A stretch of 64,000 nt of DNA from Rhizobium sp. BK602. Its GTDB lineage: Bacteria; Pseudomonadota; Alphaproteobacteria; Rhizobiales; Rhizobiaceae. Position numbers and translations under genes: made by a program. The notes below the pieces were generated by a model, which saw only the letters and a list, made by a program, of their open reading frames with translations, made no database searches and was not told where the DNA came from. The stretch's first letter is position 1, and every line of letters begins with the position of its first letter. The stretch is from assembly GCF_014195095.1 (NCBI RefSeq), contig NZ_JACIBC010000003.1, forward strand, positions 186,001-250,000, written 5' to 3'. Shown here piece after piece: positions 1 through 64,000 of the stretch.

Positions 1-1
1 C

Positions 2-397
2 ACCTTCCAGCCGCTCAAGGAAGGCTATCGCGCCTGGGGCGGCGGTCTCGGCCTCGCTTCGCATCTCAAGGGCGCGCAGCTCGATGCCGCCTATGAATAT
101 ATCAACTGGTACACGTCCGGCTGGGTCGGCGGCTACCTCAACCGCCAGGGCTACTATTCCGCCTGCATGGAAACCGCCAAGGGCTTCATGTCGGCCGACG
201 AATGGGGCTACTGGATCGAAGGCAAGCCGGCGCAGGGCGATATCCTGTCCCCGGAAGGCAAGGTTATGGAGAAGGCCGGCGCCGTCCGCGACGGCGGTTC
301 CTTCGAAAACCGCATGGGTGCGGTCGCCTGCTGGAACTCTGTCATGGACGAAGACCGTTACATGGTTCGCCGCTGGAACGAGTTCATCGCCGCCTGA
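2..397 (+). CDS. ABC transporter substrate-binding protein, polyamine type (3' end only)
   Basis: Open from the left edge of the window and ending at TGA 395-397, so only the C-terminal 131 residues are visible. The sequence (WGGGLGLAS, AAYEYINWY, GYWIEGKPA, RRWNEFIAA) looks like the C-terminal lobe of PotD/PotF-type periplasmic binding proteins. Two PotB/PotC-like permeases follow directly, which supports the assignment. The substrate cannot be read from this fragment; the racemase downstream makes a hydantoin, amino acid or similar nitrogen compound as plausible as a polyamine. The N-terminus, signal peptide and probably the ATPase gene lie outside the window. Confidence 0.8.
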   Translation, partial: TFQPLKEGYRAWGGGLGLASHLKGAQLDAAYEYINWYTSGWVGGYLNRQGYYSACMETAKGFMSADEWGYWIEGKPAQGDILSPEGKVMEKAGAVRDGGSFENRMGAVACWNSVMDEDRYMVRRWNEFIAA

Positions 398-422
398 TCG
401 GTATCGCCTCTACCCATCACAT

Positions 423-448
423 CCTCTCCCCGCACAAGCGGGGGGAGG
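423..448 (+). promoter_or_regulatory. Stem-loop between binding-protein and permease genes
   Basis: An 11-bp inverted repeat (CCTCTCCCCGC / GCGGGGGGAGG, one G-T wobble) with a 4-nt ACAA loop lies between the binding-protein stop and the permease start. No T-run follows. It is more likely a partial terminator or an mRNA 3'-end stabiliser than a full terminator, which would favour the binding protein over the permeases. The role is inferred. Confidence 0.6.
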
Positions 449-473
449 AAACCGCTAACGGAGACACCGGACC

Positions 474-1385
474 ATGGCGACGATCGCTTCATCAGAAACG
501 GACCAGGCAACAGCAAAGTCAGGGCGCGGGTTTCGCTTGCCCCTGGGGCTCGTTTCCTATCTTCAGGCGGCGCCGCTCTTCCTGATCCTCGGTTTCTTCT
601 TCCTGCTGCCGATCGCGATGATCGGCGTCGTCAGCTTCTGGGACTATGATTTCGCCGGCCTCTATCCGGATTTCCTGACGACGAATTATACCGACACGCT
701 TGGCTCGTGGGTGACTTGGAAAACCTATCTCAACACATTGAAATTCACCGCTATTGTCTGGGCGCTGACCCTGTTCATCGGCTTCTGGGTTGCCTATTTC
801 CTCGCCTTCCATATCCGCCGCACGTCGATGCAGATGGTCCTTTTCCTCGTCTGCACCGTGCCGTTCATGACCTCGAACATCATTCGCATGATCTCATGGA
901 TTCCGGTGCTCGGACGCAATGGCCTGGTGAATTCAACCCTGATCGAGATGGGGCTCATTCCCAAGCCGATCGAATGGCTGCTCTATTCCGATTTCGCCGT
1001 CGTGCTGGCCATGGTGCATCTCTATACGCTGTTCATGGTGACGCCGATCTTCAACACGCTGATGCGCATCGACCGCTCGCTGTTCGAAGCGGCGCGCGAC
1101 GCCGGCGCCAGCGGCTGGCAGATCCTCTGGAACGTGGTGATCCCGCTTGCCAAACCGGGGATGGCGATCGGCACGATCTTCGTCGTCACGCTGGTCATGG
1201 CGGATTTTTCGACCGTGCAGGTCATGTCCGGCGGCCAGAGCGCCTCGATCGCACTGATGATGAAGAACCAGATGTCGCTGCTGCAATATCCGGCCGCCGC
1301 CGCCAATGCCGTGGTTCTCCTAATCCTCGTCCTGCTGATGGTTTCCGCCATCCTGCGCGTCGTCGACATCCGTAAGGAGCTTTGA
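474..1385 (+). CDS. ABC transporter permease, PotB-like
   Basis: 303 residues. A hydrophilic N-terminus of about 30 residues is followed by about six hydrophobic segments, the first containing LFLILGFFFLLPIAMIG. The EAA coupling loop that docks on the ATPase reads EAARDAGASGWQILWNVVIPL near residue 203. This is one half of the inner-membrane channel of a spermidine/putrescine-type importer. It lies between the binding protein and a second permease, with 1 base between its stop and the next start, so the two are probably co-translated. A GGAG sequence about 10 bases upstream supports the ATG. Substrate unknown. Confidence 0.88.
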   Translation: MATIASSETDQATAKSGRGFRLPLGLVSYLQAAPLFLILGFFFLLPIAMIGVVSFWDYDFAGLYPDFLTTNYTDTLGSWVTWKTYLNTLKFTAIVWALTLFIGFWVAYFLAFHIRRTSMQMVLFLVCTVPFMTSNIIRMISWIPVLGRNGLVNSTLIEMGLIPKPIEWLLYSDFAVVLAMVHLYTLFMVTPIFNTLMRIDRSLFEAARDAGASGWQILWNVVIPLAKPGMAIGTIFVVTLVMADFSTVQVMSGGQSASIALMMKNQMSLLQYPAAAANAVVLLILVLLMVSAILRVVDIRKEL

Positions 1386-1386
1386 G

Positions 1387-2208
1387 ATGCACCGCGAAAA
1401 ACGCAGTCTCGAATTCTATGTTCTGGCGATCTTCTTCACGATCTTCGTGCTCTTTCTCTACGGGCCGCTTTCGGCGATTCTCATCCTTTCTTTTCAAGGA
1501 CCGGATGGCGGCCTGACCTTTCCGTTGAACGGCGTATCGCTGCACTGGTTCGCGAACCTGTTCGAGAAGCAGGCGGTCGGCGATTTCGGCGCCTCGTTCC
1601 AGCGCTCCTTCGTGCTCGGCCTGATGGTCATGCTCGTCACCGTCGTCGTGTCCCTGCTGGCGGGTCTTGCCTTCCGCCGCCGGTTCCGCGGCGCGACCTT
1701 CCTGTTCTATGCGACCGTCGCCAGCCTGGTGGTTCCGTCCATCATCATTTCGCTCGGCATCGGCGTCGTCTTCCAGCAGGGAGGCCTCCAGCCCGCCTGG
1801 TATTCCTCGGCCTTCGGCGCGCATCTGACCTGGACGCTGCCCTTCGGCGTGCTCATCATGTTTGCCGTCTTCAACCGTTTCTCGCCAGCTTATGAGGAAG
1901 CCGCCCGCGATCTCGGCGCCAGCTCCTGGCAGACGTTCCGCCACGTCGTTCTGCCGATGATCGCGCCGAGCCTGATCGGCGTCGGCCTGTTCGGCTTCAC
2001 GCTGTCCTACGACGAATTCGCGCGAACCCTGATGACATCCGGCACCTACAACACCCTGCCGCTGGAAATCTACGGCATGACCACCAACGTCACGACGCCG
2101 GTGCTCTATGCCTTGGGAACGGTGACGACGGTCTTTTCCTTCACCATCATTCTCGCGGCGCTCGGCATCATGACCATGCTCGGTCGCCAGCAGGCCAAGA
2201 AAAGCTGA
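1387..2208 (+). CDS. ABC transporter permease, PotC-like
   Basis: 273 residues with about six membrane segments, an N-terminal LYGPLSAILILSF helix typical of PotC/PotI permeases, and an EAA loop (EEAARDLGASSWQTFRHVVLP, near residue 165). It forms the second half of the channel. AAGGAG overlaps the end of the preceding gene and sits 7-8 bases before the ATG. The stop is 4 bases before the racemase start, so all four visible genes form one operon. Confidence 0.88.
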   Translation: MHREKRSLEFYVLAIFFTIFVLFLYGPLSAILILSFQGPDGGLTFPLNGVSLHWFANLFEKQAVGDFGASFQRSFVLGLMVMLVTVVVSLLAGLAFRRRFRGATFLFYATVASLVVPSIIISLGIGVVFQQGGLQPAWYSSAFGAHLTWTLPFGVLIMFAVFNRFSPAYEEAARDLGASSWQTFRHVVLPMIAPSLIGVGLFGFTLSYDEFARTLMTSGTYNTLPLEIYGMTTNVTTPVLYALGTVTTVFSFTIILAALGIMTMLGRQQAKKS

Positions 2209-2212
2209 GATC

Positions 2213-2944
2213 ATGCGCCTATTGCTCGTCAATCCCAACACCACCGCTTCGATGACGGAAAAGGCGGCGGTCGCGGCTCGCGCCGTCGCCGCAGCCGGCA
2301 CACAGATCATTGCCGCCACGTCGCGGATGGGACCGCCCTCCATCGAGGGATATTACGATGGCGCGCTCGCCGTGCCCGGTCTGCTGAGCGAGCTCAAGGA
2401 ACGGCGAGCCGAGGGCTACGATGCGGCGATCATTTCCTGCTTCGACGATACCGGCCTCGAGGCGGCGCGCGCCTTTTCGGATGTGCCGGTTCTCGGGCTT
2501 TGCGAGTCGGCCGTCGTCACCGCCGGCCTGCTGGCGCAGCGCTTTACTGTGGTGACGACACTGGAGCGTTCGCGCGTGCTGATCGACAATCTCGTCAGGC
2601 ATTACGGCATGGGAGCCCGCGCCAAGGTGAGAGCCTCCGATATTGCCGTATTGGAGCTTGAGGATGGCGCCTCCGGCGCCATCGGCAAATTGCGGGCAGA
2701 GATCGAACGGGCACTGGACGAGGACGGGGCGGAAGCAATCGTGCTCGGCTGCGCCGGCATGGCGGATCTGGCGCGTAAGCTGCAGGAGATCTACGGCGTG
2801 CCCGTGATCGATGGCGTCGCAGCCGCGGTCAAACAGGCCGAGGCGCTGGTCTCGCTCGGTCTCTCCACCAGCAAGCACGGCTCCTACGCCGCACCGCTCG
2901 CAAAATCCTTTACCGGCGCGATGAGTGGTTTTTCTCCGGCCTGA
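2213..2944 (+). CDS. Asp/Glu/hydantoin racemase family protein
   Basis: 243 residues. It begins with the family motif LLLVNPNTT. The two catalytic cysteine motifs are both present: SCFDDTG with Cys76 and LGCAGM with Cys180. Hydantoin racemases of rhizobia are known to use a Cys76/Cys181 pair, so this is a credible active racemase, probably of a 5-substituted hydantoin. Other members of the family act on Asp/Glu or are maleate isomerases, so the substrate is not certain. It starts 4 bases after the permease stop, which suggests that the importer supplies its substrate or a related nitrogen compound. No hydantoinase or carbamoylase is visible here. Confidence 0.82.
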   Translation: MRLLLVNPNTTASMTEKAAVAARAVAAAGTQIIAATSRMGPPSIEGYYDGALAVPGLLSELKERRAEGYDAAIISCFDDTGLEAARAFSDVPVLGLCESAVVTAGLLAQRFTVVTTLERSRVLIDNLVRHYGMGARAKVRASDIAVLELEDGASGAIGKLRAEIERALDEDGAEAIVLGCAGMADLARKLQEIYGVPVIDGVAAAVKQAEALVSLGLSTSKHGSYAAPLAKSFTGAMSGFSPA

Positions 2945-2987
2945 AGGTCTTATGCGATAGAGTCGCAAATCGGGCCGTGGATTGCGT

Positions 2988-3317
2988 TCATCGGCGCACC
3001 GCGCCCACCCGTGCCAGCACCTCATTGGGGATGGCATAGCGCTGGATGATATCGCGATTGTTCCTGAGGCCGCAGATTTCCCGCTGGATGAAGAAAGCCC
3101 AGACGGCATCGGAAGCCTTGTTCAGAAGGTTTTCGCGCTCGTCCCCACTATGACGCTCCGGGTTCCACGCCCGCAGATCGGCGAGCGCGGTTTCCAACTT
3201 CAGCCCATGCCGGCCAAGGGAGCTCGCGCGCTCGGCCATGAGCTCATATTCAAGCACGTTGAAACCGCTGTCGGTCGAATGAAACTGTCTAAGAGATTGC
3301 GGCGGGCGAACACTCAT
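2988..3317 (-). CDS. DUF6665 family protein
   Basis: 109 residues, soluble, with no membrane segment. The core FNVLEYELMAERASSLGR ... AVWAFFIQREICGLRN ... YAIPNEVLARVG is a pattern I recall from a small conserved rhizobial family (DUF6665). It looks mainly helical. An AGGA about 9 bases upstream supports the start. It points toward the plus-strand racemase gene (convergent). Function unknown; no catalytic motif is visible. Confidence 0.65.
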   Translation of the reverse strand: MSVRPPQSLRQFHSTDSGFNVLEYELMAERASSLGRHGLKLETALADLRAWNPERHSGDERENLLNKASDAVWAFFIQREICGLRNNRDIIQRYAIPNEVLARVGAVRR

Positions 3318-3418
3318 CGGGACCGATCCTCCAGATTGGAGACCATGTTAGCCGATCATTCCGGTGAGGGCGATAGGCTTCGGAGCCGCCATGCGGGTGG
3401 ATCGGTGTTCCCAAAGCC

Positions 3419-3568
3419 TCAAGGAGCTGGCGAGCCGACGAGCTGAAAATATCCCCAGGCCGCCGCGAACACCGCCAATATGGCGAGGACGACAAGCAGC
3501 TTGCGCAGCCCAGGGCGCGGCGGCTTGGGGGGCGCCGGTCTTCGAAATTGGATGACGTTGTCGTTCAT
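3419..3568 (-). CDS. Small single-pass membrane protein, hypothetical
   Basis: A 49-residue reading frame with GAGGGCAA just before the ATG. The protein has a short polar N-terminus (MNDNVIQFRRP), a proline-rich basic stretch (PAPPKPPRPGLRK), one hydrophobic helix (LLVVLAILAVFAAAWGYF, about residues 24-41) and a short tail. This is the layout of small N-in inner-membrane proteins. It lies upstream of and co-directional with the DUF6665 gene, about 100 bases away. The coding call rests on the ribosome site and the clear membrane topology. Function unknown. Confidence 0.55.
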   Translation of the reverse strand: MNDNVIQFRRPAPPKPPRPGLRKLLVVLAILAVFAAAWGYFQLVGSPAP

Positions 3569-3871
3569 TTGCCCTCAGCGGCCGAATATCATTCCTCCTC
3601 CTAGTTCGCGCAAATCCTCCCGGCGATCAATAGAATCGTCCGTCATCCCCAGGCAAAATCGGATGGCATTCCGGTTCCCATCTGTGCGTATCGGCTCGCC
3701 CACGACTTCTCAGCGAAAAGCGTGCGTCGAGCACGCTCATGTGTTTCGCAACTTATTTCCTCACTTTGGCGCGTGAAGAGAAAGCCGTTTCTTATAATCC
3801 TTTTTGTCTACGTATTTTATAGATTACTGAAGCGGTGCCGCGGCGCCGATACGACAATCGGATGACCCCAT
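3569..3871. other. Intergenic region upstream of the first monooxygenase gene
   Basis: 303 bases with no convincing reading frame on either strand. The right half is AT-rich and contains the candidate regulatory element at 3807-3823. The left end would also hold the promoter of the small minus-strand membrane protein gene. Confidence 0.5.
3807..3823. promoter_or_regulatory. Candidate TCTA-N9-TAGA operator/promoter element (site D)
   Basis: An inverted repeat TCTA-N9-TAGA in an AT-rich stretch, ending about 48 bases before the start of the monooxygenase gene at 3872. Similar AT-rich TCTA/TAGA sequences lie at 20784-20817, 24579-24598 and 56723-56742, all upstream of sulfur-related genes. A LysR-type (CysB/Cbl/SsuR-like) site is one possibility; the identity is inferred. 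Confidence 0.35.
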
Positions 3872-4864
3872 ATGTCCTATCTCTTGAGCCTTCTCGACAA
3901 AAGCCCCATCGAAGCCGGCAAAAGCGCGACCGATGCGCTGCGGGCGACCGCAACGCTGGCGATCAGGGCCGAGGAGCTTGGCTATCACCGTTTCTGGGTG
4001 GCCGAGCACCACAATATGGCGAGCCTGGCAAGCTCGGCGCCGGAGGCCTTGATCGGCTATCTCCTTGCCAAGACATCGAAGATCCGCATCGGCTCCGGCG
4101 GCGTGATGCTGCAGCATTACAGCGCCTACAAGGTGGCCGAGACCTTCAATCTGCTTTCCTCGCTGGCGCCTGGACGCGTCGATCTCGGGGTCGGCAAGGC
4201 GCCGGGCGGCTTTCCCTTGTCGACTCGGGCGCTACAGGCAGCGGTCGATCCGGAACGCAAGCCGAATTTTGCCGATCAGCTCACCGACATCAACACCTAT
4301 CTCTCCGCCGAAACTTCGGCCGATGTTGCCGTCGCCACGCCGCTCCCGTCAACCGCGCCGGAGCGCTATCTGCTCGGCGCCTCGGTCGATAGCGCCAAGC
4401 TGGCGGCGGAGAAGGGCTGGGAACTGGTATTTGCCGGCCATCTGAACGGCGATCCCGACAATCTGCGCAAGACCTTCGAGGCCTATGAGCAGGCCAGCGG
4501 CGGCAAAAGCCCGATCCTGGCGCTGGCCGCCTTTGCCGCCGAAACCGAGGAGCAGGCGCGCGTGCGCGTCGGCGATCTGCGCATCGTCAAGCTGTTCCTT
4601 CCCAATGGCCAGACCGTCAATGTCGGCAGCGAGGAGCAGGCGGCGGAATTCGCCCGCCAGGCCGGGGTCAGCGATTACCGGACCGAAGAGAAGGTGCCGA
4701 GCGTGCTGCACGGCACGGCGCAACAGATCCGCAAGGAGCTGGATGAGCTGCACCGCCACTACGGCGTCAAGGAATTCATCCTCGATACGCCAGCGCTGAC
4801 GGCGGCCGAACGCCTCTCCTCCATCGAGCTGCTCGCCAAGGAGCGGCTTTCGCTTGCCGCCTGA
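3872..4864 (+). CDS. Luciferase-like (LLM) FMN-dependent monooxygenase, MsnO8 type
   Basis: 330 residues of the bacterial luciferase-like TIM-barrel superfamily. Visible family signatures are YHRFWVAEHHNM (about 47-58), KIRIGSGGVMLQHYS (about 70-84) and LAPGRVDLGVGKAPGG (about 98-113). MsnO8-type members have no assigned substrate in most genomes; they use reduced flavin and O2. It is the first gene of a co-directional run, about 25 bases before the DszA-type gene. The Bacillus ytm/ytn sulfur operon also contains a luciferase-like gene of about this length (ytmO), so oxidation of a thioether or similar sulfur compound is a reasonable inference. Confidence 0.85.
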   Translation: MSYLLSLLDKSPIEAGKSATDALRATATLAIRAEELGYHRFWVAEHHNMASLASSAPEALIGYLLAKTSKIRIGSGGVMLQHYSAYKVAETFNLLSSLAPGRVDLGVGKAPGGFPLSTRALQAAVDPERKPNFADQLTDINTYLSAETSADVAVATPLPSTAPERYLLGASVDSAKLAAEKGWELVFAGHLNGDPDNLRKTFEAYEQASGGKSPILALAAFAAETEEQARVRVGDLRIVKLFLPNGQTVNVGSEEQAAEFARQAGVSDYRTEEKVPSVLHGTAQQIRKELDELHRHYGVKEFILDTPALTAAERLSSIELLAKERLSLAA

Positions 4865-4889
4865 TATCAAACCCAAGAGGACTGATCCC

Positions 4890-6239
4890 ATGGCTCAAAA
4901 GAACATCACTTTCGGCATCATGCTGCATGGGCCTGGCGGCCACATGAATGCCTGGAAACATCCGAGCGGTCCGGCGGACGCCAGCGTCAATTTCGGCTTC
5001 TTTGTCGATACCGCGCGCAAGGCCGAAGAGGCGGGCATCGCGTTTGCCTTCGTCGCCGACGGCCTTTATATCAACGAGCAGTCGATCCCGCATTTCCTCA
5101 ACCGCTTCGAGCCAATCTCGATCCTGTCTGCGCTCGCCGCCTCGACCTCGAAGATCGGTCTGGTCGGCACGGTCTCGACCTCCTACAGCGATCCCTTCAC
5201 CATCGCCCGCCAATTCGGTTCCATCGACCTGATCAGCGGCGGCAGGGCCGGATGGAATGCCGTGACGTCGCCACTGGAAGGTTCCGGCCGCAACTATAGT
5301 CGCGAGCATCCGGATCATGAGCTGCGTTACGAGATCGCGGAAGAATATATCGACGTCATCAAGGGCCTGTGGGATTCCTGGGATGACGACGCCTTTGTCC
5401 GCAATCGCGAGACCGGTGTGTTCGTCGACAAGACCAAGCTGCGGCGGCTGAACCACAAGGGACGTTTCTTCCGCGTCGAAGGGCCGTTGAACATCGGCCG
5501 ATCGAAGCAGGGCCAGCCGGTCGTGTTCCAGGCCGGCGCCTCCGATTCCGGTATCAGGCTCGCGGGCAAGCATGCCGACGCCGTCTTTACCAATGGCGGG
5601 CCGATCGAGGAGGCGAAGGCCTTCTATCGCCAGCTCAAGGATAGCGTCATCGCCCATGGCCGCAGCGCCGCGGAAGTCGGCGTCTTTCCGGGCATCGGAC
5701 CGATCATCGGCGCGACGAAGGAGGAGGCCGAGGCCAAGTATCAGGCGATCCGCGATCTCGTCACCATCGAAGAGGCGCTGGCCTATCTCGGCCGCTTCTT
5801 CGATCACCATGATTTCAGCGTCTATCCGCTGGACGAACCTTTCCCCGATCTTGGCGATATTGGCCGCAATAATTTCCGCGCCACCACCGATCGCATCAAG
5901 AAGACGGCTCGCGAGAAGGGCCTGACGTTGCGTCAGGTCGCGCTCGATTCCGCAACACCCCGCACCGCCTTCATCGGCACGGCGGAGCACATCGCCGACG
6001 AGATCATCCGCTGGGTGGATCAGGACGCCGCCGATGGCTTCATCCTCGGCTTCCCGGTGATCGCCGAAGGCTTCGACGACTTCGCCAGGCATGTGCTGCC
6101 GATCCTGACCGAGCGCGGCTACTTCGATCCCGTGCTGAAGGGCACGACGCTGCGCGACCATCTGGGGCTGACCTATCGCGAAAGCCGCTATGCCGCCTCC
6201 AAGGATGAGGCCGAACAGGAAAGGGCGATCCGCGCCTGA
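4890..6239 (+). CDS. NtaA/SnaA/DszA-family FMN-dependent monooxygenase
   Basis: 449 residues, the usual length for the family that includes nitrilotriacetate monooxygenase, dibenzothiophene-sulfone monooxygenase and the Bacillus YxeK/YtnJ enzymes. Signatures: GGHMNAWKHP near 16, FAFVADGLYI, LVGTVSTSYSDPF, SGGRAGWNAVTS, LWDSWDDDAF, VFQAGASDSG. The ATG at 4890 is preferred to an upstream one that would overlap the previous gene, because AAGAGG lies just before it. It lies between another monooxygenase and an M20 hydrolase gene. The analogous Bacillus enzyme oxidatively cleaves an N-acetyl-S-alkylcysteine; the same role is inferred here. Confidence 0.88.
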   Translation: MAQKNITFGIMLHGPGGHMNAWKHPSGPADASVNFGFFVDTARKAEEAGIAFAFVADGLYINEQSIPHFLNRFEPISILSALAASTSKIGLVGTVSTSYSDPFTIARQFGSIDLISGGRAGWNAVTSPLEGSGRNYSREHPDHELRYEIAEEYIDVIKGLWDSWDDDAFVRNRETGVFVDKTKLRRLNHKGRFFRVEGPLNIGRSKQGQPVVFQAGASDSGIRLAGKHADAVFTNGGPIEEAKAFYRQLKDSVIAHGRSAAEVGVFPGIGPIIGATKEEAEAKYQAIRDLVTIEEALAYLGRFFDHHDFSVYPLDEPFPDLGDIGRNNFRATTDRIKKTAREKGLTLRQVALDSATPRTAFIGTAEHIADEIIRWVDQDAADGFILGFPVIAEGFDDFARHVLPILTERGYFDPVLKGTTLRDHLGLTYRESRYAASKDEAEQERAIRA

Positions 6240-6257
6240 GGCGCGGACGGGCGGATC

Positions 6258-7445
6258 ATGAACGTCGTAACCCAGCATCATCGACCGGCGGATGATATCG
6301 ACAAGGGGATCGCCTCCTTCATCGAGGAGATCATCGAGCTTCGTCACGATCTGCATCGCTATCCGGAACTGGCTTTCCAGGAGCGGCGGACCAGCAAGAT
6401 CGTCGCCTCCCTGCTTTCCTCCTGGGGCTATGAGGTGACGACCGGTGTCGGCGGCACCGGCGTCGTCGCTACCCTTCGGGGCGGCGACGGCGAGAAGCGC
6501 ATCGGCATCCGCGCCGACATGGACGCGCTGCCGATCGAAGAAGCCACCGAGCTTGCCTATGCCAGCGACAATCCGGGCGTCATGCATGCCTGCGGTCATG
6601 ACGGGCACACGTCGATCCTGCTGGCCGCCGCGCGCTATCTCGCCGAAACCCGCCGCTTCTCCGGCGTGCTGACGCTGATCTTCCAGCCGGCCGAGGAGAT
6701 CGGGGCAGGGGCGCGCAAGATGATCTCGGACGGGCTTTTCGAGCGCTTTCCGGTCGATGCCGTCTTCGGTCTGCACAATTGGCCGGGCGTGCCGCTCGGT
6801 CAGTTCGGCTTCGTCGCCGATGCGGCCATGGCCTCGGTCGATCAGGCCATCATCCGCTTCGTCGGCAAGGGCGGCCATGGCGCCGAGCCGCACAAGTCGG
6901 TCGATCCGGTCTTGACCTCGGCGGCCTTCATCACGGCGGTCCAGAGCGTCGTATCGCGCAATGTCGATCCGCAGGACATGGCGGTGGTGACCGTCGGTTC
7001 GATCCATGGCGGATCGGCCTCGAACGTCATTCCGGAGAGCGTGGAACTGAAGCTGACCATGCGCGCTTTCAGCGAGACGGTGCGCCAGCGCCTGCAGGAG
7101 CGCATTCCGGCGCTTGCCCGCGCCCAGGCCGAGAGCTTCGGGGCAGAGGCGGATGTGAACTACCGTCTTGGCTTTCCGGCTCTGATCAACCATCGCGGCG
7201 AAACCGCATTCGCGCAGACGGTGGCACAGGAGGCTTTCGGGGAGGGGCAGGTCGCCAGGGATTTCCGGCCGCGCACGGCGAGCGAGGATTTCGCCTTCAT
7301 GCTGCTGGAGCGGCCGGGCAGCTATCTCTTCGTCGGCAATGGCGACAGCGCACCGCTTCATAGCGCCCATTACAATTTCGACGACCGGATCATCGCACCA
7401 GCCGCCCGCTATTGGGTGCGGCTGGTCGAAACCTTCCTTTCATGA
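6258..7445 (+). CDS. M20 family amidohydrolase (N-acyl-cysteine deacetylase candidate)
   Basis: 395 residues, M20D subfamily (hippurate hydrolase, IAA-amino acid hydrolase, SndA/YxeP). The di-metal site is intact: HACGHDGH (110-117), PAEEIGAG with Glu146/147, GLHNWPG with His173, and a late His in the C-terminal catalytic lobe. GGHGAEPH marks the lid domain. No signal peptide, so cytoplasmic. Genes for a DszA-type monooxygenase and a GNAT acetyltransferase flank it, the combination used in B. subtilis to N-acetylate, oxidise and deacetylate S-modified cysteines. The N-acetyl-cysteine substrate is inferred from that context. Confidence 0.85.
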   Translation: MNVVTQHHRPADDIDKGIASFIEEIIELRHDLHRYPELAFQERRTSKIVASLLSSWGYEVTTGVGGTGVVATLRGGDGEKRIGIRADMDALPIEEATELAYASDNPGVMHACGHDGHTSILLAAARYLAETRRFSGVLTLIFQPAEEIGAGARKMISDGLFERFPVDAVFGLHNWPGVPLGQFGFVADAAMASVDQAIIRFVGKGGHGAEPHKSVDPVLTSAAFITAVQSVVSRNVDPQDMAVVTVGSIHGGSASNVIPESVELKLTMRAFSETVRQRLQERIPALARAQAESFGAEADVNYRLGFPALINHRGETAFAQTVAQEAFGEGQVARDFRPRTASEDFAFMLLERPGSYLFVGNGDSAPLHSAHYNFDDRIIAPAARYWVRLVETFLS

Positions 7446-7470
7446 CCATGACAACAGGATGGCTGACGAG

Positions 7471-7995
7471 ATGAGTGACAGCTTTCTCTACACGACCCCT
7501 CTCGATCCCCGCGCCAAGCCGCTGATCGACGAGCTGATCCATGAATATGACAGCCGCTACGGCAACTATTTCAGCGACGAGGGTGCGGCGGCCGAGCTCA
7601 ACCGCTATCCGCCCGAGTTCTTCGCGCCGCCGGACGGCAATTTCCTGCTGCTGATCCGCGATGGTGAAACCATCGGCGGCGGCGCCTTCAAGCGCTACGA
7701 CGAGTACACCGCCGAGTTCAAGCGCATCTGGACCCGCCATGACCTGCGCCGGCAGGGGCTGGCGCGCAAGGTGCTGGTGGAGTTGGAGGCGCAGGCGGCG
7801 CGCCAGGGCTATTCCCGCATCTACCTCACCACCGGCTTTCGCCAGCCCGAGGCTGTCGGCCTTTATCTCGGCTACGGCTACACCGCGCTCTTCGACCAGA
7901 CCGTCGATCCGGAGATCCACAAGACGCTGCCTTTCGAAAAGGACGTCAGCCATCTGGCCGAACCGCAATTGCTGGCGGCCGGCGGCAACAGGTGA
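7471..7995 (+). CDS. GNAT family N-acetyltransferase (S-alkyl-cysteine acetylase candidate)
   Basis: 174 residues from the ATG at 7471; an in-frame ATG at 7459 would add four residues, and neither start has a strong ribosome site. The acetyl-CoA binding segment LRRQGLARKVLVELE lies near residues 91-105, followed by YSRIYLTTGFRQPEAVGLY and GYGYTALFD, which close the fold. Members of this length include B. subtilis SnaA (YtmI) and YxeL, which acetylate the amino group of S-modified cysteines. Placement between an M20 deacetylase and an amino-acid importer supports that role by inference. Confidence 0.82.
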   Translation: MSDSFLYTTPLDPRAKPLIDELIHEYDSRYGNYFSDEGAAAELNRYPPEFFAPPDGNFLLLIRDGETIGGGAFKRYDEYTAEFKRIWTRHDLRRQGLARKVLVELEAQAARQGYSRIYLTTGFRQPEAVGLYLGYGYTALFDQTVDPEIHKTLPFEKDVSHLAEPQLLAAGGNR

Positions 7996-8033
7996 AACGG
8001 CGCGAGACCGATAATCCATAAAAGGGAAACATC

Positions 8034-9812
8034 ATGGCACTGACGACAGATTTCGCCGGCATCGACCCCGGCAGCAGGAGCGCCGAGCAAAAGCAGGATT
8101 ATTCCCGCTACCGGATCGTTCCCGCCCGCCATCCCTGGCGGTTTGCGGGCACCATCTTCGCCGCCCTCGTCATTGCAGCCGTGCTCTATTCCACCTTCAC
8201 CAATCCGCGCTGGGGCTGGGGCGTCTTTGCCGAATGGTTCTTCGCTGAACCCGTACTCGTCGGCCTCGGCAGGACGCTGCTGCTGACCGTACTCGCCGCC
8301 ATTTCCGGCTCGATCCTCGGCACGGCGCTGGCGCTTGCCCGTGTCTCCAAATCGCCGCTGCTGTCCGGCCTGTCCTGGGGCTATATCTGGCTGCTGCGCT
8401 CGATCCCGATGATCGTGCTGCTGCTCGTGCTGAACAATCTCGGCTATCTCTACGAGACGATCCGGATCGGCGTGCCCTTCACCGACACGGTGCTTCTCGA
8501 TTACCCGACCGTGCAATTGCTGACGCCCTTTGCCGCCGCCTTCCTGGGCCTGACGCTCAACCAGTCGGCCTTTTTCGCGGAGATCGTGCGCGGCGGCATT
8601 CTCTCGGTCGATCAGGGTCAGCTCGAGGCCGCCTCCGCGCTCGGCCTGCCGCGCCGCCGCCAGGCCTTCCGCATCGTCCTGCCGCAAGCCATGCGCACCA
8701 TCCTGCCCACAGGCTTCAACGAAATCATCGGATTGGCGAAAAGCACGTCGATGGTCTATGTCCTCGCCCTACCGGAACTCTTCTACACGGTCCAGGTCAT
8801 CTATCGCCGCAATCTGGAAGTCATCCCGTTGCTGATGGTCGCGACCGTCTGGTATCTGGTTATCATGACGGTGCTGTCGATCGTGCAGCACTATATCGAA
8901 CGCTATTTCTCCAAGGGTGCGTTGCGCAATCCGACGCCGCTGCCCTTCCAGTCCTTCTTCGCCCGCTTCCAGCGCCCATTGCCGGTGATCGAGATCTCGA
9001 CGGATGTCGCGCGCAAGGCCGGTTTCAGCGATGCCGCAAGCTTTCGGGCAGCCGGCGGCGCCGTACGCATTCATGGCATTTCGAAAAGCTTCGGCACGCT
9101 GAAGGTACTCGACAACGTCGAACTCAACCTTCCGCCGGGCAGTGTCACCGCCATTCTCGGCCCTTCGGGTTCCGGCAAGTCGACGCTGCTGCGCGCCATC
9201 AATCATCTGGAACGCGTCGACAGCGGCTTCATTTCCATCGACGGCGATTTTATCGGTTACAGCCAGAAGGGCGACACGCTCTATGAGCTGAAGGAAAAGG
9301 ACATTCTGAAGAGCCGCGCCGATATCGGCATGGTCTTCCAGAGCTTCAACCTCTTTCCGCATCTGACCGTGCTGGAAAATCTGATCGAAGCACCGATCCA
9401 GGTTCGGGGCGCAAGCCGCGAGGAGGCGGTGAGGCTGGCGCAGGAACTGCTGGCACGCGTCGGCCTCAGCGACAAGATCAATGCCTATCCCCGCCAATTG
9501 TCCGGCGGCCAGCAGCAGCGTGTCGCGATCGCCCGCGCGCTGGCGCTTCGCCCCAAGGTGCTGCTCTTCGATGAGCCGACCTCGGCGCTCGATCCGGAAC
9601 TTGTCGGCGAAGTGCTCGATGTCATCAAGGAACTTGCCCGCACCGGCACGACGCTCGTCATCGTCACCCACGAGGTCGGGTTTGCCCGCGAGGTTGCCGA
9701 TACGGTGGTTTTCATGGAGGGCGGCCACATTCTCGAAGTCGGCCCGCCATCCCGAATCTTCAATGACGCCGAACATCCGCGTACGCGCGCGTTCCTGGCA
9801 AAAGTTCTCTAG
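8034..9812 (+). CDS. Fused amino-acid ABC transporter permease-ATPase
   Basis: 592 residues with two complete domains. Residues about 30-290 form a His/Glu/Gln-type permease with several membrane segments and an EAA loop ([22 protein letters not shown]). Residues about 340-592 form an ATPase with Walker [10 protein letters not shown] (about 376), signature [15 protein letters not shown] (about 489), Walker [14 protein letters not shown] and the switch histidine in VTHEVGFA. Most polar amino-acid importers encode these as separate proteins; no stop or frameshift separates them here. Two binding-protein genes follow. Cystine or an S-alkyl-cysteine is a likely cargo given the neighbours. Confidence 0.93.
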
Positions 9813-9887
9813 CGAAAACCGGCCCCACGTCGCGAAAGGAAGAAACTATGCGCAACCACAACCATAGAGAGAACAAGAGGTAGATAC

Positions 9888-10832
9888 ATGACTATCTTCA
9901 AGAAGACGACTTCCCTGGTGGCCGGCATGATTGCCGTGGCTGTCCTCGGACTCGGCTCCGCCCACGCGGCGGAAAAATTCAACCTCAGCCCGGATATCTC
10001 AAACCGGCTGCGCGCCGAAAAGGACGAGGCGGCGATCAAGGCGATTGCGCCGGGCTTCAAGTTCGTCAATCCCGGCAAGTTCACGGTTGCGATCAGCCCC
10101 TGGGACCCGCCGGTCTCGACCTATGCCACGGACGCCAAGACCGTGGTCGGCACCGACCCCGATCTCGCGCAGCTGATTGCGGATTCGCTCGGGCTGCAGC
10201 TGGAAATCGTTGCCGTCGCCTGGGAAGACTGGCCGCTCGGCGTCTCCTCCGGCAAGTATGATGCCGTCATCAGCAATGTGACGGTCACCGAGCAGCGCAA
10301 GGAGAAGTTCGATTTCTCCACCTATCGCAACGACGTTCTGGGCTTCTACGTCAAGAAAGACAGCAAGATCACCGCGATCAAGGAACCGAAGGATGTCGCC
10401 GGCCTGAAGGTCATCACCGGCGCCGGCACCAACCAGGAAAAGATCATCCTGGAATGGGACCGGGAAAATGTCGCCGCAGGGCTGAAGCCGATCGAAGTGC
10501 AATATTATGACGACCGCGCCGCCGCCGATCTGGCGATCCAGTCCGGCCGCGCCGATGTCGAATTCAATCCCAACGCCTCGCTTGCCTATAGCGCATCCAT
10601 CAAGGATGCGACCAGGCTGGTCGGCACCGTCAGCGGCGGCTGGCCGGTATCCGCCGAAATCGCGGTGACAACGCGCAAGGGCGCGGGTCTCGCCGACGCC
10701 GTCGCCATCGCCATCAACGACCTGATCAAGCAAGGAAAATACGGCGAGGTGCTGAAGCGCTGGGGCCTGACCTCCGAGGCCATTACCGAATCCCGCACCA
10801 ACCCGCCGGGCCTGCCCAAGAGCGGCTCTTAA
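9888..10832 (+). CDS. Amino-acid ABC transporter substrate-binding protein (copy 1)
   Basis: 314 residues with a signal peptide (hydrophobic LVAGMIAVAVLGLGSAHAA, cleavage probably after AHA near 28). The SBP_bac_3 fold is shown by KTVVGTDPDLAQLIADSLG, SGKYDAVISNVTVTEQRKEKFDF and GAGTNQEKI. AAGAGG sits 7 bases before the ATG. It is closely related to the next gene product over its whole length, including shared LKP(I/L)E(V/L)QYYDD and NPPGLPK endings, so the two arose by tandem duplication. It serves the upstream fused permease-ATPase. Confidence 0.92.
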   Translation: MTIFKKTTSLVAGMIAVAVLGLGSAHAAEKFNLSPDISNRLRAEKDEAAIKAIAPGFKFVNPGKFTVAISPWDPPVSTYATDAKTVVGTDPDLAQLIADSLGLQLEIVAVAWEDWPLGVSSGKYDAVISNVTVTEQRKEKFDFSTYRNDVLGFYVKKDSKITAIKEPKDVAGLKVITGAGTNQEKIILEWDRENVAAGLKPIEVQYYDDRAAADLAIQSGRADVEFNPNASLAYSASIKDATRLVGTVSGGWPVSAEIAVTTRKGAGLADAVAIAINDLIKQGKYGEVLKRWGLTSEAITESRTNPPGLPKSGS

Positions 10833-10852
10833 TCGGTTCCGAAGGAATATGC

Positions 10853-10878
10853 GGCCGGCTCGCCCTCACGGGCCGGCC
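10853..10878 (+). promoter_or_regulatory. Stem-loop between the two binding-protein genes
   Basis: GGCCGGC (10853-10859) pairs with GCCGGCC (10872-10878) around a 12-nt loop; there is no T-run. It lies 20 bases after the first binding-protein stop and probably acts as a partial terminator or 3'-end stabiliser. Role inferred. Confidence 0.5.
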
Positions 10879-10905
10879 TTCATGAAAATGACTAGGGAGA
10901 ACCAC

Positions 10906-11847
10906 ATGACAGGCATACCGGCCATCCGGGCATGTTCATTCGTTCTGATGATGGCGGCACTCACGTCCGTCAGCACGCTTCATGCCGCCGATCTGACCTT
11001 CGACCTCAGCCCGGAGCAGCCGAACCGTCTTCACGTCGGACGAGACGAAAAAGCGGTTGCAGCCATCCCCAAGGGCTTCAAATTCGTAACGCCGGGTGTG
11101 TTCACCGTTGCGGTGGCGCCCGGCGGCCCGCCGCTTGCCACCTATGCGACGGACGCCAAGACCGTCGTCGGTGCTGATCCGGATATCGCCTCGGCCATTG
11201 CCGACAGCCTCGGCCTCAAGCTCGAGCTCCTCCCGGTCGCCTGGGCGGACTGGCCGCTGGGCCTGACCTCGGGCAAGTATGATGCCGTCATCTCCAATGT
11301 CGGCGTCACCGAGCAGCGCAAGGAGAAGTTCGATTTCTCCACCTACCGCCAGGGCCTGCACGGCATCTATGTGAAGGCCGACAGCAAGATCGGCCCGATC
11401 AAGGAGCCGAAGGATGCGGCGGGTCTGCGCTTCATCGTCGGCGCCGGCACCAATCAGGAACGCATCCTGCTCGAATGGAGCAAGGAAAACGTCGCCGCCG
11501 GCCTGAAACCGTTGGAGCTGCAATATTACGACGACGATGCCGCGAGCCTGCTGGCCCTGGCGTCGGGCCGCGCCGATGTGATCGTCCAGCCGCATGCGCA
11601 GCTCGTCTATATCGCCGCCCGCGACAAGAACATCAGGAGCGTGGGAACACTGAGCGCCGGCTGGCCGGACCGTTCGGATGTGGCCGTCACCACGCGCAAG
11701 GGGAGCGGGCTCGCCGACGCGCTGACGGTCGCCACCAACGACCTGATTGCCAACGGCACCTACGGTAAGATCCTTGGCCAGTGGCATCTGGCGGAAGAAG
11801 CGCTGCCGAAATCGGAGACCAATCCGCCGGGTCTACCGAAATACTGA
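10906..11847 (+). CDS. Amino-acid ABC transporter substrate-binding protein (copy 2)
   Basis: 313 residues with a signal peptide (ACSFVLMMAALTSVSTLHAA). The ATG at 10906 is chosen because AGGGAGA lies 5 bases before it; in-frame ATGs at 10882 and 10888 have no such site and would put a charged stretch before the signal. Same SBP_bac_3 motifs as the preceding gene (KTVVGADPDIASAIADSLG, SGKYDAVISNVGVTEQRKEKFDF, GAGTNQERI). The ligand-pocket region has diverged more than the rest (ADVIVQPHAQLVYIA against ADVEFNPNASLAYSA), which suggests a different cargo preference. Confidence 0.9.
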   Translation: MTGIPAIRACSFVLMMAALTSVSTLHAADLTFDLSPEQPNRLHVGRDEKAVAAIPKGFKFVTPGVFTVAVAPGGPPLATYATDAKTVVGADPDIASAIADSLGLKLELLPVAWADWPLGLTSGKYDAVISNVGVTEQRKEKFDFSTYRQGLHGIYVKADSKIGPIKEPKDAAGLRFIVGAGTNQERILLEWSKENVAAGLKPLELQYYDDDAASLLALASGRADVIVQPHAQLVYIAARDKNIRSVGTLSAGWPDRSDVAVTTRKGSGLADALTVATNDLIANGTYGKILGQWHLAEEALPKSETNPPGLPKY

Positions 11848-11882
11848 ACGGCGACGAGCATTAGAATCGAAGGAGTGACGAG

Positions 11883-12926
11883 ATGAGCGGCCGCAAGGTT
11901 TCAATCAGCCATATCGGCTTTCTGACCCCCGGCAACTATCCGGACGACGACCCGTTGTTCGGCCTGGAGCAGACGCTCCAGCAGTTGCGCTATGGCGAAG
12001 AGCTGGGTTTCGACAGCGCCTGGGTCCGCCAGCGGCATCTGGAACCCGGGATTTCGTCGGGCAGCGCCTTTCTGGCCGCGGCGACCCAACGCACCAGCCG
12101 CATCCAGCTGGGAACGGCCGTCATTCCCATCGGCTATGAAAGCCCTTACCGGCTGGCGGAGGATCTTGCGACCGTCGATGTCCTGTCCCGTGGACGACTG
12201 AATGTCGGCGTCAGCGCCGGCCGGCCGCTGCATGCCGATCTGATCGCGCCGCTGGTCTTCGACAGCGGCTGGGAAAACAACGATTTCTCCCATGATCGCG
12301 TCCTGCGCTTCGCCGACAATCTGCGCGGTACTTACGTTGGCGATGACGACACCTTCATCAAGACGCCGTTCGGCCCGATCCGGCCGCGTCTGCAGCCCTA
12401 TGCCAAGGGTTTGGTCGACCGGATCTGGTATGGCAGCGGCTCGCAGCGCTCGGCCGAATGGGCGGGGCGTAACGGCTTCAATCTTTTGACGGGCAACGTG
12501 ATAACCGGCGAGGGGACGGACGATTTCTTCGTTGCGCAATCGCGGCTGATCGAGACGTTCCGCGGCACCGCAGGCCCGCGGCGCCGCGTCGCGCTCGGAC
12601 GCGTCATCGTGCCTTTCGACAGCGCCGACGCCACGACCCGCCGCCGCTATCAGGACTATGCCGCCGGCCGCAACGGACGGACGCTGACACCGCAGGGTGA
12701 GAAACGCACCCTGTTCGCCCGCGACATCATCGGCACTTCGGAACAGATCCTTGAACAGCTTTTCGCTGACCCGATCCTGCCGAAGGTCACCGAATTGCGG
12801 CTGGAGCTGCCATACGAGTTCGAACATGAGGAATACCGCCAGATCCTCCACGATTTCGTGACGCGGATCGCCCCGGAGCTTGGCTGGACGGGTGCGCTTA
12901 CGACAGCAGACCGGCGCTATGGCTGA
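11883..12926 (+). CDS. LLM class flavin-dependent oxidoreductase
   Basis: 347 residues of the luciferase-like superfamily: LQQLRYGEELGFDSAWVRQRH (about 32-52), RIQLGTAVIPIGYESPYRLAED, LSRGRLNVGVSAGRP. It differs from the DszA-type enzymes in this window by its shorter length and lack of the AWKHP-like N-terminal motif. GGAGTGACGAG upstream supports the start. It follows the two binding proteins and precedes a cystathionine-lyase-type gene, so it probably belongs to the same salvage operon. Substrate unknown. Confidence 0.82.
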   Translation: MSGRKVSISHIGFLTPGNYPDDDPLFGLEQTLQQLRYGEELGFDSAWVRQRHLEPGISSGSAFLAAATQRTSRIQLGTAVIPIGYESPYRLAEDLATVDVLSRGRLNVGVSAGRPLHADLIAPLVFDSGWENNDFSHDRVLRFADNLRGTYVGDDDTFIKTPFGPIRPRLQPYAKGLVDRIWYGSGSQRSAEWAGRNGFNLLTGNVITGEGTDDFFVAQSRLIETFRGTAGPRRRVALGRVIVPFDSADATTRRRYQDYAAGRNGRTLTPQGEKRTLFARDIIGTSEQILEQLFADPILPKVTELRLELPYEFEHEEYRQILHDFVTRIAPELGWTGALTTADRRYG

Positions 12927-12999
12927 ACCTGCGGCCAGGCGTTCTGTGGACGCCTGTGTCAATCGATGAAATTGCCGTCCCCACATCAAGGCAGACCCC

Positions 13000-14250
13000 A
13001 TGGCAGATGACAATAAGGATGCTTCGCCCGCTCTCGGTCCCAATACCAAGCTCGTCCGGGCCGGATACGATCCCTTCGACTATCACGGCTTCATCAATCC
13101 GCCGGCAGTGCGCGCCTCGACGGTTCTCTTCCCGACGGCCGAGGCGATGGAGCGGCACGAGCAGAAATACACCTATGCGACGCGGGGAACGCCGACAACC
13201 GATGCGCTCTGCGATGCGATCAACGAACTCGAGGGTGCGGCAGGAACCATCCTGGTGCCATCCGGGCTTGCCGCCGTCACTCTGCCGTTCCTGACCTATC
13301 TCTCACCAGGCGGCCATGCGCTGATCGTCGATTCCGTCTACGGCAACGTCCGGCATTTCTGCGACACGATGCTTGCCCGTTTCGGCATCGAGGTGGAATA
13401 CTACGATCCCGGTATCGGCGCGGCGATCGAAACGCTTTTCAAACCGAATACAAAGCTGGTGCATCTGGAGGCGCCTGGTTCCAACACCTTTGAGATACAG
13501 GATGTGCCCGCCATCACCGCCGTTGCCCAGCGGCATGGCGCGATCACGACCATGGACAATACCTGGGCGACGCCGCTCTATTTCCGGCCGCTCGATTTCG
13601 GTGTCGATGTCTCGATCCAGGCGGCAACGAAATATCCGGCGGGCCACGCCGACGTCCTCATGGGCACCGTCTCGGCCAATGCAAAACAGTGGAAGCGCCT
13701 CAGGCAGGCCAATGGCGCGCTCGGCATCTGCGGAACCGCCGACGACGCCTACCAGGTGCTGCGCGGATTGCGCACGATGGGCGTCAGGCTTGAGCGCCAT
13801 CAGGCGAATGCTCTCGACATCGCGACCTGGCTGGAGGCGCGCGACGATGTCGCGCGTGTGCTGCATCCGGCCTTGCCGAGTTTTCCCGGCCACGACATCT
13901 GGAAGCGGGATTTCAAGGGCGCAAGCGGGGTCTTTTCCTTCGTGCTTTCCGTTGGACGGCGGGAGGATTTCAAAGCCAAGGCACGGGCCTTCCTCAATGG
14001 CCTTTCACTGTTCGGGCTCGGCTATTCCTGGGGCGGTTTTCCGAGTCTGGCGCTGGAGGTCGATCTGAGCGACCGAATCCTGTTGAAGCCACCGGAGGAG
14101 GGGCCTCTGCTGCGCCTTCAGATCGGCTTCGAGGATGTCGCCGATCTCAAGGCCGATCTCGAGAAGGGCTTCGCGGCGGCGAAAAGGTCTGATGGCCCTT
14201 CAGACGGTCCCGCGGCCGTTTCTCCACGAGGTCTCGGTCCATTGATGTGA
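13000..14250 (+). CDS. Cystathionine beta-lyase-type PLP-dependent enzyme
   Basis: 416 residues of the Cys/Met-metabolism PLP family. Motifs: YATRGTPTTDAL near 58, EGAAGTILVPSGLAAV near 80-95, MDNTWATPLYFRPLDFGVDVSIQ, and ATKYPAGHAD with the PLP lysine Lys211. The PS-GLAAVTLPFL and TWATPLYF variants are closer to MetC (C-S beta-lyase) than to MetB or MetZ. As last gene of the block it could release a thiol and pyruvate from a cysteine conjugate or cystathionine. The exact substrate cannot be told from sequence alone. Confidence 0.85.
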   Translation: MADDNKDASPALGPNTKLVRAGYDPFDYHGFINPPAVRASTVLFPTAEAMERHEQKYTYATRGTPTTDALCDAINELEGAAGTILVPSGLAAVTLPFLTYLSPGGHALIVDSVYGNVRHFCDTMLARFGIEVEYYDPGIGAAIETLFKPNTKLVHLEAPGSNTFEIQDVPAITAVAQRHGAITTMDNTWATPLYFRPLDFGVDVSIQAATKYPAGHADVLMGTVSANAKQWKRLRQANGALGICGTADDAYQVLRGLRTMGVRLERHQANALDIATWLEARDDVARVLHPALPSFPGHDIWKRDFKGASGVFSFVLSVGRREDFKAKARAFLNGLSLFGLGYSWGGFPSLALEVDLSDRILLKPPEEGPLLRLQIGFEDVADLKADLEKGFAAAKRSDGPSDGPAAVSPRGLGPLM

Positions 14251-14257
14251 TGCACGC

Positions 14258-14276
14258 CGCCGGGCTCCACCCGGCG
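14258..14276 (+). terminator. Possible terminator after the lyase gene
   Basis: CGCCGGG and CCCGGCG form a 7-bp perfect stem with a CTCCA loop, 8 bases after the lyase stop. The sequence just after is T-rich (CATTGTTGATATTG) but lacks an uninterrupted T-run. It would end the 3872-14250 block. Confidence 0.45.
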
Positions 14277-14407
14277 CATTGTTGATATTGCAACGTGGCG
14301 TCATTCAAGCCGGTGGTGGTTTCAGCTTTTTATTGCAATTTTGGCCATTCCTATATAGGGCCACATCTCATTAATGGGTCTCAAATTTCAAATCTAAAAT
14401 TTCAAAA

Positions 14408-15301
14408 ATGAATTTCGAGCAGGCAATCATTCGTAAGTCCCCACCGCGTAAGAAACATAGTGCGCTATTCCGGTTGCTTCTTCGCCACATCGTCAGGGGT
14501 GTGGTCGCGGGAAAGCAAGGAGAGAAGGAGCATTCTCTCTTTTCCAAAAGCATTTCCGGAGATTTTCCGAGTAGCGGCAACGTCATACTGGCGGCCTGCA
14601 ACGACGATTATTTCAGAAGGTTTGCGATCGACCTTGTGCGTTCGGTCGATTCACATGGGGTTCCTCAGAAGCTACATCTTCATTTGCTGGAGCCGTCTCA
14701 AGCTGTCCTTGAGGAGGTCGCTCAGTTGCAGACCACTCTCGGGCACGTCCAGCTTACGACTACCATCGATCCGTGTGTTCTCGCTGAAACGATACCCTAC
14801 CGTACCGTCTACTACACGGCAGCCCGTTTTCTCTTGGCGCCCATGCTGCTTAGGGAAGGTGTCGATCGACTGCTGATCATCGATGTCGACGCCGTCATGA
14901 ACAAGTCGCCGTGGCAGTTCTTCGGCAATCAGGCGGCCCTGCGAAGCGGTGGATTCATTTTCCGGCGTGAAAAACGCAAGCACTGGTATCGCGTGCTGGC
15001 GTCGGCGGTTTTCCTGAACAGCTCCGTCGGATCCGTTCGTCTCGCGGAAAGCCTCGCTTGCAGTCTGGCTCGAACCCTGAAATACAAGCCCCGGTATCAC
15101 ATCGACCAGATCCTGCCGTACTATATCTGCGAACTGGCCAAGCACCGGTTCTGGGATTTCGCGACCTTCGACATTCCAAAGGAAATCATGGGTTATTCCT
15201 ATGAGAGCGAAGCCGCGTTCTGGACGGTGAAAGGAAAATCCAACATCGATCAATTCCTTACGGAACGTCACAAGCTCCTCTCCTCTCGCGAGGCATCCTG
15301 A
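14408..15301 (+). CDS. Probable glycosyltransferase (GT-A fold, GT8-like)
   Basis: 297 residues. A Rossmann-like start (GNVILAACNDDYFRRFAIDLVRSV), a conserved tyrosine-rich segment (YRTVYYTAARFLLAPMLL) and a metal-binding DxD motif, Asp159-Val-Asp161 in LLIIDVDAVMNKSPW, match GT8-like glycosyltransferases. There is no good ribosome site before the ATG; the preceding bases are AT-rich (TTTCAAAAATG) and no earlier in-frame ATG exists. The first 45 residues are very basic. The upstream region is lower in GC than the neighbouring genes, which fits acquired DNA. Acceptor and donor are unknown; a surface polysaccharide role is plausible because a GT2 gene follows. Confidence 0.65.
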   Translation: MNFEQAIIRKSPPRKKHSALFRLLLRHIVRGVVAGKQGEKEHSLFSKSISGDFPSSGNVILAACNDDYFRRFAIDLVRSVDSHGVPQKLHLHLLEPSQAVLEEVAQLQTTLGHVQLTTTIDPCVLAETIPYRTVYYTAARFLLAPMLLREGVDRLLIIDVDAVMNKSPWQFFGNQAALRSGGFIFRREKRKHWYRVLASAVFLNSSVGSVRLAESLACSLARTLKYKPRYHIDQILPYYICELAKHRFWDFATFDIPKEIMGYSYESEAAFWTVKGKSNIDQFLTERHKLLSSREAS

Positions 15302-15580
15302 CTTCGCGAAAGCGGATTAGCGACGGTGACGAGGGGCTTGACGGCCTCCGACAGCGGCCGAGTGTATAAGGCGAATATGCCCCGGGGCCATTCTAATGCC
15401 ACAAAGCTGGCGAGGCTCGCGTTTCTACAGACGATACAAGCTCATCTTCGCCACCCGTGGGTAGCATGTCTGTAGCGGCCGCTTCAGCATCTGGAGGGCT
15501 GTGCTTCCCGAACGGGCTTTCCACAGGACCTGAATGAGAAGGTTCGCCGCGACCAAAGCAGAATTGCGAGGTTCAATGCG
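15302..15580. other. Intergenic region between the two glycosyltransferase genes
   Basis: 279 bases. No reading frame with a ribosome site or recognisable product was seen, and no clear hairpin. It probably holds the promoter for the GT2 gene. Confidence 0.4.
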
Positions 15581-16645
15581 ATGCAGTCCATCCCAGACCG
15601 TGCGCCAGTTTCCATCATCATCTCGAATTACAATTACGCACGCTTTCTCCGCCGCGCTGTCGATAGCGCGTTGGAGCAGACTTACGACAATGTCGAGGTC
15701 ATCGTCGTCGATGATGCGTCGACCGATGAATCGGCCGACATCATAGCCTTCTACGGATCGCGAATCCGGGCCTGCCGAAAAAAGACCAATGGCGGGCATG
15801 GCGCGGCGTTCAATACCGGCTTTGCCGAAAGCCACGGCGATATCGTGCTTTTTCTCGATGCCGATGATTATCTCTATCCGAACGCGGTGGCGGACATTCT
15901 CGATGCCTGGGACGACGAGATCGCCCAGATGCAATTCCGATTGCACATCGTCGATGAGGACCAGGAGATCAAGGACGTGTTTCCGCCCCCGGAAATGCCG
16001 TTCGATTCCGGCGACGTCATGCCGAAGCTTCTGCAAAGAGGGCGCTACCAGACAACCGTGACCAGCGGCCTGGCGTTCAGGCGCGCGGCGCTGGAGGCGG
16101 TCATGCCGGTTCCAGAGGCCGATTTCCGCCAGGGCGCGGACGGCTATCTGGTCACTGTCGCGCCGCTTCACGGCAAGGTGGCATCGATCGAAGCCTGCCT
16201 CGGCGCCTATCGCATCCATGGCGCCAACCATTCGGTCTTTGCCGAAAAGCTCGGCCAGCGCGCGCGCTGGCGCATGGAGCATGATTTCCATCGGGTGGAA
16301 GCCCTGTCGGAGCAGGCGGCCGAGGTCGGACTGGTCGTGCCGCCGGATGTCACGCTTCACGATCCCGTGCATCTGGAGGAGCGGCTGGCATCGCTTTGCA
16401 TAGACCGGGCACACCATCCCATGGTCAGCGATTCCAGATTTGCGCTGGGCCGGGCCGGCGCGGTCGCCAGCATGGAAATGAATGCTTCGCTGCGCCGCCG
16501 TACTATGCTTGCGGCATGGTTCCTGTCCGTCGGCGTGCTGCCGCGGCGCATGGCGCAGGCGGTCCTATCCTGGAAGCTCGTTGCCTCGTCCAGGCCCGCC
16601 TTCCTGCTGCGGATTTCAAAAACCATCCGCCATGCGATCGGCTAG
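15581..16645 (+). CDS. Glycosyltransferase family 2
   Basis: 354 residues. The N-terminal 230 residues are a GT2 domain: VSIIISNYNYARFLRRAVDSAL at 9-30, VIVVDDASTDESADII near 40-55, NGGHGAAFNTGF, the DADDYL metal-binding motif near residues 92-97, and a later ADGYLVTVAPLHG segment. The C-terminal 100 residues are helical and ill-defined. GAGG about 10 bases before the ATG supports the start. Likely transfers a sugar to a cell-surface glycan; specificity unknown. It is co-directional with the GT8-like gene but 279 bases away. Confidence 0.85.
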   Translation: MQSIPDRAPVSIIISNYNYARFLRRAVDSALEQTYDNVEVIVVDDASTDESADIIAFYGSRIRACRKKTNGGHGAAFNTGFAESHGDIVLFLDADDYLYPNAVADILDAWDDEIAQMQFRLHIVDEDQEIKDVFPPPEMPFDSGDVMPKLLQRGRYQTTVTSGLAFRRAALEAVMPVPEADFRQGADGYLVTVAPLHGKVASIEACLGAYRIHGANHSVFAEKLGQRARWRMEHDFHRVEALSEQAAEVGLVVPPDVTLHDPVHLEERLASLCIDRAHHPMVSDSRFALGRAGAVASMEMNASLRRRTMLAAWFLSVGVLPRRMAQAVLSWKLVASSRPAFLLRISKTIRHAIG

Positions 16646-16653
16646 GGCAACAG

Positions 16654-16681
16654 GAATAGCGGCGCAATCGCGCCGCTATTC
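16654..16681. terminator. Bidirectional hairpin between convergent genes
   Basis: A perfect 12-bp stem (GAATAGCGGCGC / GCGCCGCTATTC) with an AATC loop. It lies just after the GT2 stop and overlaps the stop codon (16676-16678) of the convergent monooxygenase gene, so it can end transcripts from both sides. No T-run. Confidence 0.65.
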
Positions 16682-18073
16682 CGCAGCCCCCCTGATGGCC
16701 GGTGCCTCTCCGAGATTGCGGTAGCTGGCGCCCGGATGCGGGGCTTGCAGCCTTGGCCCCTTGCCGCCGAGCTTTTCCCGCAGCGTTCCCTGACGGTACG
16801 CCGTCTTGTAGACGCCGCGCTTCTGCAGTTCCGGCACGAGCAAATCGACGGCATCCTCAAAGCTTTCCGGCGTCACCGCATAGGCGAGGTTGAAGCCGTC
16901 CACATCCGTATCCTCGACCCATTCCTGCAAGAGATCGGCGACCGTCTGCGGCGAGCCGACGAAGACCGGGCCGAAGCCACCGATGCCGACCCAGTCCGCC
17001 ATCTCGCGCACGGTCCAGACCTTGTCAGGGTCGATGGTCGTAAAAGTCTCCACAGCCGATTGCACGGCGTTGGTATAACGGTGCCGAAGTGGCTCGTCGG
17101 GCGCGAACTGGCCGAAATCGATGCCCGTCCAGCCGGAAATCAGGGCCTGCGCGCCCTCATAGGAGACATATTTCCGGTATTCGTCGAATTTCCTTTTCGC
17201 CTCGGCGTCCGTCTCGCCGAGGATCACGGTCTGCAGGTTGAAGGCGAGGATTTCACGGGGATTGCGGCCGGCCCGTTCCGCCGCCTCGCGGACATTGGCG
17301 ACGTAACGCTTCAGGACCGGCTTCGAGGGTGCGGCGACGAAGATGCATTCGGCATGCGCGCCGGCGAAATCCTTGCCGCGGCTGGAGGCGCCGGCCTGAT
17401 AGAGCACCGGTGTCCGCTGCGGCGAGGGTTCGCTCAGATGAATGCCAGGCACGGTGAATTGCTTGCCCGCATGACGGATCGGGTGAACCTTGTCCGGATG
17501 GGTGAAGATGCCGGTCTCGCGGTCGCGCACCACGGCGCCATCCTCCCAGCTTCCTTCCCATAGCTTGTAACAGACTTCGAGATATTCCTCGGCGAGATCA
17601 TAGCGATCATCATGCTTCGTCTGCGCGGCCTGGCCGATATTCAGCGCACCGCTGTTGAGATAGGAGGTGACGATGTTCCAGCCGACCCGGCCCTTGGTCA
17701 GGTGGTCGAGCGTCGAGATGCGGCGGGCAAAGGTGTAGGGATGCTCGAAGGAGAGCGACGCCGTCAGCCCGAAGCCGAGATGTTCGGTGACATAGGCCAT
17801 GGTCGGAATAAGCTGCAGGGGGTCGTTGACCGGCACCTGCGCCGAATGACGCAGGGCCGCGTCGACATTGCCGTTCAGCACGTCATAGACGCCAAGCACG
17901 TCGGCGATGAACAAGCCGTCGAACTTGCCGCGCTCCAGCGTCTTGGCGAGATGGACCCAATAATCGAGGTCCTTGTATTTCCAGGACTGGTCGCGCGGGT
18001 GCCGCCAGAGGCCAGGCGACTGGTGACCGACGCAGTTCATGTCAAAGGCATTCAGCCTGATTTCGCGGCTCAT
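16676..18073 (-). CDS. NtaA/SnaA/DszA-family FMN-dependent monooxygenase
   Basis: 465 residues. Signatures: MNCVGHQSPGLWRHP at 11-25, GKFDGLFIADVLGVYD, ASLSFEHPYTFARR, TKGRVGWNIVTSYLNS, LWEGSWEDGAV, LYQAGASSRG, and a C-terminal GTLREKL. Uses FMNH2 and O2, typically on sulfone, sulfide or aminocarboxylate carbon centres. It follows the CUT2 permease gene with 37 bases between, so it belongs to the ATPase-permease-monooxygenase operon, suggesting it oxidises the imported compound. Its sequence differs from the three other DszA-type proteins here, so it is not a recent local copy. Confidence 0.87.
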   Translation of the reverse strand: MSREIRLNAFDMNCVGHQSPGLWRHPRDQSWKYKDLDYWVHLAKTLERGKFDGLFIADVLGVYDVLNGNVDAALRHSAQVPVNDPLQLIPTMAYVTEHLGFGLTASLSFEHPYTFARRISTLDHLTKGRVGWNIVTSYLNSGALNIGQAAQTKHDDRYDLAEEYLEVCYKLWEGSWEDGAVVRDRETGIFTHPDKVHPIRHAGKQFTVPGIHLSEPSPQRTPVLYQAGASSRGKDFAGAHAECIFVAAPSKPVLKRYVANVREAAERAGRNPREILAFNLQTVILGETDAEAKRKFDEYRKYVSYEGAQALISGWTGIDFGQFAPDEPLRHRYTNAVQSAVETFTTIDPDKVWTVREMADWVGIGGFGPVFVGSPQTVADLLQEWVEDTDVDGFNLAYAVTPESFEDAVDLLVPELQKRGVYKTAYRQGTLREKLGGKGPRLQAPHPGASYRNLGEAPAIRGAAE

Positions 18074-18110
18074 TTTCAGCTCCTTGTGGGGTCGGAGGGT
18101 AGGCGGGATG

Positions 18111-19178
18111 TCAGGAATTGGAGCGGCCGAGGCCGTAGGTCAGCGCAAGCGCCCCGACGAGCACCGCGCCCTTGACGAAATCCTGGGTGTAGTAGGGGGC
18201 GTTCAGCATGGTCAGCCCGTTGAGCAGCACGCCGACGAAAACCGCGCCGACCAGCGTGCCGAGCACATTCGGACGGCGCAGGCCGAGTACCGCAAAGCCG
18301 ATCAGCGAGGCAGCGACGGCATCCATCAACAACGAGCCGCCGGACGAGACATCGCCACGGCCGACGCGGGCGGCGATAACGATGCCGCCGAGCGAGGCCA
18401 GCGTGCCGGATATGACATAGGCGAGGGTCTTCAGCCGCGTCGTGGAGGCACCGGCGAGCCGCGTTGCCACTTCATTGCCGCCGGTCGCAAACAGCAGCCG
18501 GCCGATGCGCGTCCGCTCGGTGAGCACGAACAGTGCCAACGCGACAAGGATCATGAGGATGACCGAAACCGGCACCGTTCCGAACAGGCTGTAGCGTCCG
18601 ATCAGCAGGAAGCTGGGATCATAACTGCCGGCCGCCTTGGAGCCATCGGGCAGGATCAATCCGGAAGAGATCGAACGTCCGGCAGTCGGAATCAGCTGCA
18701 GGCCGGACAGCAGGAACATCATCGACAGCGTCGCCAGCAGGTCCGGCACCTTCAGACGGACGATGATAAAGGCATTGATCAGGCCGACCGCCGCGCCGAA
18801 GGCCAGCACCAGCGGCACGGTGGCAAAGGCATCGAGCTGCCAGACGATCATCGCATAGCTCGCGGCCATGACGCTGGAGGCGGCGACCGCGCCGATCGAG
18901 AGATCAAACCCGCCGACGGCAAGCGTCACGGTAACGCCGGCGCCAAGAATGGCGACGACAGAGACCGCCTGCAGGATGCTCATGAGATTGCCGACATTGA
19001 TGAAGGCGGGCTGGGCGGCGGTGAAGCCGACGATGAGCAGGGCGAGCAGGATGAAGACGGCACCCGACCGCAGCACGGCGCTGACGCCGGCGAGCCAGCC
19101 GCTGGCCGGGTCAGCAGCAGACGTCGGCTCGGTGCGCTCCACCGGTTGCGAGAAACTGTCATTGTCGACGGATGTCAT
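18111..19178 (-). CDS. CUT2 (ribose-type) ABC transporter permease
   Basis: 355 residues with 8-10 hydrophobic segments and RbsC/BPD_transp_2 signatures: LAVGGFDLSIGAVAASSV near 128-145, LIRLKVPDLLATLSMMF-like segment, GRYSLFGTVPVSV and ATGGNEVATRLAGAST. In this class one permease forms a homodimer and works with a double-domain ATPase. Its ATG overlaps the ATPase stop by an ATGA junction. The long polar N-terminus (about 30 residues) is normal. The organosulfur neighbours make a simple sugar cargo doubtful. Confidence 0.88.
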   Translation of the reverse strand: MTSVDNDSFSQPVERTEPTSAADPASGWLAGVSAVLRSGAVFILLALLIVGFTAAQPAFINVGNLMSILQAVSVVAILGAGVTVTLAVGGFDLSIGAVAASSVMAASYAMIVWQLDAFATVPLVLAFGAAVGLINAFIIVRLKVPDLLATLSMMFLLSGLQLIPTAGRSISSGLILPDGSKAAGSYDPSFLLIGRYSLFGTVPVSVILMILVALALFVLTERTRIGRLLFATGGNEVATRLAGASTTRLKTLAYVISGTLASLGGIVIAARVGRGDVSSGGSLLMDAVAASLIGFAVLGLRRPNVLGTLVGAVFVGVLLNGLTMLNAPYYTQDFVKGAVLVGALALTYGLGRSNS

Positions 19179-20656
19179 GCGGGGATGTCCTCGATAGTAT
19201 GTGGGTTTGCCGCCTCGCTGAGGGGCGTCAGGCTGTGCCGGTCGATCACGAGAATGCGGTCGGCTACCTCATAGGCCTCCTCCGGATCGGAGGTAGCGAT
19301 CAGGGTGGCGCGGTCGCTTTGGCGGCGGATGGCCTGGATGATGTCGTGCCGGGCGCCGACATCGACGCCCTGGAAGGGTTCGTCGAGCAGCAGAAGCCGG
19401 CTGCGTTCCGCTTCCCAGCGGGCGAGTACAACCTTCTGCTGATTGCCGCCCGATAGCGTCCAGACGGAGGCGAGGGGGCCTGGTGCCTTGATCCTGAGGC
19501 GGTCGATTGCCTTTTCCGCCTCCCGCCGCTCGCGATCACCCCACAGGAAGCCGCTCGGAAACCAGCGTGCGAGATGCGGCAGGCTGATGGTGCTGGCGAC
19601 GGAATTGCCCGGCCAGGCGAGCGGCATCAGCGATGAGCGATGGCGGTCTTCCGCAGCCATGGCGATACCGGCGGCAATCGCCTCAGCCGGATTTTTCGGA
19701 TGATAGGCCTTACCGTCGAGCTGCATGTCGCCCTCGGCGAGTTGCGTCAGACCGAAAATCGCCGACAAAAGCCGGCTCTTGCCGGCGCCGAGCACGCCGG
19801 TGATAGCGACGACTTCGCCTTCTCGCAGCGAGAGATCGAGCGGGGCGGCATTTACCAACAGACGCGCATTGCGCATTTCGAAGACCGGTCTGCCGCCAAT
19901 ACTGCGCACGTCAGGCCGCGCCGATTGCAGCTTGCGGCCGATCATGGTTTCGATGGCGGCGGGAAAATCGATCGGCCGCTTGAAGGCGCCGACGACGCGG
20001 CCACCACGCATGACCAGCGCCCGATCGGCGATCGCGTCCAGATCCGCCGTGCGATGGGAAATATAGAGGATCGCCAGTCCCTGGCTCTTCAGCCGCAGGA
20101 GGATATCGAAGAGACGACGGCTTTCCTGGCCGGAAAGGCTCGCCGTGGGTTCGTCGAGGATCAGCAGGTCGGCCCGGTCGGCCAAAGCGCGCGCCACCGC
20201 CACCAGTTGCCGATCGGCGGCCGGGAGATCGCCAAAATCCCGGTCGAGGGGCAAGGAAAAGCCGGCGATCTCCAATATGGCTCGGGCCCTGGCGCGAAGA
20301 CCGGCACGCGAAACAAAAAACGGAACCCGCCGGTCGGCGAAGCGCGGCAACAGCAATGCGTCGGCGACGGTAAGGCCGGGAGCGCCGACGAGATCGGTCG
20401 ATTGATGGACGGTGACGATCCCGGCGCGCGTTGCCTCCGCCGGGGTTGCCGGTGTGAAGCCGTGCCCCTTGAAGCGGATGGCGCCGCCGTCGGCCTCAAG
20501 CGAGCCGGACAATATCTTCACCAGGGTCGATTTGCCGGCGCCATTGGCACCCATCAACGCGACGATTTCACCGCGCTCGATGGAAAGGCTCGCATCGGCG
20601 AGCGCGCGCGTCGAACCAAAGCTGCGCGTGAGATTTTCGACTTGAAGCAGGGGCAT
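19175..20656 (-). CDS. CUT2 ABC transporter ATP-binding protein (RbsA-like)
   Basis: 493 residues with two ATPase domains. Domain 1 has Walker A GANGAGKST at 36-44, a divergent signature LPAADRQLVAVARAL and Walker B LLILDEPTASLS. Domain 2 has a degenerate P-loop (GVLGAGKSRLL), signature LSGGNQQKVVLARW and LLLLDEPFQGVDVG. This asymmetric pattern is normal for RbsA/MglA. The ATG at 20656 is preferred over a longer N-terminus because all homologs I recall start close to the first beta strand, and GGAAG lies about 9 bases upstream. It is the first gene of a minus-strand operon, divergent from the binding protein gene. Confidence 0.88.
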   Translation of the reverse strand: MPLLQVENLTRSFGSTRALADASLSIERGEIVALMGANGAGKSTLVKILSGSLEADGGAIRFKGHGFTPATPAEATRAGIVTVHQSTDLVGAPGLTVADALLLPRFADRRVPFFVSRAGLRARARAILEIAGFSLPLDRDFGDLPAADRQLVAVARALADRADLLILDEPTASLSGQESRRLFDILLRLKSQGLAILYISHRTADLDAIADRALVMRGGRVVGAFKRPIDFPAAIETMIGRKLQSARPDVRSIGGRPVFEMRNARLLVNAAPLDLSLREGEVVAITGVLGAGKSRLLSAIFGLTQLAEGDMQLDGKAYHPKNPAEAIAAGIAMAAEDRHRSSLMPLAWPGNSVASTISLPHLARWFPSGFLWGDRERREAEKAIDRLRIKAPGPLASVWTLSGGNQQKVVLARWEAERSRLLLLDEPFQGVDVGARHDIIQAIRRQSDRATLIATSDPEEAYEVADRILVIDRHSLTPLSEAANPHTIEDIPA

Positions 20657-20783
20657 GCGATGTCTTCCGGTTTCTCGGAATAATGCCCCGGCGCGTAGCC
20701 GAACTTCCAGGCACGGCATTTCCGGGACGAAGGCGAAGGTGGAACAAAGAATCTCCGGAAGGGGCAAAAATCAGATCATTTAC

Positions 20784-20817
20784 TCTACTAAAAACATAGA
20801 TATTATTTCTAATAGAT
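20784..20817. promoter_or_regulatory. AT-rich TCTA/TAGA element in the divergent promoter (site A)
   Basis: Contains TCTA-N9-TAGA at 20784-20800 and the overlapping dyad-like ATAGATATTATTTCTAATAG at 20796-20815. The reverse complement of the latter closely resembles the element at 56723-56742. It ends about 67 bases before the binding-protein ATG and about 130 bases before the ATPase ATG, so it could control both arms. The regulator is unknown; a sulfur-responsive LysR protein is one guess. Confidence 0.45.
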
Positions 20818-20883
20818 TGACGCGTCGCCGGGCAACCCTGTCCGTCAGACGACGCTTTTCGATCGACCATAAGGAACACGGCA

Positions 20884-21930
20884 ATGAAATCTCTCGTACG
20901 GCTTGCCCTGTCTGCTGCCGTCATTCCCTTCGTCCTCTTGCAGCCGGCCCATGCGGACGGCATCGCCGGCGCACCGGCTCCCTTCGATAAAGGCGGCGTC
21001 AAGTTGGCGCTGATCAGCTATATCTCCGCCGGCGACTTCTTCCAGGCCTATCAGGCGGGCGCGGAGGCGCAGGCCAAGGCGCTGGGCATCGATCTTCGCG
21101 TCTTCCCGGGCCGCCAGGACGCCGCCGAGCAGCGAGAGCAGATCCTGCAGGCCGTCAATCTCGGCGTCAGCGGCATCGTCATCGATCACGGCCTGCCGGA
21201 ATCGCTTGGCGACGTCGTGCAGCAGGCGCTCGACAAAGGCATCAAGATCGTCGCCTTCGACGTCAACCTCAACAATCCAAAGATCCCGCAAGTCGAACAG
21301 AGCGACCACGAACTGGCGCAGCAGGCGCTCGACCAGGCGGCGAAGGATAATGGCAAGAGCTTCGCCGCAGGCTATGTCTACGTCGCAGGCTTCGCGCCGC
21401 TCGACCGCCGCAACGAGATCTGGGACAAATTCAAGGCCGCCAATCCGGGCGTCGTCGAAAAGGCGCGTTTCGGCAATGTCAGCGACACGACGGCCACCAG
21501 CACGGCCGATCAGGCAAAGGCGGCGCTGACGGCCAATCCGGATATCAAGGTGGTCTTCGCGCCCTATGACGAGTTCGCTCGCGGCGTGAAGCTGGCTGCC
21601 GGCGACCTTGGCGTCTCCGACAAGATCAAGATCTATTCCGCCGATGTCTCCACCGCCGACATCCAGGAGATCATCGAGCCGGGCAGCCCCTGGGTCGCGA
21701 CCGCCGCCACCAATCCCGCCGTCGTCGGTGCCGTCTCGGTGCGCGCCGCCGCCCTGCAGATCGCCGGACAGGACGTGCCGCACCAGATCACCGTCAAGCC
21801 GACGCTGCTGACCCAGGAAAGCCTGCGCGCTGCGGGCGTGAAGACCATCGAGGATCTGGCTGCCAAGATCCCGGCCTTCAGCACCAGCGACGCGGTGACG
21901 GCGAGCTGGATCCCAGCCAAGCTGTTCTGA
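20884..21930 (+). CDS. CUT2 ABC transporter substrate-binding protein
   Basis: 348 residues. Signal peptide SLVRLALSAAVIPFVLLQPAHA with cleavage near residue 23. The periplasmic binding protein type 1 fold is visible: VKLALISYISAGDFFQAYQAGAEAQ, ILQAVNLGVSGIVIDHGLPE, IKIVAFDVNLNN, and VVFAPYDEFARGVKLAA. AAGGAA upstream supports the start. The ATPase and permease genes run the other way from the shared promoter, and an SfnB/DszC-like flavoprotein gene follows. Cargo could be a sugar, or a sulfur-containing compound given the neighbours. Confidence 0.88.
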   Translation: MKSLVRLALSAAVIPFVLLQPAHADGIAGAPAPFDKGGVKLALISYISAGDFFQAYQAGAEAQAKALGIDLRVFPGRQDAAEQREQILQAVNLGVSGIVIDHGLPESLGDVVQQALDKGIKIVAFDVNLNNPKIPQVEQSDHELAQQALDQAAKDNGKSFAAGYVYVAGFAPLDRRNEIWDKFKAANPGVVEKARFGNVSDTTATSTADQAKAALTANPDIKVVFAPYDEFARGVKLAAGDLGVSDKIKIYSADVSTADIQEIIEPGSPWVATAATNPAVVGAVSVRAAALQIAGQDVPHQITVKPTLLTQESLRAAGVKTIEDLAAKIPAFSTSDAVTASWIPAKLF

Positions 21931-21948
21931 GCTTCACGATAGGACGTG

Positions 21949-21977
21949 TGCGGCGGGTCATCTTCGGGCCCGCCGCA
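21949..21977 (+). promoter_or_regulatory. Stem-loop after the CUT2 binding-protein gene
   Basis: TGCGGCGGG and CCCGCCGCA form a 9-bp perfect stem around an 11-nt loop between the binding-protein gene and the flavoprotein gene. No T-run. Probably a partial terminator or transcript stabiliser; role inferred. Confidence 0.6.
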
Positions 21978-22015
21978 TCATCACTTCAAGCGATCGATGG
22001 ATCGGGAGTTCCCAC

Positions 22016-23227
22016 ATGAGCAAATCCAATGTCGTCTTCGCCGTCAGCCATGGCACCGGGCGGGATGCGTTATTTTCAACTGCGACGGAGATTTCGGCCG
22101 ATTTCGCGAAGCGCGCGGCTGAACTCGACCTCGAAGGCCTGCCACCGCTGAAAGAGATCATCCGGCTGAAGAACTCCGGTCTCCTCAATGCGCTGCATGC
22201 CCCGCAGATCGGCGGCGGCGGCCTGAACTGGGTCGATGCGTTGAAGCTGGTCCGCATCATCTCACGCGGCGAAAGCTCACTCGGCCAGCTTCTCGGCTAC
22301 CACTTCGTCAACAGCCAATATATCTATTGGGCGATCGAAGACGCGGCCCGCGCTCATGCGCTTGGCGCAGAGACGGTGGCAAAGAATTACTATTGGGGTG
22401 CCGCCGTCAATCCGCGCGATCCGGGACTGGAACTGACGCGACGCGGCAATAGCTATGTGCTCAACGGTCGCAAGTCCTTCTCGACGGCCGCCCATATCTC
22501 CGACTACATCAATGCCAATGCCGCGCTTGACGGCAAGGTCGCGAGCTTCGCGGTGCCGACCAACCGTCCCGGCTATATAGCCAATGACGACTGGGACAAT
22601 ATCGGCCAGCGGCTCTCCGACAGCGGTACCGTCGAATTCCGCGATTTCCCGGTCTACGAGGAGGACTTCATCGCGCCGCCCGTCGCGCCGGATGCGGCTC
22701 CGCCGGTGCTTTCGACCTTCAACACCCCGTTGATCCAGCTCGTCTTCGTCAATTTCTACCTCGGCACCGCAGAAGGCGCTCTGCAAGCCGCACTCGATTA
22801 TGTACGCACGACGACGCGGCCCTGGATCACCTCCGGCGTCGAGAAGGCCTCAGACGACCCCTATATTCTTGAGCGGGTGGGCGAATTCACCGCGGCGTTG
22901 AAGGCTTCGGTCGCACTCGCCGACAGCGCCGCCGAGGCTGTCCAGGCGGCTCTGTCGCGCGGCCGCGATGTGACCGCACGGGAACGTGGCGAAGCAGCGG
23001 CGGAAGCCTATGCGGCAAAGGTCCACGCCACCAATGTTTCGCTCGATATCACCTCGCGCGTCTTCGAGCTGACTGGTGCCCGCTCCACGGCGTCGAGCTA
23101 CCGGTTCGACCGCTTCTGGCGCAATGTCCGCACCCACACGCTGCACGATCCGGTGTTCTACAAGGCAAAGGAAGTCGGTGAATTCGTCCTGAACGACAAG
23201 ATTCCAGCGGTCAGCCTCTATAGCTGA
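22016..23227 (+). CDS. Acyl-CoA-dehydrogenase-fold flavin monooxygenase (SfnB/DszC-like)
   Basis: 403 residues. Conserved blocks: LKNSGLLNALHAPQIGGGG near 50-68, LGQLLGYHFVNSQY, LNGRKSFSTAAHISDY near 150, DDWDNIGQRLSDSGTVEF, and a C-terminal FDRFWRNVRTHTLHDP. The last block and the D-W-D-x-I/F-G-Q-R motif mark the sulfur-oxidising group (DszC, SfnB) as opposed to true acyl-CoA dehydrogenases. These use reduced flavin and O2 to oxygenate a sulfur atom. GGGAG 7 bases before the ATG supports the start. Probably co-transcribed with the CUT2 binding protein. Confidence 0.82.
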   Translation: MSKSNVVFAVSHGTGRDALFSTATEISADFAKRAAELDLEGLPPLKEIIRLKNSGLLNALHAPQIGGGGLNWVDALKLVRIISRGESSLGQLLGYHFVNSQYIYWAIEDAARAHALGAETVAKNYYWGAAVNPRDPGLELTRRGNSYVLNGRKSFSTAAHISDYINANAALDGKVASFAVPTNRPGYIANDDWDNIGQRLSDSGTVEFRDFPVYEEDFIAPPVAPDAAPPVLSTFNTPLIQLVFVNFYLGTAEGALQAALDYVRTTTRPWITSGVEKASDDPYILERVGEFTAALKASVALADSAAEAVQAALSRGRDVTARERGEAAAEAYAAKVHATNVSLDITSRVFELTGARSTASSYRFDRFWRNVRTHTLHDPVFYKAKEVGEFVLNDKIPAVSLYS

Positions 23228-23251
23228 CCGGCATCCTCCCAAGATGCAAGA

Positions 23252-23283
23252 AAAGCCCGCTCCGGCGTCGGAGCGGGCTTTTT
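23252..23283. terminator. Rho-independent terminator, bidirectional
   Basis: AAAGCCCGCTCC pairs with GGAGCGGGCTTT around a GGCGTC loop, followed by a T-run; the A-rich left flank gives a T-run in the other direction. It sits between two convergent flavoprotein genes and can stop both. This is the clearest terminator in the window. Confidence 0.9.
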
Positions 23284-23293
23284 CGTTGGGAGC

Positions 23294-24511
23294 TTACAGC
23301 GCGCCGTTCTTGGGTGGCGTCACACCGTTCAGATGATAGTTGCCCACCACATGATATTTCCAGCGCACGGGGTCGTGCAGCGTGTGAGTACGCGCATTGC
23401 GCCAATGGCGGTCGAGATTGAGGCCGACGCGGACGGATGATGTGCCGGCCAGCTCGAACAGCGTGTTGGATGCCTCCAGCGCGATTTCCGTGGTCAGCAC
23501 CTTGGCGGCCGCCACGGCAAGCGTTGCCGCTACGACATTGGCCTCGCTAGGATCGATCTGGGCGATATCGACCTTCAGTCCCGCGCGCTCGACAAGAGCG
23601 GTTGCCGCCTCGATCCGGATGGCGATCTGCCCGATCCTGGCGATGGTCAGCGGATCGTCGGAGGCGCGCTCGACGCCGCTATCCATCCAGGGACGCGAGG
23701 TGTTCCTCACGAAGTCGAGCGTCTCGGCAAAGGCGGCGCGGGCTATGCCGAGATCGACACCGGCATGAATGATCTGCCCGACGGAGCCGATCGTCGTGGG
23801 ACGTTCGAAGCCCTTGTGGTGAGAAACGACGGCGTCGGCGCGAACATAGACATTGTTGAGGATCGTCGTGCCGCTGCCGGTCGTCCGCTGGCCGAAGCCG
23901 TCCCAGTCGTCGACGATCTCGATGCCTTCGGTGCCGCGCGAGACGAAGGACATGGTCAGGTGGTCGTTCTCGTCGAGCGCGAAGATCGTGATCCAGTCGG
24001 CGAAGATGACGCCGGTCGAATAATATTTGCGGCCGTTGATGCGGTAACCCAATCCTTCGCGGGTGATGCGGGTATTGTAATGGCCGACGGTTTTGGTGCC
24101 TTTTTCGGACAGCGCATTGCCGAAGCGGTCGCCGGCAAGCGCCCGGCCGAAGAAGAAGCGCTTCTGCTCCTCGCTGCCGTCAACGCGCAGCGCTTCGAGA
24201 ATATAGAAATGGTTCTGCGGTATCTGCCCGATCGAGCCGTCTGCCTCGGCGAGAATGGCGGTAACCTCGGCCAGAACCGCGTTGGAGACATCGAGCCCGC
24301 CATATTCGGAGGGAACGGTGATCGACAGCAGGCCCGATTGCGACAAGGCATCGAGCTCCTGATGAGGCAGCAAGCGGTCGATGTCGCGGCTGGAGGCCGC
24401 CGTGGCAAACTGCTTCGCGAGTGCGCGCGCCGCTGAAATTGCCTCCTCTTCGCTCGCCAGTCGGGCCGCCACTGGGCGAATTCGATCTGTCTGTTGCACG
24501 GCTAGATCCAT
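23294..24511 (-). CDS. SfnB-family sulfur acquisition oxidoreductase
   Basis: 405 residues of the acyl-CoA dehydrogenase fold. SfnB-like blocks: LDALSQSGLLSITVPSEYGG near 52-71, GSIGQIPQNHFYILEALR near 92-109, INGRKYYSTGVIFADW, DDWDGFGQRTTGSGTT, and LDRHWRNARTHTLHDP at the C-terminus. SfnB proteins act in assimilation of dimethyl sulfone and other organosulfur under sulfate limitation. It is monocistronic and convergent with the preceding flavoprotein gene. The AT-rich element at 24579-24598 lies about 68 bases before its start. Confidence 0.87.
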   Translation of the reverse strand: MDLAVQQTDRIRPVAARLASEEEAISAARALAKQFATAASSRDIDRLLPHQELDALSQSGLLSITVPSEYGGLDVSNAVLAEVTAILAEADGSIGQIPQNHFYILEALRVDGSEEQKRFFFGRALAGDRFGNALSEKGTKTVGHYNTRITREGLGYRINGRKYYSTGVIFADWITIFALDENDHLTMSFVSRGTEGIEIVDDWDGFGQRTTGSGTTILNNVYVRADAVVSHHKGFERPTTIGSVGQIIHAGVDLGIARAAFAETLDFVRNTSRPWMDSGVERASDDPLTIARIGQIAIRIEAATALVERAGLKVDIAQIDPSEANVVAATLAVAAAKVLTTEIALEASNTLFELAGTSSVRVGLNLDRHWRNARTHTLHDPVRWKYHVVGNYHLNGVTPPKNGAL

Positions 24512-24578
24512 CTGCGCTCTCCTAATTCCAGCGGCCTATGGGTGCCGGATGTCGATGCGGAAGATAAGGGCGTAAATT

Positions 24579-24598
24579 CTATAGATAGACTCTATTAT
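24579..24598. promoter_or_regulatory. AT-rich TCTA/TAGA element upstream of the SfnB gene (site B)
   Basis: CTATAGATAGACTCTATTAT, an AT-rich stretch with two CTAT half-sites about 14 bases apart. It lies about 68 bases before the SfnB-type start on the minus strand and is similar in composition and spacing to sites A and C. It may also affect the divergent DUF763 gene. Confidence 0.4.
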
Positions 24599-24726
24599 AA
24601 AAAGTTTTTCGGCCATGTGGCCGCGAGGCCGGCGGTTCGGAGCGCAGCAGGGCGCCGCCAATGAAATCGCCGCATGGCGCAATCCGGCGTCAGCGATTAC
24701 AATGCCTTTTCCTGAGACGGAGACTG

Positions 24727-26019
24727 ATGAACTTGGTGCAACGCGCTGGCAATGCTGATCTTCCGCTGCATGGCGGGAGGGTGCCACAATGGCTCGGCCT
24801 ACGGATGACGCGCCTCGGCGCCGTCATCACCGAAGCGATCGTGCAGCATTACGGGCGCGACGAATTCCTGCGCCGGCTTGCCAATCCTTTCTGGTTTCAG
24901 TCCTTCGGCGCGGTCATGGGCATGGACTGGCATTCATCCGGGATCACAACCAGCGTTCTTGGCGCGCTGAAGCGCGGATTGACGCCGCTTGCCGGTGAGC
25001 TTGGCATCCATGTCTGCGGCGGCCGCGGCTCGCATTCACGCAAGACTCCGGAGGAACTGACCGTGATCGGCGAGCGCGTCGGCATCGATGGTGCGGCCCT
25101 TGCGACGACCAGCCGGCTGATCGCGAAAGTCGACAGCGCCGCCCTGCAGGACGGCTTCGATCTCTATCTGCACGGTTTCATCGTCACCGACGACGGCAAA
25201 TGGGTCGTCGTGCAACAGGGCATGAATGACGGCAGGCGGCAGGCGAGGCGCTATCACTGGCAATCCGAGGGGCTGACGAGCTTTCTCGATTCGCCGCATG
25301 CGGCGATCGAGGGGCGGGAGCAGGGAGAGATCATCAATCTCGCCGACCGGCGCGCCGAACGCTCGCGCAGCGGCCAGCTCGATCTGCTGGCGTCGCTCGG
25401 GCCGGACCGGATCGTGCGCGAGGTTGCCGCGCTGGAAGGCCAGCCGGCAACCACCGCCAACGCGGATGCGCAGCCCATGCTGCCGCACCTGATCATGCCC
25501 GCGCATCACGACGTGCGCGAAAAAGACGTCAATATGCGCCGGCTGCACGGAAACCTGGCGGCCGCGGCCGATCGCGGGCCGGCGGATTTCAGTGAGCTGC
25601 TGCTGACGCCCGGCGTCGGCGCGAGAACGGTCAAGGCATTGGCGATGGTTGCCGAAGTCGTGCATGGCGCGCCCTGCCGCTTCTCCGACCCCGCCCGCTT
25701 TTCGCTCGCCCATGGCGGCAAGGATCGCCATCCCTTTCCCGTGCCGCTGAAAGTCTATGACGAGACCATCAGCGTCATGAAATCCGCGGTGCGCAAGGGC
25801 CGGCTGGGCCGGGACGAGGAATTGCAGGCGCTGAAGCGCCTGGACGATCAATCCCGCATGCTGGAACGCTATGTCACGGGTCCGGACCTCAAGGAGATCG
25901 TCGCCGGCGAATTCGACAAATCGCATCTTTTCGGCGGACGCAGCGTGTTCGGCTGGGAGCCTCCTCCCTTGGGAGAAGATGAGGCGATCGGAAGACCTGC
26001 GCAGCCACCCAAAGGCTGA
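24727..26019 (+). CDS. DUF763 family protein
   Basis: 430 residues from the ATG at 24727, chosen because GGAG lies just before it and the family start NADLPLHGGRVPQWL follows. Other conserved blocks: WHSSGITTSVLGALKRGL, GIHVCGGRGSHSRKTPEEL, YLHGFIVTDDGKWVVVQQGMND. A later segment LLLTPGVGARTVKALAMVAEV (about 292-312) looks like a helix-hairpin-helix element, and PCRFSDPARFSLAHGGKDRHPFPV follows. The family is found in archaea and bacteria without an assigned function that I know of. The helix-hairpin-helix suggests contact with nucleic acid (inference). No operon partner is evident. Confidence 0.8.
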   Translation: MNLVQRAGNADLPLHGGRVPQWLGLRMTRLGAVITEAIVQHYGRDEFLRRLANPFWFQSFGAVMGMDWHSSGITTSVLGALKRGLTPLAGELGIHVCGGRGSHSRKTPEELTVIGERVGIDGAALATTSRLIAKVDSAALQDGFDLYLHGFIVTDDGKWVVVQQGMNDGRRQARRYHWQSEGLTSFLDSPHAAIEGREQGEIINLADRRAERSRSGQLDLLASLGPDRIVREVAALEGQPATTANADAQPMLPHLIMPAHHDVREKDVNMRRLHGNLAAAADRGPADFSELLLTPGVGARTVKALAMVAEVVHGAPCRFSDPARFSLAHGGKDRHPFPVPLKVYDETISVMKSAVRKGRLGRDEELQALKRLDDQSRMLERYVTGPDLKEIVAGEFDKSHLFGGRSVFGWEPPPLGEDEAIGRPAQPPKG

Positions 26020-26186
26020 TGTGTTGCCCATTGGCATGTCCTTCCTCCACGCTCAAAATCGATTGGAAGATGCGTGCGGCAAGCGACGATGATCCAAGAG
26101 ACCGGACCGCCATAGCGCCGAAGGGAACATAATCCTCGCCCACTTGTTGAAGCGTCAGGCGATCGACACTCAGGAGGATGGAACCT

Positions 26187-27125
26187 ATGAGCATCATGAA
26201 AGCCGTGCGTATCCACTCGTTCGGCGGTCCGGAGGTTCTTCGCGTCGAGGAGATCGAGCGTCCCGAGCCCAGGATAGATGAGATCCTGATCCGGGTCGAA
26301 GCGGCCAGCGTCAATCCGATCGACTGGAAAATGCGCGAGGGACATTATCCCGCGGTCCAGGAAGAGGACTTGCCCTATGTGCTTGGGCGCGATGTCTGCG
26401 GCACGGTGGAGAAGGTGGGTGAAACCGTCGCCGCCTTTCGCCGCGGAGACGCGGTTTTTGCCTTTCTCAATCCAAGACACGGCGGCTATGAACAATTCGT
26501 CATTGCACGGCCCGAGGAAGTGGCGCCGAAACCGCGTGCCATGAACCCGGTAGAGGCCGCGGCAATCCCGCTCGCCGGGATAACCGCCTGGCAGGGGCTG
26601 TTCGAACATGGCGAGCTTCAAGCCGGTCAACGCGTCCTGATCCATGGCGGCGCCGGCGGCGTCGGCCATCTAGCAATCCAGTTCGCCAAGGCCAAGGGCG
26701 CCTGGGTGGCGACGACCGTCTCCGGCGACGATCTGGAATTTGTCCGCTCCCTCGGCGCCGACGAAGTCATCGACTATAGACGGGAGCGTTTCGAAGACAG
26801 GCTCGAGCCTGTGGACCTGGTGTTCGACCTCGTTGCCGGTGAAACGCAGCACCGATCCTTTGGCGTGGTGAAAACGGGCGGCGCGCTAGTCTCGACGCTC
26901 TCCCAGCCCGACAGGACCCAGGCAGCGGCCCTCGGCATCCGCGTCCTGCGCTACACGGCGCAGCCGAATGGCGCCCAGCTCGCGGAGATCGGCCGCCTCA
27001 TCGAAGACGGTAAGGTGCGCGTGGAAGTCCGGCGGGTCTACCCGCTGGAGCAGGCGCCCGCCGCGCAGGAGGCCATTCGCATGGAACACAACCGCGGCAA
27101 GATCGTCCTGCGCGTCGAGCATTGA
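26187..27125 (+). CDS. NADP-dependent quinone-oxidoreductase-like protein (zinc-free MDR)
   Basis: 312 residues from the ATG at 26187. AGGAGG at 26172-26177 touches an earlier ATG at 26178, so the start 9 bases downstream of it is preferred. Medium-chain dehydrogenase/reductase features: GROES-like start MKAVRIHSFGGPEVLRVEE, DVCGTVEKVGETV near 67-79, and nucleotide-binding LIHGGAGGVGHLAIQFAK near 152-169. The catalytic zinc cysteines are absent, as in quinone oxidoreductases. Probably reduces quinones or enones with NADPH. It is convergent with the glucose dehydrogenase gene. Confidence 0.85.
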   Translation: MSIMKAVRIHSFGGPEVLRVEEIERPEPRIDEILIRVEAASVNPIDWKMREGHYPAVQEEDLPYVLGRDVCGTVEKVGETVAAFRRGDAVFAFLNPRHGGYEQFVIARPEEVAPKPRAMNPVEAAAIPLAGITAWQGLFEHGELQAGQRVLIHGGAGGVGHLAIQFAKAKGAWVATTVSGDDLEFVRSLGADEVIDYRRERFEDRLEPVDLVFDLVAGETQHRSFGVVKTGGALVSTLSQPDRTQAAALGIRVLRYTAQPNGAQLAEIGRLIEDGKVRVEVRRVYPLEQAPAAQEAIRMEHNRGKIVLRVEH

Positions 27126-27144
27126 GCAGCCTGCGACAACCGCA

Positions 27145-27167
27145 GAGAGCCGATGCCATCGGCTCTC
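27145..27167. terminator. Hairpin between convergent genes
   Basis: GAGAGCCGATG and CATCGGCTCTC form an 11-bp inverted repeat with almost no loop (the inner pairs must open). It lies between the quinone-oxidoreductase-like gene and the convergent glucose dehydrogenase gene. No T-run, so probably a weak or factor-assisted bidirectional terminator. Confidence 0.5.
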
Positions 27168-27179
27168 TCCGTATCCACA

Positions 27180-29516
27180 TCAAGGCAGCCGGTAGGCGAT
27201 CACATAGTCGCCGGGCTTGGTGCCGACAGATCCGTGACCGCCGGCGACCATCACCACGTACTGCTTGTCGTCGCTGCCGGTATAGGTCATGGGCGTCGCC
27301 TGGCCGCCCGCCGGCAGGCGTGCCTCCCAGAGCTGGCGCCCGCTGGTGACGTCATAAGCACGCAGATAATCGTCGACCGCGGCCCCCAGGAAGGCGACGC
27401 CGCCCTTGGTGACGATCGGGCCACCGATGCCGGGAACGCCGACCTTGAAGGGCAGGGGCAGGGGCGTCATGTCGTGGACGGTGCCGTTCTTGTGCTTGTA
27501 GGCGATCTTGCCGGTCCTGAGGTCGGCGCCGGCGACATAGCCCCATGGCGGCGCCTGGCAGGGAATGCCGAGCGGCCCGAGGAACGGCCCCATATAGACC
27601 CCGTATGGAGCACCTTCGTTGCGGTTCAGCCCCTGCTCGCTGCCCTTTTCGCCCTGGCCCTTCGGCGGGATTTCCGCGCGCGGCACCAATCTTGAGGTGA
27701 AGGCGAGATAGGTCGGCATGCCGAACATGATCTGGCGTTCCGGATCGACGGCGACGCTGCCCCAGTTGAAGGTGCCGAAATTGCCGGGATAGATGATCGA
27801 GCCCCGCAGCGACGGCGGCGTATAGCGTCCTTCATATTGATGCCGGTGGAAGGAGATGCGGCAGGCGAGCTGATCGAACAGCGAGACCCCCCACATATCC
27901 TTTTCCTGTAGCGGAGGCGGCGAGAAGGTAAGGTCCGAGATCGGCTGCGTCGGCGCTGCATGGTCCTCGGGAATGGTGCCGCCCGGCGCGGGTATCTCCT
28001 TGAAGGGGATCAGCGGTGCGCCGGTGCGCCGGTCGAGCACGTAGATATCGCCCTGCTTCGTCGACGCGACGAGCGCGGGGACGACGGAACCATCAGCCTT
28101 GGTCATGTCGAAGAGCACCGGCTGGGCCGGCACATCCATGTCCCAGAGATCGTGATGCACGAATTGCTGCACCCATTTGAGCTGGCCGGTATTGATGTCC
28201 AGCGCCACGACCGAGGAGGAGAAGCGCTCGACATTGGCGCTGCGGCCCATGCCGAGCTGGTCAGGCACCTGATTGCCGAGCGGCACGTAGATCAACCCGA
28301 GCGTCTCGTCGACGCTGGATACGGACCAGCTGTTCGGCGAGTTCGTCGTATAGGTTTGTCCGGCCGGCAGGGGGGTGGTCTGATCCGGATTGCCCGAATC
28401 CCAGTTCCAGATCAGCGCGCCGGTATTGATGTCGAAGGCGCGGATCACGCCGGATTGCTCCTGGGTCGAATAGTTGTCGTTGACGGCGCCGCCGATGATG
28501 ATCTTGCCCGCCACCGCGACCGGAGGCGAGGTCGAGTAGTAATAGCCGGCGGGATTGTATTTCATGCCGGTTTCGAGACGCAGCACGCCCTGGTCGGCGA
28601 AGCTCGTGCAGACTTTGCCATTGGCGGCATCGAGCGCGATCAACCGGGCATCGGATGTCGGCAGATAGACACGCTCGGCGCAGGGGGCTCCGGCGGCGGC
28701 GGCCTGATCGCGGTAGTAAGTGACGCCACGGCAGGTCTGGTGCTGGCGGTCGGGATTCATGCCGGGATTGGAGTCATATCGCCATTTTTCCTTGCCGGTC
28801 TGGGCATCGAGGGCGATCGCCAGATTGTGCGGCGTGCACAGATAGAGCGTGTCACCCACCTTGAGGGGCGTCACCTGATAGGTGGTTTCGCCGATATCGT
28901 CGGGACGCTTCACGTCGCCGGTCTGATACCGCCAGACCTCTTTCAGATTGGCGACATTCTGGACATTGATCTGATCGAGCGGCGAATAGCGCTGGCCGTA
29001 GGGCGTGCGGCCATATTGATGCCATTCGCCGCTCGGCACATCGCCGCCCGTCGGCGCATTGGCCACGGCATCGGCCGGCAGGTCGCCGGAAAGATCGTGC
29101 GGATCCGTGGTCATCGAATAGCCGGCAACGCCGATGGCCGCGATGAGCGCGATCGCCAGCGGCCAGGGATTGGCGCCGTAGTGCACGCCATCCAGGCTAC
29201 GGAAACCGAGCGGCCTGCGAATCCAGGGCGTGATCAACCAGAGGCCGATCAGGATGATCAGGCCACCGCGCGGCCCGAGCTGCCACCAGTCGAAACCGAC
29301 CTCCCATATCGCCCAACCGAGCGCCGCGAGCACGAAGATCGCATAAAGCCAAAGAGCGGCCGGCTTGCGCAAGGCCAACAAGATCGCCGTCACCAGGAAT
29401 GCGAGACCGGCGAGCAGATAAAAGACGCTGCCGCCGAGCAGGACGAGCCACGCTCCGCCGCCGCCGAGCGCCAGCCCGATGAGCGCCAGAATGAGCGATG
29501 TGATTCCAATGGCCAT
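27180..29516 (-). CDS. gcd: Membrane-bound PQQ-dependent glucose dehydrogenase
   Basis: 778 residues, close to the E. coli Gcd length of about 796. Residues 1-145 contain about five membrane segments (LIGLALGGGGAWLVLLGG, FLVTAILLALRKPAALWLY, GLIILIGLWLITPW and others). The rest is a PQQ beta-propeller: WHQYGRTPYGQRYSPLDQIN, QTGKEKWRYDSNPG, CRGVTYY, NSWSVSSVDETLGLIYVPLGN and FVHHDLWDMDVPAQP. The enzyme oxidises glucose to gluconolactone in the periplasm and passes electrons to ubiquinone; in rhizobia it underlies phosphate solubilisation. No pqq biosynthesis genes are in the window, so activity depends on cofactor made elsewhere or taken up. Confidence 0.93.
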   Translation of the reverse strand: MAIGITSLILALIGLALGGGGAWLVLLGGSVFYLLAGLAFLVTAILLALRKPAALWLYAIFVLAALGWAIWEVGFDWWQLGPRGGLIILIGLWLITPWIRRPLGFRSLDGVHYGANPWPLAIALIAAIGVAGYSMTTDPHDLSGDLPADAVANAPTGGDVPSGEWHQYGRTPYGQRYSPLDQINVQNVANLKEVWRYQTGDVKRPDDIGETTYQVTPLKVGDTLYLCTPHNLAIALDAQTGKEKWRYDSNPGMNPDRQHQTCRGVTYYRDQAAAAGAPCAERVYLPTSDARLIALDAANGKVCTSFADQGVLRLETGMKYNPAGYYYSTSPPVAVAGKIIIGGAVNDNYSTQEQSGVIRAFDINTGALIWNWDSGNPDQTTPLPAGQTYTTNSPNSWSVSSVDETLGLIYVPLGNQVPDQLGMGRSANVERFSSSVVALDINTGQLKWVQQFVHHDLWDMDVPAQPVLFDMTKADGSVVPALVASTKQGDIYVLDRRTGAPLIPFKEIPAPGGTIPEDHAAPTQPISDLTFSPPPLQEKDMWGVSLFDQLACRISFHRHQYEGRYTPPSLRGSIIYPGNFGTFNWGSVAVDPERQIMFGMPTYLAFTSRLVPRAEIPPKGQGEKGSEQGLNRNEGAPYGVYMGPFLGPLGIPCQAPPWGYVAGADLRTGKIAYKHKNGTVHDMTPLPLPFKVGVPGIGGPIVTKGGVAFLGAAVDDYLRAYDVTSGRQLWEARLPAGGQATPMTYTGSDDKQYVVMVAGGHGSVGTKPGDYVIAYRLP

Positions 29517-29873
29517 GATCTACTCCAGTCTATTCGCCGAGTTGACAGTGTTTGATCGAGGACGCGCGGCACCGATCGGCCATGAACTTCATGGAGAACG
29601 GATATCCGGCCAAGCCGAAGGTCGGGAAGGGTATAAAGGTCGTAACTCGAGTGTGACGGCTCTTTGCGCTTTCGAAGCGATTCATCGAGTCCCCCAAAAG
29701 AGCGAAACCGGAGCCTGAACGCCATGATTGCAAAAATGTTCCGTTCCCGCGAGCGGTTCAGGCGCACAAACAATTCATTAACGGACGTAGTTAATTTTTT
29801 AACAACTTTTGCAGATACTAATGGAAGTGGATGCAGGATCAAGGGGTTCTGCGTCGCGGCAGGAGGAAACGCG
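29517..29873. other. Divergent intergenic region upstream of gcd
   Basis: 357 bases between gcd (minus) and a 62-residue plus-strand gene. The right part is AT-rich (TTAATTTTTTAACAACTTTTGC) and is a likely promoter region. No convincing reading frame was found. Confidence 0.45.
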
Positions 29874-30062
29874 ATGAATTTCAAGATTGTCACCGCCCAG
29901 TCGGAAGTGGAAACCGACGATACCGGCACCTATCCGGATGGCTTCGTGGAACACAATCGCGTCGACGTATCGGCAAGCCGGGAAAGGCCGCAGCGCAGGG
30001 CATACGAGCGCGACTATGGCGCCGGCAAGAGGAAGGCGCCGGTTCCGGTCAGCCTGATGTAG
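29874..30062 (+). CDS. Small hypothetical protein (62 residues)
   Basis: A strong ribosome site, AGGAGGAAAC, lies 7 bases before the ATG, which fixes the start and argues for a real gene. The product is hydrophilic and likely disordered: MNFKIVTAQSEVETDDTGTYPDG, then an Arg-rich half (SRERPQRRAYERDYGAGKRKAP). No membrane segment, cysteine or known domain. It is convergent with a LysR gene. Function unknown. Confidence 0.5.
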   Translation: MNFKIVTAQSEVETDDTGTYPDGFVEHNRVDVSASRERPQRRAYERDYGAGKRKAPVPVSLM

Positions 30063-30098
30063 TAGGGCGGCCTGCTGACCGGCTTCACAGGAGCACGG

Positions 30099-30983
30099 TC
30101 AGCCGAAGCGCGCGACCAGAAAATCGATCGCGCTGCGCAGCATCGCGGTCGGGCGGCGATCCGGTGCGTAGACGAGATGCATCGGCGTCGGCTGATACGA
30201 CCATTGCGGCAGAACGGCTTCGAGCCGGCCGGCATCGAGGTCGCCCGCCAGCAATATTTCCGGCTGCAGCACGATCCCCGCGCCATGCAGCGCCGCCACG
30301 CGAAGGGCCGCTCCCTGGTTCGTCGTGAAGCGGCTTTTCACGGCAACTTCGCAGGCCTCTCCCTCCGGGCCGACGAGATGCCATAGCCCCTGCAGGCGCC
30401 AGTAGGAATGGCCCAGGCACATGTGCTCGCTCAGTTCCTGCGGTGTGCGCGGCCTGCCGGCACGCTCGAGATAGGCCGGAGAAGCTGCGAGAATCCGTCG
30501 ATATGGCCGTAAGGGACGCGCAACCAGGCTCGTATCCTGCAGATCGCCGATGTGGATGCCGAGCTCATAGCCTTCCCGGATCAGATCATGTGCGCGATTG
30601 TCGAGAGCGAGATCGATGCTGACCTCGAGGTTCCGATGCAGATATTCGACAAGGGCCGGTACGAGGCTCTCGCTGCCGAAGCTGACCGGCGCGACAAGCC
30701 GCAATCGGCCGCGCGGCGTGGCCTGCAGCTCGGATGCGCTCGCCTCGGCAAGATCCACCTCTGCAAGAGCGCTCCGGCATCTCTCATAATATAGCCTTCC
30801 GACTTCCGTCAGCTGGTGCCTGCGCGTGGTGCGATGAAGAAGCCGGGCGCCGAGGCGCTGTTCGATAATGCGGATATGCTTGGCGACCATGGTCGCGGAT
30901 ACCTGGCTGGCATCGGCGGCGGCGGCAAAACTGCCGAGCTCGACCACCCTGACAAACATCGCCATGCCCGCCAACTTATCCAT
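30099..30983 (-). CDS. LysR family transcriptional regulator
   Basis: 294 residues. Helix-turn-helix at about 3-60 (MAMFVRVVELGSFAAAADASQVSATMVAKHI, LEQRLGARLLHRTTRR-like segment) and a LysR effector domain (PRGRLRLVAPVSFGSESLVPALVEYL ... GRLEAVLPQW). A MDKLAGMAMFVRVVE start places it in the AaeR/DmlR-like subgroup. It is divergent from a small tautomerase gene, the usual target arrangement for LysR proteins. A palindrome ACCATATGGT lies between the two. Confidence 0.9.
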   Translation of the reverse strand: MDKLAGMAMFVRVVELGSFAAAADASQVSATMVAKHIRIIEQRLGARLLHRTTRRHQLTEVGRLYYERCRSALAEVDLAEASASELQATPRGRLRLVAPVSFGSESLVPALVEYLHRNLEVSIDLALDNRAHDLIREGYELGIHIGDLQDTSLVARPLRPYRRILAASPAYLERAGRPRTPQELSEHMCLGHSYWRLQGLWHLVGPEGEACEVAVKSRFTTNQGAALRVAALHGAGIVLQPEILLAGDLDAGRLEAVLPQWSYQPTPMHLVYAPDRRPTAMLRSAIDFLVARFG

Positions 30984-30991
30984 GATTAAAC

Positions 30992-31001
30992 ACCATATGG
31001 T
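30992..31001. promoter_or_regulatory. Palindrome in the LysR-tautomerase divergent region
   Basis: ACCATATGGT is a perfect 10-bp palindrome 9 bases upstream of the LysR start. It is a candidate autoregulatory or promoter-linked site; short palindromes also occur by chance. Confidence 0.25.
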
Positions 31002-31097
31002 TTGGAGTGAAGCAATTCAGGCATTATTTATCACCGTTTCGGTTTGCAACATACTCCCGGTGCCTTTCATCCAAGGCGTTTTGTCAAAGGAGTTCTT

Positions 31098-31283
31098 ATG
31101 CCCATCCTACGTTTGGAAATGCATCCGGGACGCACGCAGGAACAGAAGCGTGCCTTCGTTCGCGAGGCGACCAGGGTTGTCGTCGAAACGCTCGTCTGCC
31201 CGCCGGAATCGGTGGAGATCGTGATCAGCGAAGTTTCGAAAGAAGCCTGGGCGACCGCCGGCAAGTTGAAATCCGACAGTTGA
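31098..31283 (+). CDS. 4-oxalocrotonate tautomerase family protein
   Basis: 61 residues, the usual length of short-chain 4-OT proteins. Pro2 would become the N-terminal catalytic proline after Met removal. The family pattern MHPGRTQEQKRAFVREAT aligns well, including the position of 4-OT Arg11. The Arg39 position of classic 4-OT is Glu here (PPESVEIVISEV), so the activity on 2-hydroxymuconate may differ. AAAGGAG upstream fixes the start. It is divergent from the LysR gene, which probably controls it. Confidence 0.85.
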   Translation: MPILRLEMHPGRTQEQKRAFVREATRVVVETLVCPPESVEIVISEVSKEAWATAGKLKSDS

Positions 31284-31381
31284 TGTCGATGACGGAAGCG
31301 GGGCGACCGGGGCCATGATGAGGAAACGGGCGGGCTGACGGATTTCGTCGGCACGCCCGCTATCGACCGCTTGTCCGGCTT

Positions 31382-32587
31382 CTATGCGACGGAAGTCTTT
31401 GCAAGCGCCTCGCTGCTTGCCGATGTTCCGCCCGATGTTTCGAAATCGAAAAACTTCTGCGTGACAAGAGCGGCGGCGCCGCGTGCCCAGGAATTGTCCT
31501 CCCAATCCGGGAGCAGCGGCGGAGCAGTGCGAAAGGTATGAGCGGCCAGGGTTGATCGCAGCGGCCCGAACAGTGCATCGCCGAAGGAAACGGCTTCGCC
31601 TCCGACGACGATCACCTCGGGATCGGTGACGTTGACGAGATTGGCGAGTGCCTTGCCGATGCCGGTCCCGGCTTCCGCGAGAATATTGACGGCGGCGGGC
31701 TCGTCTTCCTTCGATGCTTGAAGCATCTCCGCTAAGCCAAAGTCATCATTGCGGTTTGTTCTCTCTCTCCATGTGCGGAGCATTGAGACCTGCGAATGGT
31801 AGGCCATCAGGCAACCGCGTTTGCCGCATTCGCAAAGGCGGCCACCTTCCTCGTGCAGCACATGGCCGAACTTGCCGGCAGCGCCATTGGCGCCGCGATA
31901 GAGCTTGCCCTCGATGATCAGGGAACAGCTGATGCCGACGCCGATCGCCATGACGGCCATGTTACGGTGTTGTCTCCCCAGCCCGAAAAGCTGTTGGGCG
32001 ATAGCATAGGCGTTCGTATCGTCTTCGAGCCAGACCGGCACCTTGACCTTCTGCGCCAGAATGGAGGCGAGGGGAACATTGTTCCAGGCGAAACGATGGC
32101 TGCGCACGCAGGTGGTCTGATCATTGTCGATGACACCGGGCATCGAAATGCCGATGCCGGCAAGCTGCGCGTTCGGCCGCGCGGCATATTGGACGAGCAG
32201 GGGGACTGCCGCCGCAAGCGTCTTGGCGACATTTTCCGGATCGCGGTCCGCAAGGGTCAGCCGCATGGAGCCGAGCGGGCTGGTGGCAAGGTCGGTGACC
32301 ACGCATTCCACGGAATCGACCATCAGCTTAAAGCCGATCGCTAACCCATTGGCATAATTGATTTCCACAGGAATCGGACGCCGGCCGGCGAGCCCGGCCA
32401 CCGCCTTGCCCTCGCTGACATGACCTTCCTCGATCAGATCCGCGATGACGAAGGTGACGGCGGCCGGGCTAAGGCCGGTAATCGTTGCAATCTCCGCACG
32501 GCTTTTCGGCCCTTCCTGTCGCAGAAGGTTGAGAATGAGCCGCCGGTTCAGGGCGCGCGAGGTGCTCTGGTCGCCTTTCAGCTTCAC
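31382..32587 (-). CDS. ROK family transcriptional repressor
   Basis: 401 residues. N-terminal winged helix (LNRRLILNLLRQEGPKSRAEIATITGLSPAAVTFVIADLIEEG, about 12-54) and a C-terminal ROK sugar-binding domain with GANGAAGKFGHVLHEEGG and the zinc motif CECGKRGC. The protein sits divergently from a CUT1 sugar importer and GH42 beta-galactosidase operon. Repression of that operon, relieved by a galactoside or its product, is the natural inference. A perfect inverted repeat lies just upstream at 32600-32616. Confidence 0.9.
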   Translation of the reverse strand: MKLKGDQSTSRALNRRLILNLLRQEGPKSRAEIATITGLSPAAVTFVIADLIEEGHVSEGKAVAGLAGRRPIPVEINYANGLAIGFKLMVDSVECVVTDLATSPLGSMRLTLADRDPENVAKTLAAAVPLLVQYAARPNAQLAGIGISMPGVIDNDQTTCVRSHRFAWNNVPLASILAQKVKVPVWLEDDTNAYAIAQQLFGLGRQHRNMAVMAIGVGISCSLIIEGKLYRGANGAAGKFGHVLHEEGGRLCECGKRGCLMAYHSQVSMLRTWRERTNRNDDFGLAEMLQASKEDEPAAVNILAEAGTGIGKALANLVNVTDPEVIVVGGEAVSFGDALFGPLRSTLAAHTFRTAPPLLPDWEDNSWARGAAALVTQKFFDFETSGGTSASSEALAKTSVA

Positions 32588-32599
32588 GATGTCTCTTTC

Positions 32600-32616
32600 T
32601 TAATTTTGTAAATTAA
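32600..32616. promoter_or_regulatory. Candidate ROK operator palindrome
   Basis: TTAATTT-TGT-AAATTAA, a perfect 7-bp inverted repeat with a 3-bp spacer, 12 bases before the ROK start and about 240 bases before the binding-protein gene. Known ROK operators (NagC/Mlc) have TTATTT...AAATAA-like arms, so this fits an autoregulatory operator. Direct binding is untested. Confidence 0.5.
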
Positions 32617-32858
32617 TTATTGCGTCTGTTTCGAACTTATGCATAACTTCCCTTGTCGATCAACATCCGGCCCGTGCGCAAGCACGAAGAAGTCAGAAAA
32701 AGGGACTCATCGTTTCTCGAAGCCGTTCATCCGGGCAGCCGCATCGCTGCCTCGGCGGGTTCGTTGCGACCATGTGTCCGAAGGCAAGACGCTGGGGGGC
32801 GTTCTGCAGGCTCACAGGCTGAGGGTGAAGATAGGTGTTACAAAGGGAGGATTTTCAA

Positions 32859-34130
32859 ATGACTTTCAATTTGCTTGGAAGGCAAGCAAGCCGTCGTAGC
32901 TTTCTCAAGGGAGCAGGGGCGGCCTCAGCCGCCGCGCTGGCCGGTTTCCCGATGCCGGCGATCGCGCAGGCGCAGGACATCAATATCATTTCCGACGAGA
33001 ACAATGCCGATGCGCTGGCGATCCTGCGCAAAATGGCGGAGGATTTCGGCAAGCAGGCCGGCGTCAAGGTCGTGATCAACAATATGGACCATGAGGCCCA
33101 TAAGACCGCCATCCGCAACTATCTCGTCGCCGGTGCACCGGATATCTGCTTCTGGTTCTCCGGAAACCGCATGCGCGCCTTCGTCAAGCGCGGTCTTTTC
33201 GACGATATCTCCGATCTTTTCGAGAAAGAGAAATACAAGGATGTGCTCGGCGCGGCGGCCGGTTCGGTTACCGTCGACGGCAAGCAATACGGCCTGCCGA
33301 CCGGAGGCACGCTCTGGGGCATGTTCTATCGCAAGGACGTCTTCAGCCAGCTCGGCGCCACGGTGCCGGCAAGCTGGGACGATTTTCTCGCTTTCGGCGC
33401 GAAGTGCAAGGCCGCCAATCTGACGCCGATCGCCATGGGCACCAAGGAACTTTGGCCGGCAGCCGGCTGGTTCGACCAGATGAACCTGCGCATCAACGGT
33501 CTCGACAAGCATATGGCGCTGATGAACGGCGAGATGAGCTATCTCGACCCGGCGCTGAAGCCGGTGTTCGACCAGTGGGAAACCCTGATCAAGCAGGACT
33601 TCTTCACGCCCAACCACACGTCCTTTGGTTGGCAGGAAGCGGGCGCACTACTGGCGCAGAAGAAGGCCGGCATGATGAACCTCGGCGCCTTCGTCCGCTA
33701 CGCCTTCCCGAAGGAGGACCTCGATCAGCTCGCCTTCGCGCCGTTCCCGACGATCGATGCGAAGGTCGGCCGTTTCGAGGAGTTCTCGCTGAATTCCGTT
33801 CATATCCCGGCCAACGCCAAGAACAAGCAAGGCGCCCGCGAGTTCCTGAGCTATTTCTATCGCCCGGAAAATCTCGGTCCCTATCTCGAACCCGGCGGCA
33901 ATGTTCCGCCGCGCAACGATCTGCCACCGAGCAAGGACCCGCTGGTCAACGCCGCTGTCGAAGCACTGAAGACGGTGCAGGGCACCTCGCAATATTACGA
34001 CCGCGACAGCGATCCCGACATGGCACAGGCCGGCCTCGTCGGCTTCCAGGAATTCATGGCGAAGCCCGAACGGCGGAGCGCGATCCTGCAGCGCCTCGAA
34101 GGTACGCGTAAGCGTATCTACAAGCTCTAA
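32859..34130 (+). CDS. CUT1 sugar ABC transporter substrate-binding protein
   Basis: 423 residues. The ATG at 32859 has AGGGAGG 8 bases upstream. The N-terminus carries a twin-arginine signal (SRRSFLKGAGAASAAALAG, cleavage after AIAQA), so it is probably exported folded by Tat. The mature part is an SBP_bac_1 protein: VKVVINNMDHEAHKTAIRNYLVAGAPD, GLPTGGTLWGMFYRKDVF, and a typical ARLLAQKKAGMMNLG-like region. It delivers an oligosaccharide to the permeases that follow. The GH42 enzyme at the end of the operon suggests a beta-galactoside. Confidence 0.92.
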   Translation: MTFNLLGRQASRRSFLKGAGAASAAALAGFPMPAIAQAQDINIISDENNADALAILRKMAEDFGKQAGVKVVINNMDHEAHKTAIRNYLVAGAPDICFWFSGNRMRAFVKRGLFDDISDLFEKEKYKDVLGAAAGSVTVDGKQYGLPTGGTLWGMFYRKDVFSQLGATVPASWDDFLAFGAKCKAANLTPIAMGTKELWPAAGWFDQMNLRINGLDKHMALMNGEMSYLDPALKPVFDQWETLIKQDFFTPNHTSFGWQEAGALLAQKKAGMMNLGAFVRYAFPKEDLDQLAFAPFPTIDAKVGRFEEFSLNSVHIPANAKNKQGAREFLSYFYRPENLGPYLEPGGNVPPRNDLPPSKDPLVNAAVEALKTVQGTSQYYDRDSDPDMAQAGLVGFQEFMAKPERRSAILQRLEGTRKRIYKL

Positions 34131-34148
34131 CCTTTCCTCCCGGCGGCC

Positions 34149-34176
34149 GGGAGGCGGGGCCGCTGCTCCGCCTCCC
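34149..34176 (+). promoter_or_regulatory. Stem-loop between binding-protein and permease genes
   Basis: GGGAGGCGG pairs with CCGCCTCCC (9 bp) around a 10-nt loop, 18 bases after the binding-protein stop and 22 bases before the permease start. No T-run. Fits a partial terminator or 3' stabiliser that raises binding protein over permease; role inferred. Confidence 0.6.
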
Positions 34177-34197
34177 CATTTCGAAAGAGGATTTCAA

Positions 34198-35082
34198 ATG
34201 ATGATATTCTGGCGCCACCATCGCTGGTGGCTGACCCCCGCTTTGCTGATTTTACCCGCGGCCGTCCTGTTTTCCGTCGTCATCCTGTGGTCGGCGCTGG
34301 AGAGCATCTGGATCAGCCTGCATGAATGGGATGGTTTCAGCCCAATGACCTGGATCGGCCTCGGCAATTACGTCGAGCTGTTCAACGATCCGCAATTCTA
34401 CGTATCGCTGAAGAACAACCTTATCTGGCTTGTCATGTTCATGGCCGCGCCGCCGCTCGGACTGGCGATCGCGCTTCTCGTCAACCAGAAGATCCGTGGC
34501 ATGCGGCTGATGAAGTCGCTGTTCTTCATTCCACTGGTGCTGGCCTCGGTTGCCGTCGGTGTCGTCTTCACCTGGGTCTACACGCCGCAGCTCGGCCTGC
34601 TGGCGTTGATTTTCGGCTTCTTTGGCGCGACCGCGCCGGCTGTCCTGTCGGACGAGCATTTCGTGACCTTCGCCATCGTCATCGCAGCACTCTGGCCGCA
34701 GATCGCCTTCTGCATGGTGCTTTATCTCGCCGGCCTCAACAATTTGAGCGAGGAGCTGATCGGCGCCGGCCGGGTGGACGGGGCGAGGGGCTGGAACATG
34801 CTGCGCCACATCGTCCTGCCGCAGCTGACGCAAGTCACCTTCATCGCCATTGCCGTCACCGTCGTCGGCGCGCTTCGCTCCTTCGACATGGTCTCGGTCA
34901 TGACCCAAGGCGGGCCGTTCGGCTCCTCGCAGGTGCTGGCCTACCAGATGTTCGAACAGTCGATCTTCTCCTATCGCTTCGGCTATGGCGCGGCGATCGC
35001 CTCGGTGCTGTTCGTGATCATGGCAGCGTTCATCGTCTGGTATCTCTCGCGCATCATCCGCATGGAAGAAAGGGGGGCCTGA
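34198..35082 (+). CDS. CUT1 sugar ABC transporter permease, MalF-like
   Basis: 294 residues with six membrane segments starting LTPALLILPAAVLFSVVILW. The EAA loop reads EELIGAGRVDGARGWNMLRHIVLPQL near residue 185. AGAGG lies about 8 bases upstream; a second ATG follows directly. Its TGA overlaps the next gene's ATG (TGATG), indicating coupled translation with the partner permease. Confidence 0.92.
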   Translation: MMIFWRHHRWWLTPALLILPAAVLFSVVILWSALESIWISLHEWDGFSPMTWIGLGNYVELFNDPQFYVSLKNNLIWLVMFMAAPPLGLAIALLVNQKIRGMRLMKSLFFIPLVLASVAVGVVFTWVYTPQLGLLALIFGFFGATAPAVLSDEHFVTFAIVIAALWPQIAFCMVLYLAGLNNLSEELIGAGRVDGARGWNMLRHIVLPQLTQVTFIAIAVTVVGALRSFDMVSVMTQGGPFGSSQVLAYQMFEQSIFSYRFGYGAAIASVLFVIMAAFIVWYLSRIIRMEERGA

Positions 35083-35933
35083 TGTATCCGCGCCCGATCC
35101 CCGAAGATGCCATCTGGCATCGCCGCTTCTATTTTACCGCCGTGCTCGCCATCCTGATCCTCTGGCTGTGCCCGCTCTTTGCCGTCATCCTCACCTCCTT
35201 CCGTTCGACGCAGGATGTAATGGGCGGCAATCTCTGGGGGTGGCCGACACAGTTCGGCCTGGTGGAGAATTATACGTCTGTCTTCACCCAGACGCCGATG
35301 GCCCGCTATTTCCTCAACAGCCTGATGATCACGATCCCCGCCGTCGCCGGCGTGCTGGTCCTGAGCACGCTCGCGGGCTTCGTGCTGGCGCGTTATCGGT
35401 TCCGTGGCAACATGCTCGTCTTCGCGCTCTTCGTCGGCGGCAACTTCTTGCCCTACCAGATCATGATGATCCCGGTGCGCGACTTGATGGTTCGCGTCGG
35501 CCTCTATGATACGCCGGCCGCGCTGATCATCTTCCATATCGCCTTCCAGACCGGCTTTGCGACGCTGTTCATGCGCAACTTCATCGCCGCGCTGCCGGAC
35601 GAGCTGTTCCAGGCGGCGAGGGCGGAGGGGGCTTCGCCCTTCCAGACGCTGGTTCATGTCGTCGTTCCGCTGGTTCGCCCGGCGCTGGCCGCGCTCGCGA
35701 TCCTGATCTTCACCTTCGTCTGGAACGACTATTTCTGGGCCGTGGTGCTGACGGTCAGCGACACGGTCAAGCCGGTGACCGCCGGTCTTGCCAACCTGCG
35801 TGGCGAATGGGTTTCCGCCTGGAACCTCATCTCCGCCGGCACGATCGTCGTCGCGGTCCCGCCCGTCATCATGTTTTTCCTGATGCAGCGGCATTTCATC
35901 GCCGGGCTCACCATGGGGGCGGTGAAGGGATGA
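35082..35933 (+). CDS. CUT1 sugar ABC transporter permease, MalG-like
   Basis: 283 residues. Six membrane segments (FTAVLAILILWLCPLFAVILTSF first) and the MalG-type EAA loop ELFQAARAEGASPFQTLVHVVVPLVRP near residue 178. The C-terminus has the common QRHFIAGLTMGAVKG ending of CUT1 permeases. GGGGGG precedes the ATG that overlaps the upstream stop. Confidence 0.92.
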   Translation: MYPRPIPEDAIWHRRFYFTAVLAILILWLCPLFAVILTSFRSTQDVMGGNLWGWPTQFGLVENYTSVFTQTPMARYFLNSLMITIPAVAGVLVLSTLAGFVLARYRFRGNMLVFALFVGGNFLPYQIMMIPVRDLMVRVGLYDTPAALIIFHIAFQTGFATLFMRNFIAALPDELFQAARAEGASPFQTLVHVVVPLVRPALAALAILIFTFVWNDYFWAVVLTVSDTVKPVTAGLANLRGEWVSAWNLISAGTIVVAVPPVIMFFLMQRHFIAGLTMGAVKG

Positions 35934-36000
35934 TGACCTTGTCCAACGCGTTCGCCAATCGCCCCCTTTGTGCCAATCCTTCTTTTGCGAGCCTAGAAGC

Positions 36001-37146
36001 ATGACCAGTCTCGAACTTAGACACGTCAACAAGAATTACGGTGCCTATCATGCCTTGCGCGGCATCGATCTTTCCGTGGAACAGGGCGAATTCATCGTCA
36101 TGGTCGGCCCGTCCGGCTGCGGCAAGTCCACGCTCCTGAAATCGATCGCCGGCCTGGAGACGATCTCATCCGGCCAGATCATGATCAACGGCCGCGATGT
36201 CAGCACAGCGGAGCCGGGAGATCGCGGCATCGCCATGGTGTTCCAGTCCTACGCGCTCTATCCGCATATGACGGTCGCCGAGAACATGGGCTTCGGCCTG
36301 CGCATGGCCAAGCGGCCAAAGGCGGAGATCGATGCCGCCGTGGCACGCGCCGCCAAGATCCTGAGGATCACCGATCAGCTCGACAAGCGGCCGAAGCAGC
36401 TTTCGGGCGGCCAGCGCCAGCGCGTTGCCATCGGCCGGGCGATCACCCGCTCGCCGGACGTCTTCCTCTTCGACGAGCCCTTGTCGAACCTCGACGCCGC
36501 CCTGCGCACGCAGATGCGCGTGGAACTGAGCAGCCTGCATGCCGAACTCGGCGCGACCATGGTCTATGTCACGCATGACCAGATCGAGGCCATGACGATG
36601 GCGAGCCGCATCGTGGTGCTCAATCGCGGTATCATCGAGCAGGTCGGCTCGCCGCTGGAACTTTACAGAAACCCCGACAATCTCTTCGTCGCCGGCTTCC
36701 TGGGTGCACCGCGGATGAATTTCTTCACCGTGACCGTCGACCAGGTTGCCGGAAACAGCGCGACCGTCTCCGCACCGGGGCTAGCGCCGGTCACAGTCGA
36801 ACTTGCAGCCGGCGTCACGGTGCAAAAAGGCGAGGGGCTGACCCTCGGCATCCGGCCGGAAAGCATTTCCGTTACGGACGCTCAAGCTCCGGGTGCGGCG
36901 ATCTCTGGCCATGTCCGCCTCGTCGAGCATCTCGGGCGTGAAACCATTCTCTATGTCGATGCCGGCGCGCTGCAATGCATCGGCTCGGAAAGCGGCACGG
37001 GCAGCATCACCGTGCAGATCGGCCATGTCACCGGCATTGCCAACGATACGCCGATCAGCCTCAGCCTCGATCCCAGCGAAATCTACCTCTTTTCCGCCAC
37101 TGACGAGCGGACCATCACGGCCCGCAAATCCATTCTCGATAAATGA
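36001..37146 (+). CDS. CUT1 ABC transporter ATP-binding protein, UgpC/MalK-like
   Basis: 381 residues. Walker [10 protein letters not shown] at 36-44, signature [15 protein letters not shown], Walker [13 protein letters not shown], switch His in [12 protein letters not shown], and a C-terminal TOBE-like regulatory domain (LTLGIRPESISV). The ATG at 36001 begins the first beta strand; a longer frame from 35968 has no homology. The stop overlaps a potential ATG of the beta-galactosidase gene. It energises the two upstream permeases. Confidence 0.9.
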   Translation: MTSLELRHVNKNYGAYHALRGIDLSVEQGEFIVMVGPSGCGKSTLLKSIAGLETISSGQIMINGRDVSTAEPGDRGIAMVFQSYALYPHMTVAENMGFGLRMAKRPKAEIDAAVARAAKILRITDQLDKRPKQLSGGQRQRVAIGRAITRSPDVFLFDEPLSNLDAALRTQMRVELSSLHAELGATMVYVTHDQIEAMTMASRIVVLNRGIIEQVGSPLELYRNPDNLFVAGFLGAPRMNFFTVTVDQVAGNSATVSAPGLAPVTVELAAGVTVQKGEGLTLGIRPESISVTDAQAPGAAISGHVRLVEHLGRETILYVDAGALQCIGSESGTGSITVQIGHVTGIANDTPISLSLDPSEIYLFSATDERTITARKSILDK

Positions 37147-37166
37147 TCCTTCAGGAGCTCGATACC

Positions 37167-39308
37167 GTGTCAGTCAATACCAGTCCCAAAGACCTTTCCG
37201 TATGGCGCACCATCAAGACCGACCGTTTTCTGGTCGGCGCCCCGCATTATCCGGAACATGTCGATGAAAGCTATTGGGAGCGCGATGCCAGGCGCATGGC
37301 CGAGGCCGGCTTCAATGTGGTGCGCCTCGGCGAATTCGCCTGGCATATCTTCGAGCCGAAGCTCGGCACCTTCGACTTCGATCTGTTCGACCGCGCCATC
37401 GCCGTACTGGCAAATCACGGCATCAGCACGATCATGTGCACACCGACGGCCACACCGCCGCGCTGGCTGACGGCAGCCCATCCGGAGGTCCTTCGCGTCG
37501 ACGGCAACGGCCGAAAAATGAGCCACGGCTCGCGCCAGCATGCCGATACGGCCAGCCCGGTCTATCGCGAGCACAGCAAGCGCATCACCAAGGCGATGGC
37601 GGAGCACTATCGCGACACTCCGCATGTCATCGGCTGGCAGACCGACAACGAGCTCAACACCAGCATGCCGGAATCCTTCTCCGACGCGACGCTTTCGGAA
37701 TTCCAAGCCTATCTCGCTAACAAATACGGCACGATCGGCAAGCTCAATTTTGCCTGGGGCGGCGACTTCTGGGCGACAGCCTACGACGATTTCGGCCAGG
37801 TGGTGCTGCCCATCGATTTCGGGCCGACCTTCCCGAGCCCGGGGCATGTGCAGGACTACCACCGCTTCCTCGCCTTCTCGACCGCGCGCTTCCAGCACGA
37901 TCAGGTGGAAATCCTGCGGGCGACGAAGGCGGACTGGTTTATCTTCCACAATCTCGGCGGCCTGCGCGATATCGATTTCCGTGGCCAGTTCTCCACCGAT
38001 CTCGATTTCGTCGGCTACGATATCTATCCGATGCTCTATGACGAGTTCCAGCGCATCGGCAATCACGCCAAGGTTCAGGCGCTGCATCTCGACATCTGCC
38101 GCGGCTTTTCGGGCAACTACATCATCCCCGAACAGCAGTCCGGTTTCGGCAGCCAGCCCGGCTTCTGCACGCTGACGCCGGAGCCAGGCGAGATGCGGCG
38201 CATGGCGATGTCGTCGGTGGCGCGCGGCGCCGACGGCCTGATGTTCTTCCGCTGGCGGCCGGCGCATTTCGGTGCGGAAATCTACTGGATGGGCATCATC
38301 GACCATGACGACGTGCCGCGCCATCGCTATGACGAGGCCAAGCGTTTCGCCAGCGAAATGACAGCGCTCAAGGACAAGATCCTCGGCACTTATGTCCGCA
38401 TGGATGTCGGCATCGCCGGCTCGGATTTCGACAATCAGGAGGCGCACAAGACCTATTCGATCGGATTGCCGAGCCCGCAGGACGACGCCGTGCTGTTGCA
38501 TCAGCATTGCTACGATCGCGGCATCGCCTGCGGCTTCATCCATCCCGAAGACGATCTTTCGCGCTTGAAGCTTCTCTATGTTCCGCATTGGGTGATGTGG
38601 AAGGACGGCTGGACGGAACGGCTGGAGACCTTCGCGCGGAACGGCGGCACGGTCATCATCGGCGCCCGCACCGGCACGCGCGACGAAAACAACCATGTGA
38701 TCCGCGAGGCAGCGCCCGGTACCTCTCTCGCACGGCTGACCGGCGTCACGGTCGAGGATTTCGGCCGGCTTGCCGCTCCGGGCGCCAACGGGCTCTTCGA
38801 CGTCATGTCGCGTTCCGGCGGGCTGATGGTGCCGCCCAACCGGCCGGCTGAATCCCATCGCCGCGTTCGCCGGTTTACGATCGGCAATCGCGAACTGGAG
38901 GCCGCGCATTTCTACGAAAACCTGGCGGTTGCCGGCGATGTCGAGGTGATCGCGACCTGGTCGAACCGTTATGCCGAGGGTGTACCGATGGCGACATCCC
39001 GCAAAGTCGGCAAGGGCAGGGTGCTCTATCTCGGCACCTACCTTACACCCGAGCTGACCACTGCGCTCACGGATCGGACCTTCACGGACGCGGGCGTTGA
39101 GCCGCTGATTGCCGATCTGCCCGCCGGCGTCGAGGTAACCATGCGCCAGAACGACGATCGGCGTCTGCTCTTCATCCAGAACTACACGGACCAGAGGGCT
39201 GAACTGACAAGCGTTCCAAGTGGTATCGATCTCCTCGACAACGGCAAATCGGTTTCCGGCGCCCTGTCGCTCGACGCCTATGGCTGCGCAATCGTCGAGC
39301 TTGGCTGA
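37167..39308 (+). CDS. Beta-galactosidase, glycoside hydrolase family 42
   Basis: 713 residues from the GTG at 37167, which has AGGAG 9 bases upstream; an ATG at 37143 overlapping the ATPase stop is the alternative. GH42 motifs: PHYPEHVDESYWERDARRM, VVRLGEFAWHIFEP, the acid/base Glu in QTDNELN (residue 162), and the nucleophile Glu in IIPEQQSGFG (residue 322). The C-terminal trimerisation and beta-sandwich domains are complete. No signal peptide, so it hydrolyses imported beta-galactosides in the cytoplasm. It is the last gene of the importer operon. Confidence 0.93.
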   Translation: MSVNTSPKDLSVWRTIKTDRFLVGAPHYPEHVDESYWERDARRMAEAGFNVVRLGEFAWHIFEPKLGTFDFDLFDRAIAVLANHGISTIMCTPTATPPRWLTAAHPEVLRVDGNGRKMSHGSRQHADTASPVYREHSKRITKAMAEHYRDTPHVIGWQTDNELNTSMPESFSDATLSEFQAYLANKYGTIGKLNFAWGGDFWATAYDDFGQVVLPIDFGPTFPSPGHVQDYHRFLAFSTARFQHDQVEILRATKADWFIFHNLGGLRDIDFRGQFSTDLDFVGYDIYPMLYDEFQRIGNHAKVQALHLDICRGFSGNYIIPEQQSGFGSQPGFCTLTPEPGEMRRMAMSSVARGADGLMFFRWRPAHFGAEIYWMGIIDHDDVPRHRYDEAKRFASEMTALKDKILGTYVRMDVGIAGSDFDNQEAHKTYSIGLPSPQDDAVLLHQHCYDRGIACGFIHPEDDLSRLKLLYVPHWVMWKDGWTERLETFARNGGTVIIGARTGTRDENNHVIREAAPGTSLARLTGVTVEDFGRLAAPGANGLFDVMSRSGGLMVPPNRPAESHRRVRRFTIGNRELEAAHFYENLAVAGDVEVIATWSNRYAEGVPMATSRKVGKGRVLYLGTYLTPELTTALTDRTFTDAGVEPLIADLPAGVEVTMRQNDDRRLLFIQNYTDQRAELTSVPSGIDLLDNGKSVSGALSLDAYGCAIVELG

Positions 39309-39323
39309 TGACGAACGATGTGT

Positions 39324-39346
39324 GGCGCTCGCAATTGGCGAGCGCC
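39324..39346 (+). terminator. Probable terminator after the beta-galactosidase operon
   Basis: GGCGCTCGC and GCGAGCGCC form a perfect 9-bp stem with an AATTG loop, 15 bases after the stop. No T-run follows. Confidence 0.55.
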
Positions 39347-39469
39347 ATCCATGTCGGCGGGAACAGTCGCCAAGGTTTACACGGACACCTTTAGCCGTTA
39401 GAGGTTCGCAAATGCCCGACCACTGCCGGCGAATGGTGGTATGGATCGCACCGCATCAAGACACAAGAA

Positions 39470-39781
39470 ATGACAAATATGAACGACCAAGACGACGACT
39501 ATATCTATGACGAGGCAACCGGCGAGTGGCGGCCCGCTTCGGAAATCGCTGCGGAGAAGGCGAAGGGCGCGGAAGTCCGCGACGCATCGGGCAATGTTCT
39601 CGCGGACGGGGATTCTGTCGTCCTGATCAAGGATCTCAAGGTCAAGGGCGCCGGCCAGACGCTGAAGCAAGGAACCGTGATCCGGTCGATCCGGCTTACC
39701 GATAACCCGGAAGAGATCGATTGTCGGCACGACGCGATCAAGGGTCTGGTTCTGCGCACCGAGTTCGTGCGCAAGCGCTGA
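39470..39781 (+). CDS. PhnA domain protein without zinc ribbon
   Basis: 103 residues (an ATG at 39479 would give 100). The C-terminal two thirds match PhnA: EVRDASGNVLADGDSVVLIKDLKVKG, LKQGTVIRSIRL, EIDCRHDAIKGLVLRTEFVKR-like end. The N-terminus is DDDYIYDEATGEWRPASE and lacks the CPxC zinc ribbon of E. coli PhnA, a layout I recall in alphaproteobacterial members. Despite the name, PhnA is not part of the phosphonate lyase pathway. No partner genes nearby; function unclear. Confidence 0.78.
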   Translation: MTNMNDQDDDYIYDEATGEWRPASEIAAEKAKGAEVRDASGNVLADGDSVVLIKDLKVKGAGQTLKQGTVIRSIRLTDNPEEIDCRHDAIKGLVLRTEFVRKR

Positions 39782-39986
39782 TTTCAGCCGCGCGCGTCAC
39801 GCCGGCGCTTCTTGGTATCGCCAAATCAGACCCGGTGCTTCGGGTTTCTAACTGCGTAGGGCGCGGTTATTGTGGCAGCATACAAGGTGATCGACGCGCG
39901 CAAGCTCCGGTGCTCCCGGCGGCGATAAGTCGCCTCGATGCAATTATTCCGCAGCTATCCTTGGGGTTTTGGGACGCTCTGCAGCT

Positions 39987-40271
39987 CTATCGAGATGAAG
40001 ACTGCTGTTTGAGTGTTTTGATGAAGTCCGCCAACGGATGGATCGGAGGCGTCGTCGTCAACAGCCGTTCAAGAGCGGCCGCGATCGCCCGACAATCATC
40101 CGCGGAAAGAGGCCGGAGGCTCGATACGACTTTGTTGTATGCGGGCGTCCCGCGTGAAGCGAGGGAGCGATTGATCACAAATTGCTCCACCTCTCCGTCA
40201 AATCGCTCCACAAACAGGGCGAGCGAACCGCCGTCAGCAGCAGCCGCGCTGTCCGATATCGATTTGAACAT
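39987..40271 (-). CDS. Hypothetical protein (94 residues)
   Basis: Start at 40271 chosen because GGAG lies 6 bases upstream; an in-frame ATG five codons earlier lacks a site. The product is soluble and helical with no known motif: MFKSISDSAAAADGG, LALFVERFDGEVEQFVINRSLASR, LRPLSADDCRAIAAALERLL. The composition looks like a folded protein, not a shadow frame. Function unknown. Confidence 0.5.
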   Translation of the reverse strand: MFKSISDSAAAADGGSLALFVERFDGEVEQFVINRSLASRGTPAYNKVVSSLRPLSADDCRAIAAALERLLTTTPPIHPLADFIKTLKQQSSSR

Positions 40272-40522
40272 GGAAACTCCATCCATTAGACGTATGGTAA
40301 GCTATCCGATCGATGCCCCGGAGCAAAAGGGGAGCAAGGCATCCGGCACGCCGAAGCCTTGAGAATGAGGCACGAGATCGACCTTCGACTATATTGGAAA
40401 AGCGTTGCAGGCAGTCAATCTTCTTGATCGTGGGGACCGGCATGGAGATCAGCGGTAACTCGATTGATATCTGGACGGAGACGAGAGCGGTGGCGGTCAT
40501 CCTTGAATAGGCAGGTCATTTC

Positions 40523-40981
40523 ATGAAACTGGCACCCGATGTCATAGAGACTGTGAAAGCGGTGGTGAGAGACGCATTCGCTGGTGTCACCCTGGGTGAC
40601 GGCGTCGGCCTCCATGAGACGCAAGCGCTCGACGACTATGCAAGCAACGAGGTTCGCGCCGCATATCGCGCTGACGATGAGAAGAATGATTGGGCGGCAA
40701 TCAAGGTGGAAGACCTCAACAAGCACTCAAGCAGCCCAGCGTTCATGGATGCTGACGGAATGCGATTTCATCTGCCCGCATACATGATTGCCGATCTCGA
40801 CGGTGACTATAGGCACGAGTTTGCGCCTTACCTATGCGGATGCCCGGGGAAATTTTCCTTACTCACCGCACATCAACGAGATGCAGTGACGCTGTATCTG
40901 CATGCTGTTTGCCAGAAGGAAAACGTACCGTCTTATCAGTACGACATAGAGCGCGCGCTTGAAGAATGGGGACCCGCATAG
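40523..40981 (+). CDS. Hypothetical protein, DUF6714-like
   Basis: 152 residues, acidic, no membrane segment. The pattern SSPAFMDADGMRFHLPAYMIADLDG followed by LTAHQRDAVTLYLHAVC resembles a small family (DUF6714) that I recall from proteobacteria; the match is from memory. AGGCAG lies upstream of the ATG. Codon use and GC are lower than the flanking genes, consistent with an acquired gene. Confidence 0.5.
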   Translation: MKLAPDVIETVKAVVRDAFAGVTLGDGVGLHETQALDDYASNEVRAAYRADDEKNDWAAIKVEDLNKHSSSPAFMDADGMRFHLPAYMIADLDGDYRHEFAPYLCGCPGKFSLLTAHQRDAVTLYLHAVCQKENVPSYQYDIERALEEWGPA

Positions 40982-41265
40982 GCAAGCCTCGGCGGCAAGC
41001 TAAAGCGGAACGAGGCCGTCGCACAGAATTCTCGCAGACCGTATTGAGCATCGGGAACATAGAATGTACCCCGGCTACACACCAAAGATGCATAACGTAC
41101 ATTATGGAACTAAAAGGCCATCGCACATATGCTGGGTTTTATGGCGATGGCCCGCTACTCTCTCTTCGAGCCCGGGTTTTGCACGGTCAGTTGCGCAGGC
41201 ATCTGGGCTGAAAAAAGGCACTTTGTCCGCAGCAAGGTATGAGACTGTGCCTTGCTGCGACCCCA
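40982..41265. other. Intergenic region with an inverted repeat
   Basis: 284 bases with no supported gene. It contains GGCCATCGC (41116-41124) and its complement GCGATGGCC (41144-41152), a 9-bp inverted repeat with a 19-nt spacer, and an imperfect palindrome ATAACGTACATTAT just before it. It could be the 3' end of the small-gene block; no tRNA or recombinase gene was seen. Confidence 0.35.
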
Positions 41266-42039
41266 TTACCAGCAGGTGAACCCCGCATCGACGTTGACGA
41301 TCGCGCCGGTCATCAGGCTGGCCGCACCGGACGCCAGGAAGAGAACGGCGCTCGCGACTTCTTCCGGAGCACCCATCCGGCCCATTGGCGTGTCCGCCAG
41401 CCAGATCGGAATGCGCTCCTTGTTGGCTTCGACCGCGGCAACCATCGGCGTCTCGATATAAGTCGGAGCAACCGCGTTCACCCTGACACCGTGGTGCGCC
41501 CATTCGGCGGCAAGCGAGCGGGTGAGATGATGGACTGCTGCCTTGGAGACATTGTAGGCGGTCTGCGGCTGCGGTCGGTTGCAGATGTTTCCGGACATCG
41601 AACCGAGATTCACGATGGCACCCCGTTTCAGCGCCACCATATGGCGTCCGAATGCCCGCGAGCACCAGAAGACGCCGTTGACGTTGACATCCATCATGCG
41701 AAGCCAGTCGGCGTCGGTAACATCTTCCGCTGCGATACCGCTCTGACCGATGCCGGCATTGTTGACGAGGATGGTTGCCGGCCGGCCAGAGTCGGCGAGT
41801 TCCGATGCGATAGCCTCCATGCGGGCGGAGTCGGTTACGTCGCCGACCCGGATTTCGATCTCGTAGCCTTTGCCGCGGAGCGCGACCGCCTCCCGGGCGT
41901 CCTCTTCGCGCCTCTCGACGACGACAATGGCAGCCCCCGCCTCCGCCAAGGCTTCGGCGCAGCATAGTCCGATCGCGCGCCCTCCCCCTGTCACGACAGC
42001 GCGCTCGCCATCCAGGCGAAATTTCTTCTGGTAAGACAT
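41266..42039 (-). CDS. SDR oxidoreductase, galactitol 2-dehydrogenase-like
   Basis: 257 residues. The ATG at 42039 has GGGAGAGG upstream. Classical SDR motifs: TGGGRAIG, NNAGIG, serine in IVNLGSMSG and catalytic YNVSK. Segments such as VNGVFWCSRAFGRHMV, IVNLGSMSGNICNRPQ, AVHHLTRSLAAEWA and TPMGRMGAP resemble the galactitol dehydrogenase of Rhodobacter sphaeroides as I recall it. It probably oxidises galactitol to L-tagatose with NAD. It is the last gene of a minus-strand polyol operon. Confidence 0.8.
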   Translation of the reverse strand: MSYQKKFRLDGERAVVTGGGRAIGLCCAEALAEAGAAIVVVERREEDAREAVALRGKGYEIEIRVGDVTDSARMEAIASELADSGRPATILVNNAGIGQSGIAAEDVTDADWLRMMDVNVNGVFWCSRAFGRHMVALKRGAIVNLGSMSGNICNRPQPQTAYNVSKAAVHHLTRSLAAEWAHHGVRVNAVAPTYIETPMVAAVEANKERIPIWLADTPMGRMGAPEEVASAVLFLASGAASLMTGAIVNVDAGFTCW

Positions 42040-42049
42040 GTGCCTCTCC

Positions 42050-42775
42050 CTAGATGTCGAATGCGCTGGGAAGGACGACAACGTCGCGGATCGTCACATT
42101 CCTCGGGCGGGTCAACATGAAGATGATGGCGTCGGCGACTTCCTTCGGCTCGATGAGCGCCCCGGCCTCCTTGGCCTTCCGGAGGTTCTCTTCCGGCCAA
42201 TCGGCGAGCAACGCACTGATCACCGGCCCCGGCGAAACGGAGCCGACACGGATGCCGTTCTTTAGAAGCTGCCGTCGCATCGTCTGGACGAAGCAGTGCA
42301 TCGCCCATTTCGACGGCGAGTATACGGGCTCCCAGGGAATCGCCGAATGTCCTGCGACGGAACTGGTGACGACGATGTCCCCTGTGCCGCGCTCGATCAT
42401 GTGAGGCGCGACGGTGCGGACGTTCTTGATGACGACGTTGACATTGAGATTGAGCATGCGATCTATGCCATCAAGATCGGCATCGACGAGATCGCCGCCT
42501 ATATAGGTTCCCGCATTGGCATGAAGAATGTCGAGATGCCCGACCTTCGACAGAATCCCATCAAGCAAAGAAGCGCATTTCTCGGCGTTCAGAAGGTCGA
42601 GCACCAATGGTATCGCGCCCGCTCCCAGCCGCGCGCAGACCTCGTTCAATGCTCGCTCGTCGCGGTCGACGAGCACGACCGTTGCCCCGGCCGCGATCAT
42701 CGCCTCGGTCGAGGCAAGCCCTATCCCTGACGCGGCGCCCGTGACGGCCGCGATCTTCCCATTCAACTCGTTCAT
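42050..42775 (-). CDS. SDR oxidoreductase, ribitol 2-dehydrogenase-like
   Basis: 241 residues. TGAASGIG cofactor motif, HANAGTYIGG in place of the usual NNAG, and catalytic YSPSK. The segments LDILHANAGTYIGGD, WEPVYSPSKWA, GPVISALLADWP and RPRNVTIRDVVVLP are closely like Klebsiella ribitol 2-dehydrogenase, recalled from memory. Likely oxidises a polyol with a ribo/arabino configuration such as D-altritol or ribitol. Ten bases separate it from the next SDR gene. Confidence 0.78.
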   Translation of the reverse strand: MNELNGKIAAVTGAASGIGLASTEAMIAAGATVVLVDRDERALNEVCARLGAGAIPLVLDLLNAEKCASLLDGILSKVGHLDILHANAGTYIGGDLVDADLDGIDRMLNLNVNVVIKNVRTVAPHMIERGTGDIVVTSSVAGHSAIPWEPVYSPSKWAMHCFVQTMRRQLLKNGIRVGSVSPGPVISALLADWPEENLRKAKEAGALIEPKEVADAIIFMLTRPRNVTIRDVVVLPSAFDI

Positions 42776-42793
42776 GCACTCCTCCTTTGTTTC

Positions 42794-44074
42794 CTAATCG
42801 GCTTTTCCAACCCCACATGCTGCGTGGTAGTCCGCAATGCTGCGCGTGACCCTCCAGATCAGTACCGCCTCGGGGTCCAGCGGCGATCCCGCGAAGTCCT
42901 GCGCCGACGGCAGATACTGCCAGAAGAGCGGAAGCGGGACCGACTGGCCGCGCAGCGCAGCGCAGAGACGCCCGACCGCCGCCTGCGCCTCCGGCGCCGC
43001 CCAGTAGTAGCGGATCCGGTCCGACAGCGAATAATGGCGCAGCCACCGCATCTCCGCATCGCTGCCGTGGTAATGGCGGCTCCAGTTGCCGGGCTGATCC
43101 AGCATCAGGGATTCCATGGCCGCGTAGAGCGGCCGGCTCCCGTAGTCGGGCAGCAGGTCGGATGCGATTGCGTCGAGCGCATAGAGCGCCTGGCGCAGCA
43201 CGAATGTAAGCTCGGGACCGACCTTCAGGATTGGAAAGCCGTCTTCGACCAGAGCGGTCAGAGGTCCAGGCCCTTGATAGTCGGTCGAATGGGCTTCGAA
43301 CACGAACTGCGGCTCTTGAGCGAGCACGGACTTCAGCGCATCGATCTTGCTCCGGTCGTAATAGATGACGTTGTGATTGCCGAACTCGACGCCGGGTTGG
43401 ACGACCAGACCAATCGCGCGTGCGAAGGCTTTGTCGAGGCCTTTGTCTGCAAAGACGCGTCGATGAACATCGATCGTCTTCAACGCCGCGGCTGCCGAGG
43501 TCGGCTCTATGGTATCGAGGGCATGGTCCGCTCCGCCCGGAGGCGGCACTTCGGTTCCAATGATATACACAGGCATCTCGCCGCCGGCCGTCTCGGCGCG
43601 GGCCTCGGCGACTGCGGCTAGACGCGCCGCGCGGTGAGCTGTCGTTTCATCATCGAGCGCAACGGGCTCGCCCTTGCAGCCCATCGAAGCATCCAGATGT
43701 ATTTTGCGGAACCCCGCGTCGATGTAAGCGGCAACCATCTTCTCGGCCTGGGCCATGGCCTCGTCCGCCGGCTGGTCGCGCCAGGGATTCGGCCCGAGGT
43801 GATCGCCCCCGAGAACGATCAGCCTCTCGGGGCAGCCTTCCTCGGCGGCGATCTTGCGGACGAGCGCTGCGAAGTCGCTCGGCGTCATGCCGGTGTAGCC
43901 GCCGAGATGGTTGACCTGATTGCAGGTTGCCTCGATGAGTACCGTGCTTTCATGCTGCCTGCCATGGCGCAGCGCGGCGCGAATGACGATCGGATGCGCG
44001 GAGCAAACGGAGGTCACACCCATCGGGCGGCCTCGCTTACGCAGCGAGGCGAGCTGTCTGAGATCGATCTGCAT
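42794..44074 (-). CDS. GatZ/KbaZ family protein, candidate D-tagatose-6-phosphate 4-epimerase
   Basis: 426 residues. Family motifs: GVTSVCSAHPIVIRAAL, LIEATCNQVNHLGGYTGM, LGGDHLGPNPW near 90, KIHLDASMGC near 125. In enterobacteria GatZ/KbaZ is the non-catalytic partner of tagatose-bisphosphate aldolase. In Agrobacterium fabrum C58 a homolog is the tagatose-6-phosphate 4-epimerase of D-altritol and galactitol breakdown. No GatY/KbaY aldolase gene is present here, which favours the epimerase role. The ATG at 44074 overlaps the kinase stop (TGATG); a GTG lies one codon earlier. Confidence 0.83.
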   Translation of the reverse strand: MQIDLRQLASLRKRGRPMGVTSVCSAHPIVIRAALRHGRQHESTVLIEATCNQVNHLGGYTGMTPSDFAALVRKIAAEEGCPERLIVLGGDHLGPNPWRDQPADEAMAQAEKMVAAYIDAGFRKIHLDASMGCKGEPVALDDETTAHRAARLAAVAEARAETAGGEMPVYIIGTEVPPPGGADHALDTIEPTSAAAALKTIDVHRRVFADKGLDKAFARAIGLVVQPGVEFGNHNVIYYDRSKIDALKSVLAQEPQFVFEAHSTDYQGPGPLTALVEDGFPILKVGPELTFVLRQALYALDAIASDLLPDYGSRPLYAAMESLMLDQPGNWSRHYHGSDAEMRWLRHYSLSDRIRYYWAAPEAQAAVGRLCAALRGQSVPLPLFWQYLPSAQDFAGSPLDPEAVLIWRVTRSIADYHAACGVGKAD

Positions 44075-45051
44075 CACGAGCGCCTTTCAGTGGAGGAGAT
44101 GAACGCGTCGAGTTCCTGCCGGGTGCCGGCTCCCTCCATGGGGCCACGGACGGTGACATTGCGTGCGCCGGCGGCCGACGCGTAGGTCAGAGACTCCTCA
44201 GGTGACATTCCCAGACGGCGGCATGTGAGATAGGCCCCCCCGAAGCAGTCGCCGGCTCCTGTCGGATCGACCTCCTCGACAATGAAGGCCGGCGCGTCGA
44301 TGCGGTTGCCATCCTTGTCGAAATAGGTTGCTCCGTCAGCCCCGCGCTTGAGGACGATCTCCTTCACGCCGATTTCGAACAGGCGGCGGATTGCGTTGGC
44401 TTCCCCTTCCACGCCCGCGGCCCTTTCAAGCTCCTCGCCGGACGGCAGGAGCAGGTCCGCGGCGGCAACCAGCGTCGCGAACCGTCGCTCGGTCGCGGCA
44501 TCCAGCTTCAACTCCTTGCGGATGTTCGGATCGACGGAGAGGCTTCCGCCTCTCGCCTTGACGATATCCACCGCCTGATCGATCACCTCGCGCGCGCTCG
44601 GTACGGACAGAGCCGATCCCATGACGTGAAGATGCCCCGTGCGCTCGATCAGGCGCCTGACGTTGTCGGACCATCCGAAGCGCGCGGCGGCGGAGGTCGC
44701 GATGTTGTAGACGAAATCTCTCGAACCATCCTTGCGGTAGCGAACGAAAGCGCTTCCCGTCGGATAGTCGCTATCGATCGCGATGGTCGAGACATCCACG
44801 CCGTCTCGCTTGAGCCTGTCCGTGTTGACGCGGCCAAAGTCATCGTCGCCGACGGCGCCCACCATGGCGGACGAACCACCCAGGCGCCCGCACTGCGAGA
44901 TGAAGATTGCGGGCGCACCGCTCGGATAGGGTCCAACGAGAGGCTGGGCTTCTTTAAATCCATCGCCGACGGTCGTTGCGACGATCTCGACAAGGATCTC
45001 GCCTACGCAGACGGTGGGACCGAGCCGGTCAGGGGCAAGTATTGACGCCAT
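44074..45051 (-). CDS. PfkB family carbohydrate kinase, candidate tagatose kinase
   Basis: 325 residues from the ATG at 45051, with AGGA 7 bases upstream. PfkB signatures: [17 protein letters not shown] near 55-71 and the C-terminal [16 protein letters not shown] with the catalytic Asp in GAGD. The neighbours (GatZ/KbaZ homolog, tagatose-3-epimerase-like protein, polyol dehydrogenases) suggest D-tagatose as substrate, giving tagatose 6-phosphate. Sequence alone does not separate it from other ketohexose kinases. Confidence 0.82.
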
Positions 45052-45180
45052 TGCAATCCTACTTTCGATATTTGGTCTCCGGCGCATTTCCGCTTTTCCT
45101 CGAATCGCGAAAACGCTCCATCTCTTTGTTTCAACGCAATTCCGGACGGAAAACCGCTGCGCACTTTTCCTGGAATTGCC

Positions 45181-46395
45181 CTAGGTCGCCGCCAGTCGCG
45201 GCAGCGATCCGTCTTCACTTCCAAACTCTTCGTTCTCGAGAGAGAGAAAGCGCTGGTGCAGCATGCAGGCCGCACCGAATGCCGATCCGAACTCCGCGTC
45301 GTCGTCGACGACGATTTTGGGAGTCGGAAATGGAATGTTCTGCCCTTCCGACATGTGGACCGCGACGCGCGCGGCCACCATCGGGTAGAGCGAGGCGACC
45401 GAACCGCCGAGAACGATCCGATCCGGGTCGATCAGGCGGCAGGCCTGCAGAAGAGCATAGGCCAGATGTTTCGACCACGTCTCCGCAATGTTCACGGCGT
45501 CCGGGACCCGATCGCGGACGTCGGCCAGGAAGTCCTGGATGTCCGTGCTCTTTCGACCGGTCGCCGCCTCGTACTGCCTTATCAGCACCTCACGGCCGAT
45601 GAGCTGCTCGAATTTCTGTCCACCGCTTCCAGGCACGAGCGTGTGGCCGATTTCGCCCGCCAGCCCATGGCCACCCCGAAACAGCTTTCCATCGATCATG
45701 ATGCCGCCGCCGACACCCGTTTCCATCGTCAGGAACAGCGTCACGCGGGTAGACCCGTGGCGGTAGCTGTCACCAATGGCGAACGCGTTCGCGTCGTTCT
45801 CGACAAGGATCGGCACGTCCACCGGAAAGACCTGCCGACCGATGTCCTTCAACGACACGTCCCGCCATCCGATGATCGGCGCCAGGCTGACGCTTCCGTC
45901 CGGGCGAACATGCGCCGGAGCCGAGATGCCGAGCCCCTTGCAGCGCCGGATCATGCCTTTGGACATTGCCCCGACGATAAGCTCCACACCTTCCGCCACC
46001 GCCTGTTCGACCGTCGACGCTGGCGTGTCGAATGCCATTTTCCGACAGACCCGAACCTCGGCCGAAAGATCAATCACAGCGGCCGAGATGTGCTCGACGC
46101 CGATCTCGATGCCGACGAAGAAGGCGGCGTCGGGCACCAGCTCAAGCATAATCCCCGGCCGGCCCAGCCTCGCGTGGTCCGAGCGCTGCTTGCCGCTTGC
46201 CTCGGATTCCTGGACGAAGCCGCCCTCCACCAGCTCAGCCACGATCTCGCCCGAGGACGAACGGTTCATCCCAAGCTTCCGCGCCAGGTCGGCCCGGCTC
46301 ATCGAGCGATGGCTATAGATCGTCTGCAGGGCAGCAACGATATTGTTCTGACGAATCCTGCGTGGCGAACTTCCGGTCGAGGCGGTTTCGTTCAT
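45181..46395 (-). CDS. ROK family transcriptional repressor
   Basis: 404 residues. GAAGGG lies 8 bases before the ATG at 46395; the ATG at 46401 is too close to it. N-terminal winged helix (NIVAALQTIYSHRSMSRADLARKLGMNRSSSGEIVAELVEGG) and ROK domain with TGVGGGIMIDGKLFRGGHGLAGEIGHTLVPG. The CxCGxxGC zinc motif found in the other ROK protein is missing here; the equivalent region is GSGGQKFEQL. Likely represses the surrounding polyol genes in response to a sugar or sugar phosphate. Confidence 0.88.
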   Translation of the reverse strand: MNETASTGSSPRRIRQNNIVAALQTIYSHRSMSRADLARKLGMNRSSSGEIVAELVEGGFVQESEASGKQRSDHARLGRPGIMLELVPDAAFFVGIEIGVEHISAAVIDLSAEVRVCRKMAFDTPASTVEQAVAEGVELIVGAMSKGMIRRCKGLGISAPAHVRPDGSVSLAPIIGWRDVSLKDIGRQVFPVDVPILVENDANAFAIGDSYRHGSTRVTLFLTMETGVGGGIMIDGKLFRGGHGLAGEIGHTLVPGSGGQKFEQLIGREVLIRQYEAATGRKSTDIQDFLADVRDRVPDAVNIAETWSKHLAYALLQACRLIDPDRIVLGGSVASLYPMVAARVAVHMSEGQNIPFPTPKIVVDDDAEFGSAFGAACMLHQRFLSLENEEFGSEDGSLPRLAAT

Positions 46396-46462
46396 GGTCA
46401 TTTCCCTTCAAATCAACCTGCCCCAACCCTTACACAATTGGAACATGCCGCCAGAAGGATAA

Positions 46463-47347
46463 TTAGGGCCGCGCGTTCGTGACGCGGCGACGCTTGGCCT
46501 CCTCGTGCTTGAGCTCGATATACTTCTTTGCGTGCGCCGCAAGCGGATCGTTGTCCGTCCAGGTGTCACGCCAGATTGCACAGGCAAGCGAAAGCCCCTC
46601 GTCGACCACCGCGGTGGAGAAGCTCTCGAACACGATGTCGCGCTTGTAGTCGATATCGAGCAGCGCATCGAAGATCAGATCAAAATTGATGGTGCCGTCG
46701 CCCAGATAGCCACGATTGCTTTCTCCAATGTGGAAGTAGCCGATCTTGTCGCCGGCAAGCCGGATAGCCGCCGCCGGGTTTGCTTCCTCGATATTCATGT
46801 GGAATGTGTCGAGGTGGAGACGGACATGATCGGACCCGGTTTCGGAAATGAACTTCAAGCCCTGGGCGGCGGTGTTCAGCAGGTTGGTTTCGAAACGGTT
46901 GACGACTTCGAGAACGAGATCGACATTCGCGGCCTTGGCGATTTCTGCCGTGCCGGCGATCGCAGCGACGCTATTGTCCCATCCCTTCCTGGTGGGCGCC
47001 CGGTTGTACTTGGTATGCGCGGAATAAAGGATGCCACCGAGCTTGTTGCCGCCGATATCCCGCACGGCATGCACCGCATCCGAAAGCGTGCTCTTGCCGG
47101 CCCTAACGGCAGCGTCGTCCTCGCTGGAAATATCGTTCTGGTGTCCCAATCCCATCGTCACGCCGATCTCGACGTCGAGTGACTGCGCAAGCTTTGCCAG
47201 GCGATCGAGATTGAATTTCTCCGGCCTGAGATAGGCGAACTCGATGGTGCGATAGCCGTGTTCCGCTGTCTTGTTGAGGGCCATTTCCAGACCCTCCTGA
47301 GTTTGGCCGCCCGTCCATACAAATGAGTGGATACCCAATCGACGCAT
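46463..47347 (-). CDS. Sugar epimerase/isomerase TIM barrel, tagatose-3-epimerase-like
   Basis: 294 residues from the ATG at 47347, with GGAGG 9 bases upstream. AP-endonuclease-2-type TIM barrel of the D-tagatose 3-epimerase/L-ribulose 3-epimerase group. Metal and catalytic Glu/Asp/His sites are visible: LVLEVVNRFETN, RLHLDTFHMNIEE, GYFHIGESNRG, RDIVFESFS. In the galactitol route of A. fabrum, L-tagatose is epimerised at C3 to L-sorbose, so this fits that step. It is the first gene of the minus-strand polyol genes and is divergent from the importer operon. Confidence 0.82.
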   Translation of the reverse strand: MRRLGIHSFVWTGGQTQEGLEMALNKTAEHGYRTIEFAYLRPEKFNLDRLAKLAQSLDVEIGVTMGLGHQNDISSEDDAAVRAGKSTLSDAVHAVRDIGGNKLGGILYSAHTKYNRAPTRKGWDNSVAAIAGTAEIAKAANVDLVLEVVNRFETNLLNTAAQGLKFISETGSDHVRLHLDTFHMNIEEANPAAAIRLAGDKIGYFHIGESNRGYLGDGTINFDLIFDALLDIDYKRDIVFESFSTAVVDEGLSLACAIWRDTWTDNDPLAAHAKKYIELKHEEAKRRRVTNARP

Positions 47348-47654
47348 AACCATTTTCCTCCGCCATATACTTTCTTTCGGCAAGAGCTAAGTCATTTAGT
47401 ATGGTAAAGCAACAAATAATTTCGCACCTCAGGATTTTGGCAACGCGACAAAAAGACATTGCAACGCAGCATATTATAACTGTCCTTGATCGGAACGCAC
47501 GCAGAGCGCCCCGATCGATGAAATAAGTTTCCGGATAAATCAAACACATAGGCATCATATTTGCAGGTTTAGCCAACAAATATTGCGCGAATTGCTCTTT
47601 TCGTCTACACAAAGGCCCGGTGAGATGATCTCGCTGTTATCTGGGAGGATAGAA
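47348..47654. other. Divergent promoter region of the polyol locus
   Basis: 307 bases between the epimerase-like gene (minus) and the importer operon (plus). AT-rich, no reading frame. It holds the inverted repeat at 47557-47583 and should contain both divergent promoters. Confidence 0.5.
47557..47583. promoter_or_regulatory. Candidate operator of the polyol importer operon
   Basis: ATATTTG and CAAATAT form a 7-bp inverted repeat with a 13-bp spacer, 72 bases before the binding-protein ATG. It may be the site of the ROK repressor encoded at 45181-46395. Inference only. Confidence 0.35.
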
Positions 47655-49088
47655 ATGACGTATGCACTGAAGGCCAGCGCGCTTGCGCTGACGGTTAGTC
47701 TCGTGACCGCCGCATCGCCGGCATGGGCTGACTTCTGGTCGGACGCAGGCGCCAAGTTCAAGGGCGTGACCCTTCACGGCGTGACCGAATCCACTCCCCC
47801 GTCCAACTACATCAAGAACGTACTCGCTCCGGAGTTCGAAAAGAAAACCGGCATCAAGGTCGAGATCGAAACGACCTCATGGGACCAGATGTACGACAAG
47901 GCCATCAAGGACATGGAAGCCAAGACCGGCATCTATGACATGGTCTACATCGAGCAGGACATCATCTATTCGTATCTGGCCCGCGACTTCCTCGTCGACG
48001 TGACAAAGACGCTGAAGGACCAGCCGGACCTCAAGGCGCCGACCTACGACGACAAGAACTTCACCAGCTTCGCCGACTACTTCAAGGGGGCGAACGGCGA
48101 CCTCTACGGCATTCCGATGGAGGCATTCCTCAAGACGTACCTCTATCGCAAGGATCTCTTCGATGATCCGAAGATCAAGGAGGCCTTCAAGAAGGAAACC
48201 GGCAAGGACCTGAAGCCGGCGACAACGCACGAGGACTACACGCAGATTGCCGAGTTTTTCACCAAGTGGGGTAAGGATAACGGCGAGCAGCTCTGGGGCA
48301 CGACCGCACAGGCGCATACCGGCCATCCGGCATCCTGGTACGAATTCTTCGAATCCATTGTGCCGACCTTCGGCGTCTATAACTGGGGCATCGACGCCAA
48401 GAACAATTACGCGGCAACCGTCAAGAACGGCGGTTCGATGAACAGCGACAAGTCGAAGGCCGCGCTGAAATACTGGCTGCATCTGCGTGACATCGCGCCG
48501 CCGGAATCGACGCAGTCCACCTGGACGGAAACCGCGACGACCTTCGCCGCCGGCCGCGTCGCCCAGGGCCTGATCTACGGTGAGAACGCTGCATGGATCG
48601 AAAGCGATCCGGCGCAGTCCAAAGTCGTCGGCAAGGTCGGCTTCGCCCTGCCGCCGCTCGAACCGGGCGTGCTCGACGACGCGAAATCAGGAAAAGGCTA
48701 TATCGGCTATTACGACGGCGGCGCCTTCGGCCTGCCGGTCACCTCGAAGAACAAGGAGGCGGCCCTGCTCTTCCTGCAATATATCGGTCAGAACGACGTG
48801 CAACCGGACTGGGCCATTGCCGCGCCGCGCATCACCAATACGGCGACGTTTGACGACCCGAAAGTCAAGGCGATGGACATCAAGCTCGGCGGCTTCTACA
48901 CGATGCTCAAGGAACAGGGCAAACTCTTCGCCGGCGCTCCTCCATATCCCTTCCATGCCCAGGTCCGCGAAGCGACGGCTCCGATTTTCTACGAAATCCT
49001 GACCGGCAAGATCGCCCCTGACGAAGGGCTCGACCAGATGGCCGCGAAGGCTGAAGAAGAGCTCACCTCGCTCGGTTATCGCAAATAA
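47655..49088 (+). CDS. Polyol ABC transporter substrate-binding protein
   Basis: 477 residues, signal peptide [27 protein letters not shown] lies just upstream of the ATG. SBP_bac_1 features: [61 protein letters not shown]. The length is typical of binding proteins for sugar alcohols in rhizobia. It sits next to galactitol and tagatose genes, so D-altritol or galactitol are the likely ligands. Confidence 0.9.
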
Positions 49089-49107
49089 AACGTCCTCTCC
49101 AACTTGG

Positions 49108-49132
49108 CGGGTCGCCTTCGCTTGGCGACCCG
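49108..49132 (+). promoter_or_regulatory. Stem-loop after the polyol binding-protein gene
   Basis: CGGGTCGCC and GGCGACCCG form a perfect 9-bp stem with a TTCGCTT loop, followed by TCTCTTTC. It lies between the binding-protein and first permease genes and could act as a partial terminator. Confidence 0.65.
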
Positions 49133-49180
49133 TCTCTTTCCGGCACGAAAGGCGCCCGAGGGCTGCCAGAGGATGAGGCC

Positions 49181-50056
49181 ATGCATTCGCAAAAGCTCGG
49201 ATGGCTGTTGCTATCCCCAACGATCATAATCCTTGGGCTCTTCGGCATATTCCCGTTCCTATACGTCGTCTGGGTCTCTTTCCATCAATGGAACCCGTTC
49301 GCCGCCAACCCCAGCATGATCTTCAACTGGGCAACGAACTACCGCACCCTGGTCTTTGATCCACTGTTCTTGGCCTCACTCGGCATCACCATTGCCTTCG
49401 TGTTCTTCGCTGTCGTGACAGAGTTGATACTCGGTTATGTGCTGGCGCAGGCCCTGATGAAGGACTTCCCCGGCAAGGCGGTCTTCCGCACGATCCACAC
49501 ACTTCCCCTGATCATGGCCCCCATCATCGTCGGCTCCGTCTGGAAACTGATGACGACACCGTCGATCGGCATCATCCCCTATCTGCTCCGCAGCTGGTTC
49601 GGCTACGATCTCAATATCGGTCAGAGCGCGGTCGCCGCCTTCACCATGACGATCATCATGGACGTCTGGCATTGGACGCCGCTCGTGACCCTGTCGCTCA
49701 TCGCGGCGCTCGTTTCCCTGCCTTCGGACCCTTTCGAACAGGCTCAGATCGATGGCGCGGGCAAGAGCCAGATCTTCTGGCATATCACGCTGCCGCTGAT
49801 CCGCCCCGCCCTCATCGCCACCGTGTTCATCAGACTGATGGACGCCTTGCGAACCGTCGACGAAGTGCTGATGCTGACGGGCGGCGGACCGGGTTCGTCC
49901 ACCCGTTACATCGGCGTCCACATCTTCAAGGAGGTCTTTCCGAAGACGAACTACGGCTACGGCTCGGCGATTTCGGTCGTCGTCCTCTACCTGACCATCG
50001 TCGTCTGCTGGCTGCTTTACGTCGGCTTGATTGCACCGCGTGTGAAGAGGAGCTGA
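49181..50056 (+). CDS. Polyol ABC transporter permease (MalF-like)
   Basis: 291 residues with six membrane segments, starting LLLSPTIIILGLFGIFPFLYVVW. The EAA loop is DPFEQAQIDGAGKSQIFWHITLPLIRPA near residue 186. GAGGATGAGG upstream supports the ATG. The stop is 4 bases before the partner permease. Confidence 0.9.
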   Translation: MHSQKLGWLLLSPTIIILGLFGIFPFLYVVWVSFHQWNPFAANPSMIFNWATNYRTLVFDPLFLASLGITIAFVFFAVVTELILGYVLAQALMKDFPGKAVFRTIHTLPLIMAPIIVGSVWKLMTTPSIGIIPYLLRSWFGYDLNIGQSAVAAFTMTIIMDVWHWTPLVTLSLIAALVSLPSDPFEQAQIDGAGKSQIFWHITLPLIRPALIATVFIRLMDALRTVDEVLMLTGGGPGSSTRYIGVHIFKEVFPKTNYGYGSAISVVVLYLTIVVCWLLYVGLIAPRVKRS

Positions 50057-50060
50057 CCCG

Positions 50061-50897
50061 ATGAACAGACAAAATCCATGGCTTTCACTCCTCCTCTGGA
50101 CGCTGCTCAGCGTCGCGACACTCTTCCCGATCTACTGGCTATTCGTCATATCCGTGAAGCAGCCGTTCGATCTGTTCTCGACGCCCGATGTCGTCCTCAA
50201 AAGCTTTTTCTGGAAGAACTATCAGGACGTGCTGACCAACGAGACACTGCGGCGCTACATGTACAATTCGCTGATCATCTCCTCGGGAAACGCTCTCCTC
50301 GTGACGACGTTGGGCTTTCTTGCCTGCTACGCCCTGACGCGCTTCGACCTTGCCGGCAAGGAAAGCATATTTTTCTGGACGATCACCAACAGAATGGCGC
50401 CGCCGGCGGTGTTTCTGCTTCCCCTCTTCCTGCTGCTCACGCAGATCTACAGGATCGGCGACTTTTCACTGCTGGATACCCGGGTCGGAATGATCCTGGT
50501 CTATTGTTCCTTCAACCTTCCGTTCGCGATCTGGACGCTGCGTCCGACCGTCGAAGGCATCCCCAAGGAGCTTGACGAAGCGGCATATGTCGATGGGGCG
50601 AGCCCTTGGACCGTTCTTTACGATATCGTTTTTCCCCTGGCGCGGCCGGGCCTGGCGGTGACGTTGATCCTCACCTGGGTGTTTGCCTGGAACGAATATC
50701 TGCTTGCCGCGACGCTGACCAACTTCAACGCCCGCACCCTGACCACCGGCCTGTCGGAATACGTCACGACCACTGGAACGGCCTGGGGGATCATGGCGGC
50801 GATCTCGATGCTGACGCTGATCCCGGCCCTGATCGTCTTCTCGGTGGTCCAGCGCCACATCGTCGCCGGCCTGACCTTTGGCGCAGTGAAAGGATAG
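50061..50897 (+). CDS. Polyol ABC transporter permease (MalG-like)
   Basis: 278 residues, six membrane segments (LLLWTLLSVATLFPIYWLFVISV first), EAA loop KELDEAAYVDGASPWTVLYDIVFPLARPG and the common QRHIVAGLTFGAVKG C-terminus. It is followed after 3 bases by a small membrane-protein gene that most CUT1 operons lack. Confidence 0.9.
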   Translation: MNRQNPWLSLLLWTLLSVATLFPIYWLFVISVKQPFDLFSTPDVVLKSFFWKNYQDVLTNETLRRYMYNSLIISSGNALLVTTLGFLACYALTRFDLAGKESIFFWTITNRMAPPAVFLLPLFLLLTQIYRIGDFSLLDTRVGMILVYCSFNLPFAIWTLRPTVEGIPKELDEAAYVDGASPWTVLYDIVFPLARPGLAVTLILTWVFAWNEYLLAATLTNFNARTLTTGLSEYVTTTGTAWGIMAAISMLTLIPALIVFSVVQRHIVAGLTFGAVKG

Positions 50898-50900
50898 CAA

Positions 50901-51107
50901 ATGAATTCCGAGTCCCAAAAAAACGAAAAGCAGCCGGGCTTTCTACCGATCGAGACGAACTGGTTCGATCGGCTGTTCATCTCCGTGGTCATCTGGGTGG
51001 CCATATCACTTTTATGGATGCGCTTCCTCGAGCCGATCGGGCTGTCGATATGGATTGCAGTCGCGATTTCAGTCGTCCTCGCCGCCTTCATCATCCGAAA
51101 GGGATGA
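50901..51107 (+). CDS. Small membrane protein of the polyol transporter operon
   Basis: 68 residues: a polar N-terminus (MNSESQKNEKQPGFLPIE), then two membrane helices at about 25-43 and 46-65 and a short basic tail (RKG). It starts 3 bases after the permease stop, so it is almost certainly co-translated. Small two-helix proteins occur in some rhizobial polyol and glycerol importer operons; none has a defined function I can name. A role in assembly or stability of the permease pair is an inference. Confidence 0.7.
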   Translation: MNSESQKNEKQPGFLPIETNWFDRLFISVVIWVAISLLWMRFLEPIGLSIWIAVAISVVLAAFIIRKG

Positions 51108-51168
51108 GCCGATGACCGCATTCGATCAACACAATAGGCAAGCCGTGCTGGCTTAGGGAGGAACGACA

Positions 51169-52230
51169 TTGGCAAACGTACAGGTCAGCGGGGTCACCAA
51201 GAAATATGGCGCGCTTCAGGTCATGCATGGCGTCAGCGTCGATATCGAGGACGGCGAGTTCGTCGTGCTGGTCGGCCCTTCCGGATGCGGGAAGTCCACC
51301 CTGCTGCGCATGATCGCCGGCTTGGAGACCGTCAGCGAAGGCGACATTCGGATCGGTGGCCGCGTGGTCACCCATGCGCCGCCGAAAGACCGGGACATCG
51401 CGATGGTGTTTCAATCCTATGCGCTTTATCCGCACAAGACCGTCGCCGAAAACATGGGCTTTCCCTTGAAGATGGCGAAGCGCCCCAAGGCCGAGATCGA
51501 AGAGAAAGTCCAAAAGGCGGCCGAAATCCTCGATCTCACCCGCTACCTCGACCGCTATCCGAAGCAACTGTCGGGCGGGCAACGGCAGCGCGTGGCCATG
51601 GGTCGGGCCATTGTCCGCGACCCGCAGGTCTTCCTGTTCGACGAGCCTCTTTCCAATCTGGATGCCAAACTGCGTGTGACGATGCGCGTGGAGATCAAGG
51701 AGCTTCACCAGCGCCTTAAGACCACGACGGTCTACGTCACGCACGACCAGATCGAGGCCATGACGATGGCGAACAAGATCGTCGTCATGCGCGACGGCCG
51801 CGTCGAACAGGTCGGCAGACCACTGGATCTTTATGACTTCCCGGCGAACATCTTCGTGGCCGGCTTCATCGGCAGCCCTTCGATGAACTTCCTGCAGGGA
51901 AAGGTTGCCACCAGGGATGGCAAGAAGATAGTCTTGACGGAGGACGGCGTGACGCTTCCGGTCGAGAACGTCAGCGCGGAAGAAGGCCGCGCCGTGACCT
52001 ACGGCATCCGCCCCGAGCACATCACCATCGGCGACAACGGCGTTCCCGTGGAGGTCTCGGTGTTCGAACCGACCGGCTCCGAAACCCTGATCTTCGGTCG
52101 GGCAGGCGGAACGCCGATCGACGCGCTCATTCGCGAGCGCATCGAAGCCGTGCCGGGACGGACAATGTACTTCCGGATCGACCCACGCCGCGCTCACATA
52201 TTCGACCGCGAGACAGGCAAAAGACTCTGA
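51169..52230 (+). CDS. Polyol ABC transporter ATP-binding protein, UgpC/MalK-like
   Basis: 353 residues starting at a TTG. No ATG or GTG is available at this point, and TTAGGGAGG ends 7 bases before the TTG, which decides the start. Walker [10 protein letters not shown] at 36-44, signature [15 protein letters not shown], Walker [25 protein letters not shown] and a C-terminal regulatory domain with [11 protein letters not shown]. It energises the two permeases upstream. The TTG start may lower its expression relative to the rest of the importer. Confidence 0.9.
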
Positions 52231-52241
52231 AAGGAATTGCT

Positions 52242-52964
52242 ATGAGCCTTCAAGGCAAGACAGTCATCGTCACGGGCGCGGGCAAAGGTATCGGCAGGTC
52301 TACCGTTGACCTGCTGATTTCCCGGGGAGCGACCGTCGCCGCGCTTACGCGAAGTGCTGATGACGTGAGGGAACTAAAGGAACTGGGATGCCGTGCCATT
52401 CAGGTCGATCTTTCCGACGCCAAGGCGACACGGGAGGCGGCCAGGGCCTCCCTGCCCGCAGACCTGCTCGTCAATTGCGCCGGGACAACAGAACTCCAGC
52501 CGTTCCTCGAGACAACGGTTGAGGCATTCGATCATCTCTACGCGGTCAATACTCGCGCGCCGATGATCGTCGCCCAGGAGTACGCCCGGTTCATCATCGA
52601 TACCGGACGGAAGGGAGCGATCGTCAATGTATCGTCAGTCGCGTCCTTCGTCGGCATACCGGATCACGCCGCATACTGCGCTTCAAAAAGCGGGCTCGAC
52701 GGCCTGACGCGGGTAATGGCGAAGGAATTGGCGCCGCATGGCATTCGCACGAACGGCATTCACCCGACAGTGACCTTGACCCCGATGGCGGTGAAGGCGT
52801 GGAGCGATCCTGAGAAGGCCGCCGGAATGCTGGGCCGCATCCCGGTCGGGCGCTTCGCCGATCCCATCGACATCGCAGAAATCATCCTGTTTCTTCTGTC
52901 CGACGAGGCTGCGATGGTGAACGGGATTTCCATGCCTGTTGACGGCGGATACATGGTCGCATGA
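52242..52964 (+). CDS. SDR oxidoreductase, L-xylulose reductase-like
   Basis: 240 residues. VTGAGKGIGR cofactor motif, VNCAGT, catalytic serine in IVNVSSVAS and YCASK. The segments NGIHPTVTLTPMAVKAWSDPEKA and MLGRIPVGRFADP are closely like dicarbonyl/L-xylulose reductases. In this locus it may interconvert a ketose and polyol, for example L-sorbose and D-sorbitol or D-altritol and D-tagatose. It is the last gene of the importer operon, 11 bases after the ATPase gene. Confidence 0.8.
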   Translation: MSLQGKTVIVTGAGKGIGRSTVDLLISRGATVAALTRSADDVRELKELGCRAIQVDLSDAKATREAARASLPADLLVNCAGTTELQPFLETTVEAFDHLYAVNTRAPMIVAQEYARFIIDTGRKGAIVNVSSVASFVGIPDHAAYCASKSGLDGLTRVMAKELAPHGIRTNGIHPTVTLTPMAVKAWSDPEKAAGMLGRIPVGRFADPIDIAEIILFLLSDEAAMVNGISMPVDGGYMVA

Positions 52965-53062
52965 GCAGGTCACCAAGTGTTCAGGACCCGAGCGGCATTC
53001 AGAACAAATGCATCACGAATGGATCGCGCCATCGCGATGAGAAATCCGCTCCGCCTGTTCAT

Positions 53063-53839
53063 TCACGGCGTCCGTTTTGGCCGCCAGCGCAGCAGATAGG
53101 CTTCAAGGGCATGCGCCAGACGGTTCAGTGAAAAGCCGACGAGACCGAGCACGAGGACACCGACCATTACCAAGGCCATGTCGAACCGTTCACGGCCGGC
53201 AATGACCAGACCGCCGACGCCGCGGCCGACGGCGAGGAAATATTCGGCGCCGACCGTCGCGAGCCATGCATAGATCAGGCCGAGATGCACGCCGGTCGCG
53301 ATCGACGGCATGGCGGACGGAAGATAGATGCGCAGCACCCGTTGCCGGGCGTTGAATTTCAGGGCGCGCCCGACCTCGATCAAATCGGCGGGCGCATCGC
53401 GCATGCCATCATAGGTGTTGAGCGTGATGGGGATGAAGGATGCCAGCGCCACGAAGACGATCTTCGCCTGCTCGCCGAAACCGAACCAGACGGAGATCAA
53501 GGGTATCCAGGCCAGCAGCGAGATCTGCTTCAATCCATTGAAGGTCGGCGTCAGCAGCGTGTCGGCGATGCGTGAGAGCGCCAGAAAGGTCCCGAAGCCG
53601 ATCCCGAAACCGCAGCCGATCAGAAATCCGGCGATATTGCGCATCAGGCTGAAACCGAGTTCGCCGATCAGATCGTTGTCGAACAACTCGCGCTTCGCGG
53701 TGCGGGCAATATCTTCCAGCGACGGCAGAAAGCGCGGGTCGGCAAGGCCGGTCCGATTCGACACTTCCCAGGCAACGAACAACAGGATCGGCAAGGTGAT
53801 GCCGCGACGAAACCGCACTGCCCTGCTCGCGGTGGCCAT
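53063..53839 (-). CDS. Sulfonate-type ABC transporter permease, SsuC/TauC-like (1)
   Basis: 258 residues from the ATG at 53839, 2 bases after the preceding permease stop. Six membrane segments and the SsuC/TauC-type coupling loop VGRALKFNARQRVLRIYLPSAMPSIATGV, followed by GLIYAWLATVGAEYFLAVGRGVGG. Together with the other permease it should form a heterodimeric channel, whereas classic SsuC works as a homodimer. It is last in a minus-strand operon with SsuB- and SsuA-like genes. Confidence 0.85.
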   Translation of the reverse strand: MATASRAVRFRRGITLPILLFVAWEVSNRTGLADPRFLPSLEDIARTAKRELFDNDLIGELGFSLMRNIAGFLIGCGFGIGFGTFLALSRIADTLLTPTFNGLKQISLLAWIPLISVWFGFGEQAKIVFVALASFIPITLNTYDGMRDAPADLIEVGRALKFNARQRVLRIYLPSAMPSIATGVHLGLIYAWLATVGAEYFLAVGRGVGGLVIAGRERFDMALVMVGVLVLGLVGFSLNRLAHALEAYLLRWRPKRTP

Positions 53840-53841
53840 GG

Positions 53842-54660
53842 TCAGATCTCCTGCCGCTTCCAGCGCTGGATCAGCGTCTCGGTGCGATCCAGGCTCTTGT
53901 CCATGATGAAACCGACAAGGCCGATGGCAATCATCGCGACGATGACGGTGTCCAGCCAGAACATCTGCCGACCCCAGATCAAGAGATAGCCGAGCCCTTC
54001 CGAAGAGGCCAGAAGCTCTACGCCGACGAGCGAAGTCCAGGAATGCGTGAGACCATAGCGAATGCCGGTGAACATCGACGGTACGGCGCCGGGCAATACG
54101 ATCAGCCGCAATGTCTGCCAATGGCTGAACCGCAAGGCGCGGCCGACCTCCAGATATCGAGGCGAGACGCCGCGAATGCCCGTGAGCGTGTTCAATGTCA
54201 TCGGCACGATCGCACCCTTGGCGATGACGATGATCTTCAGGGTCTCGTCGATGCCGACGAGCAGCATGAGGAGCGGTATCCAGCCAAGCGTCGGGATCTG
54301 CGCGAAAGCGATGAACAACGGCTTCACATAGTCTTCGACCCGCTCCGAAAGCCCCATAGAGACCCCGAGCACGAGGCCGGCGCCGGCACCGATGGCAAAG
54401 CCGATGACGACGCGGCGGAGGCTCACGCCCGTATGATACAGAAGCTCGCCGCTGAGGATCATGTCCCGCGCCGTCTGGTAGACATAATCCGGCGCCGGCA
54501 GGATCTGCTGCGGCAGCCAGCCCCTGGCGGAAGCAACCCACCAGAGGACCATCAGCCCAAGCGGAACGACCAGGGCCGTGGCCCCGACGGCAAGACGCTT
54601 GCGCCATGCATCGGAAAACCGGATGCCGGCATGCGCGGCTGTTTCTGAAAACGCGGCCAT
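53842..54660 (-). CDS. Sulfonate-type ABC transporter permease, SsuC/TauC-like (2)
   Basis: 272 residues, six membrane segments, coupling loop VGRALRFSHWQTLRLIVLPGAVPSMFTGIRYGL and WTSLVGVELLASSEGLGYL. Related to the next gene but clearly diverged, so the pair is an old duplication. The gene ends 2 bases before the next ATG. Confidence 0.87.
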   Translation of the reverse strand: MAAFSETAAHAGIRFSDAWRKRLAVGATALVVPLGLMVLWWVASARGWLPQQILPAPDYVYQTARDMILSGELLYHTGVSLRRVVIGFAIGAGAGLVLGVSMGLSERVEDYVKPLFIAFAQIPTLGWIPLLMLLVGIDETLKIIVIAKGAIVPMTLNTLTGIRGVSPRYLEVGRALRFSHWQTLRLIVLPGAVPSMFTGIRYGLTHSWTSLVGVELLASSEGLGYLLIWGRQMFWLDTVIVAMIAIGLVGFIMDKSLDRTETLIQRWKRQEI

Positions 54661-54692
54661 GCCCGCCCCTTCATTCTGTTTCGATGCCTCGC

Positions 54693-55769
54693 TCAGGACG
54701 CGGCTGGCTTTCCATCCGCGCCATAGGGCTGCCAGAAGGTCTTCAGGCCGAGCTTTTCCAGCGCATTGTTGAGGTATTTTGGCTCGAACCAGCCGTTGAG
54801 ATCGACGTCGCGGCGAATGAGGCCGTATTCCTTGCTCTTCGCCGCCTGCTCCTTGTACTGCGAGACAAGCAGCTCATCGATCAGCGGCGAATTGCGATAG
54901 GCGAGCTTGTCGTTGCGGAAATATTCCTCGAGGATCGGGATCTCCGTGCCGGACTTGTGCCAGAGTTCGAACAGGGCTGCCCGGTTGCTCTCCTCCGACG
55001 ACCATTGTGCCGCCTTGACGAAAGCATCGACGACGCGCTGCGTGATCTCGGGATGGGCGTCGATGAAGGCTTCGCGACCGATGATGCCGGCATTGCGGCC
55101 GAAGCGCGGATCGTCGCCCTTCGTCGTATAGATGACATCGGCACTGCCCTTGGCGGCGAGGTTGATCAGTTGCGTGTCGCCGAAGGCGGCATCGATATCC
55201 TTGCTGCTCAGGGCGGCGACCGTACCGGCGCTATCGAGATTGACGACCTGGACGTCACGTTCGCTGAGACCATGTGCCTGCAGGATCTTGATTGCGGAAA
55301 GATGCCCGTTGGTGCCGCGCTGCAACGCGATCTTCCGGCCCTTCAGATCCTCGATCGTCTTGATGCCGGAATCCTTGGCGACTGCCAAGTAGAGCGGCTT
55401 GCGCGCACCGCTGGCGAGAAGATACTTGGTCTTCAGACCGGTGGCACGGCCGATCAGCGACGGCAGGTCACCCTGATAGGCGAAATCGAGCTGGTCATTG
55501 GCAAAACCCTCGTTCACGGCCGGGCCTGCGCCCTTGAAGAAGGTCCATTCGATCTTGACGTTGGGATCGTTGGCGAATTCCTTTTCCAGATATTCGCCGG
55601 CGCGCGCGGTCGCTGCCGAGGTTCCCTCCGCATAGGGACGATTGTCGACGCCGATCGCGGCATAGCCAACATGGATGACCAGCGGCTGCTCAGCCTGGGC
55701 GGCTGTTGCAAGCATGCCCAGGGCGAGAGCCACGCCCGCGGCCAGGCGGGAAAGAGATACGAGTTTCAT
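54693..55769 (-). CDS. Sulfonate-type ABC transporter substrate-binding protein, SsuA-like
   Basis: 358 residues, signal peptide LSRLAAGVALALGMLATAAQA. NMT1/SsuA-type features: VKIEWTFFKGAGPAVNEGFANDQLDFAYQGDLPSLI, KIALQRGTNGHLSAIKIL, GSADVIYTTKGDDPR and ITQRVVDAFVKAAQW. It delivers aliphatic sulfonates or sulfonate-like compounds in known family members. No SsuD-like sulfonatase was recognised next to it; the linked flavoproteins are DszA- and SfnB/DszC-like, so cargo may be a sulfone, sulfide or sulfinate. Confidence 0.87.
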   Translation of the reverse strand: MKLVSLSRLAAGVALALGMLATAAQAEQPLVIHVGYAAIGVDNRPYAEGTSAATARAGEYLEKEFANDPNVKIEWTFFKGAGPAVNEGFANDQLDFAYQGDLPSLIGRATGLKTKYLLASGARKPLYLAVAKDSGIKTIEDLKGRKIALQRGTNGHLSAIKILQAHGLSERDVQVVNLDSAGTVAALSSKDIDAAFGDTQLINLAAKGSADVIYTTKGDDPRFGRNAGIIGREAFIDAHPEITQRVVDAFVKAAQWSSEESNRAALFELWHKSGTEIPILEEYFRNDKLAYRNSPLIDELLVSQYKEQAAKSKEYGLIRRDVDLNGWFEPKYLNNALEKLGLKTFWQPYGADGKPAAS

Positions 55770-55791
55770 AAAGCTACTCCGTTTTTCTGAT

Positions 55792-56634
55792 TTATCTGAC
55801 GGCGGCGATCACCGGCCTGATGTCGGCCGGGCGTTGCCCTCCCCCCGGCAAGATCGCGCGGGGACTTGGCGTGGGAAGCGTCGTCGTATTGAGGCTTTCC
55901 AGGACGCGGTTGCGTATCTCGGTCAGCGCCGGCGAGGTCCTTTCGCGCAGGCGTGGCAATCCCACCGGGACGATCTCGCGGATCCGGCCGGGCCGCGGCG
56001 ACATGACGACGACGCGGTCGCCGAGATAGGCAGCCTCATCGACATCATGCGTCACCAGAACCATGGTGATGCGCTCCTTCGCCCAGATTTCCTGCAGCTC
56101 GTCCTGCAGCCGGGCCTTGGTGATCGCGTCGAGCGCGCCGAAAGGTTCGTCGAGAAACAGCACGTTCGGGCGATTGACCAGACCGCGGGCAATGCCGGCG
56201 CGCTGCGCCATGCCGCCCGAGAGCTGGTGCGGATAGGCATTGGCGAAGCCGGAAAGTCCGACAAGTTCGAGATGCTCCTCGACGAGCCGCCTTTTGTCCG
56301 CCTTACCGTGGCCGGAATTCTCCAGGCCGAGCGCGATGTTGCGGGCGACCGTCAGCCACGGAAACAACCGGGGCTCCTGGAAGACGATGCCGCGATCGAG
56401 GCTCGGTTCGGTGACGGGCCTGCCCGCATGGGTGATCGAACCGGAGGTGGCGGTATCCAGCCCGGCACCGAGACGTAGCAGCGTCGATTTTCCGCAGCCG
56501 CTGGCGCCAACGATGGTGACAAACTCGCCTTCGGCAATGTCGAGGCTGACATCGTCGAGCGCCGTCAGGCTTTCGCCATTGACCTGGAACCGCCGTGTCA
56601 CATGGCTGATCTTCAGATACGAAGGATTGCTCAT
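55792..56634 (-). CDS. Sulfonate-type ABC transporter ATP-binding protein, SsuB-like
   Basis: 280 residues. Walker A GASGCGKST at 43-51, signature LSGGMAQRAGIARGL, Walker B VLFLDEPFGALD and VTHDVDEAAYL. The SGGMAQR variant is typical of Ssu/Tau-type ATPases. It is the first gene of the minus-strand importer operon; site C lies about 89 bases upstream. Confidence 0.87.
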   Translation of the reverse strand: MSNPSYLKISHVTRRFQVNGESLTALDDVSLDIAEGEFVTIVGASGCGKSTLLRLGAGLDTATSGSITHAGRPVTEPSLDRGIVFQEPRLFPWLTVARNIALGLENSGHGKADKRRLVEEHLELVGLSGFANAYPHQLSGGMAQRAGIARGLVNRPNVLFLDEPFGALDAITKARLQDELQEIWAKERITMVLVTHDVDEAAYLGDRVVVMSPRPGRIREIVPVGLPRLRERTSPALTEIRNRVLESLNTTTLPTPSPRAILPGGGQRPADIRPVIAAVR

Positions 56635-56988
56635 GTTCGTCCGCCTCCTATTCGGTTGCGATGACCGGTCATCGTTTTCTCCCCAATCAGAGTCACGAGA
56701 GGCTAGCAGTAAATATTATAATCTATAGAAATTATATTCTATTTAGCCGGACCACCTCGAATTTGTCATCGCTCACGATGCCCGCGGCGCGGACAACGTT
56801 CCGCAGGGAGCAATCGCGCGGCTGGAGCAAGCGCGTCTCTTGCGGGCGGTCTCGCCAGAGACGCTCGCCGGCGAAAGATTTTCTTCTCATGAGATCAAAT
56901 AGATATTGCTGGACTTGCGGCAGCAGTCGCCGAACCCTTGACGCCAGATGCGAAGCAAGGCCGCCACGGCCGGATGCATGAGGCGAAT
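56635..56988. other. Divergent promoter region of the second sulfur locus
   Basis: 354 bases between the SsuB-like gene (minus) and an SfnB/DszC-like gene (plus). It carries the AT-rich element at 56723-56742. The right 200 bases are GC-rich with no convincing reading frame. Confidence 0.5.
56723..56742. promoter_or_regulatory. AT-rich TCTA/TAGA element (site C)
   Basis: CTATAGAAATTATATTCTAT. Aligned with the reverse complement of the core of site A (CTATTAGAAATAATATCTAT) it differs by little more than two single-base shifts and one substitution. It lies about 89 bases before the SsuB-like start and about 247 bases before the divergent SfnB/DszC-like start. Candidate binding site of a sulfur-limitation regulator. 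Confidence 0.45.
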
Positions 56989-58167
56989 ATGTCCTTCGAA
57001 GCGGATACAACAGATCCCCTGATCGCCAGGGCCGTCGAGCTGCGGCAGATCTTTGATCGTGACGCTATCCAGCGCGACAAGCAGGGCGGCCGGCCGATCG
57101 AGCAGATCCGCCTGCTGAAGGAAAGCGGGCTGCCTTCGGCGCAAATTCCCCGGCATTATGGCGGGCAGGGAGTCTCCTGGCTCTCCATCCTGCGCGCGGT
57201 GCGGGAATTCGCCCGCACCGACGGCTCGCTGGCGCATCTTTTCGGATATCACCACCTCCCGCTCAATCTCGTTCTCTTTCGCGGTTCGAATGCGCAGAAG
57301 GATCGCTGGCTGCGCGCATCGGCGGCGGGAAATCTGATCTGGGGCAATTCCGGCAATGCCATGTCAAAGACATCGTCCGGACGGCGGATCGACAACGGCT
57401 GGATCGTCAGCGGCAAACGGCCGTTTTCCTCCGGCTCTCATATCGCCGACTACATTCAGATTTCCTGGGAGAACCCGGAAAGAGAGCGCCTCACCGCAGC
57501 CGTGCCCGCCGGCCGCGACGGCATCGTCATCGAGGACGACTGGGACGGGATCGGCCAGCGCCAGACCGGCAGCGGCACCGTCAGCTTCCACAACGTCGAA
57601 ATTCTCGACGAGGAGGTAATCAACTCGCCGCATGTGCCCTTGACACCCTATACGTCGCTGACCTCCCTGTTGCAGCAGAGCGTGCTGCTCAACGTCTTCG
57701 TCGGCAGCGCCCAGGGCGCACTCGACGAGGGCCGAAATTACACGACGGCATCCTCGCGCCCATGGATCTATTCCGGCGTCGACAAGCATACCGACGATCC
57801 ATGGATCAAGCGGCAGTATGGCGATCTCTACATCAAGACGCTGGCCGCGACCGAGCTCGCCGACAAGGCGGCGCGGAGCCTGGACGAAGCCTTCAACCAG
57901 GGACCGGGCCTCTCACATGACGACAGAGGCGCCGCCGCCATCGATATAGCAACGGCGAATGTCTATGCCGGCGAAATCGGCCTCGCCGTCTCCAGCGAGA
58001 TTTTTGAGGTCATGGGCGCCCGCTCGGCGACCAACGCCAATGGCTTCGACCGCTTCTGGCGCAATGTCCGCACCCACAGCCTGCACAATCCCGCCGAATA
58101 CAAGAAACGCACCGTCGGCACCTGGCTTTTGACCGGAGAGTTCCCGGTTCCCGCCATGTACCGCTGA
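56989..58167 (+). CDS. Acyl-CoA-dehydrogenase-fold flavin monooxygenase (SfnB/DszC-like)
   Basis: 392 residues from the ATG at 56989 (GAGGCG 5 bases upstream; two earlier in-frame ATGs lack sites). Blocks: DAIQRDKQGGRPIEQIRLLKESG, LAHLFGYHHLPLN, KRPFSSGSHIADY, EDDWDGIGQRQTGSGTV and FDRFWRNVRTHSLHNP. The closest relative in the window is the gene at 59900, with the same blocks and a shared QQSVLLNVF(V/I)GSAQGAL segment. Likely oxygenates a sulfur atom with FMNH2. It is followed by a DszA-type gene 11 bases later. Confidence 0.84.
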   Translation: MSFEADTTDPLIARAVELRQIFDRDAIQRDKQGGRPIEQIRLLKESGLPSAQIPRHYGGQGVSWLSILRAVREFARTDGSLAHLFGYHHLPLNLVLFRGSNAQKDRWLRASAAGNLIWGNSGNAMSKTSSGRRIDNGWIVSGKRPFSSGSHIADYIQISWENPERERLTAAVPAGRDGIVIEDDWDGIGQRQTGSGTVSFHNVEILDEEVINSPHVPLTPYTSLTSLLQQSVLLNVFVGSAQGALDEGRNYTTASSRPWIYSGVDKHTDDPWIKRQYGDLYIKTLAATELADKAARSLDEAFNQGPGLSHDDRGAAAIDIATANVYAGEIGLAVSSEIFEVMGARSATNANGFDRFWRNVRTHSLHNPAEYKKRTVGTWLLTGEFPVPAMYR

Positions 58168-58178
58168 AAGGACCTTCC

Positions 58179-59534
58179 ATGGCAAGACGCAAGGACAAGA
58201 TCAAGCTTGGCGCCTTCCTGCTGTTCACCGGCCACCATGTCGCCGCCTGGCGACATCCGCAGGCGTCGATCGGCACGGAATTCGAGAATTATCTCGAGCT
58301 GGCCAAGCTGGCGGAGGCGGCGAAATTCGATGCGATCTTCTTTGCCGACGGCGTCGCCGCACGTTTGAAGGATGTCGATGCGGCAAGCCGCAAGGCGCAT
58401 AGCGGCGTCTATCCCTTCGAGCCGATCACCCTGCTGTCGGCGCTTTCCAGCGTGACCAAGAATATCGGCCTGATCGCCACGGCCTCCACCAGCTACTCCG
58501 ATCCCTATAATCTCGCCCGGCAGTTCGGATCGCTCGACAGGTTGAGCGGCGGGCGGGCCGGCTGGAACCTCGTCACCTCATCCGATCCCGACGCCGCCTA
58601 TAATTTCGGCCACGATACACAGATCCTGCATGGCGACCGCTACGATCGCGCGGAGGAATTCGCCGATGTCGTGCTTGGCCTCTGGGATAGCTGGGACGAC
58701 GACGCCTTCATACGCGACCGTGAGAGCGGCCGCTATTTCGACCCCGAGAAATTGCATCGGCTCGATCACAAGGGGCAACATTTCAAGGTTCGCGGACCGC
58801 TGAACATTCCGCGCTCGCCGCAGGGCCGGCCGGTCCTCGTGCAGGCCGGCGCCTCCGAGCCCGGCAAGGAGCTGGCCGCCCGCACGGCGGAAGCGATCTT
58901 TGCGGCACAGATCACCCTTGAGGAAGCCACGGCCTTCTACGCCGACGTGAAAGGAAGGCTCGGAAAATTTGGCCGCTCCCCCGACGATCTGAAGATCCTG
59001 CCGGGCATCTTCCCCGTGATCGGACGAAGCGAAGCGGAGGCGCATGAGAAGTTCGAGGCGCTGCAGGAGCTGATCCAGCCGGAGGTCGGCCTTAATCTCC
59101 TGTCGCAGCTGAGCGGTGTCGATCTCCGCTCCTATCCGCTCGACGGCCCGGTGCCACTCGACCCGCCGGCAACCAATGCCGGCAAGAGCCGCCAGGAATT
59201 GGTGCTCGATCTCGCGCGCCGCGAAAACCTGACGATCCGCCAGCTCTATCTGCGCATCGCCGGCGCGCGCGGCCATTGGCAGGTCGTCGGCACACCGACG
59301 CAGATCGCCGACGTGCTGGAAGAGCGCTTCGAGAACTACGGCGCCGACGGCTTCAACATCATGGCGCCGATCATGCCGGGCGGACTGGCCGATTTCATCA
59401 ATCTCGTCGTGCCGGAACTGCGCCGCCGTGGTCTGTTCCGCCAGGAATACGAGGGGTCGACGCTACGCGAAAATCTCGGGCTGAAGCGCCCGTCCAACCG
59501 TTTTTCCGCAGGCAATGCGGTCGCAGCAGAATAG
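58179..59534 (+). CDS. NtaA/SnaA/DszA-family FMN-dependent monooxygenase
   Basis: 451 residues. Signatures: FTGHHVAAWRHPQ near 14-26, KFDAIFFADGVA, LIATASTSYSDPY, LSGGRAGWNLVTSSD, LWDSWDDDAFIRDRE, VLVQAGASEPG, ENYGADGFNIMAP and STLRENLGL. AAAGGA upstream of the ATG. It pairs with the SfnB/DszC-like gene upstream, like DszC (sulfoxidation) and DszA (C-S cleavage of the sulfone), so the two probably act in sequence. Confidence 0.88.
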   Translation: MARRKDKIKLGAFLLFTGHHVAAWRHPQASIGTEFENYLELAKLAEAAKFDAIFFADGVAARLKDVDAASRKAHSGVYPFEPITLLSALSSVTKNIGLIATASTSYSDPYNLARQFGSLDRLSGGRAGWNLVTSSDPDAAYNFGHDTQILHGDRYDRAEEFADVVLGLWDSWDDDAFIRDRESGRYFDPEKLHRLDHKGQHFKVRGPLNIPRSPQGRPVLVQAGASEPGKELAARTAEAIFAAQITLEEATAFYADVKGRLGKFGRSPDDLKILPGIFPVIGRSEAEAHEKFEALQELIQPEVGLNLLSQLSGVDLRSYPLDGPVPLDPPATNAGKSRQELVLDLARRENLTIRQLYLRIAGARGHWQVVGTPTQIADVLEERFENYGADGFNIMAPIMPGGLADFINLVVPELRRRGLFRQEYEGSTLRENLGLKRPSNRFSAGNAVAAE

Positions 59535-59544
59535 GAGAAGACCA

Positions 59545-59886
59545 ATGGCGCGTGACAAGCTGTTTCTGATTTCGTCGGGGTTTTCCGATCCCAAGCACCC
59601 CGGCATCACCTTCGTCTGCCCCCATTGCAACGCAATCGAGGGCCTGCTCGCCAGTTTTCCCGATCTTGCCTCGGCCATCGACGTCGAGCGTGTTCCCTTC
59701 GCGCGGCCACGCCAGAAGGTGATCGAGGCCATCGGCGAGGAAAACCAGTCGCTACCGGTGCTCATTCTGGCGGACGAGGCACCCGCCGATGCTGCAAACC
59801 GGAATGGAACCCGCTTCGTCAGCGCGACGGATCGCATTCTTGAACTCCTGTCCGAGCGCCACGGCTTTCCGCGCCTCCACAAATGA
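59545..59886 (+). CDS. DUF3088 family protein with a CPHC motif
   Basis: 113 residues. ATAGGAG lies just before the ATG at 59545. The N-terminal half contains FVCPHCNAIEG with Cys25 and Cys28 in a C-x-x-C arrangement typical of thioredoxin/glutaredoxin folds, then SLPVLILAD, which could be the cis-proline strand of that fold (Leu-Pro-Val). DUF3088 has no assigned function that I know. Its position between two monooxygenase modules suggests a redox or thiol-relay role in sulfur release (inference), comparable to the redoxin-like YtnI in the B. subtilis operon. Confidence 0.75.
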   Translation: MARDKLFLISSGFSDPKHPGITFVCPHCNAIEGLLASFPDLASAIDVERVPFARPRQKVIEAIGEENQSLPVLILADEAPADAANRNGTRFVSATDRILELLSERHGFPRLHK

Positions 59887-59899
59887 AGGGGAATGAAGG

Positions 59900-61123
59900 A
59901 TGACCGTCAAACCCAGCGGCTTCGAGACGACGCTACCCTCGCCCACTCTCTTCGCGCCGGATACGTCAAATCCGCACCTGGCGAAAGCGGCGGAGCTGCG
60001 GGACATCTTCGCGCGAGACGCGATCGAGCGCGACCAGCAGGGCGGCAGGCCTGAGGAGCAGGTCCGGCTTCTGAAGGAAAGCGGCCTCGTCAATCTGCTG
60101 ATCCCCACGGAATTCGGCGGCCTCGGCGAGCGCTATTCGACGGCGATGCGGATCGTGCGCGAATTCGCCAAGGTGGACGGGTCGATCGGGCATCTCTACG
60201 GCTATCATTTCAGCCCGTTGCAGAACGCCGTCACTGCCGGCCCCGATCCTCGCTCCGAGGACATCCTGCGCCGTTCGGCGGCGGGCCGATGGTTCTGGGG
60301 CAATACCACCAACAGCTTCTCCAAGAGCCTTTTCGGCCGGCGTGAGCCGGATGGCGGCGTCATCCTCAACGGCTTCCGGCCCTTTGCTTCCGGCTCGCAT
60401 GTCGCCGATTACCTGACGGTCGCCTGGGAGGACGAGGAGACGAATGAGCGCAGCGTCGCCTATATCCCGCCGAGCCGCGAAGGGATCACCATCGCCGACG
60501 ATTGGGACGGCATCGGCCAGCGCCAGACCGGCAGCGGCAAGGTCTTCTACAAGGATGTAAAAATCCGGGCCGCCGAGATCCTGCCGGAGCGGCCGCGCGA
60601 TCCGATCACCTTGCTGACGCCGATGCAGCAGCAGAGCGTGCTGCTCAACGTCTTCATCGGCAGCGCCCAAGGTGCCTTGATCGCGGCGCGCGACTACACC
60701 GTCACCAAATCGCGGCCATGGATCTATTCCGGCGTCGAACGCCATCAGGACGACCCCTGGATCAAGCGGCAATATGGCGAGCTCTGGATCAAGGTGCAGG
60801 CGGCAACGGCGCTTGCCGACCGGGCACTGACCGTGCTGGACGAGGCCTATGCCAAGGGTCACGAATTGACCGAGGAGGATCGCGGCAGGACGGCAATCGC
60901 GGTCGCCTCCGCCAATGTGCTGGCGGGCCGCGTCGCCCTGGAGGTGACCAGCGAGATCTTCGAGGTGATGGGCGCGCGCTCCGCCGTCAGGCCCTATGGC
61001 TTCGACCGCTTCTGGCGCAACGTCCGCATCCACACGCTGCACAATCCCGCCGAATACAAGACCCGCAATGTGGGGCACTGGTTCCTGACGGGAGAGTTTC
61101 CGGAACCTGGGATATTTCAATGA
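59900..61123 (+). CDS. Acyl-CoA-dehydrogenase-fold flavin monooxygenase (SfnB/DszC-like)
   Basis: 407 residues, paralog of the gene at 56989. Blocks: DAIERDQQGGRPEEQVRLLKESG, IGHLYGYHFSPLQ, FRPFASGSHVADY, ADDWDGIGQRQTGSGKV and FDRFWRNVRIHTLHNP. Starts 13 bases after the DUF3088 stop; GAAGGGGAATGAAGG provides a ribosome site. Its TGA overlaps the next ATG (ATGA), so translation is coupled to the following DszA-type enzyme. Confidence 0.85.
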   Translation: MTVKPSGFETTLPSPTLFAPDTSNPHLAKAAELRDIFARDAIERDQQGGRPEEQVRLLKESGLVNLLIPTEFGGLGERYSTAMRIVREFAKVDGSIGHLYGYHFSPLQNAVTAGPDPRSEDILRRSAAGRWFWGNTTNSFSKSLFGRREPDGGVILNGFRPFASGSHVADYLTVAWEDEETNERSVAYIPPSREGITIADDWDGIGQRQTGSGKVFYKDVKIRAAEILPERPRDPITLLTPMQQQSVLLNVFIGSAQGALIAARDYTVTKSRPWIYSGVERHQDDPWIKRQYGELWIKVQAATALADRALTVLDEAYAKGHELTEEDRGRTAIAVASANVLAGRVALEVTSEIFEVMGARSAVRPYGFDRFWRNVRIHTLHNPAEYKTRNVGHWFLTGEFPEPGIFQ

Positions 61124-62448
61124 GTTTGGAACGACAGCTTCACCTCAACATCAATATCCTGCATTCCGGATTCTCACCGGCGGCGTGGCGGATGGAAGGA
61201 AGCGACCCGCGCGCCTCCTTCGACATCAACCACTATATCAACGTCGCCCGCATCGCCGAGCGCGGTACTTTCGATGCGATCTTCCTCGCCGACCAGGCGG
61301 CCATTTCCGACCGCGTCGATTTTCGGCCGCTGACCTCGCTGGAGCCGACGATCGTGCTGGCAAGCGTCGCCGCTCATACCGACCGCATCGGCCTCATCGC
61401 CACCGCCTCGACCACCTATAACGAGCCCTACAACATCGCCCGCCGCTTCGCGACGCTGGACCACGCGAGCGGCGGGCGCGTCGGCTGGAACATCGTCACC
61501 AGCGCCGATCTCTCGCAAAGCCGGAACTTCGGCCTGGAAAAGCCAGTGGCGCATGGCAGCCGATACGAGCGGGCCGCCGAATTCACCACAGTCGTAAAAG
61601 CGCTGTGGGATAGCTGGGAGGAAGAGGCCTTCATCGGCGATGTCGCCACCGGGCGCTTTGTCGATTCCGCGCGAGTGCATGCGATCGCCCATCGCGGCAA
61701 GCATTTCTCCGTGCATGGTCCGCACAATGTCCCGCGCCCGCCGCAGGGTCATCCGGTCCTCGTTCAGGCCGGCGGCTCCAACGATGGTCGGGAATTGGCG
61801 GCCGAGCATGCCGAAGCTGTCTTTTCCGCATCCCAATCCTTCGAGGAAGCGCTGGACTATGCCCGCGATCTGAGAAGCCGCGCGGCGCGCTTCGGTCGCG
61901 GACCGGACAGCCTGCTGGTGCTCGCCGGTCTCGCCACCATCATCGGCAGCACGGAAGCCGAAGCCAAACGGCGGCAGGAAGAGCTGCGCGAGCTCATTCC
62001 GCTGGAATATAGCCTCGCGCGGCTGTCGGGCGTGCTGCAGGTCGATCCGAAACGGCTGAAGCTCGACGAGCCGCTGCCGGACGACATTCCGCAGCCGCCG
62101 GATGGTGGGCACACCTTCTTTCAGGCGACCCTTGCGCTGGCGCGGCGCGACCGGCTGACCGTGCGTGGTCTCATCCGGGCCCTCAACGGCGGCACCGGGC
62201 ATCGCACCATCGTCGGCACGCCGGAAGCGGTTGCCGACGACATCGAGACCTGGTTTCGCGCAGGCGCCGCCGACGGCTTCAACCTGATGCCGGATGTGCT
62301 GCCGCATGGGCTTGAGGTTTTCGTCGATGAGGTCGTGCCGATCCTGCGCCGGCGTGGCCTTTTCCGACAGGACTATACCGGCCGGACGCTCCGTGATCAT
62401 CTCGGGCTTGCCCGCCCCGCCAATCCCTATGCCATAGCCGCCGAATGA
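61120..62448 (+). CDS. NtaA/SnaA/DszA-family FMN-dependent monooxygenase
   Basis: 442 residues. Signatures: HSGFSPAAWRMEG near 15-27, TFDAIFLADQAAI, LIATASTTYNEPY, ASGGRVGWNIVTSAD, LWDSWEEEAFIGD, VLVQAGGSNDG, AADGFNLMPDVLPHG and RTLRDHLGLARP. The ATG at 61120 overlaps the previous stop; a longer upstream frame covering the SfnB-like gene is only a shadow. With 59900 it forms the second copy of the SfnB-like/DszA-like module. Confidence 0.88.
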   Translation: MSLERQLHLNINILHSGFSPAAWRMEGSDPRASFDINHYINVARIAERGTFDAIFLADQAAISDRVDFRPLTSLEPTIVLASVAAHTDRIGLIATASTTYNEPYNIARRFATLDHASGGRVGWNIVTSADLSQSRNFGLEKPVAHGSRYERAAEFTTVVKALWDSWEEEAFIGDVATGRFVDSARVHAIAHRGKHFSVHGPHNVPRPPQGHPVLVQAGGSNDGRELAAEHAEAVFSASQSFEEALDYARDLRSRAARFGRGPDSLLVLAGLATIIGSTEAEAKRRQEELRELIPLEYSLARLSGVLQVDPKRLKLDEPLPDDIPQPPDGGHTFFQATLALARRDRLTVRGLIRALNGGTGHRTIVGTPEAVADDIETWFRAGAADGFNLMPDVLPHGLEVFVDEVVPILRRRGLFRQDYTGRTLRDHLGLARPANPYAIAAE

Positions 62449-62461
62449 AGGAGACTATCCG

Positions 62462-63310
62462 ATGACAGCCCTAGCCCCCGTCATACCCGAAGACGATGAT
62501 CGCCTGACTGCCCTTGCCAGTGAGCGCTATCGCAACGATCAGCGCCTTTCCGGCGATTGGAACGAGACGCTGGATACGCTGCTGTCGCATCGCAGCGTGC
62601 GCAATTATCTCCCCAAGTCGGTTCCGGACAGCGTGCTCCATCTGACGATCGCCGCCGCCCAGTCGGCACCCAGCTCTTCCAATCTGCAAGCCTGGAGCGT
62701 GATCGCCATCGAAGACGAGGCGCGCAAGGCAAGGCTGAATGCGGTCGCGGGCACCCAGCGGCAGATCGCGCAGGCTCCGCTCCTGCTGATCTGGCTTGCA
62801 GATCTCAATCGGCCACGCAAGATCGCGACGGATGACGATGCGCCGGCGGAGGGTCTCGATTATGTCGAAAGCTTCTTGCTCGGCGTCATCGACGCGGCGC
62901 TCGCCGCGCAGAATGCCGTTTCGGCGCTGGAATCGCTGGGGCTCGGCACCTGTTATATCGGCGCGATCCGCAACGATCCGGAATTCGTCGCCCGCGAACT
63001 GGAATTGCCGGAGGGCGTGTTCCCGGTCTTCGGCCTCACCGTCGGCTATCCCGATCCGGCCGTGCCGGCCGGGATCAAGCCGCGACTGCCGCAGTCAACC
63101 ATCTTCCATCGCGAGCGCTACGATACGACCCCTCGTCCCGGCGATCTCAAGGACTACAATGCCGCGCTCGGCAGCTTTCAGGCGGAGCAAGCCATACCAG
63201 TCATTGACTGGACCGAGCAAGTGAAGAACAGGATCGGCACCGTCGAGGCGCTGAAGGGCCGCCATCTTCTCGCCGCCGCGGCGCGCAAGCTCGGCTTCCA
63301 GCTGAAATAG
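62462..63310 (+). CDS. Nitroreductase-family NAD(P)H-dependent flavin oxidoreductase
   Basis: 282 residues. NfsA/FRP-type nitroreductase: LLSHRSVRNYLPKSVPDSVLHLTIAAAQSAPSSSNLQAW near 38-76 binds FMN, and SALESLGLGTCYIGAIRN and PVFGLTVGYPDPA complete the fold. Such proteins reduce FMN or quinones with NADPH. It is last in the plus-strand sulfur operon, 13 bases after a monooxygenase gene, so supplying reduced flavin to the ten flavin-dependent enzymes in the window is a reasonable inference. Confidence 0.84.
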   Translation: MTALAPVIPEDDDRLTALASERYRNDQRLSGDWNETLDTLLSHRSVRNYLPKSVPDSVLHLTIAAAQSAPSSSNLQAWSVIAIEDEARKARLNAVAGTQRQIAQAPLLLIWLADLNRPRKIATDDDAPAEGLDYVESFLLGVIDAALAAQNAVSALESLGLGTCYIGAIRNDPEFVARELELPEGVFPVFGLTVGYPDPAVPAGIKPRLPQSTIFHRERYDTTPRPGDLKDYNAALGSFQAEQAIPVIDWTEQVKNRIGTVEALKGRHLLAAAARKLGFQLK

Positions 63311-63318
63311 AGACGCCT

Positions 63319-64000
63319 CTATTCGGCGGCGACAATGCTGAGGTCCGGGCGTGTGTTCCACGTCAGGACCTCATCGATCGCTTGCAGCGCCTTGGCCTCC
63401 GCCTGAAGCCAGTTGCGGAAGAGATCGACCCGCATCAGGCGCGCCTTGGTGGCCGTCGTCGCGAAGAAATAGGAAAAGCTGACCGGCTGAGGACTGCCGA
63501 AGGGGCTGATGAGCCGCCCTGCCCTGAGCTCTGCTTCGGCCAGCCGGACTTTGCCAAGCCCAAGTCCCTGCCCCGCCAGCGCCGCGTCGATGACCAGGGA
63601 CGATTGATTGAGACGGAAGCCGCCACCCTGCGACAGCCGATAGGATAGTCCTTCGGCTCTCAGCCAGGTATTCCAGTCCGGGCAGGAGTGATCATGCTCG
63701 GCGCCATCCTCATGCAGCAAGGGCACGCCTTCGATCGCCTTCGGACCGTTGCGGAGCCAATACCGCTCGGCGAATTCCGGACTGCAAATCGGGACGACCG
63801 CCTCGGAGAACAGATGATCGACCACGAGGCCGGGATAGGCACCGCTGCCATACCGGATGGCGCAATCCGCGTCGCCCGTATCGAGATCCGTCAATTGCGC
63901 CGACGCCTCGACGAGGACTTGCAGACCCGGCGCCGCACGGCGCAGGCCGTCCAGCCGCGGGATCAGCCATTTGCTGGCGAAGGACGGCGCCACGGAAACC
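63319..64000 (-). CDS. LysR family transcriptional regulator (C-terminal part, runs off the window)
   Basis: About 227 residues visible, open at the right edge; the start codon and helix-turn-helix lie beyond it. The effector domain reads VSVAPSFASKWLIPRLDGLRRA, DADCAIRYGSGAYPGLVVDHLFSEAVVPICSPEFAERYW and ALAGQGLGLGKVRLAEAEL, typical of the GcvA-like LysR subgroup. It is convergent with the nitroreductase gene, 8 bases apart. Whether it controls the sulfur operon cannot be told. Confidence 0.85.
   Translation of the reverse strand, partial: VSVAPSFASKWLIPRLDGLRRAAPGLQVLVEASAQLTDLDTGDADCAIRYGSGAYPGLVVDHLFSEAVVPICSPEFAERYWLRNGPKAIEGVPLLHEDGAEHDHSCPDWNTWLRAEGLSYRLSQGGGFRLNQSSLVIDAALAGQGLGLGKVRLAEAELRAGRLISPFGSPQPVSFSYFFATTATKARLMRVDLFRNWLQAEAKALQAIDEVLTWNTRPDLSIVAAE

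Follow-up and report, generated by a model that had tools for sequence, protein, structure and literature searches.

From gene content, gene order and conservation, from the kinship of one enzyme with CmoJ, and from a DNA box upstream, we infer that the block at positions 3872-12926 of the window (the whole stretch of 64,000 nucleotides that was analysed, from Rhizobium sp. BK602) is probably a sulfur-limitation operon for the uptake of S-substituted cysteines and the recovery of cysteine from them. The block consists of eight genes, A to H, and forms a conserved unit; a ninth gene, I, at 13000-14250, lies outside it.

The region 3872-14250 holds nine ORFs in one direction, whose families were assigned by models with curated cut-offs, and the families that the initial annotation had named for these nine co-directional genes were borne out, with every ORF present and the family models matching (Table 1). 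The eight genes A to H keep their order in all 20 of the complete loci examined in other Rhizobium genomes, so the grouping is not a matter of chance. A further Rhizobium locus, cut by a contig end, keeps B to H. Gaps among A to H measure 75 bp at most. A scan of the window with Rfam at gathering scores gave no match, a sigma-70 promoter scan of 2900-14600 found 0 sites where 2.6 were expected, and terminator-like sites in the region occur at chance level (10 found, 9.9 expected). Among the matches listed by title in the open-licence literature, there was no such operon in Rhizobium.

Table 1. Features of the locus, with positions in the window and the basis of each assignment.
Feature	Position	Strand	Basis or remark
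Inverted repeat GAGAAAGCCGTTTCTT upstream of operon	3778..3793	+	Seen in an alignment of the window with 20 other Rhizobium loci; kept with some changes
Predicted sulfur-regulon box TCTACGTATTTTATAGA (TCTA-N9-TAGA)	3807..3823	+	Precedes the gene A start codon by 48 bp
Gene A, MsnO8-type luciferase-like monooxygenase, CmoO counterpart (proposed sulfoxidase)	3872..4864	+	TIGR03558
Gene B, CmoJ (N-acetyl-S-alkylcysteine sulfoxide C-S monooxygenase by kinship)	4890..6239	+	TIGR03860, YtnJ identity, CmoJ clade
Gene C, M20 amidohydrolase (proposed N-acetylcysteine deacetylase)	6258..7445	+	TIGR01891
Gene D, GNAT acetyltransferase (proposed S-alkylcysteine N-acetyltransferase)	7462..7995	+	PF00583
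Gene E, fused polar amino-acid importer permease and ATPase	8034..9812	+	BPD_transp_1 and ABC_tran
Gene F, binding protein 1	9888..10832	+	SBP_bac_3
Gene G, binding protein 2	10849..11847	+	SBP_bac_3; translation may start at a more internal codon
Gene H, third luciferase-like monooxygenase	11883..12926	+	PF00296, below every NCBIfam cut-off
Gene I, cystathionine beta-lyase, second metC copy	13000..14250	+	PRK05967

The product of gene B scores 502 bits with the NtaA/DmoA model (cut-off 280) and is 57% identical to B. subtilis YtnJ/CmoJ, while the paralogues in its own genome are more distant (39-44% among the matches listed). In one tree it belongs to a CmoJ clade (104 rows, SH-aLRT 100) that excludes the 5 ScmK rows, and in a careful tree rooted on ScmK the CmoJ clade of 67 rows has a support of 100/100; in the trees gene B groups with Bacillus and Listeria CmoJ, apart from ScmK. 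The rhizobial CmoJ clade is nested in Firmicutes and is separate from the enterobacterial CmoJ clade (p-AU 0.0019, with the groups named after a first tree had already been seen). Before the trees were built, Rhizobium rows that were nearly identical were removed, as were a few odd second copies, and one of the row sets combined the window with 73 of the 150 CmoJ rows that had been collected. Because of this identity to YtnJ and this place in the CmoJ clade, gene B is by kinship a CmoJ, and the locus matches ytm/cmo and not yxe/scm. A DszA-, DmoA- or EDTA-monooxygenase-like role for this gene was also considered and rejected (PDB scores of 257, 196 and 199 bits, respectively, versus 548 for YtnJ and 656 for 3sdo, by title a "nitrilotriacetate monooxygenase").

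The company of CmoJ was mapped over 80 named loci, where genes on the same strand and within 9 kb of CmoJ were counted; the final operon map relies on single-sequence searches. An MsnO8-type gene is found near CmoJ in 59 of these loci and an M20 gene in 47, and in another alphaproteobacterium CmoJ and a GNAT occur within one ORF. Here the MsnO8-type gene is gene A (332 bits, cut-off 167), 45% identical to the protein at the CmoO position of locus L139, which itself reaches 327 bits, so that both proteins stand above the cut-off of the model. The MsnO8 tree had no good outgroup and does not prove CmoO orthology within the family. Gene H was found in 7 of the 80 loci, all from alpha- or beta-proteobacteria, and a fold search with its model (pLDDT 83) returned the general luciferase-type fold, with no specificity.

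By the initial annotation, its reading would be refuted if the acetyltransferase and the deacetylase grouped with unrelated families, and this is in part what genes D and C show. Gene D scores 51 bits with the GNAT model (cut-off 20.7) and falls into no named subfamily. It does not belong to the SnaA/ScmL subfamily (identity of 24%; profile E-values of 0.006 for the SnaA position and 8 for the ScmL position, the best Firmicute value being 3e-5). Its subfamily is common to alpha, beta and gamma operons and resembles the Firmicute GNATs only weakly, and its model (pLDDT 79) gave a general fold and no specificity. Gene C scores 359 bits with the amidohydrolase model (cut-off 154) and has all of the motifs HACGHD, PAEE, GLHNWP and LHSAHY. 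In the best trees it lies outside the SndA/YxeP clade, in an alpha/beta clade and close to one of its paralogues in this genome. Tests of a single clade of gene C with SndA/YxeP, for which the groups were again named after a first tree was seen, disagree (p-AU 0.0517, 0.207 and 0.0028); one of the M20 trees was built from 4 PDB rows and 35 of the 79 M20 rows that had been collected, a count that includes the window. N-acetylcysteine is deacetylated by ScmP, YhaA and YtnL, according to PMC12757645. Gene C could act on another N-acyl substrate.

The importer is likewise assigned by family. The best NCBIfam model for gene E is TcyN, whose score of 306 bits is under the cut-off of 406, and the parts of the importer in general score below the cystine-transporter cut-offs. 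Genes F and G stand in tandem and are 61% alike; an importer with two binding proteins is present here, and L139 has two binding-protein-like ORFs too. The permease-ATPase fusion, the two binding proteins and the end of the unit at 12926 did not figure in the initial annotation. Should the operon serve some other N-acyl or thioether compound (mercapturates imported already acetylated, for example, or other organosulfur), gene C would be a general N-acyl amino acid amidohydrolase, unlike ScmP, whose specificity for N-acetylcysteine is high. We consider this unlikely: outside the alpha/beta operons the closest relative of gene C is indeed a paralogue encoded in this genome (53%), and neither the models nor the fold search fix the specificities of importer and GNAT, but the kinship of CmoJ and its frequent company of MsnO8, M20 and GNAT point to N-acetylcysteine adducts.

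For S-substituted cysteines, the following sequence of events can be proposed, drawing on the CmoO/CmoJ chemistry in PMC10863075. The amino acid would be imported by E, F and G, and D would acetylate its amino group. A, acting like CmoO, would oxidize the thioether to a sulfoxide, and B would cut the C-S bond of the sulfoxide, giving an aldehyde and N-acetylcysteine sulfenic acid. The latter may be reduced by a cell thiol, whereupon C would take off the acetyl group and release cysteine. H would be a further luciferase-like oxygenase, with no step assigned. The block contains no flavin reductase gene, and therefore FMNH2 must come from elsewhere. An msuE gene of the same genome has a similar box before it.

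The box was present in 21 of 21 aligned Rhizobium loci (the window and 20 others). In the same genome it recurs, with two mismatches each, before cysG, cysH/rrf2, msuE and ssuA, though a reversed control pattern also gave 4 matches there. Seven named alpha/beta operons were also checked (L117 being the same genome as L176): two of them, L108 and L113, have no box at the corresponding place, and L105 has just a box with 4 mismatches. Since the box is common to sulfur-assimilation genes, sulfur-limitation control of the block is predicted. A DNA box and a candidate Rrf2-family regulator can thereby be named for a rhizobial sulfur regulon; among the matches listed by title in the open-licence literature, there was no Rrf2 sulfur regulator of rhizobia.

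Gene I is a local addition behind the conserved unit and does not belong to it. It is a MetC equivalog (707 bits, cut-off 649), and the genome has the genus-wide metC besides. That metC forms an integral second route of C-S cleavage, by direct beta-elimination of S-alkylcysteine or its sulfoxide, strikes us as improbable. Gene I does follow gene H after a gap of 73 bp, and the gap contains no terminator-like site, an absence that says little, because such sites occur at chance level. Its orthologues in three other genomes are located elsewhere; a similar box precedes them, 240-315 bp upstream either of the orthologue itself or of its preceding gene, and in two cases a cysteine-synthase-like PLP gene accompanies the orthologue. 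Against this, a metC-like gene (over 50% identity) is found in none of 21 other Rhizobium loci, nor on the CmoJ strand within 9 kb in any of the 80 named loci (in L113 a MetC-like gene of 97 bits lies near CmoJ on the opposite strand), and the genus-wide metC is already there. Gene I probably shares a sulfur regulon with the block. The S-alkylcysteine salvage pathway of the initial annotation is supported in outline, and its closing C-S lyase is dropped as a feature of the system.

The findings extend a pathway established in Bacillus to plant-associated proteobacteria, and suggest that the pathway was reassembled there with a single borrowed key enzyme at its core. A bolder version, which we rate as unlikely, is that the rhizobial operon was independently assembled by joining a CmoJ from Firmicutes to an acetyltransferase of proteobacterial type, a deacetylase recruited at home and an additional oxygenase, and was brought under a sulfur regulon of the Rrf2 type, that its substrates are legume S-substituted cysteines and not damage products, and that H widens the range. 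Legume candidates would be S-methylcysteine (beans) and djenkolic acid or S-carboxyethylcysteine (mimosoid hosts). If plant S-substituted cysteines are the substrate, host chemistry would be tied to symbiont sulfur nutrition.

The initial annotation saw a counterpart of the Bacillus operons in general; this holds for ytm/cmo, given the CmoJ clade, the MsnO8 gene at the CmoO place and the predicted sulfur box, and fails for yxe/scm. Like B. subtilis ytmI-ytnM (cmo/sna/snd), the block has CmoJ, an MsnO8-type CmoO, a GNAT, an M20 deacetylase, a polar amino-acid importer with two binding proteins, and predicted sulfur control. Unlike it, the block has a GNAT of another subfamily, an M20 on another branch, a fused permease and ATPase and the extra gene H, and shows no CmoI-like gene and no adjacent LysR-type gene. 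No glutaredoxin-like CmoI is found among A to H, because not even the largest gap could hold such a gene; an ORF of 91 aa, which we take to be CmoI, precedes CmoJ in Listeria (L039). The ytm-like operon of G598, placed in the B. subtilis group from its 84% CmoJ, has LysR-like and GNAT-like genes, two binding proteins, two permeases, an ATPase, CmoO and CmoJ.

An operon of the yxe (scm) type, in which GNAT, monooxygenase and deacetylase act on S-(2-succino)cysteine with no sulfoxide step, is very improbable here: the logic of acetylation, cleavage and deacetylation is shared, and CmoJ and ScmK belong to one family (TIGR03860), but when both enzymes are taken from one Bacillus-type genome, gene B is 56% identical to CmoJ and 45% to ScmK, ScmK falls outside the CmoJ clade, and the block has a CmoO-type gene and lacks the YxeQ-position gene of the scm-like cluster L140, which shows no MsnO8-type gene. 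Incomplete relatives also exist: neither M20 nor GNAT is seen in L093, the calls for L107 include no GNAT, L139 has no M20 beside CmoJ, and G064 has MsnO8, CmoJ and GNAT without M20 or importer. Finally, the enterobacterial CmoJ operons (Kosakonia, Pantoea, Pectobacterium and others) resemble the block in MsnO8, CmoJ, the GNAT subfamily and the kind of binding proteins; they differ in that they have no gene H, their permease and ATPase are separate, their M20 is in the SndA/YxeP clade, and their CmoJ forms a clade of its own.

All nine co-directional genes reported in the initial annotation are present, and Pfam and NCBIfam models confirmed their families: MsnO8 (gene A), an NtaA/DmoA-family monooxygenase (gene B, CmoJ), M20 (gene C), GNAT (gene D), a fused permease-ATPase importer (gene E), two SBP_bac_3 proteins (genes F and G), a third luciferase-like enzyme (gene H) and a cystathionine beta-lyase (metC). 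They lie in a 6.33 Mb assembly of 17 contigs (genome G000; window at G000:C3:186001-250000). A close CmoJ (84-94%) was found in 21 of 36 other same-genus genomes searched, and the best match in the remaining 15 was 45% or less. Genes A-H are complete and in the same order at 20 of these 21 loci; at the last one the contig begins inside gene B, and B-H follow. Among the best 80 named CmoJ loci from a collection scan, we found MsnO8 in 59, M20 in 47, the window-type GNAT in 19 and the gene H type in 7, counting neighbours up to 9 kb from CmoJ and on its strand. Of 384 other genomes sampled from the class, only 2 had a CmoJ match reaching E 1e-140, and gene B relatives were present at E 1e-120 or better in 252 plasmid-collection records (120 Rhizobium, 75 Pantoea). 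We consider it likely that genes A-H constitute a sulfur-limitation operon, importing S-substituted cysteines and freeing cysteine. We do not rate this higher because the candidate regulator scores almost the same against CymR as against IscR, and because some related operons lack genes.

Two conserved blocks precede gene A, an inverted repeat and a box, TCTA-N9-TAGA; both are shared by the window and 20 further Rhizobium loci. With up to two mismatches and palindromic places counted twice, the box gave 21 matches at 18 places in the whole G000 genome versus 4 for the reversed pattern; four other genomes gave 19 versus 5, 20 versus 5, 8 versus 0 and 28 versus 3. A survey of neighbours, covering all but one of the 18 places, found matches adjoining siroheme synthase CysG, FMN reductase MsuE, an SsuA-family protein, and an Rrf2 regulator gene that points away from CysH and a CysD-like gene, with two mismatches at each of these four sites. 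CysG, CysH (as APS reductase), MsuE, SsuA and Rrf2 scored above curated cut-offs; the name of the CysD-like gene rests on its sequence. The ssuA site falls inside the ORF as called, the true start being probably further in. Further matches adjoin genes for peptide- and amino-acid-binding proteins, a dioxygenase-like gene, and the gene of an SsuD-like enzyme that faces one for M20. Several others look like chance, namely those at groES, a cation efflux gene and a glycosyltransferase-like gene (named from sequence). Among 28 loci fetched from four other genomes, the cysH/rrf2 site was found again in G006 and G009. In G000 the box lies between the divergent Rrf2-family gene and cysH (L183, G000:C2:526510-529526), a position suggesting that the Rrf2 protein may bind the box and making it a candidate for the regulator of the sulfur regulon in rhizobia. 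Its best equivalog model is CymR, at 78 bits with a cut-off of 195, and IscR is nearly equal at 77 bits.

Features of the window
Feature	Position	Location or strand	Remarks
Inverted repeat	3778-3793	upstream of gene A	conserved in the window and 20 further Rhizobium loci
Box TCTACGTATTTTATAGA	3807-3823	upstream of gene A	TCTA-N9-TAGA in 21/21 aligned loci
Genes A-H	3872-12926	+
metC	13000-14250	+
Lower-GC stretch	14001-16645		GC 0.554 at 14001-16000
Glycosyltransferase family 2 gene	15581-16645	in the lower-GC stretch
Second, divergent organosulfur-type cluster	16676-21930	both strands	minus: NtaA/DmoA-family monooxygenase, BPD_transp_2 permease, ABC ATPase; plus: Peripla_BP_4 binding protein
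Box copy, 3 mismatches	20784-20800	between the divergent genes	0.63 such matches per window expected by chance
Acyl-CoA-dehydrogenase-like genes	22016-24511
Acyl-CoA-dehydrogenase-like genes	56938-63310		beside luciferase-like monooxygenases and a nitroreductase; make-up resembles desulfurisation clusters

The C-S lyase at the end of the block was not supported as a feature of the system. The 21 other Rhizobium loci contained no metC-like gene (>50% identity, >40% of its length), and MetC occurred in 0 of the best 80 named loci by the same count; locus L113 carries a MetC-like gene (97 bits) on the strand opposite to CmoJ. A genus-wide metC, 69-74% to the window copy, is present in all 22 other same-genus genomes searched, and also in G000 (72%), where the window metC is thus a second copy. 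The window type (77-80%) was detected in only three of the 22 (G003, G009 and G020), in each case on a different contig from the cmo block (genes A-H), and with a box match upstream (1, 2 and 2 mismatches, respectively). These boxes lie 240-315 bp before metC or before the gene in front of it, a cysteine-synthase-like PLP gene preceding metC in two of the three genomes; one locus, L025, has additional matches elsewhere. Since this metC is found elsewhere off the cmo contig, yet with a box upstream, it probably belongs to the sulfur regulon and moved behind the block in this lineage, with no part in the pathway by descent.

A careful CmoJ tree of 73 rows was rooted on ScmK. In it the 10 alpha/beta rows (support 100/99) have as their sister group, among Firmicutes, 13 rows made up of Bacillus methanolicus, Sporosarcina and genome G471 (100/100), and this nesting suggests a Firmicutes origin for the window-type gene. 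A separate second proteobacterial group comprises 12 rows (9 gamma, 1 Rhizobium, 1 Comamonas, 1 Burkholderia), and a third holds Acidovorax and Pseudomonas. Forcing the first two together was rejected (lnL 62.8 lower, p-AU 0.00185), for groups chosen after the first tree. CmoJ of Rhizobium sp. ICMP 5592 (L110) groups with the enterobacterial type; there, and at Paenibacillus loci L042, L058 and L063, CmoJ adjoins putative peptide-type ABC importer genes, recognized solely from an ATPase match and the pattern of gene sizes.

Alpha, beta and gamma operons share the gene D subfamily, and six of its gamma members are 43-49% identical to gene D. A profile of the subfamily reached E 0.006 with the SnaA-position protein, E 8 with the ScmL-position protein, and at best E 3e-5 in the 11 Firmicute loci looked at. 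In the alphaproteobacterium G156, CmoJ shares a single 609-aa ORF (L146, 6640-8466) with a GNAT domain, an arrangement that speaks for the two acting together. Gamma operon M20s cluster with Firmicute operon M20s and YxeP (22 rows, 100/100); alpha/beta operon M20s (8 rows, 100/99) join an own-genome paralogue at 53% identity, with weak joining support (82/96). A single operon M20 clade, tested three times, gave p-AU 0.0517, 0.207 with three long-branched paralogues left out, and 0.0028 with PDB references added, a spread that is at most suggestive of a separate position for gene C. An operon built independently in rhizobia, from a Firmicute CmoJ, a proteobacterial GNAT, a home-recruited deacetylase and an extra oxygenase, under an Rrf2-type sulfur regulon and with legume S-substituted cysteines as substrates, seems to us rather improbable, given the same near-tie of CymR and IscR and the incomplete relatives.

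That the substrate of the proposed operon is plant-derived is a fair guess, no more, prompted by S-substituted cysteines in plants and by the sources of the nearest plasmids. Gamma-glutamyl-S-methylcysteine is reported to accumulate in common bean (PMC3606967), and a review of Acacia (PMC9658407) mentions djenkolic acid and S-carboxyethylcysteine; judged by gene B, the closest four plasmid records belong to strains from Calliandra (two), Leucaena and Phaseolus.

The S-alkylcysteine pathway, as outlined in part of PMC10863075, begins with N-acetylation, followed by sulfoxidation by CmoO, cleavage by CmoJ to give a sulfenic acid, reduction and deacetylation, and is there called "widely distributed in soil bacteria"; neither Rhizobium nor Alphaproteobacteria turned up when the text of this paper was searched for these terms. 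Passages of two other papers describe deacetylation of N-acetylcysteine by ScmP, YhaA and YtnL (PMC12757645), and scm with a 2SL lyase (PMC9706529). Gene A is 45% identical to the CmoO-position protein, and gene B 57% to B. subtilis YtnJ; a PDB search with gene B gave 3sdo (656 bits), then YtnJ (548), the best of the rest scoring 301. G000 holds at least 11 NtaA/DmoA-family monooxygenases above the curated cut-off. In a quick tree (134 rows), 104 rows form a CmoJ clade (SH-aLRT 100) that includes the window, Bacillus and Listeria CmoJ; five ScmK rows and own-genome paralogues of gene B fall outside. Genome G598, assumed from its CmoJ (84% to YtnJ) to belong to the B. subtilis group, has both Bacillus operon types, ytm-like (L139, with no M20 seen beside CmoJ) and scm-like (L140). 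Gene B is 56% identical to the CmoJ of the former versus 45% to the ScmK of the latter, and its assignment as ScmK was rejected on this comparison and on the tree.
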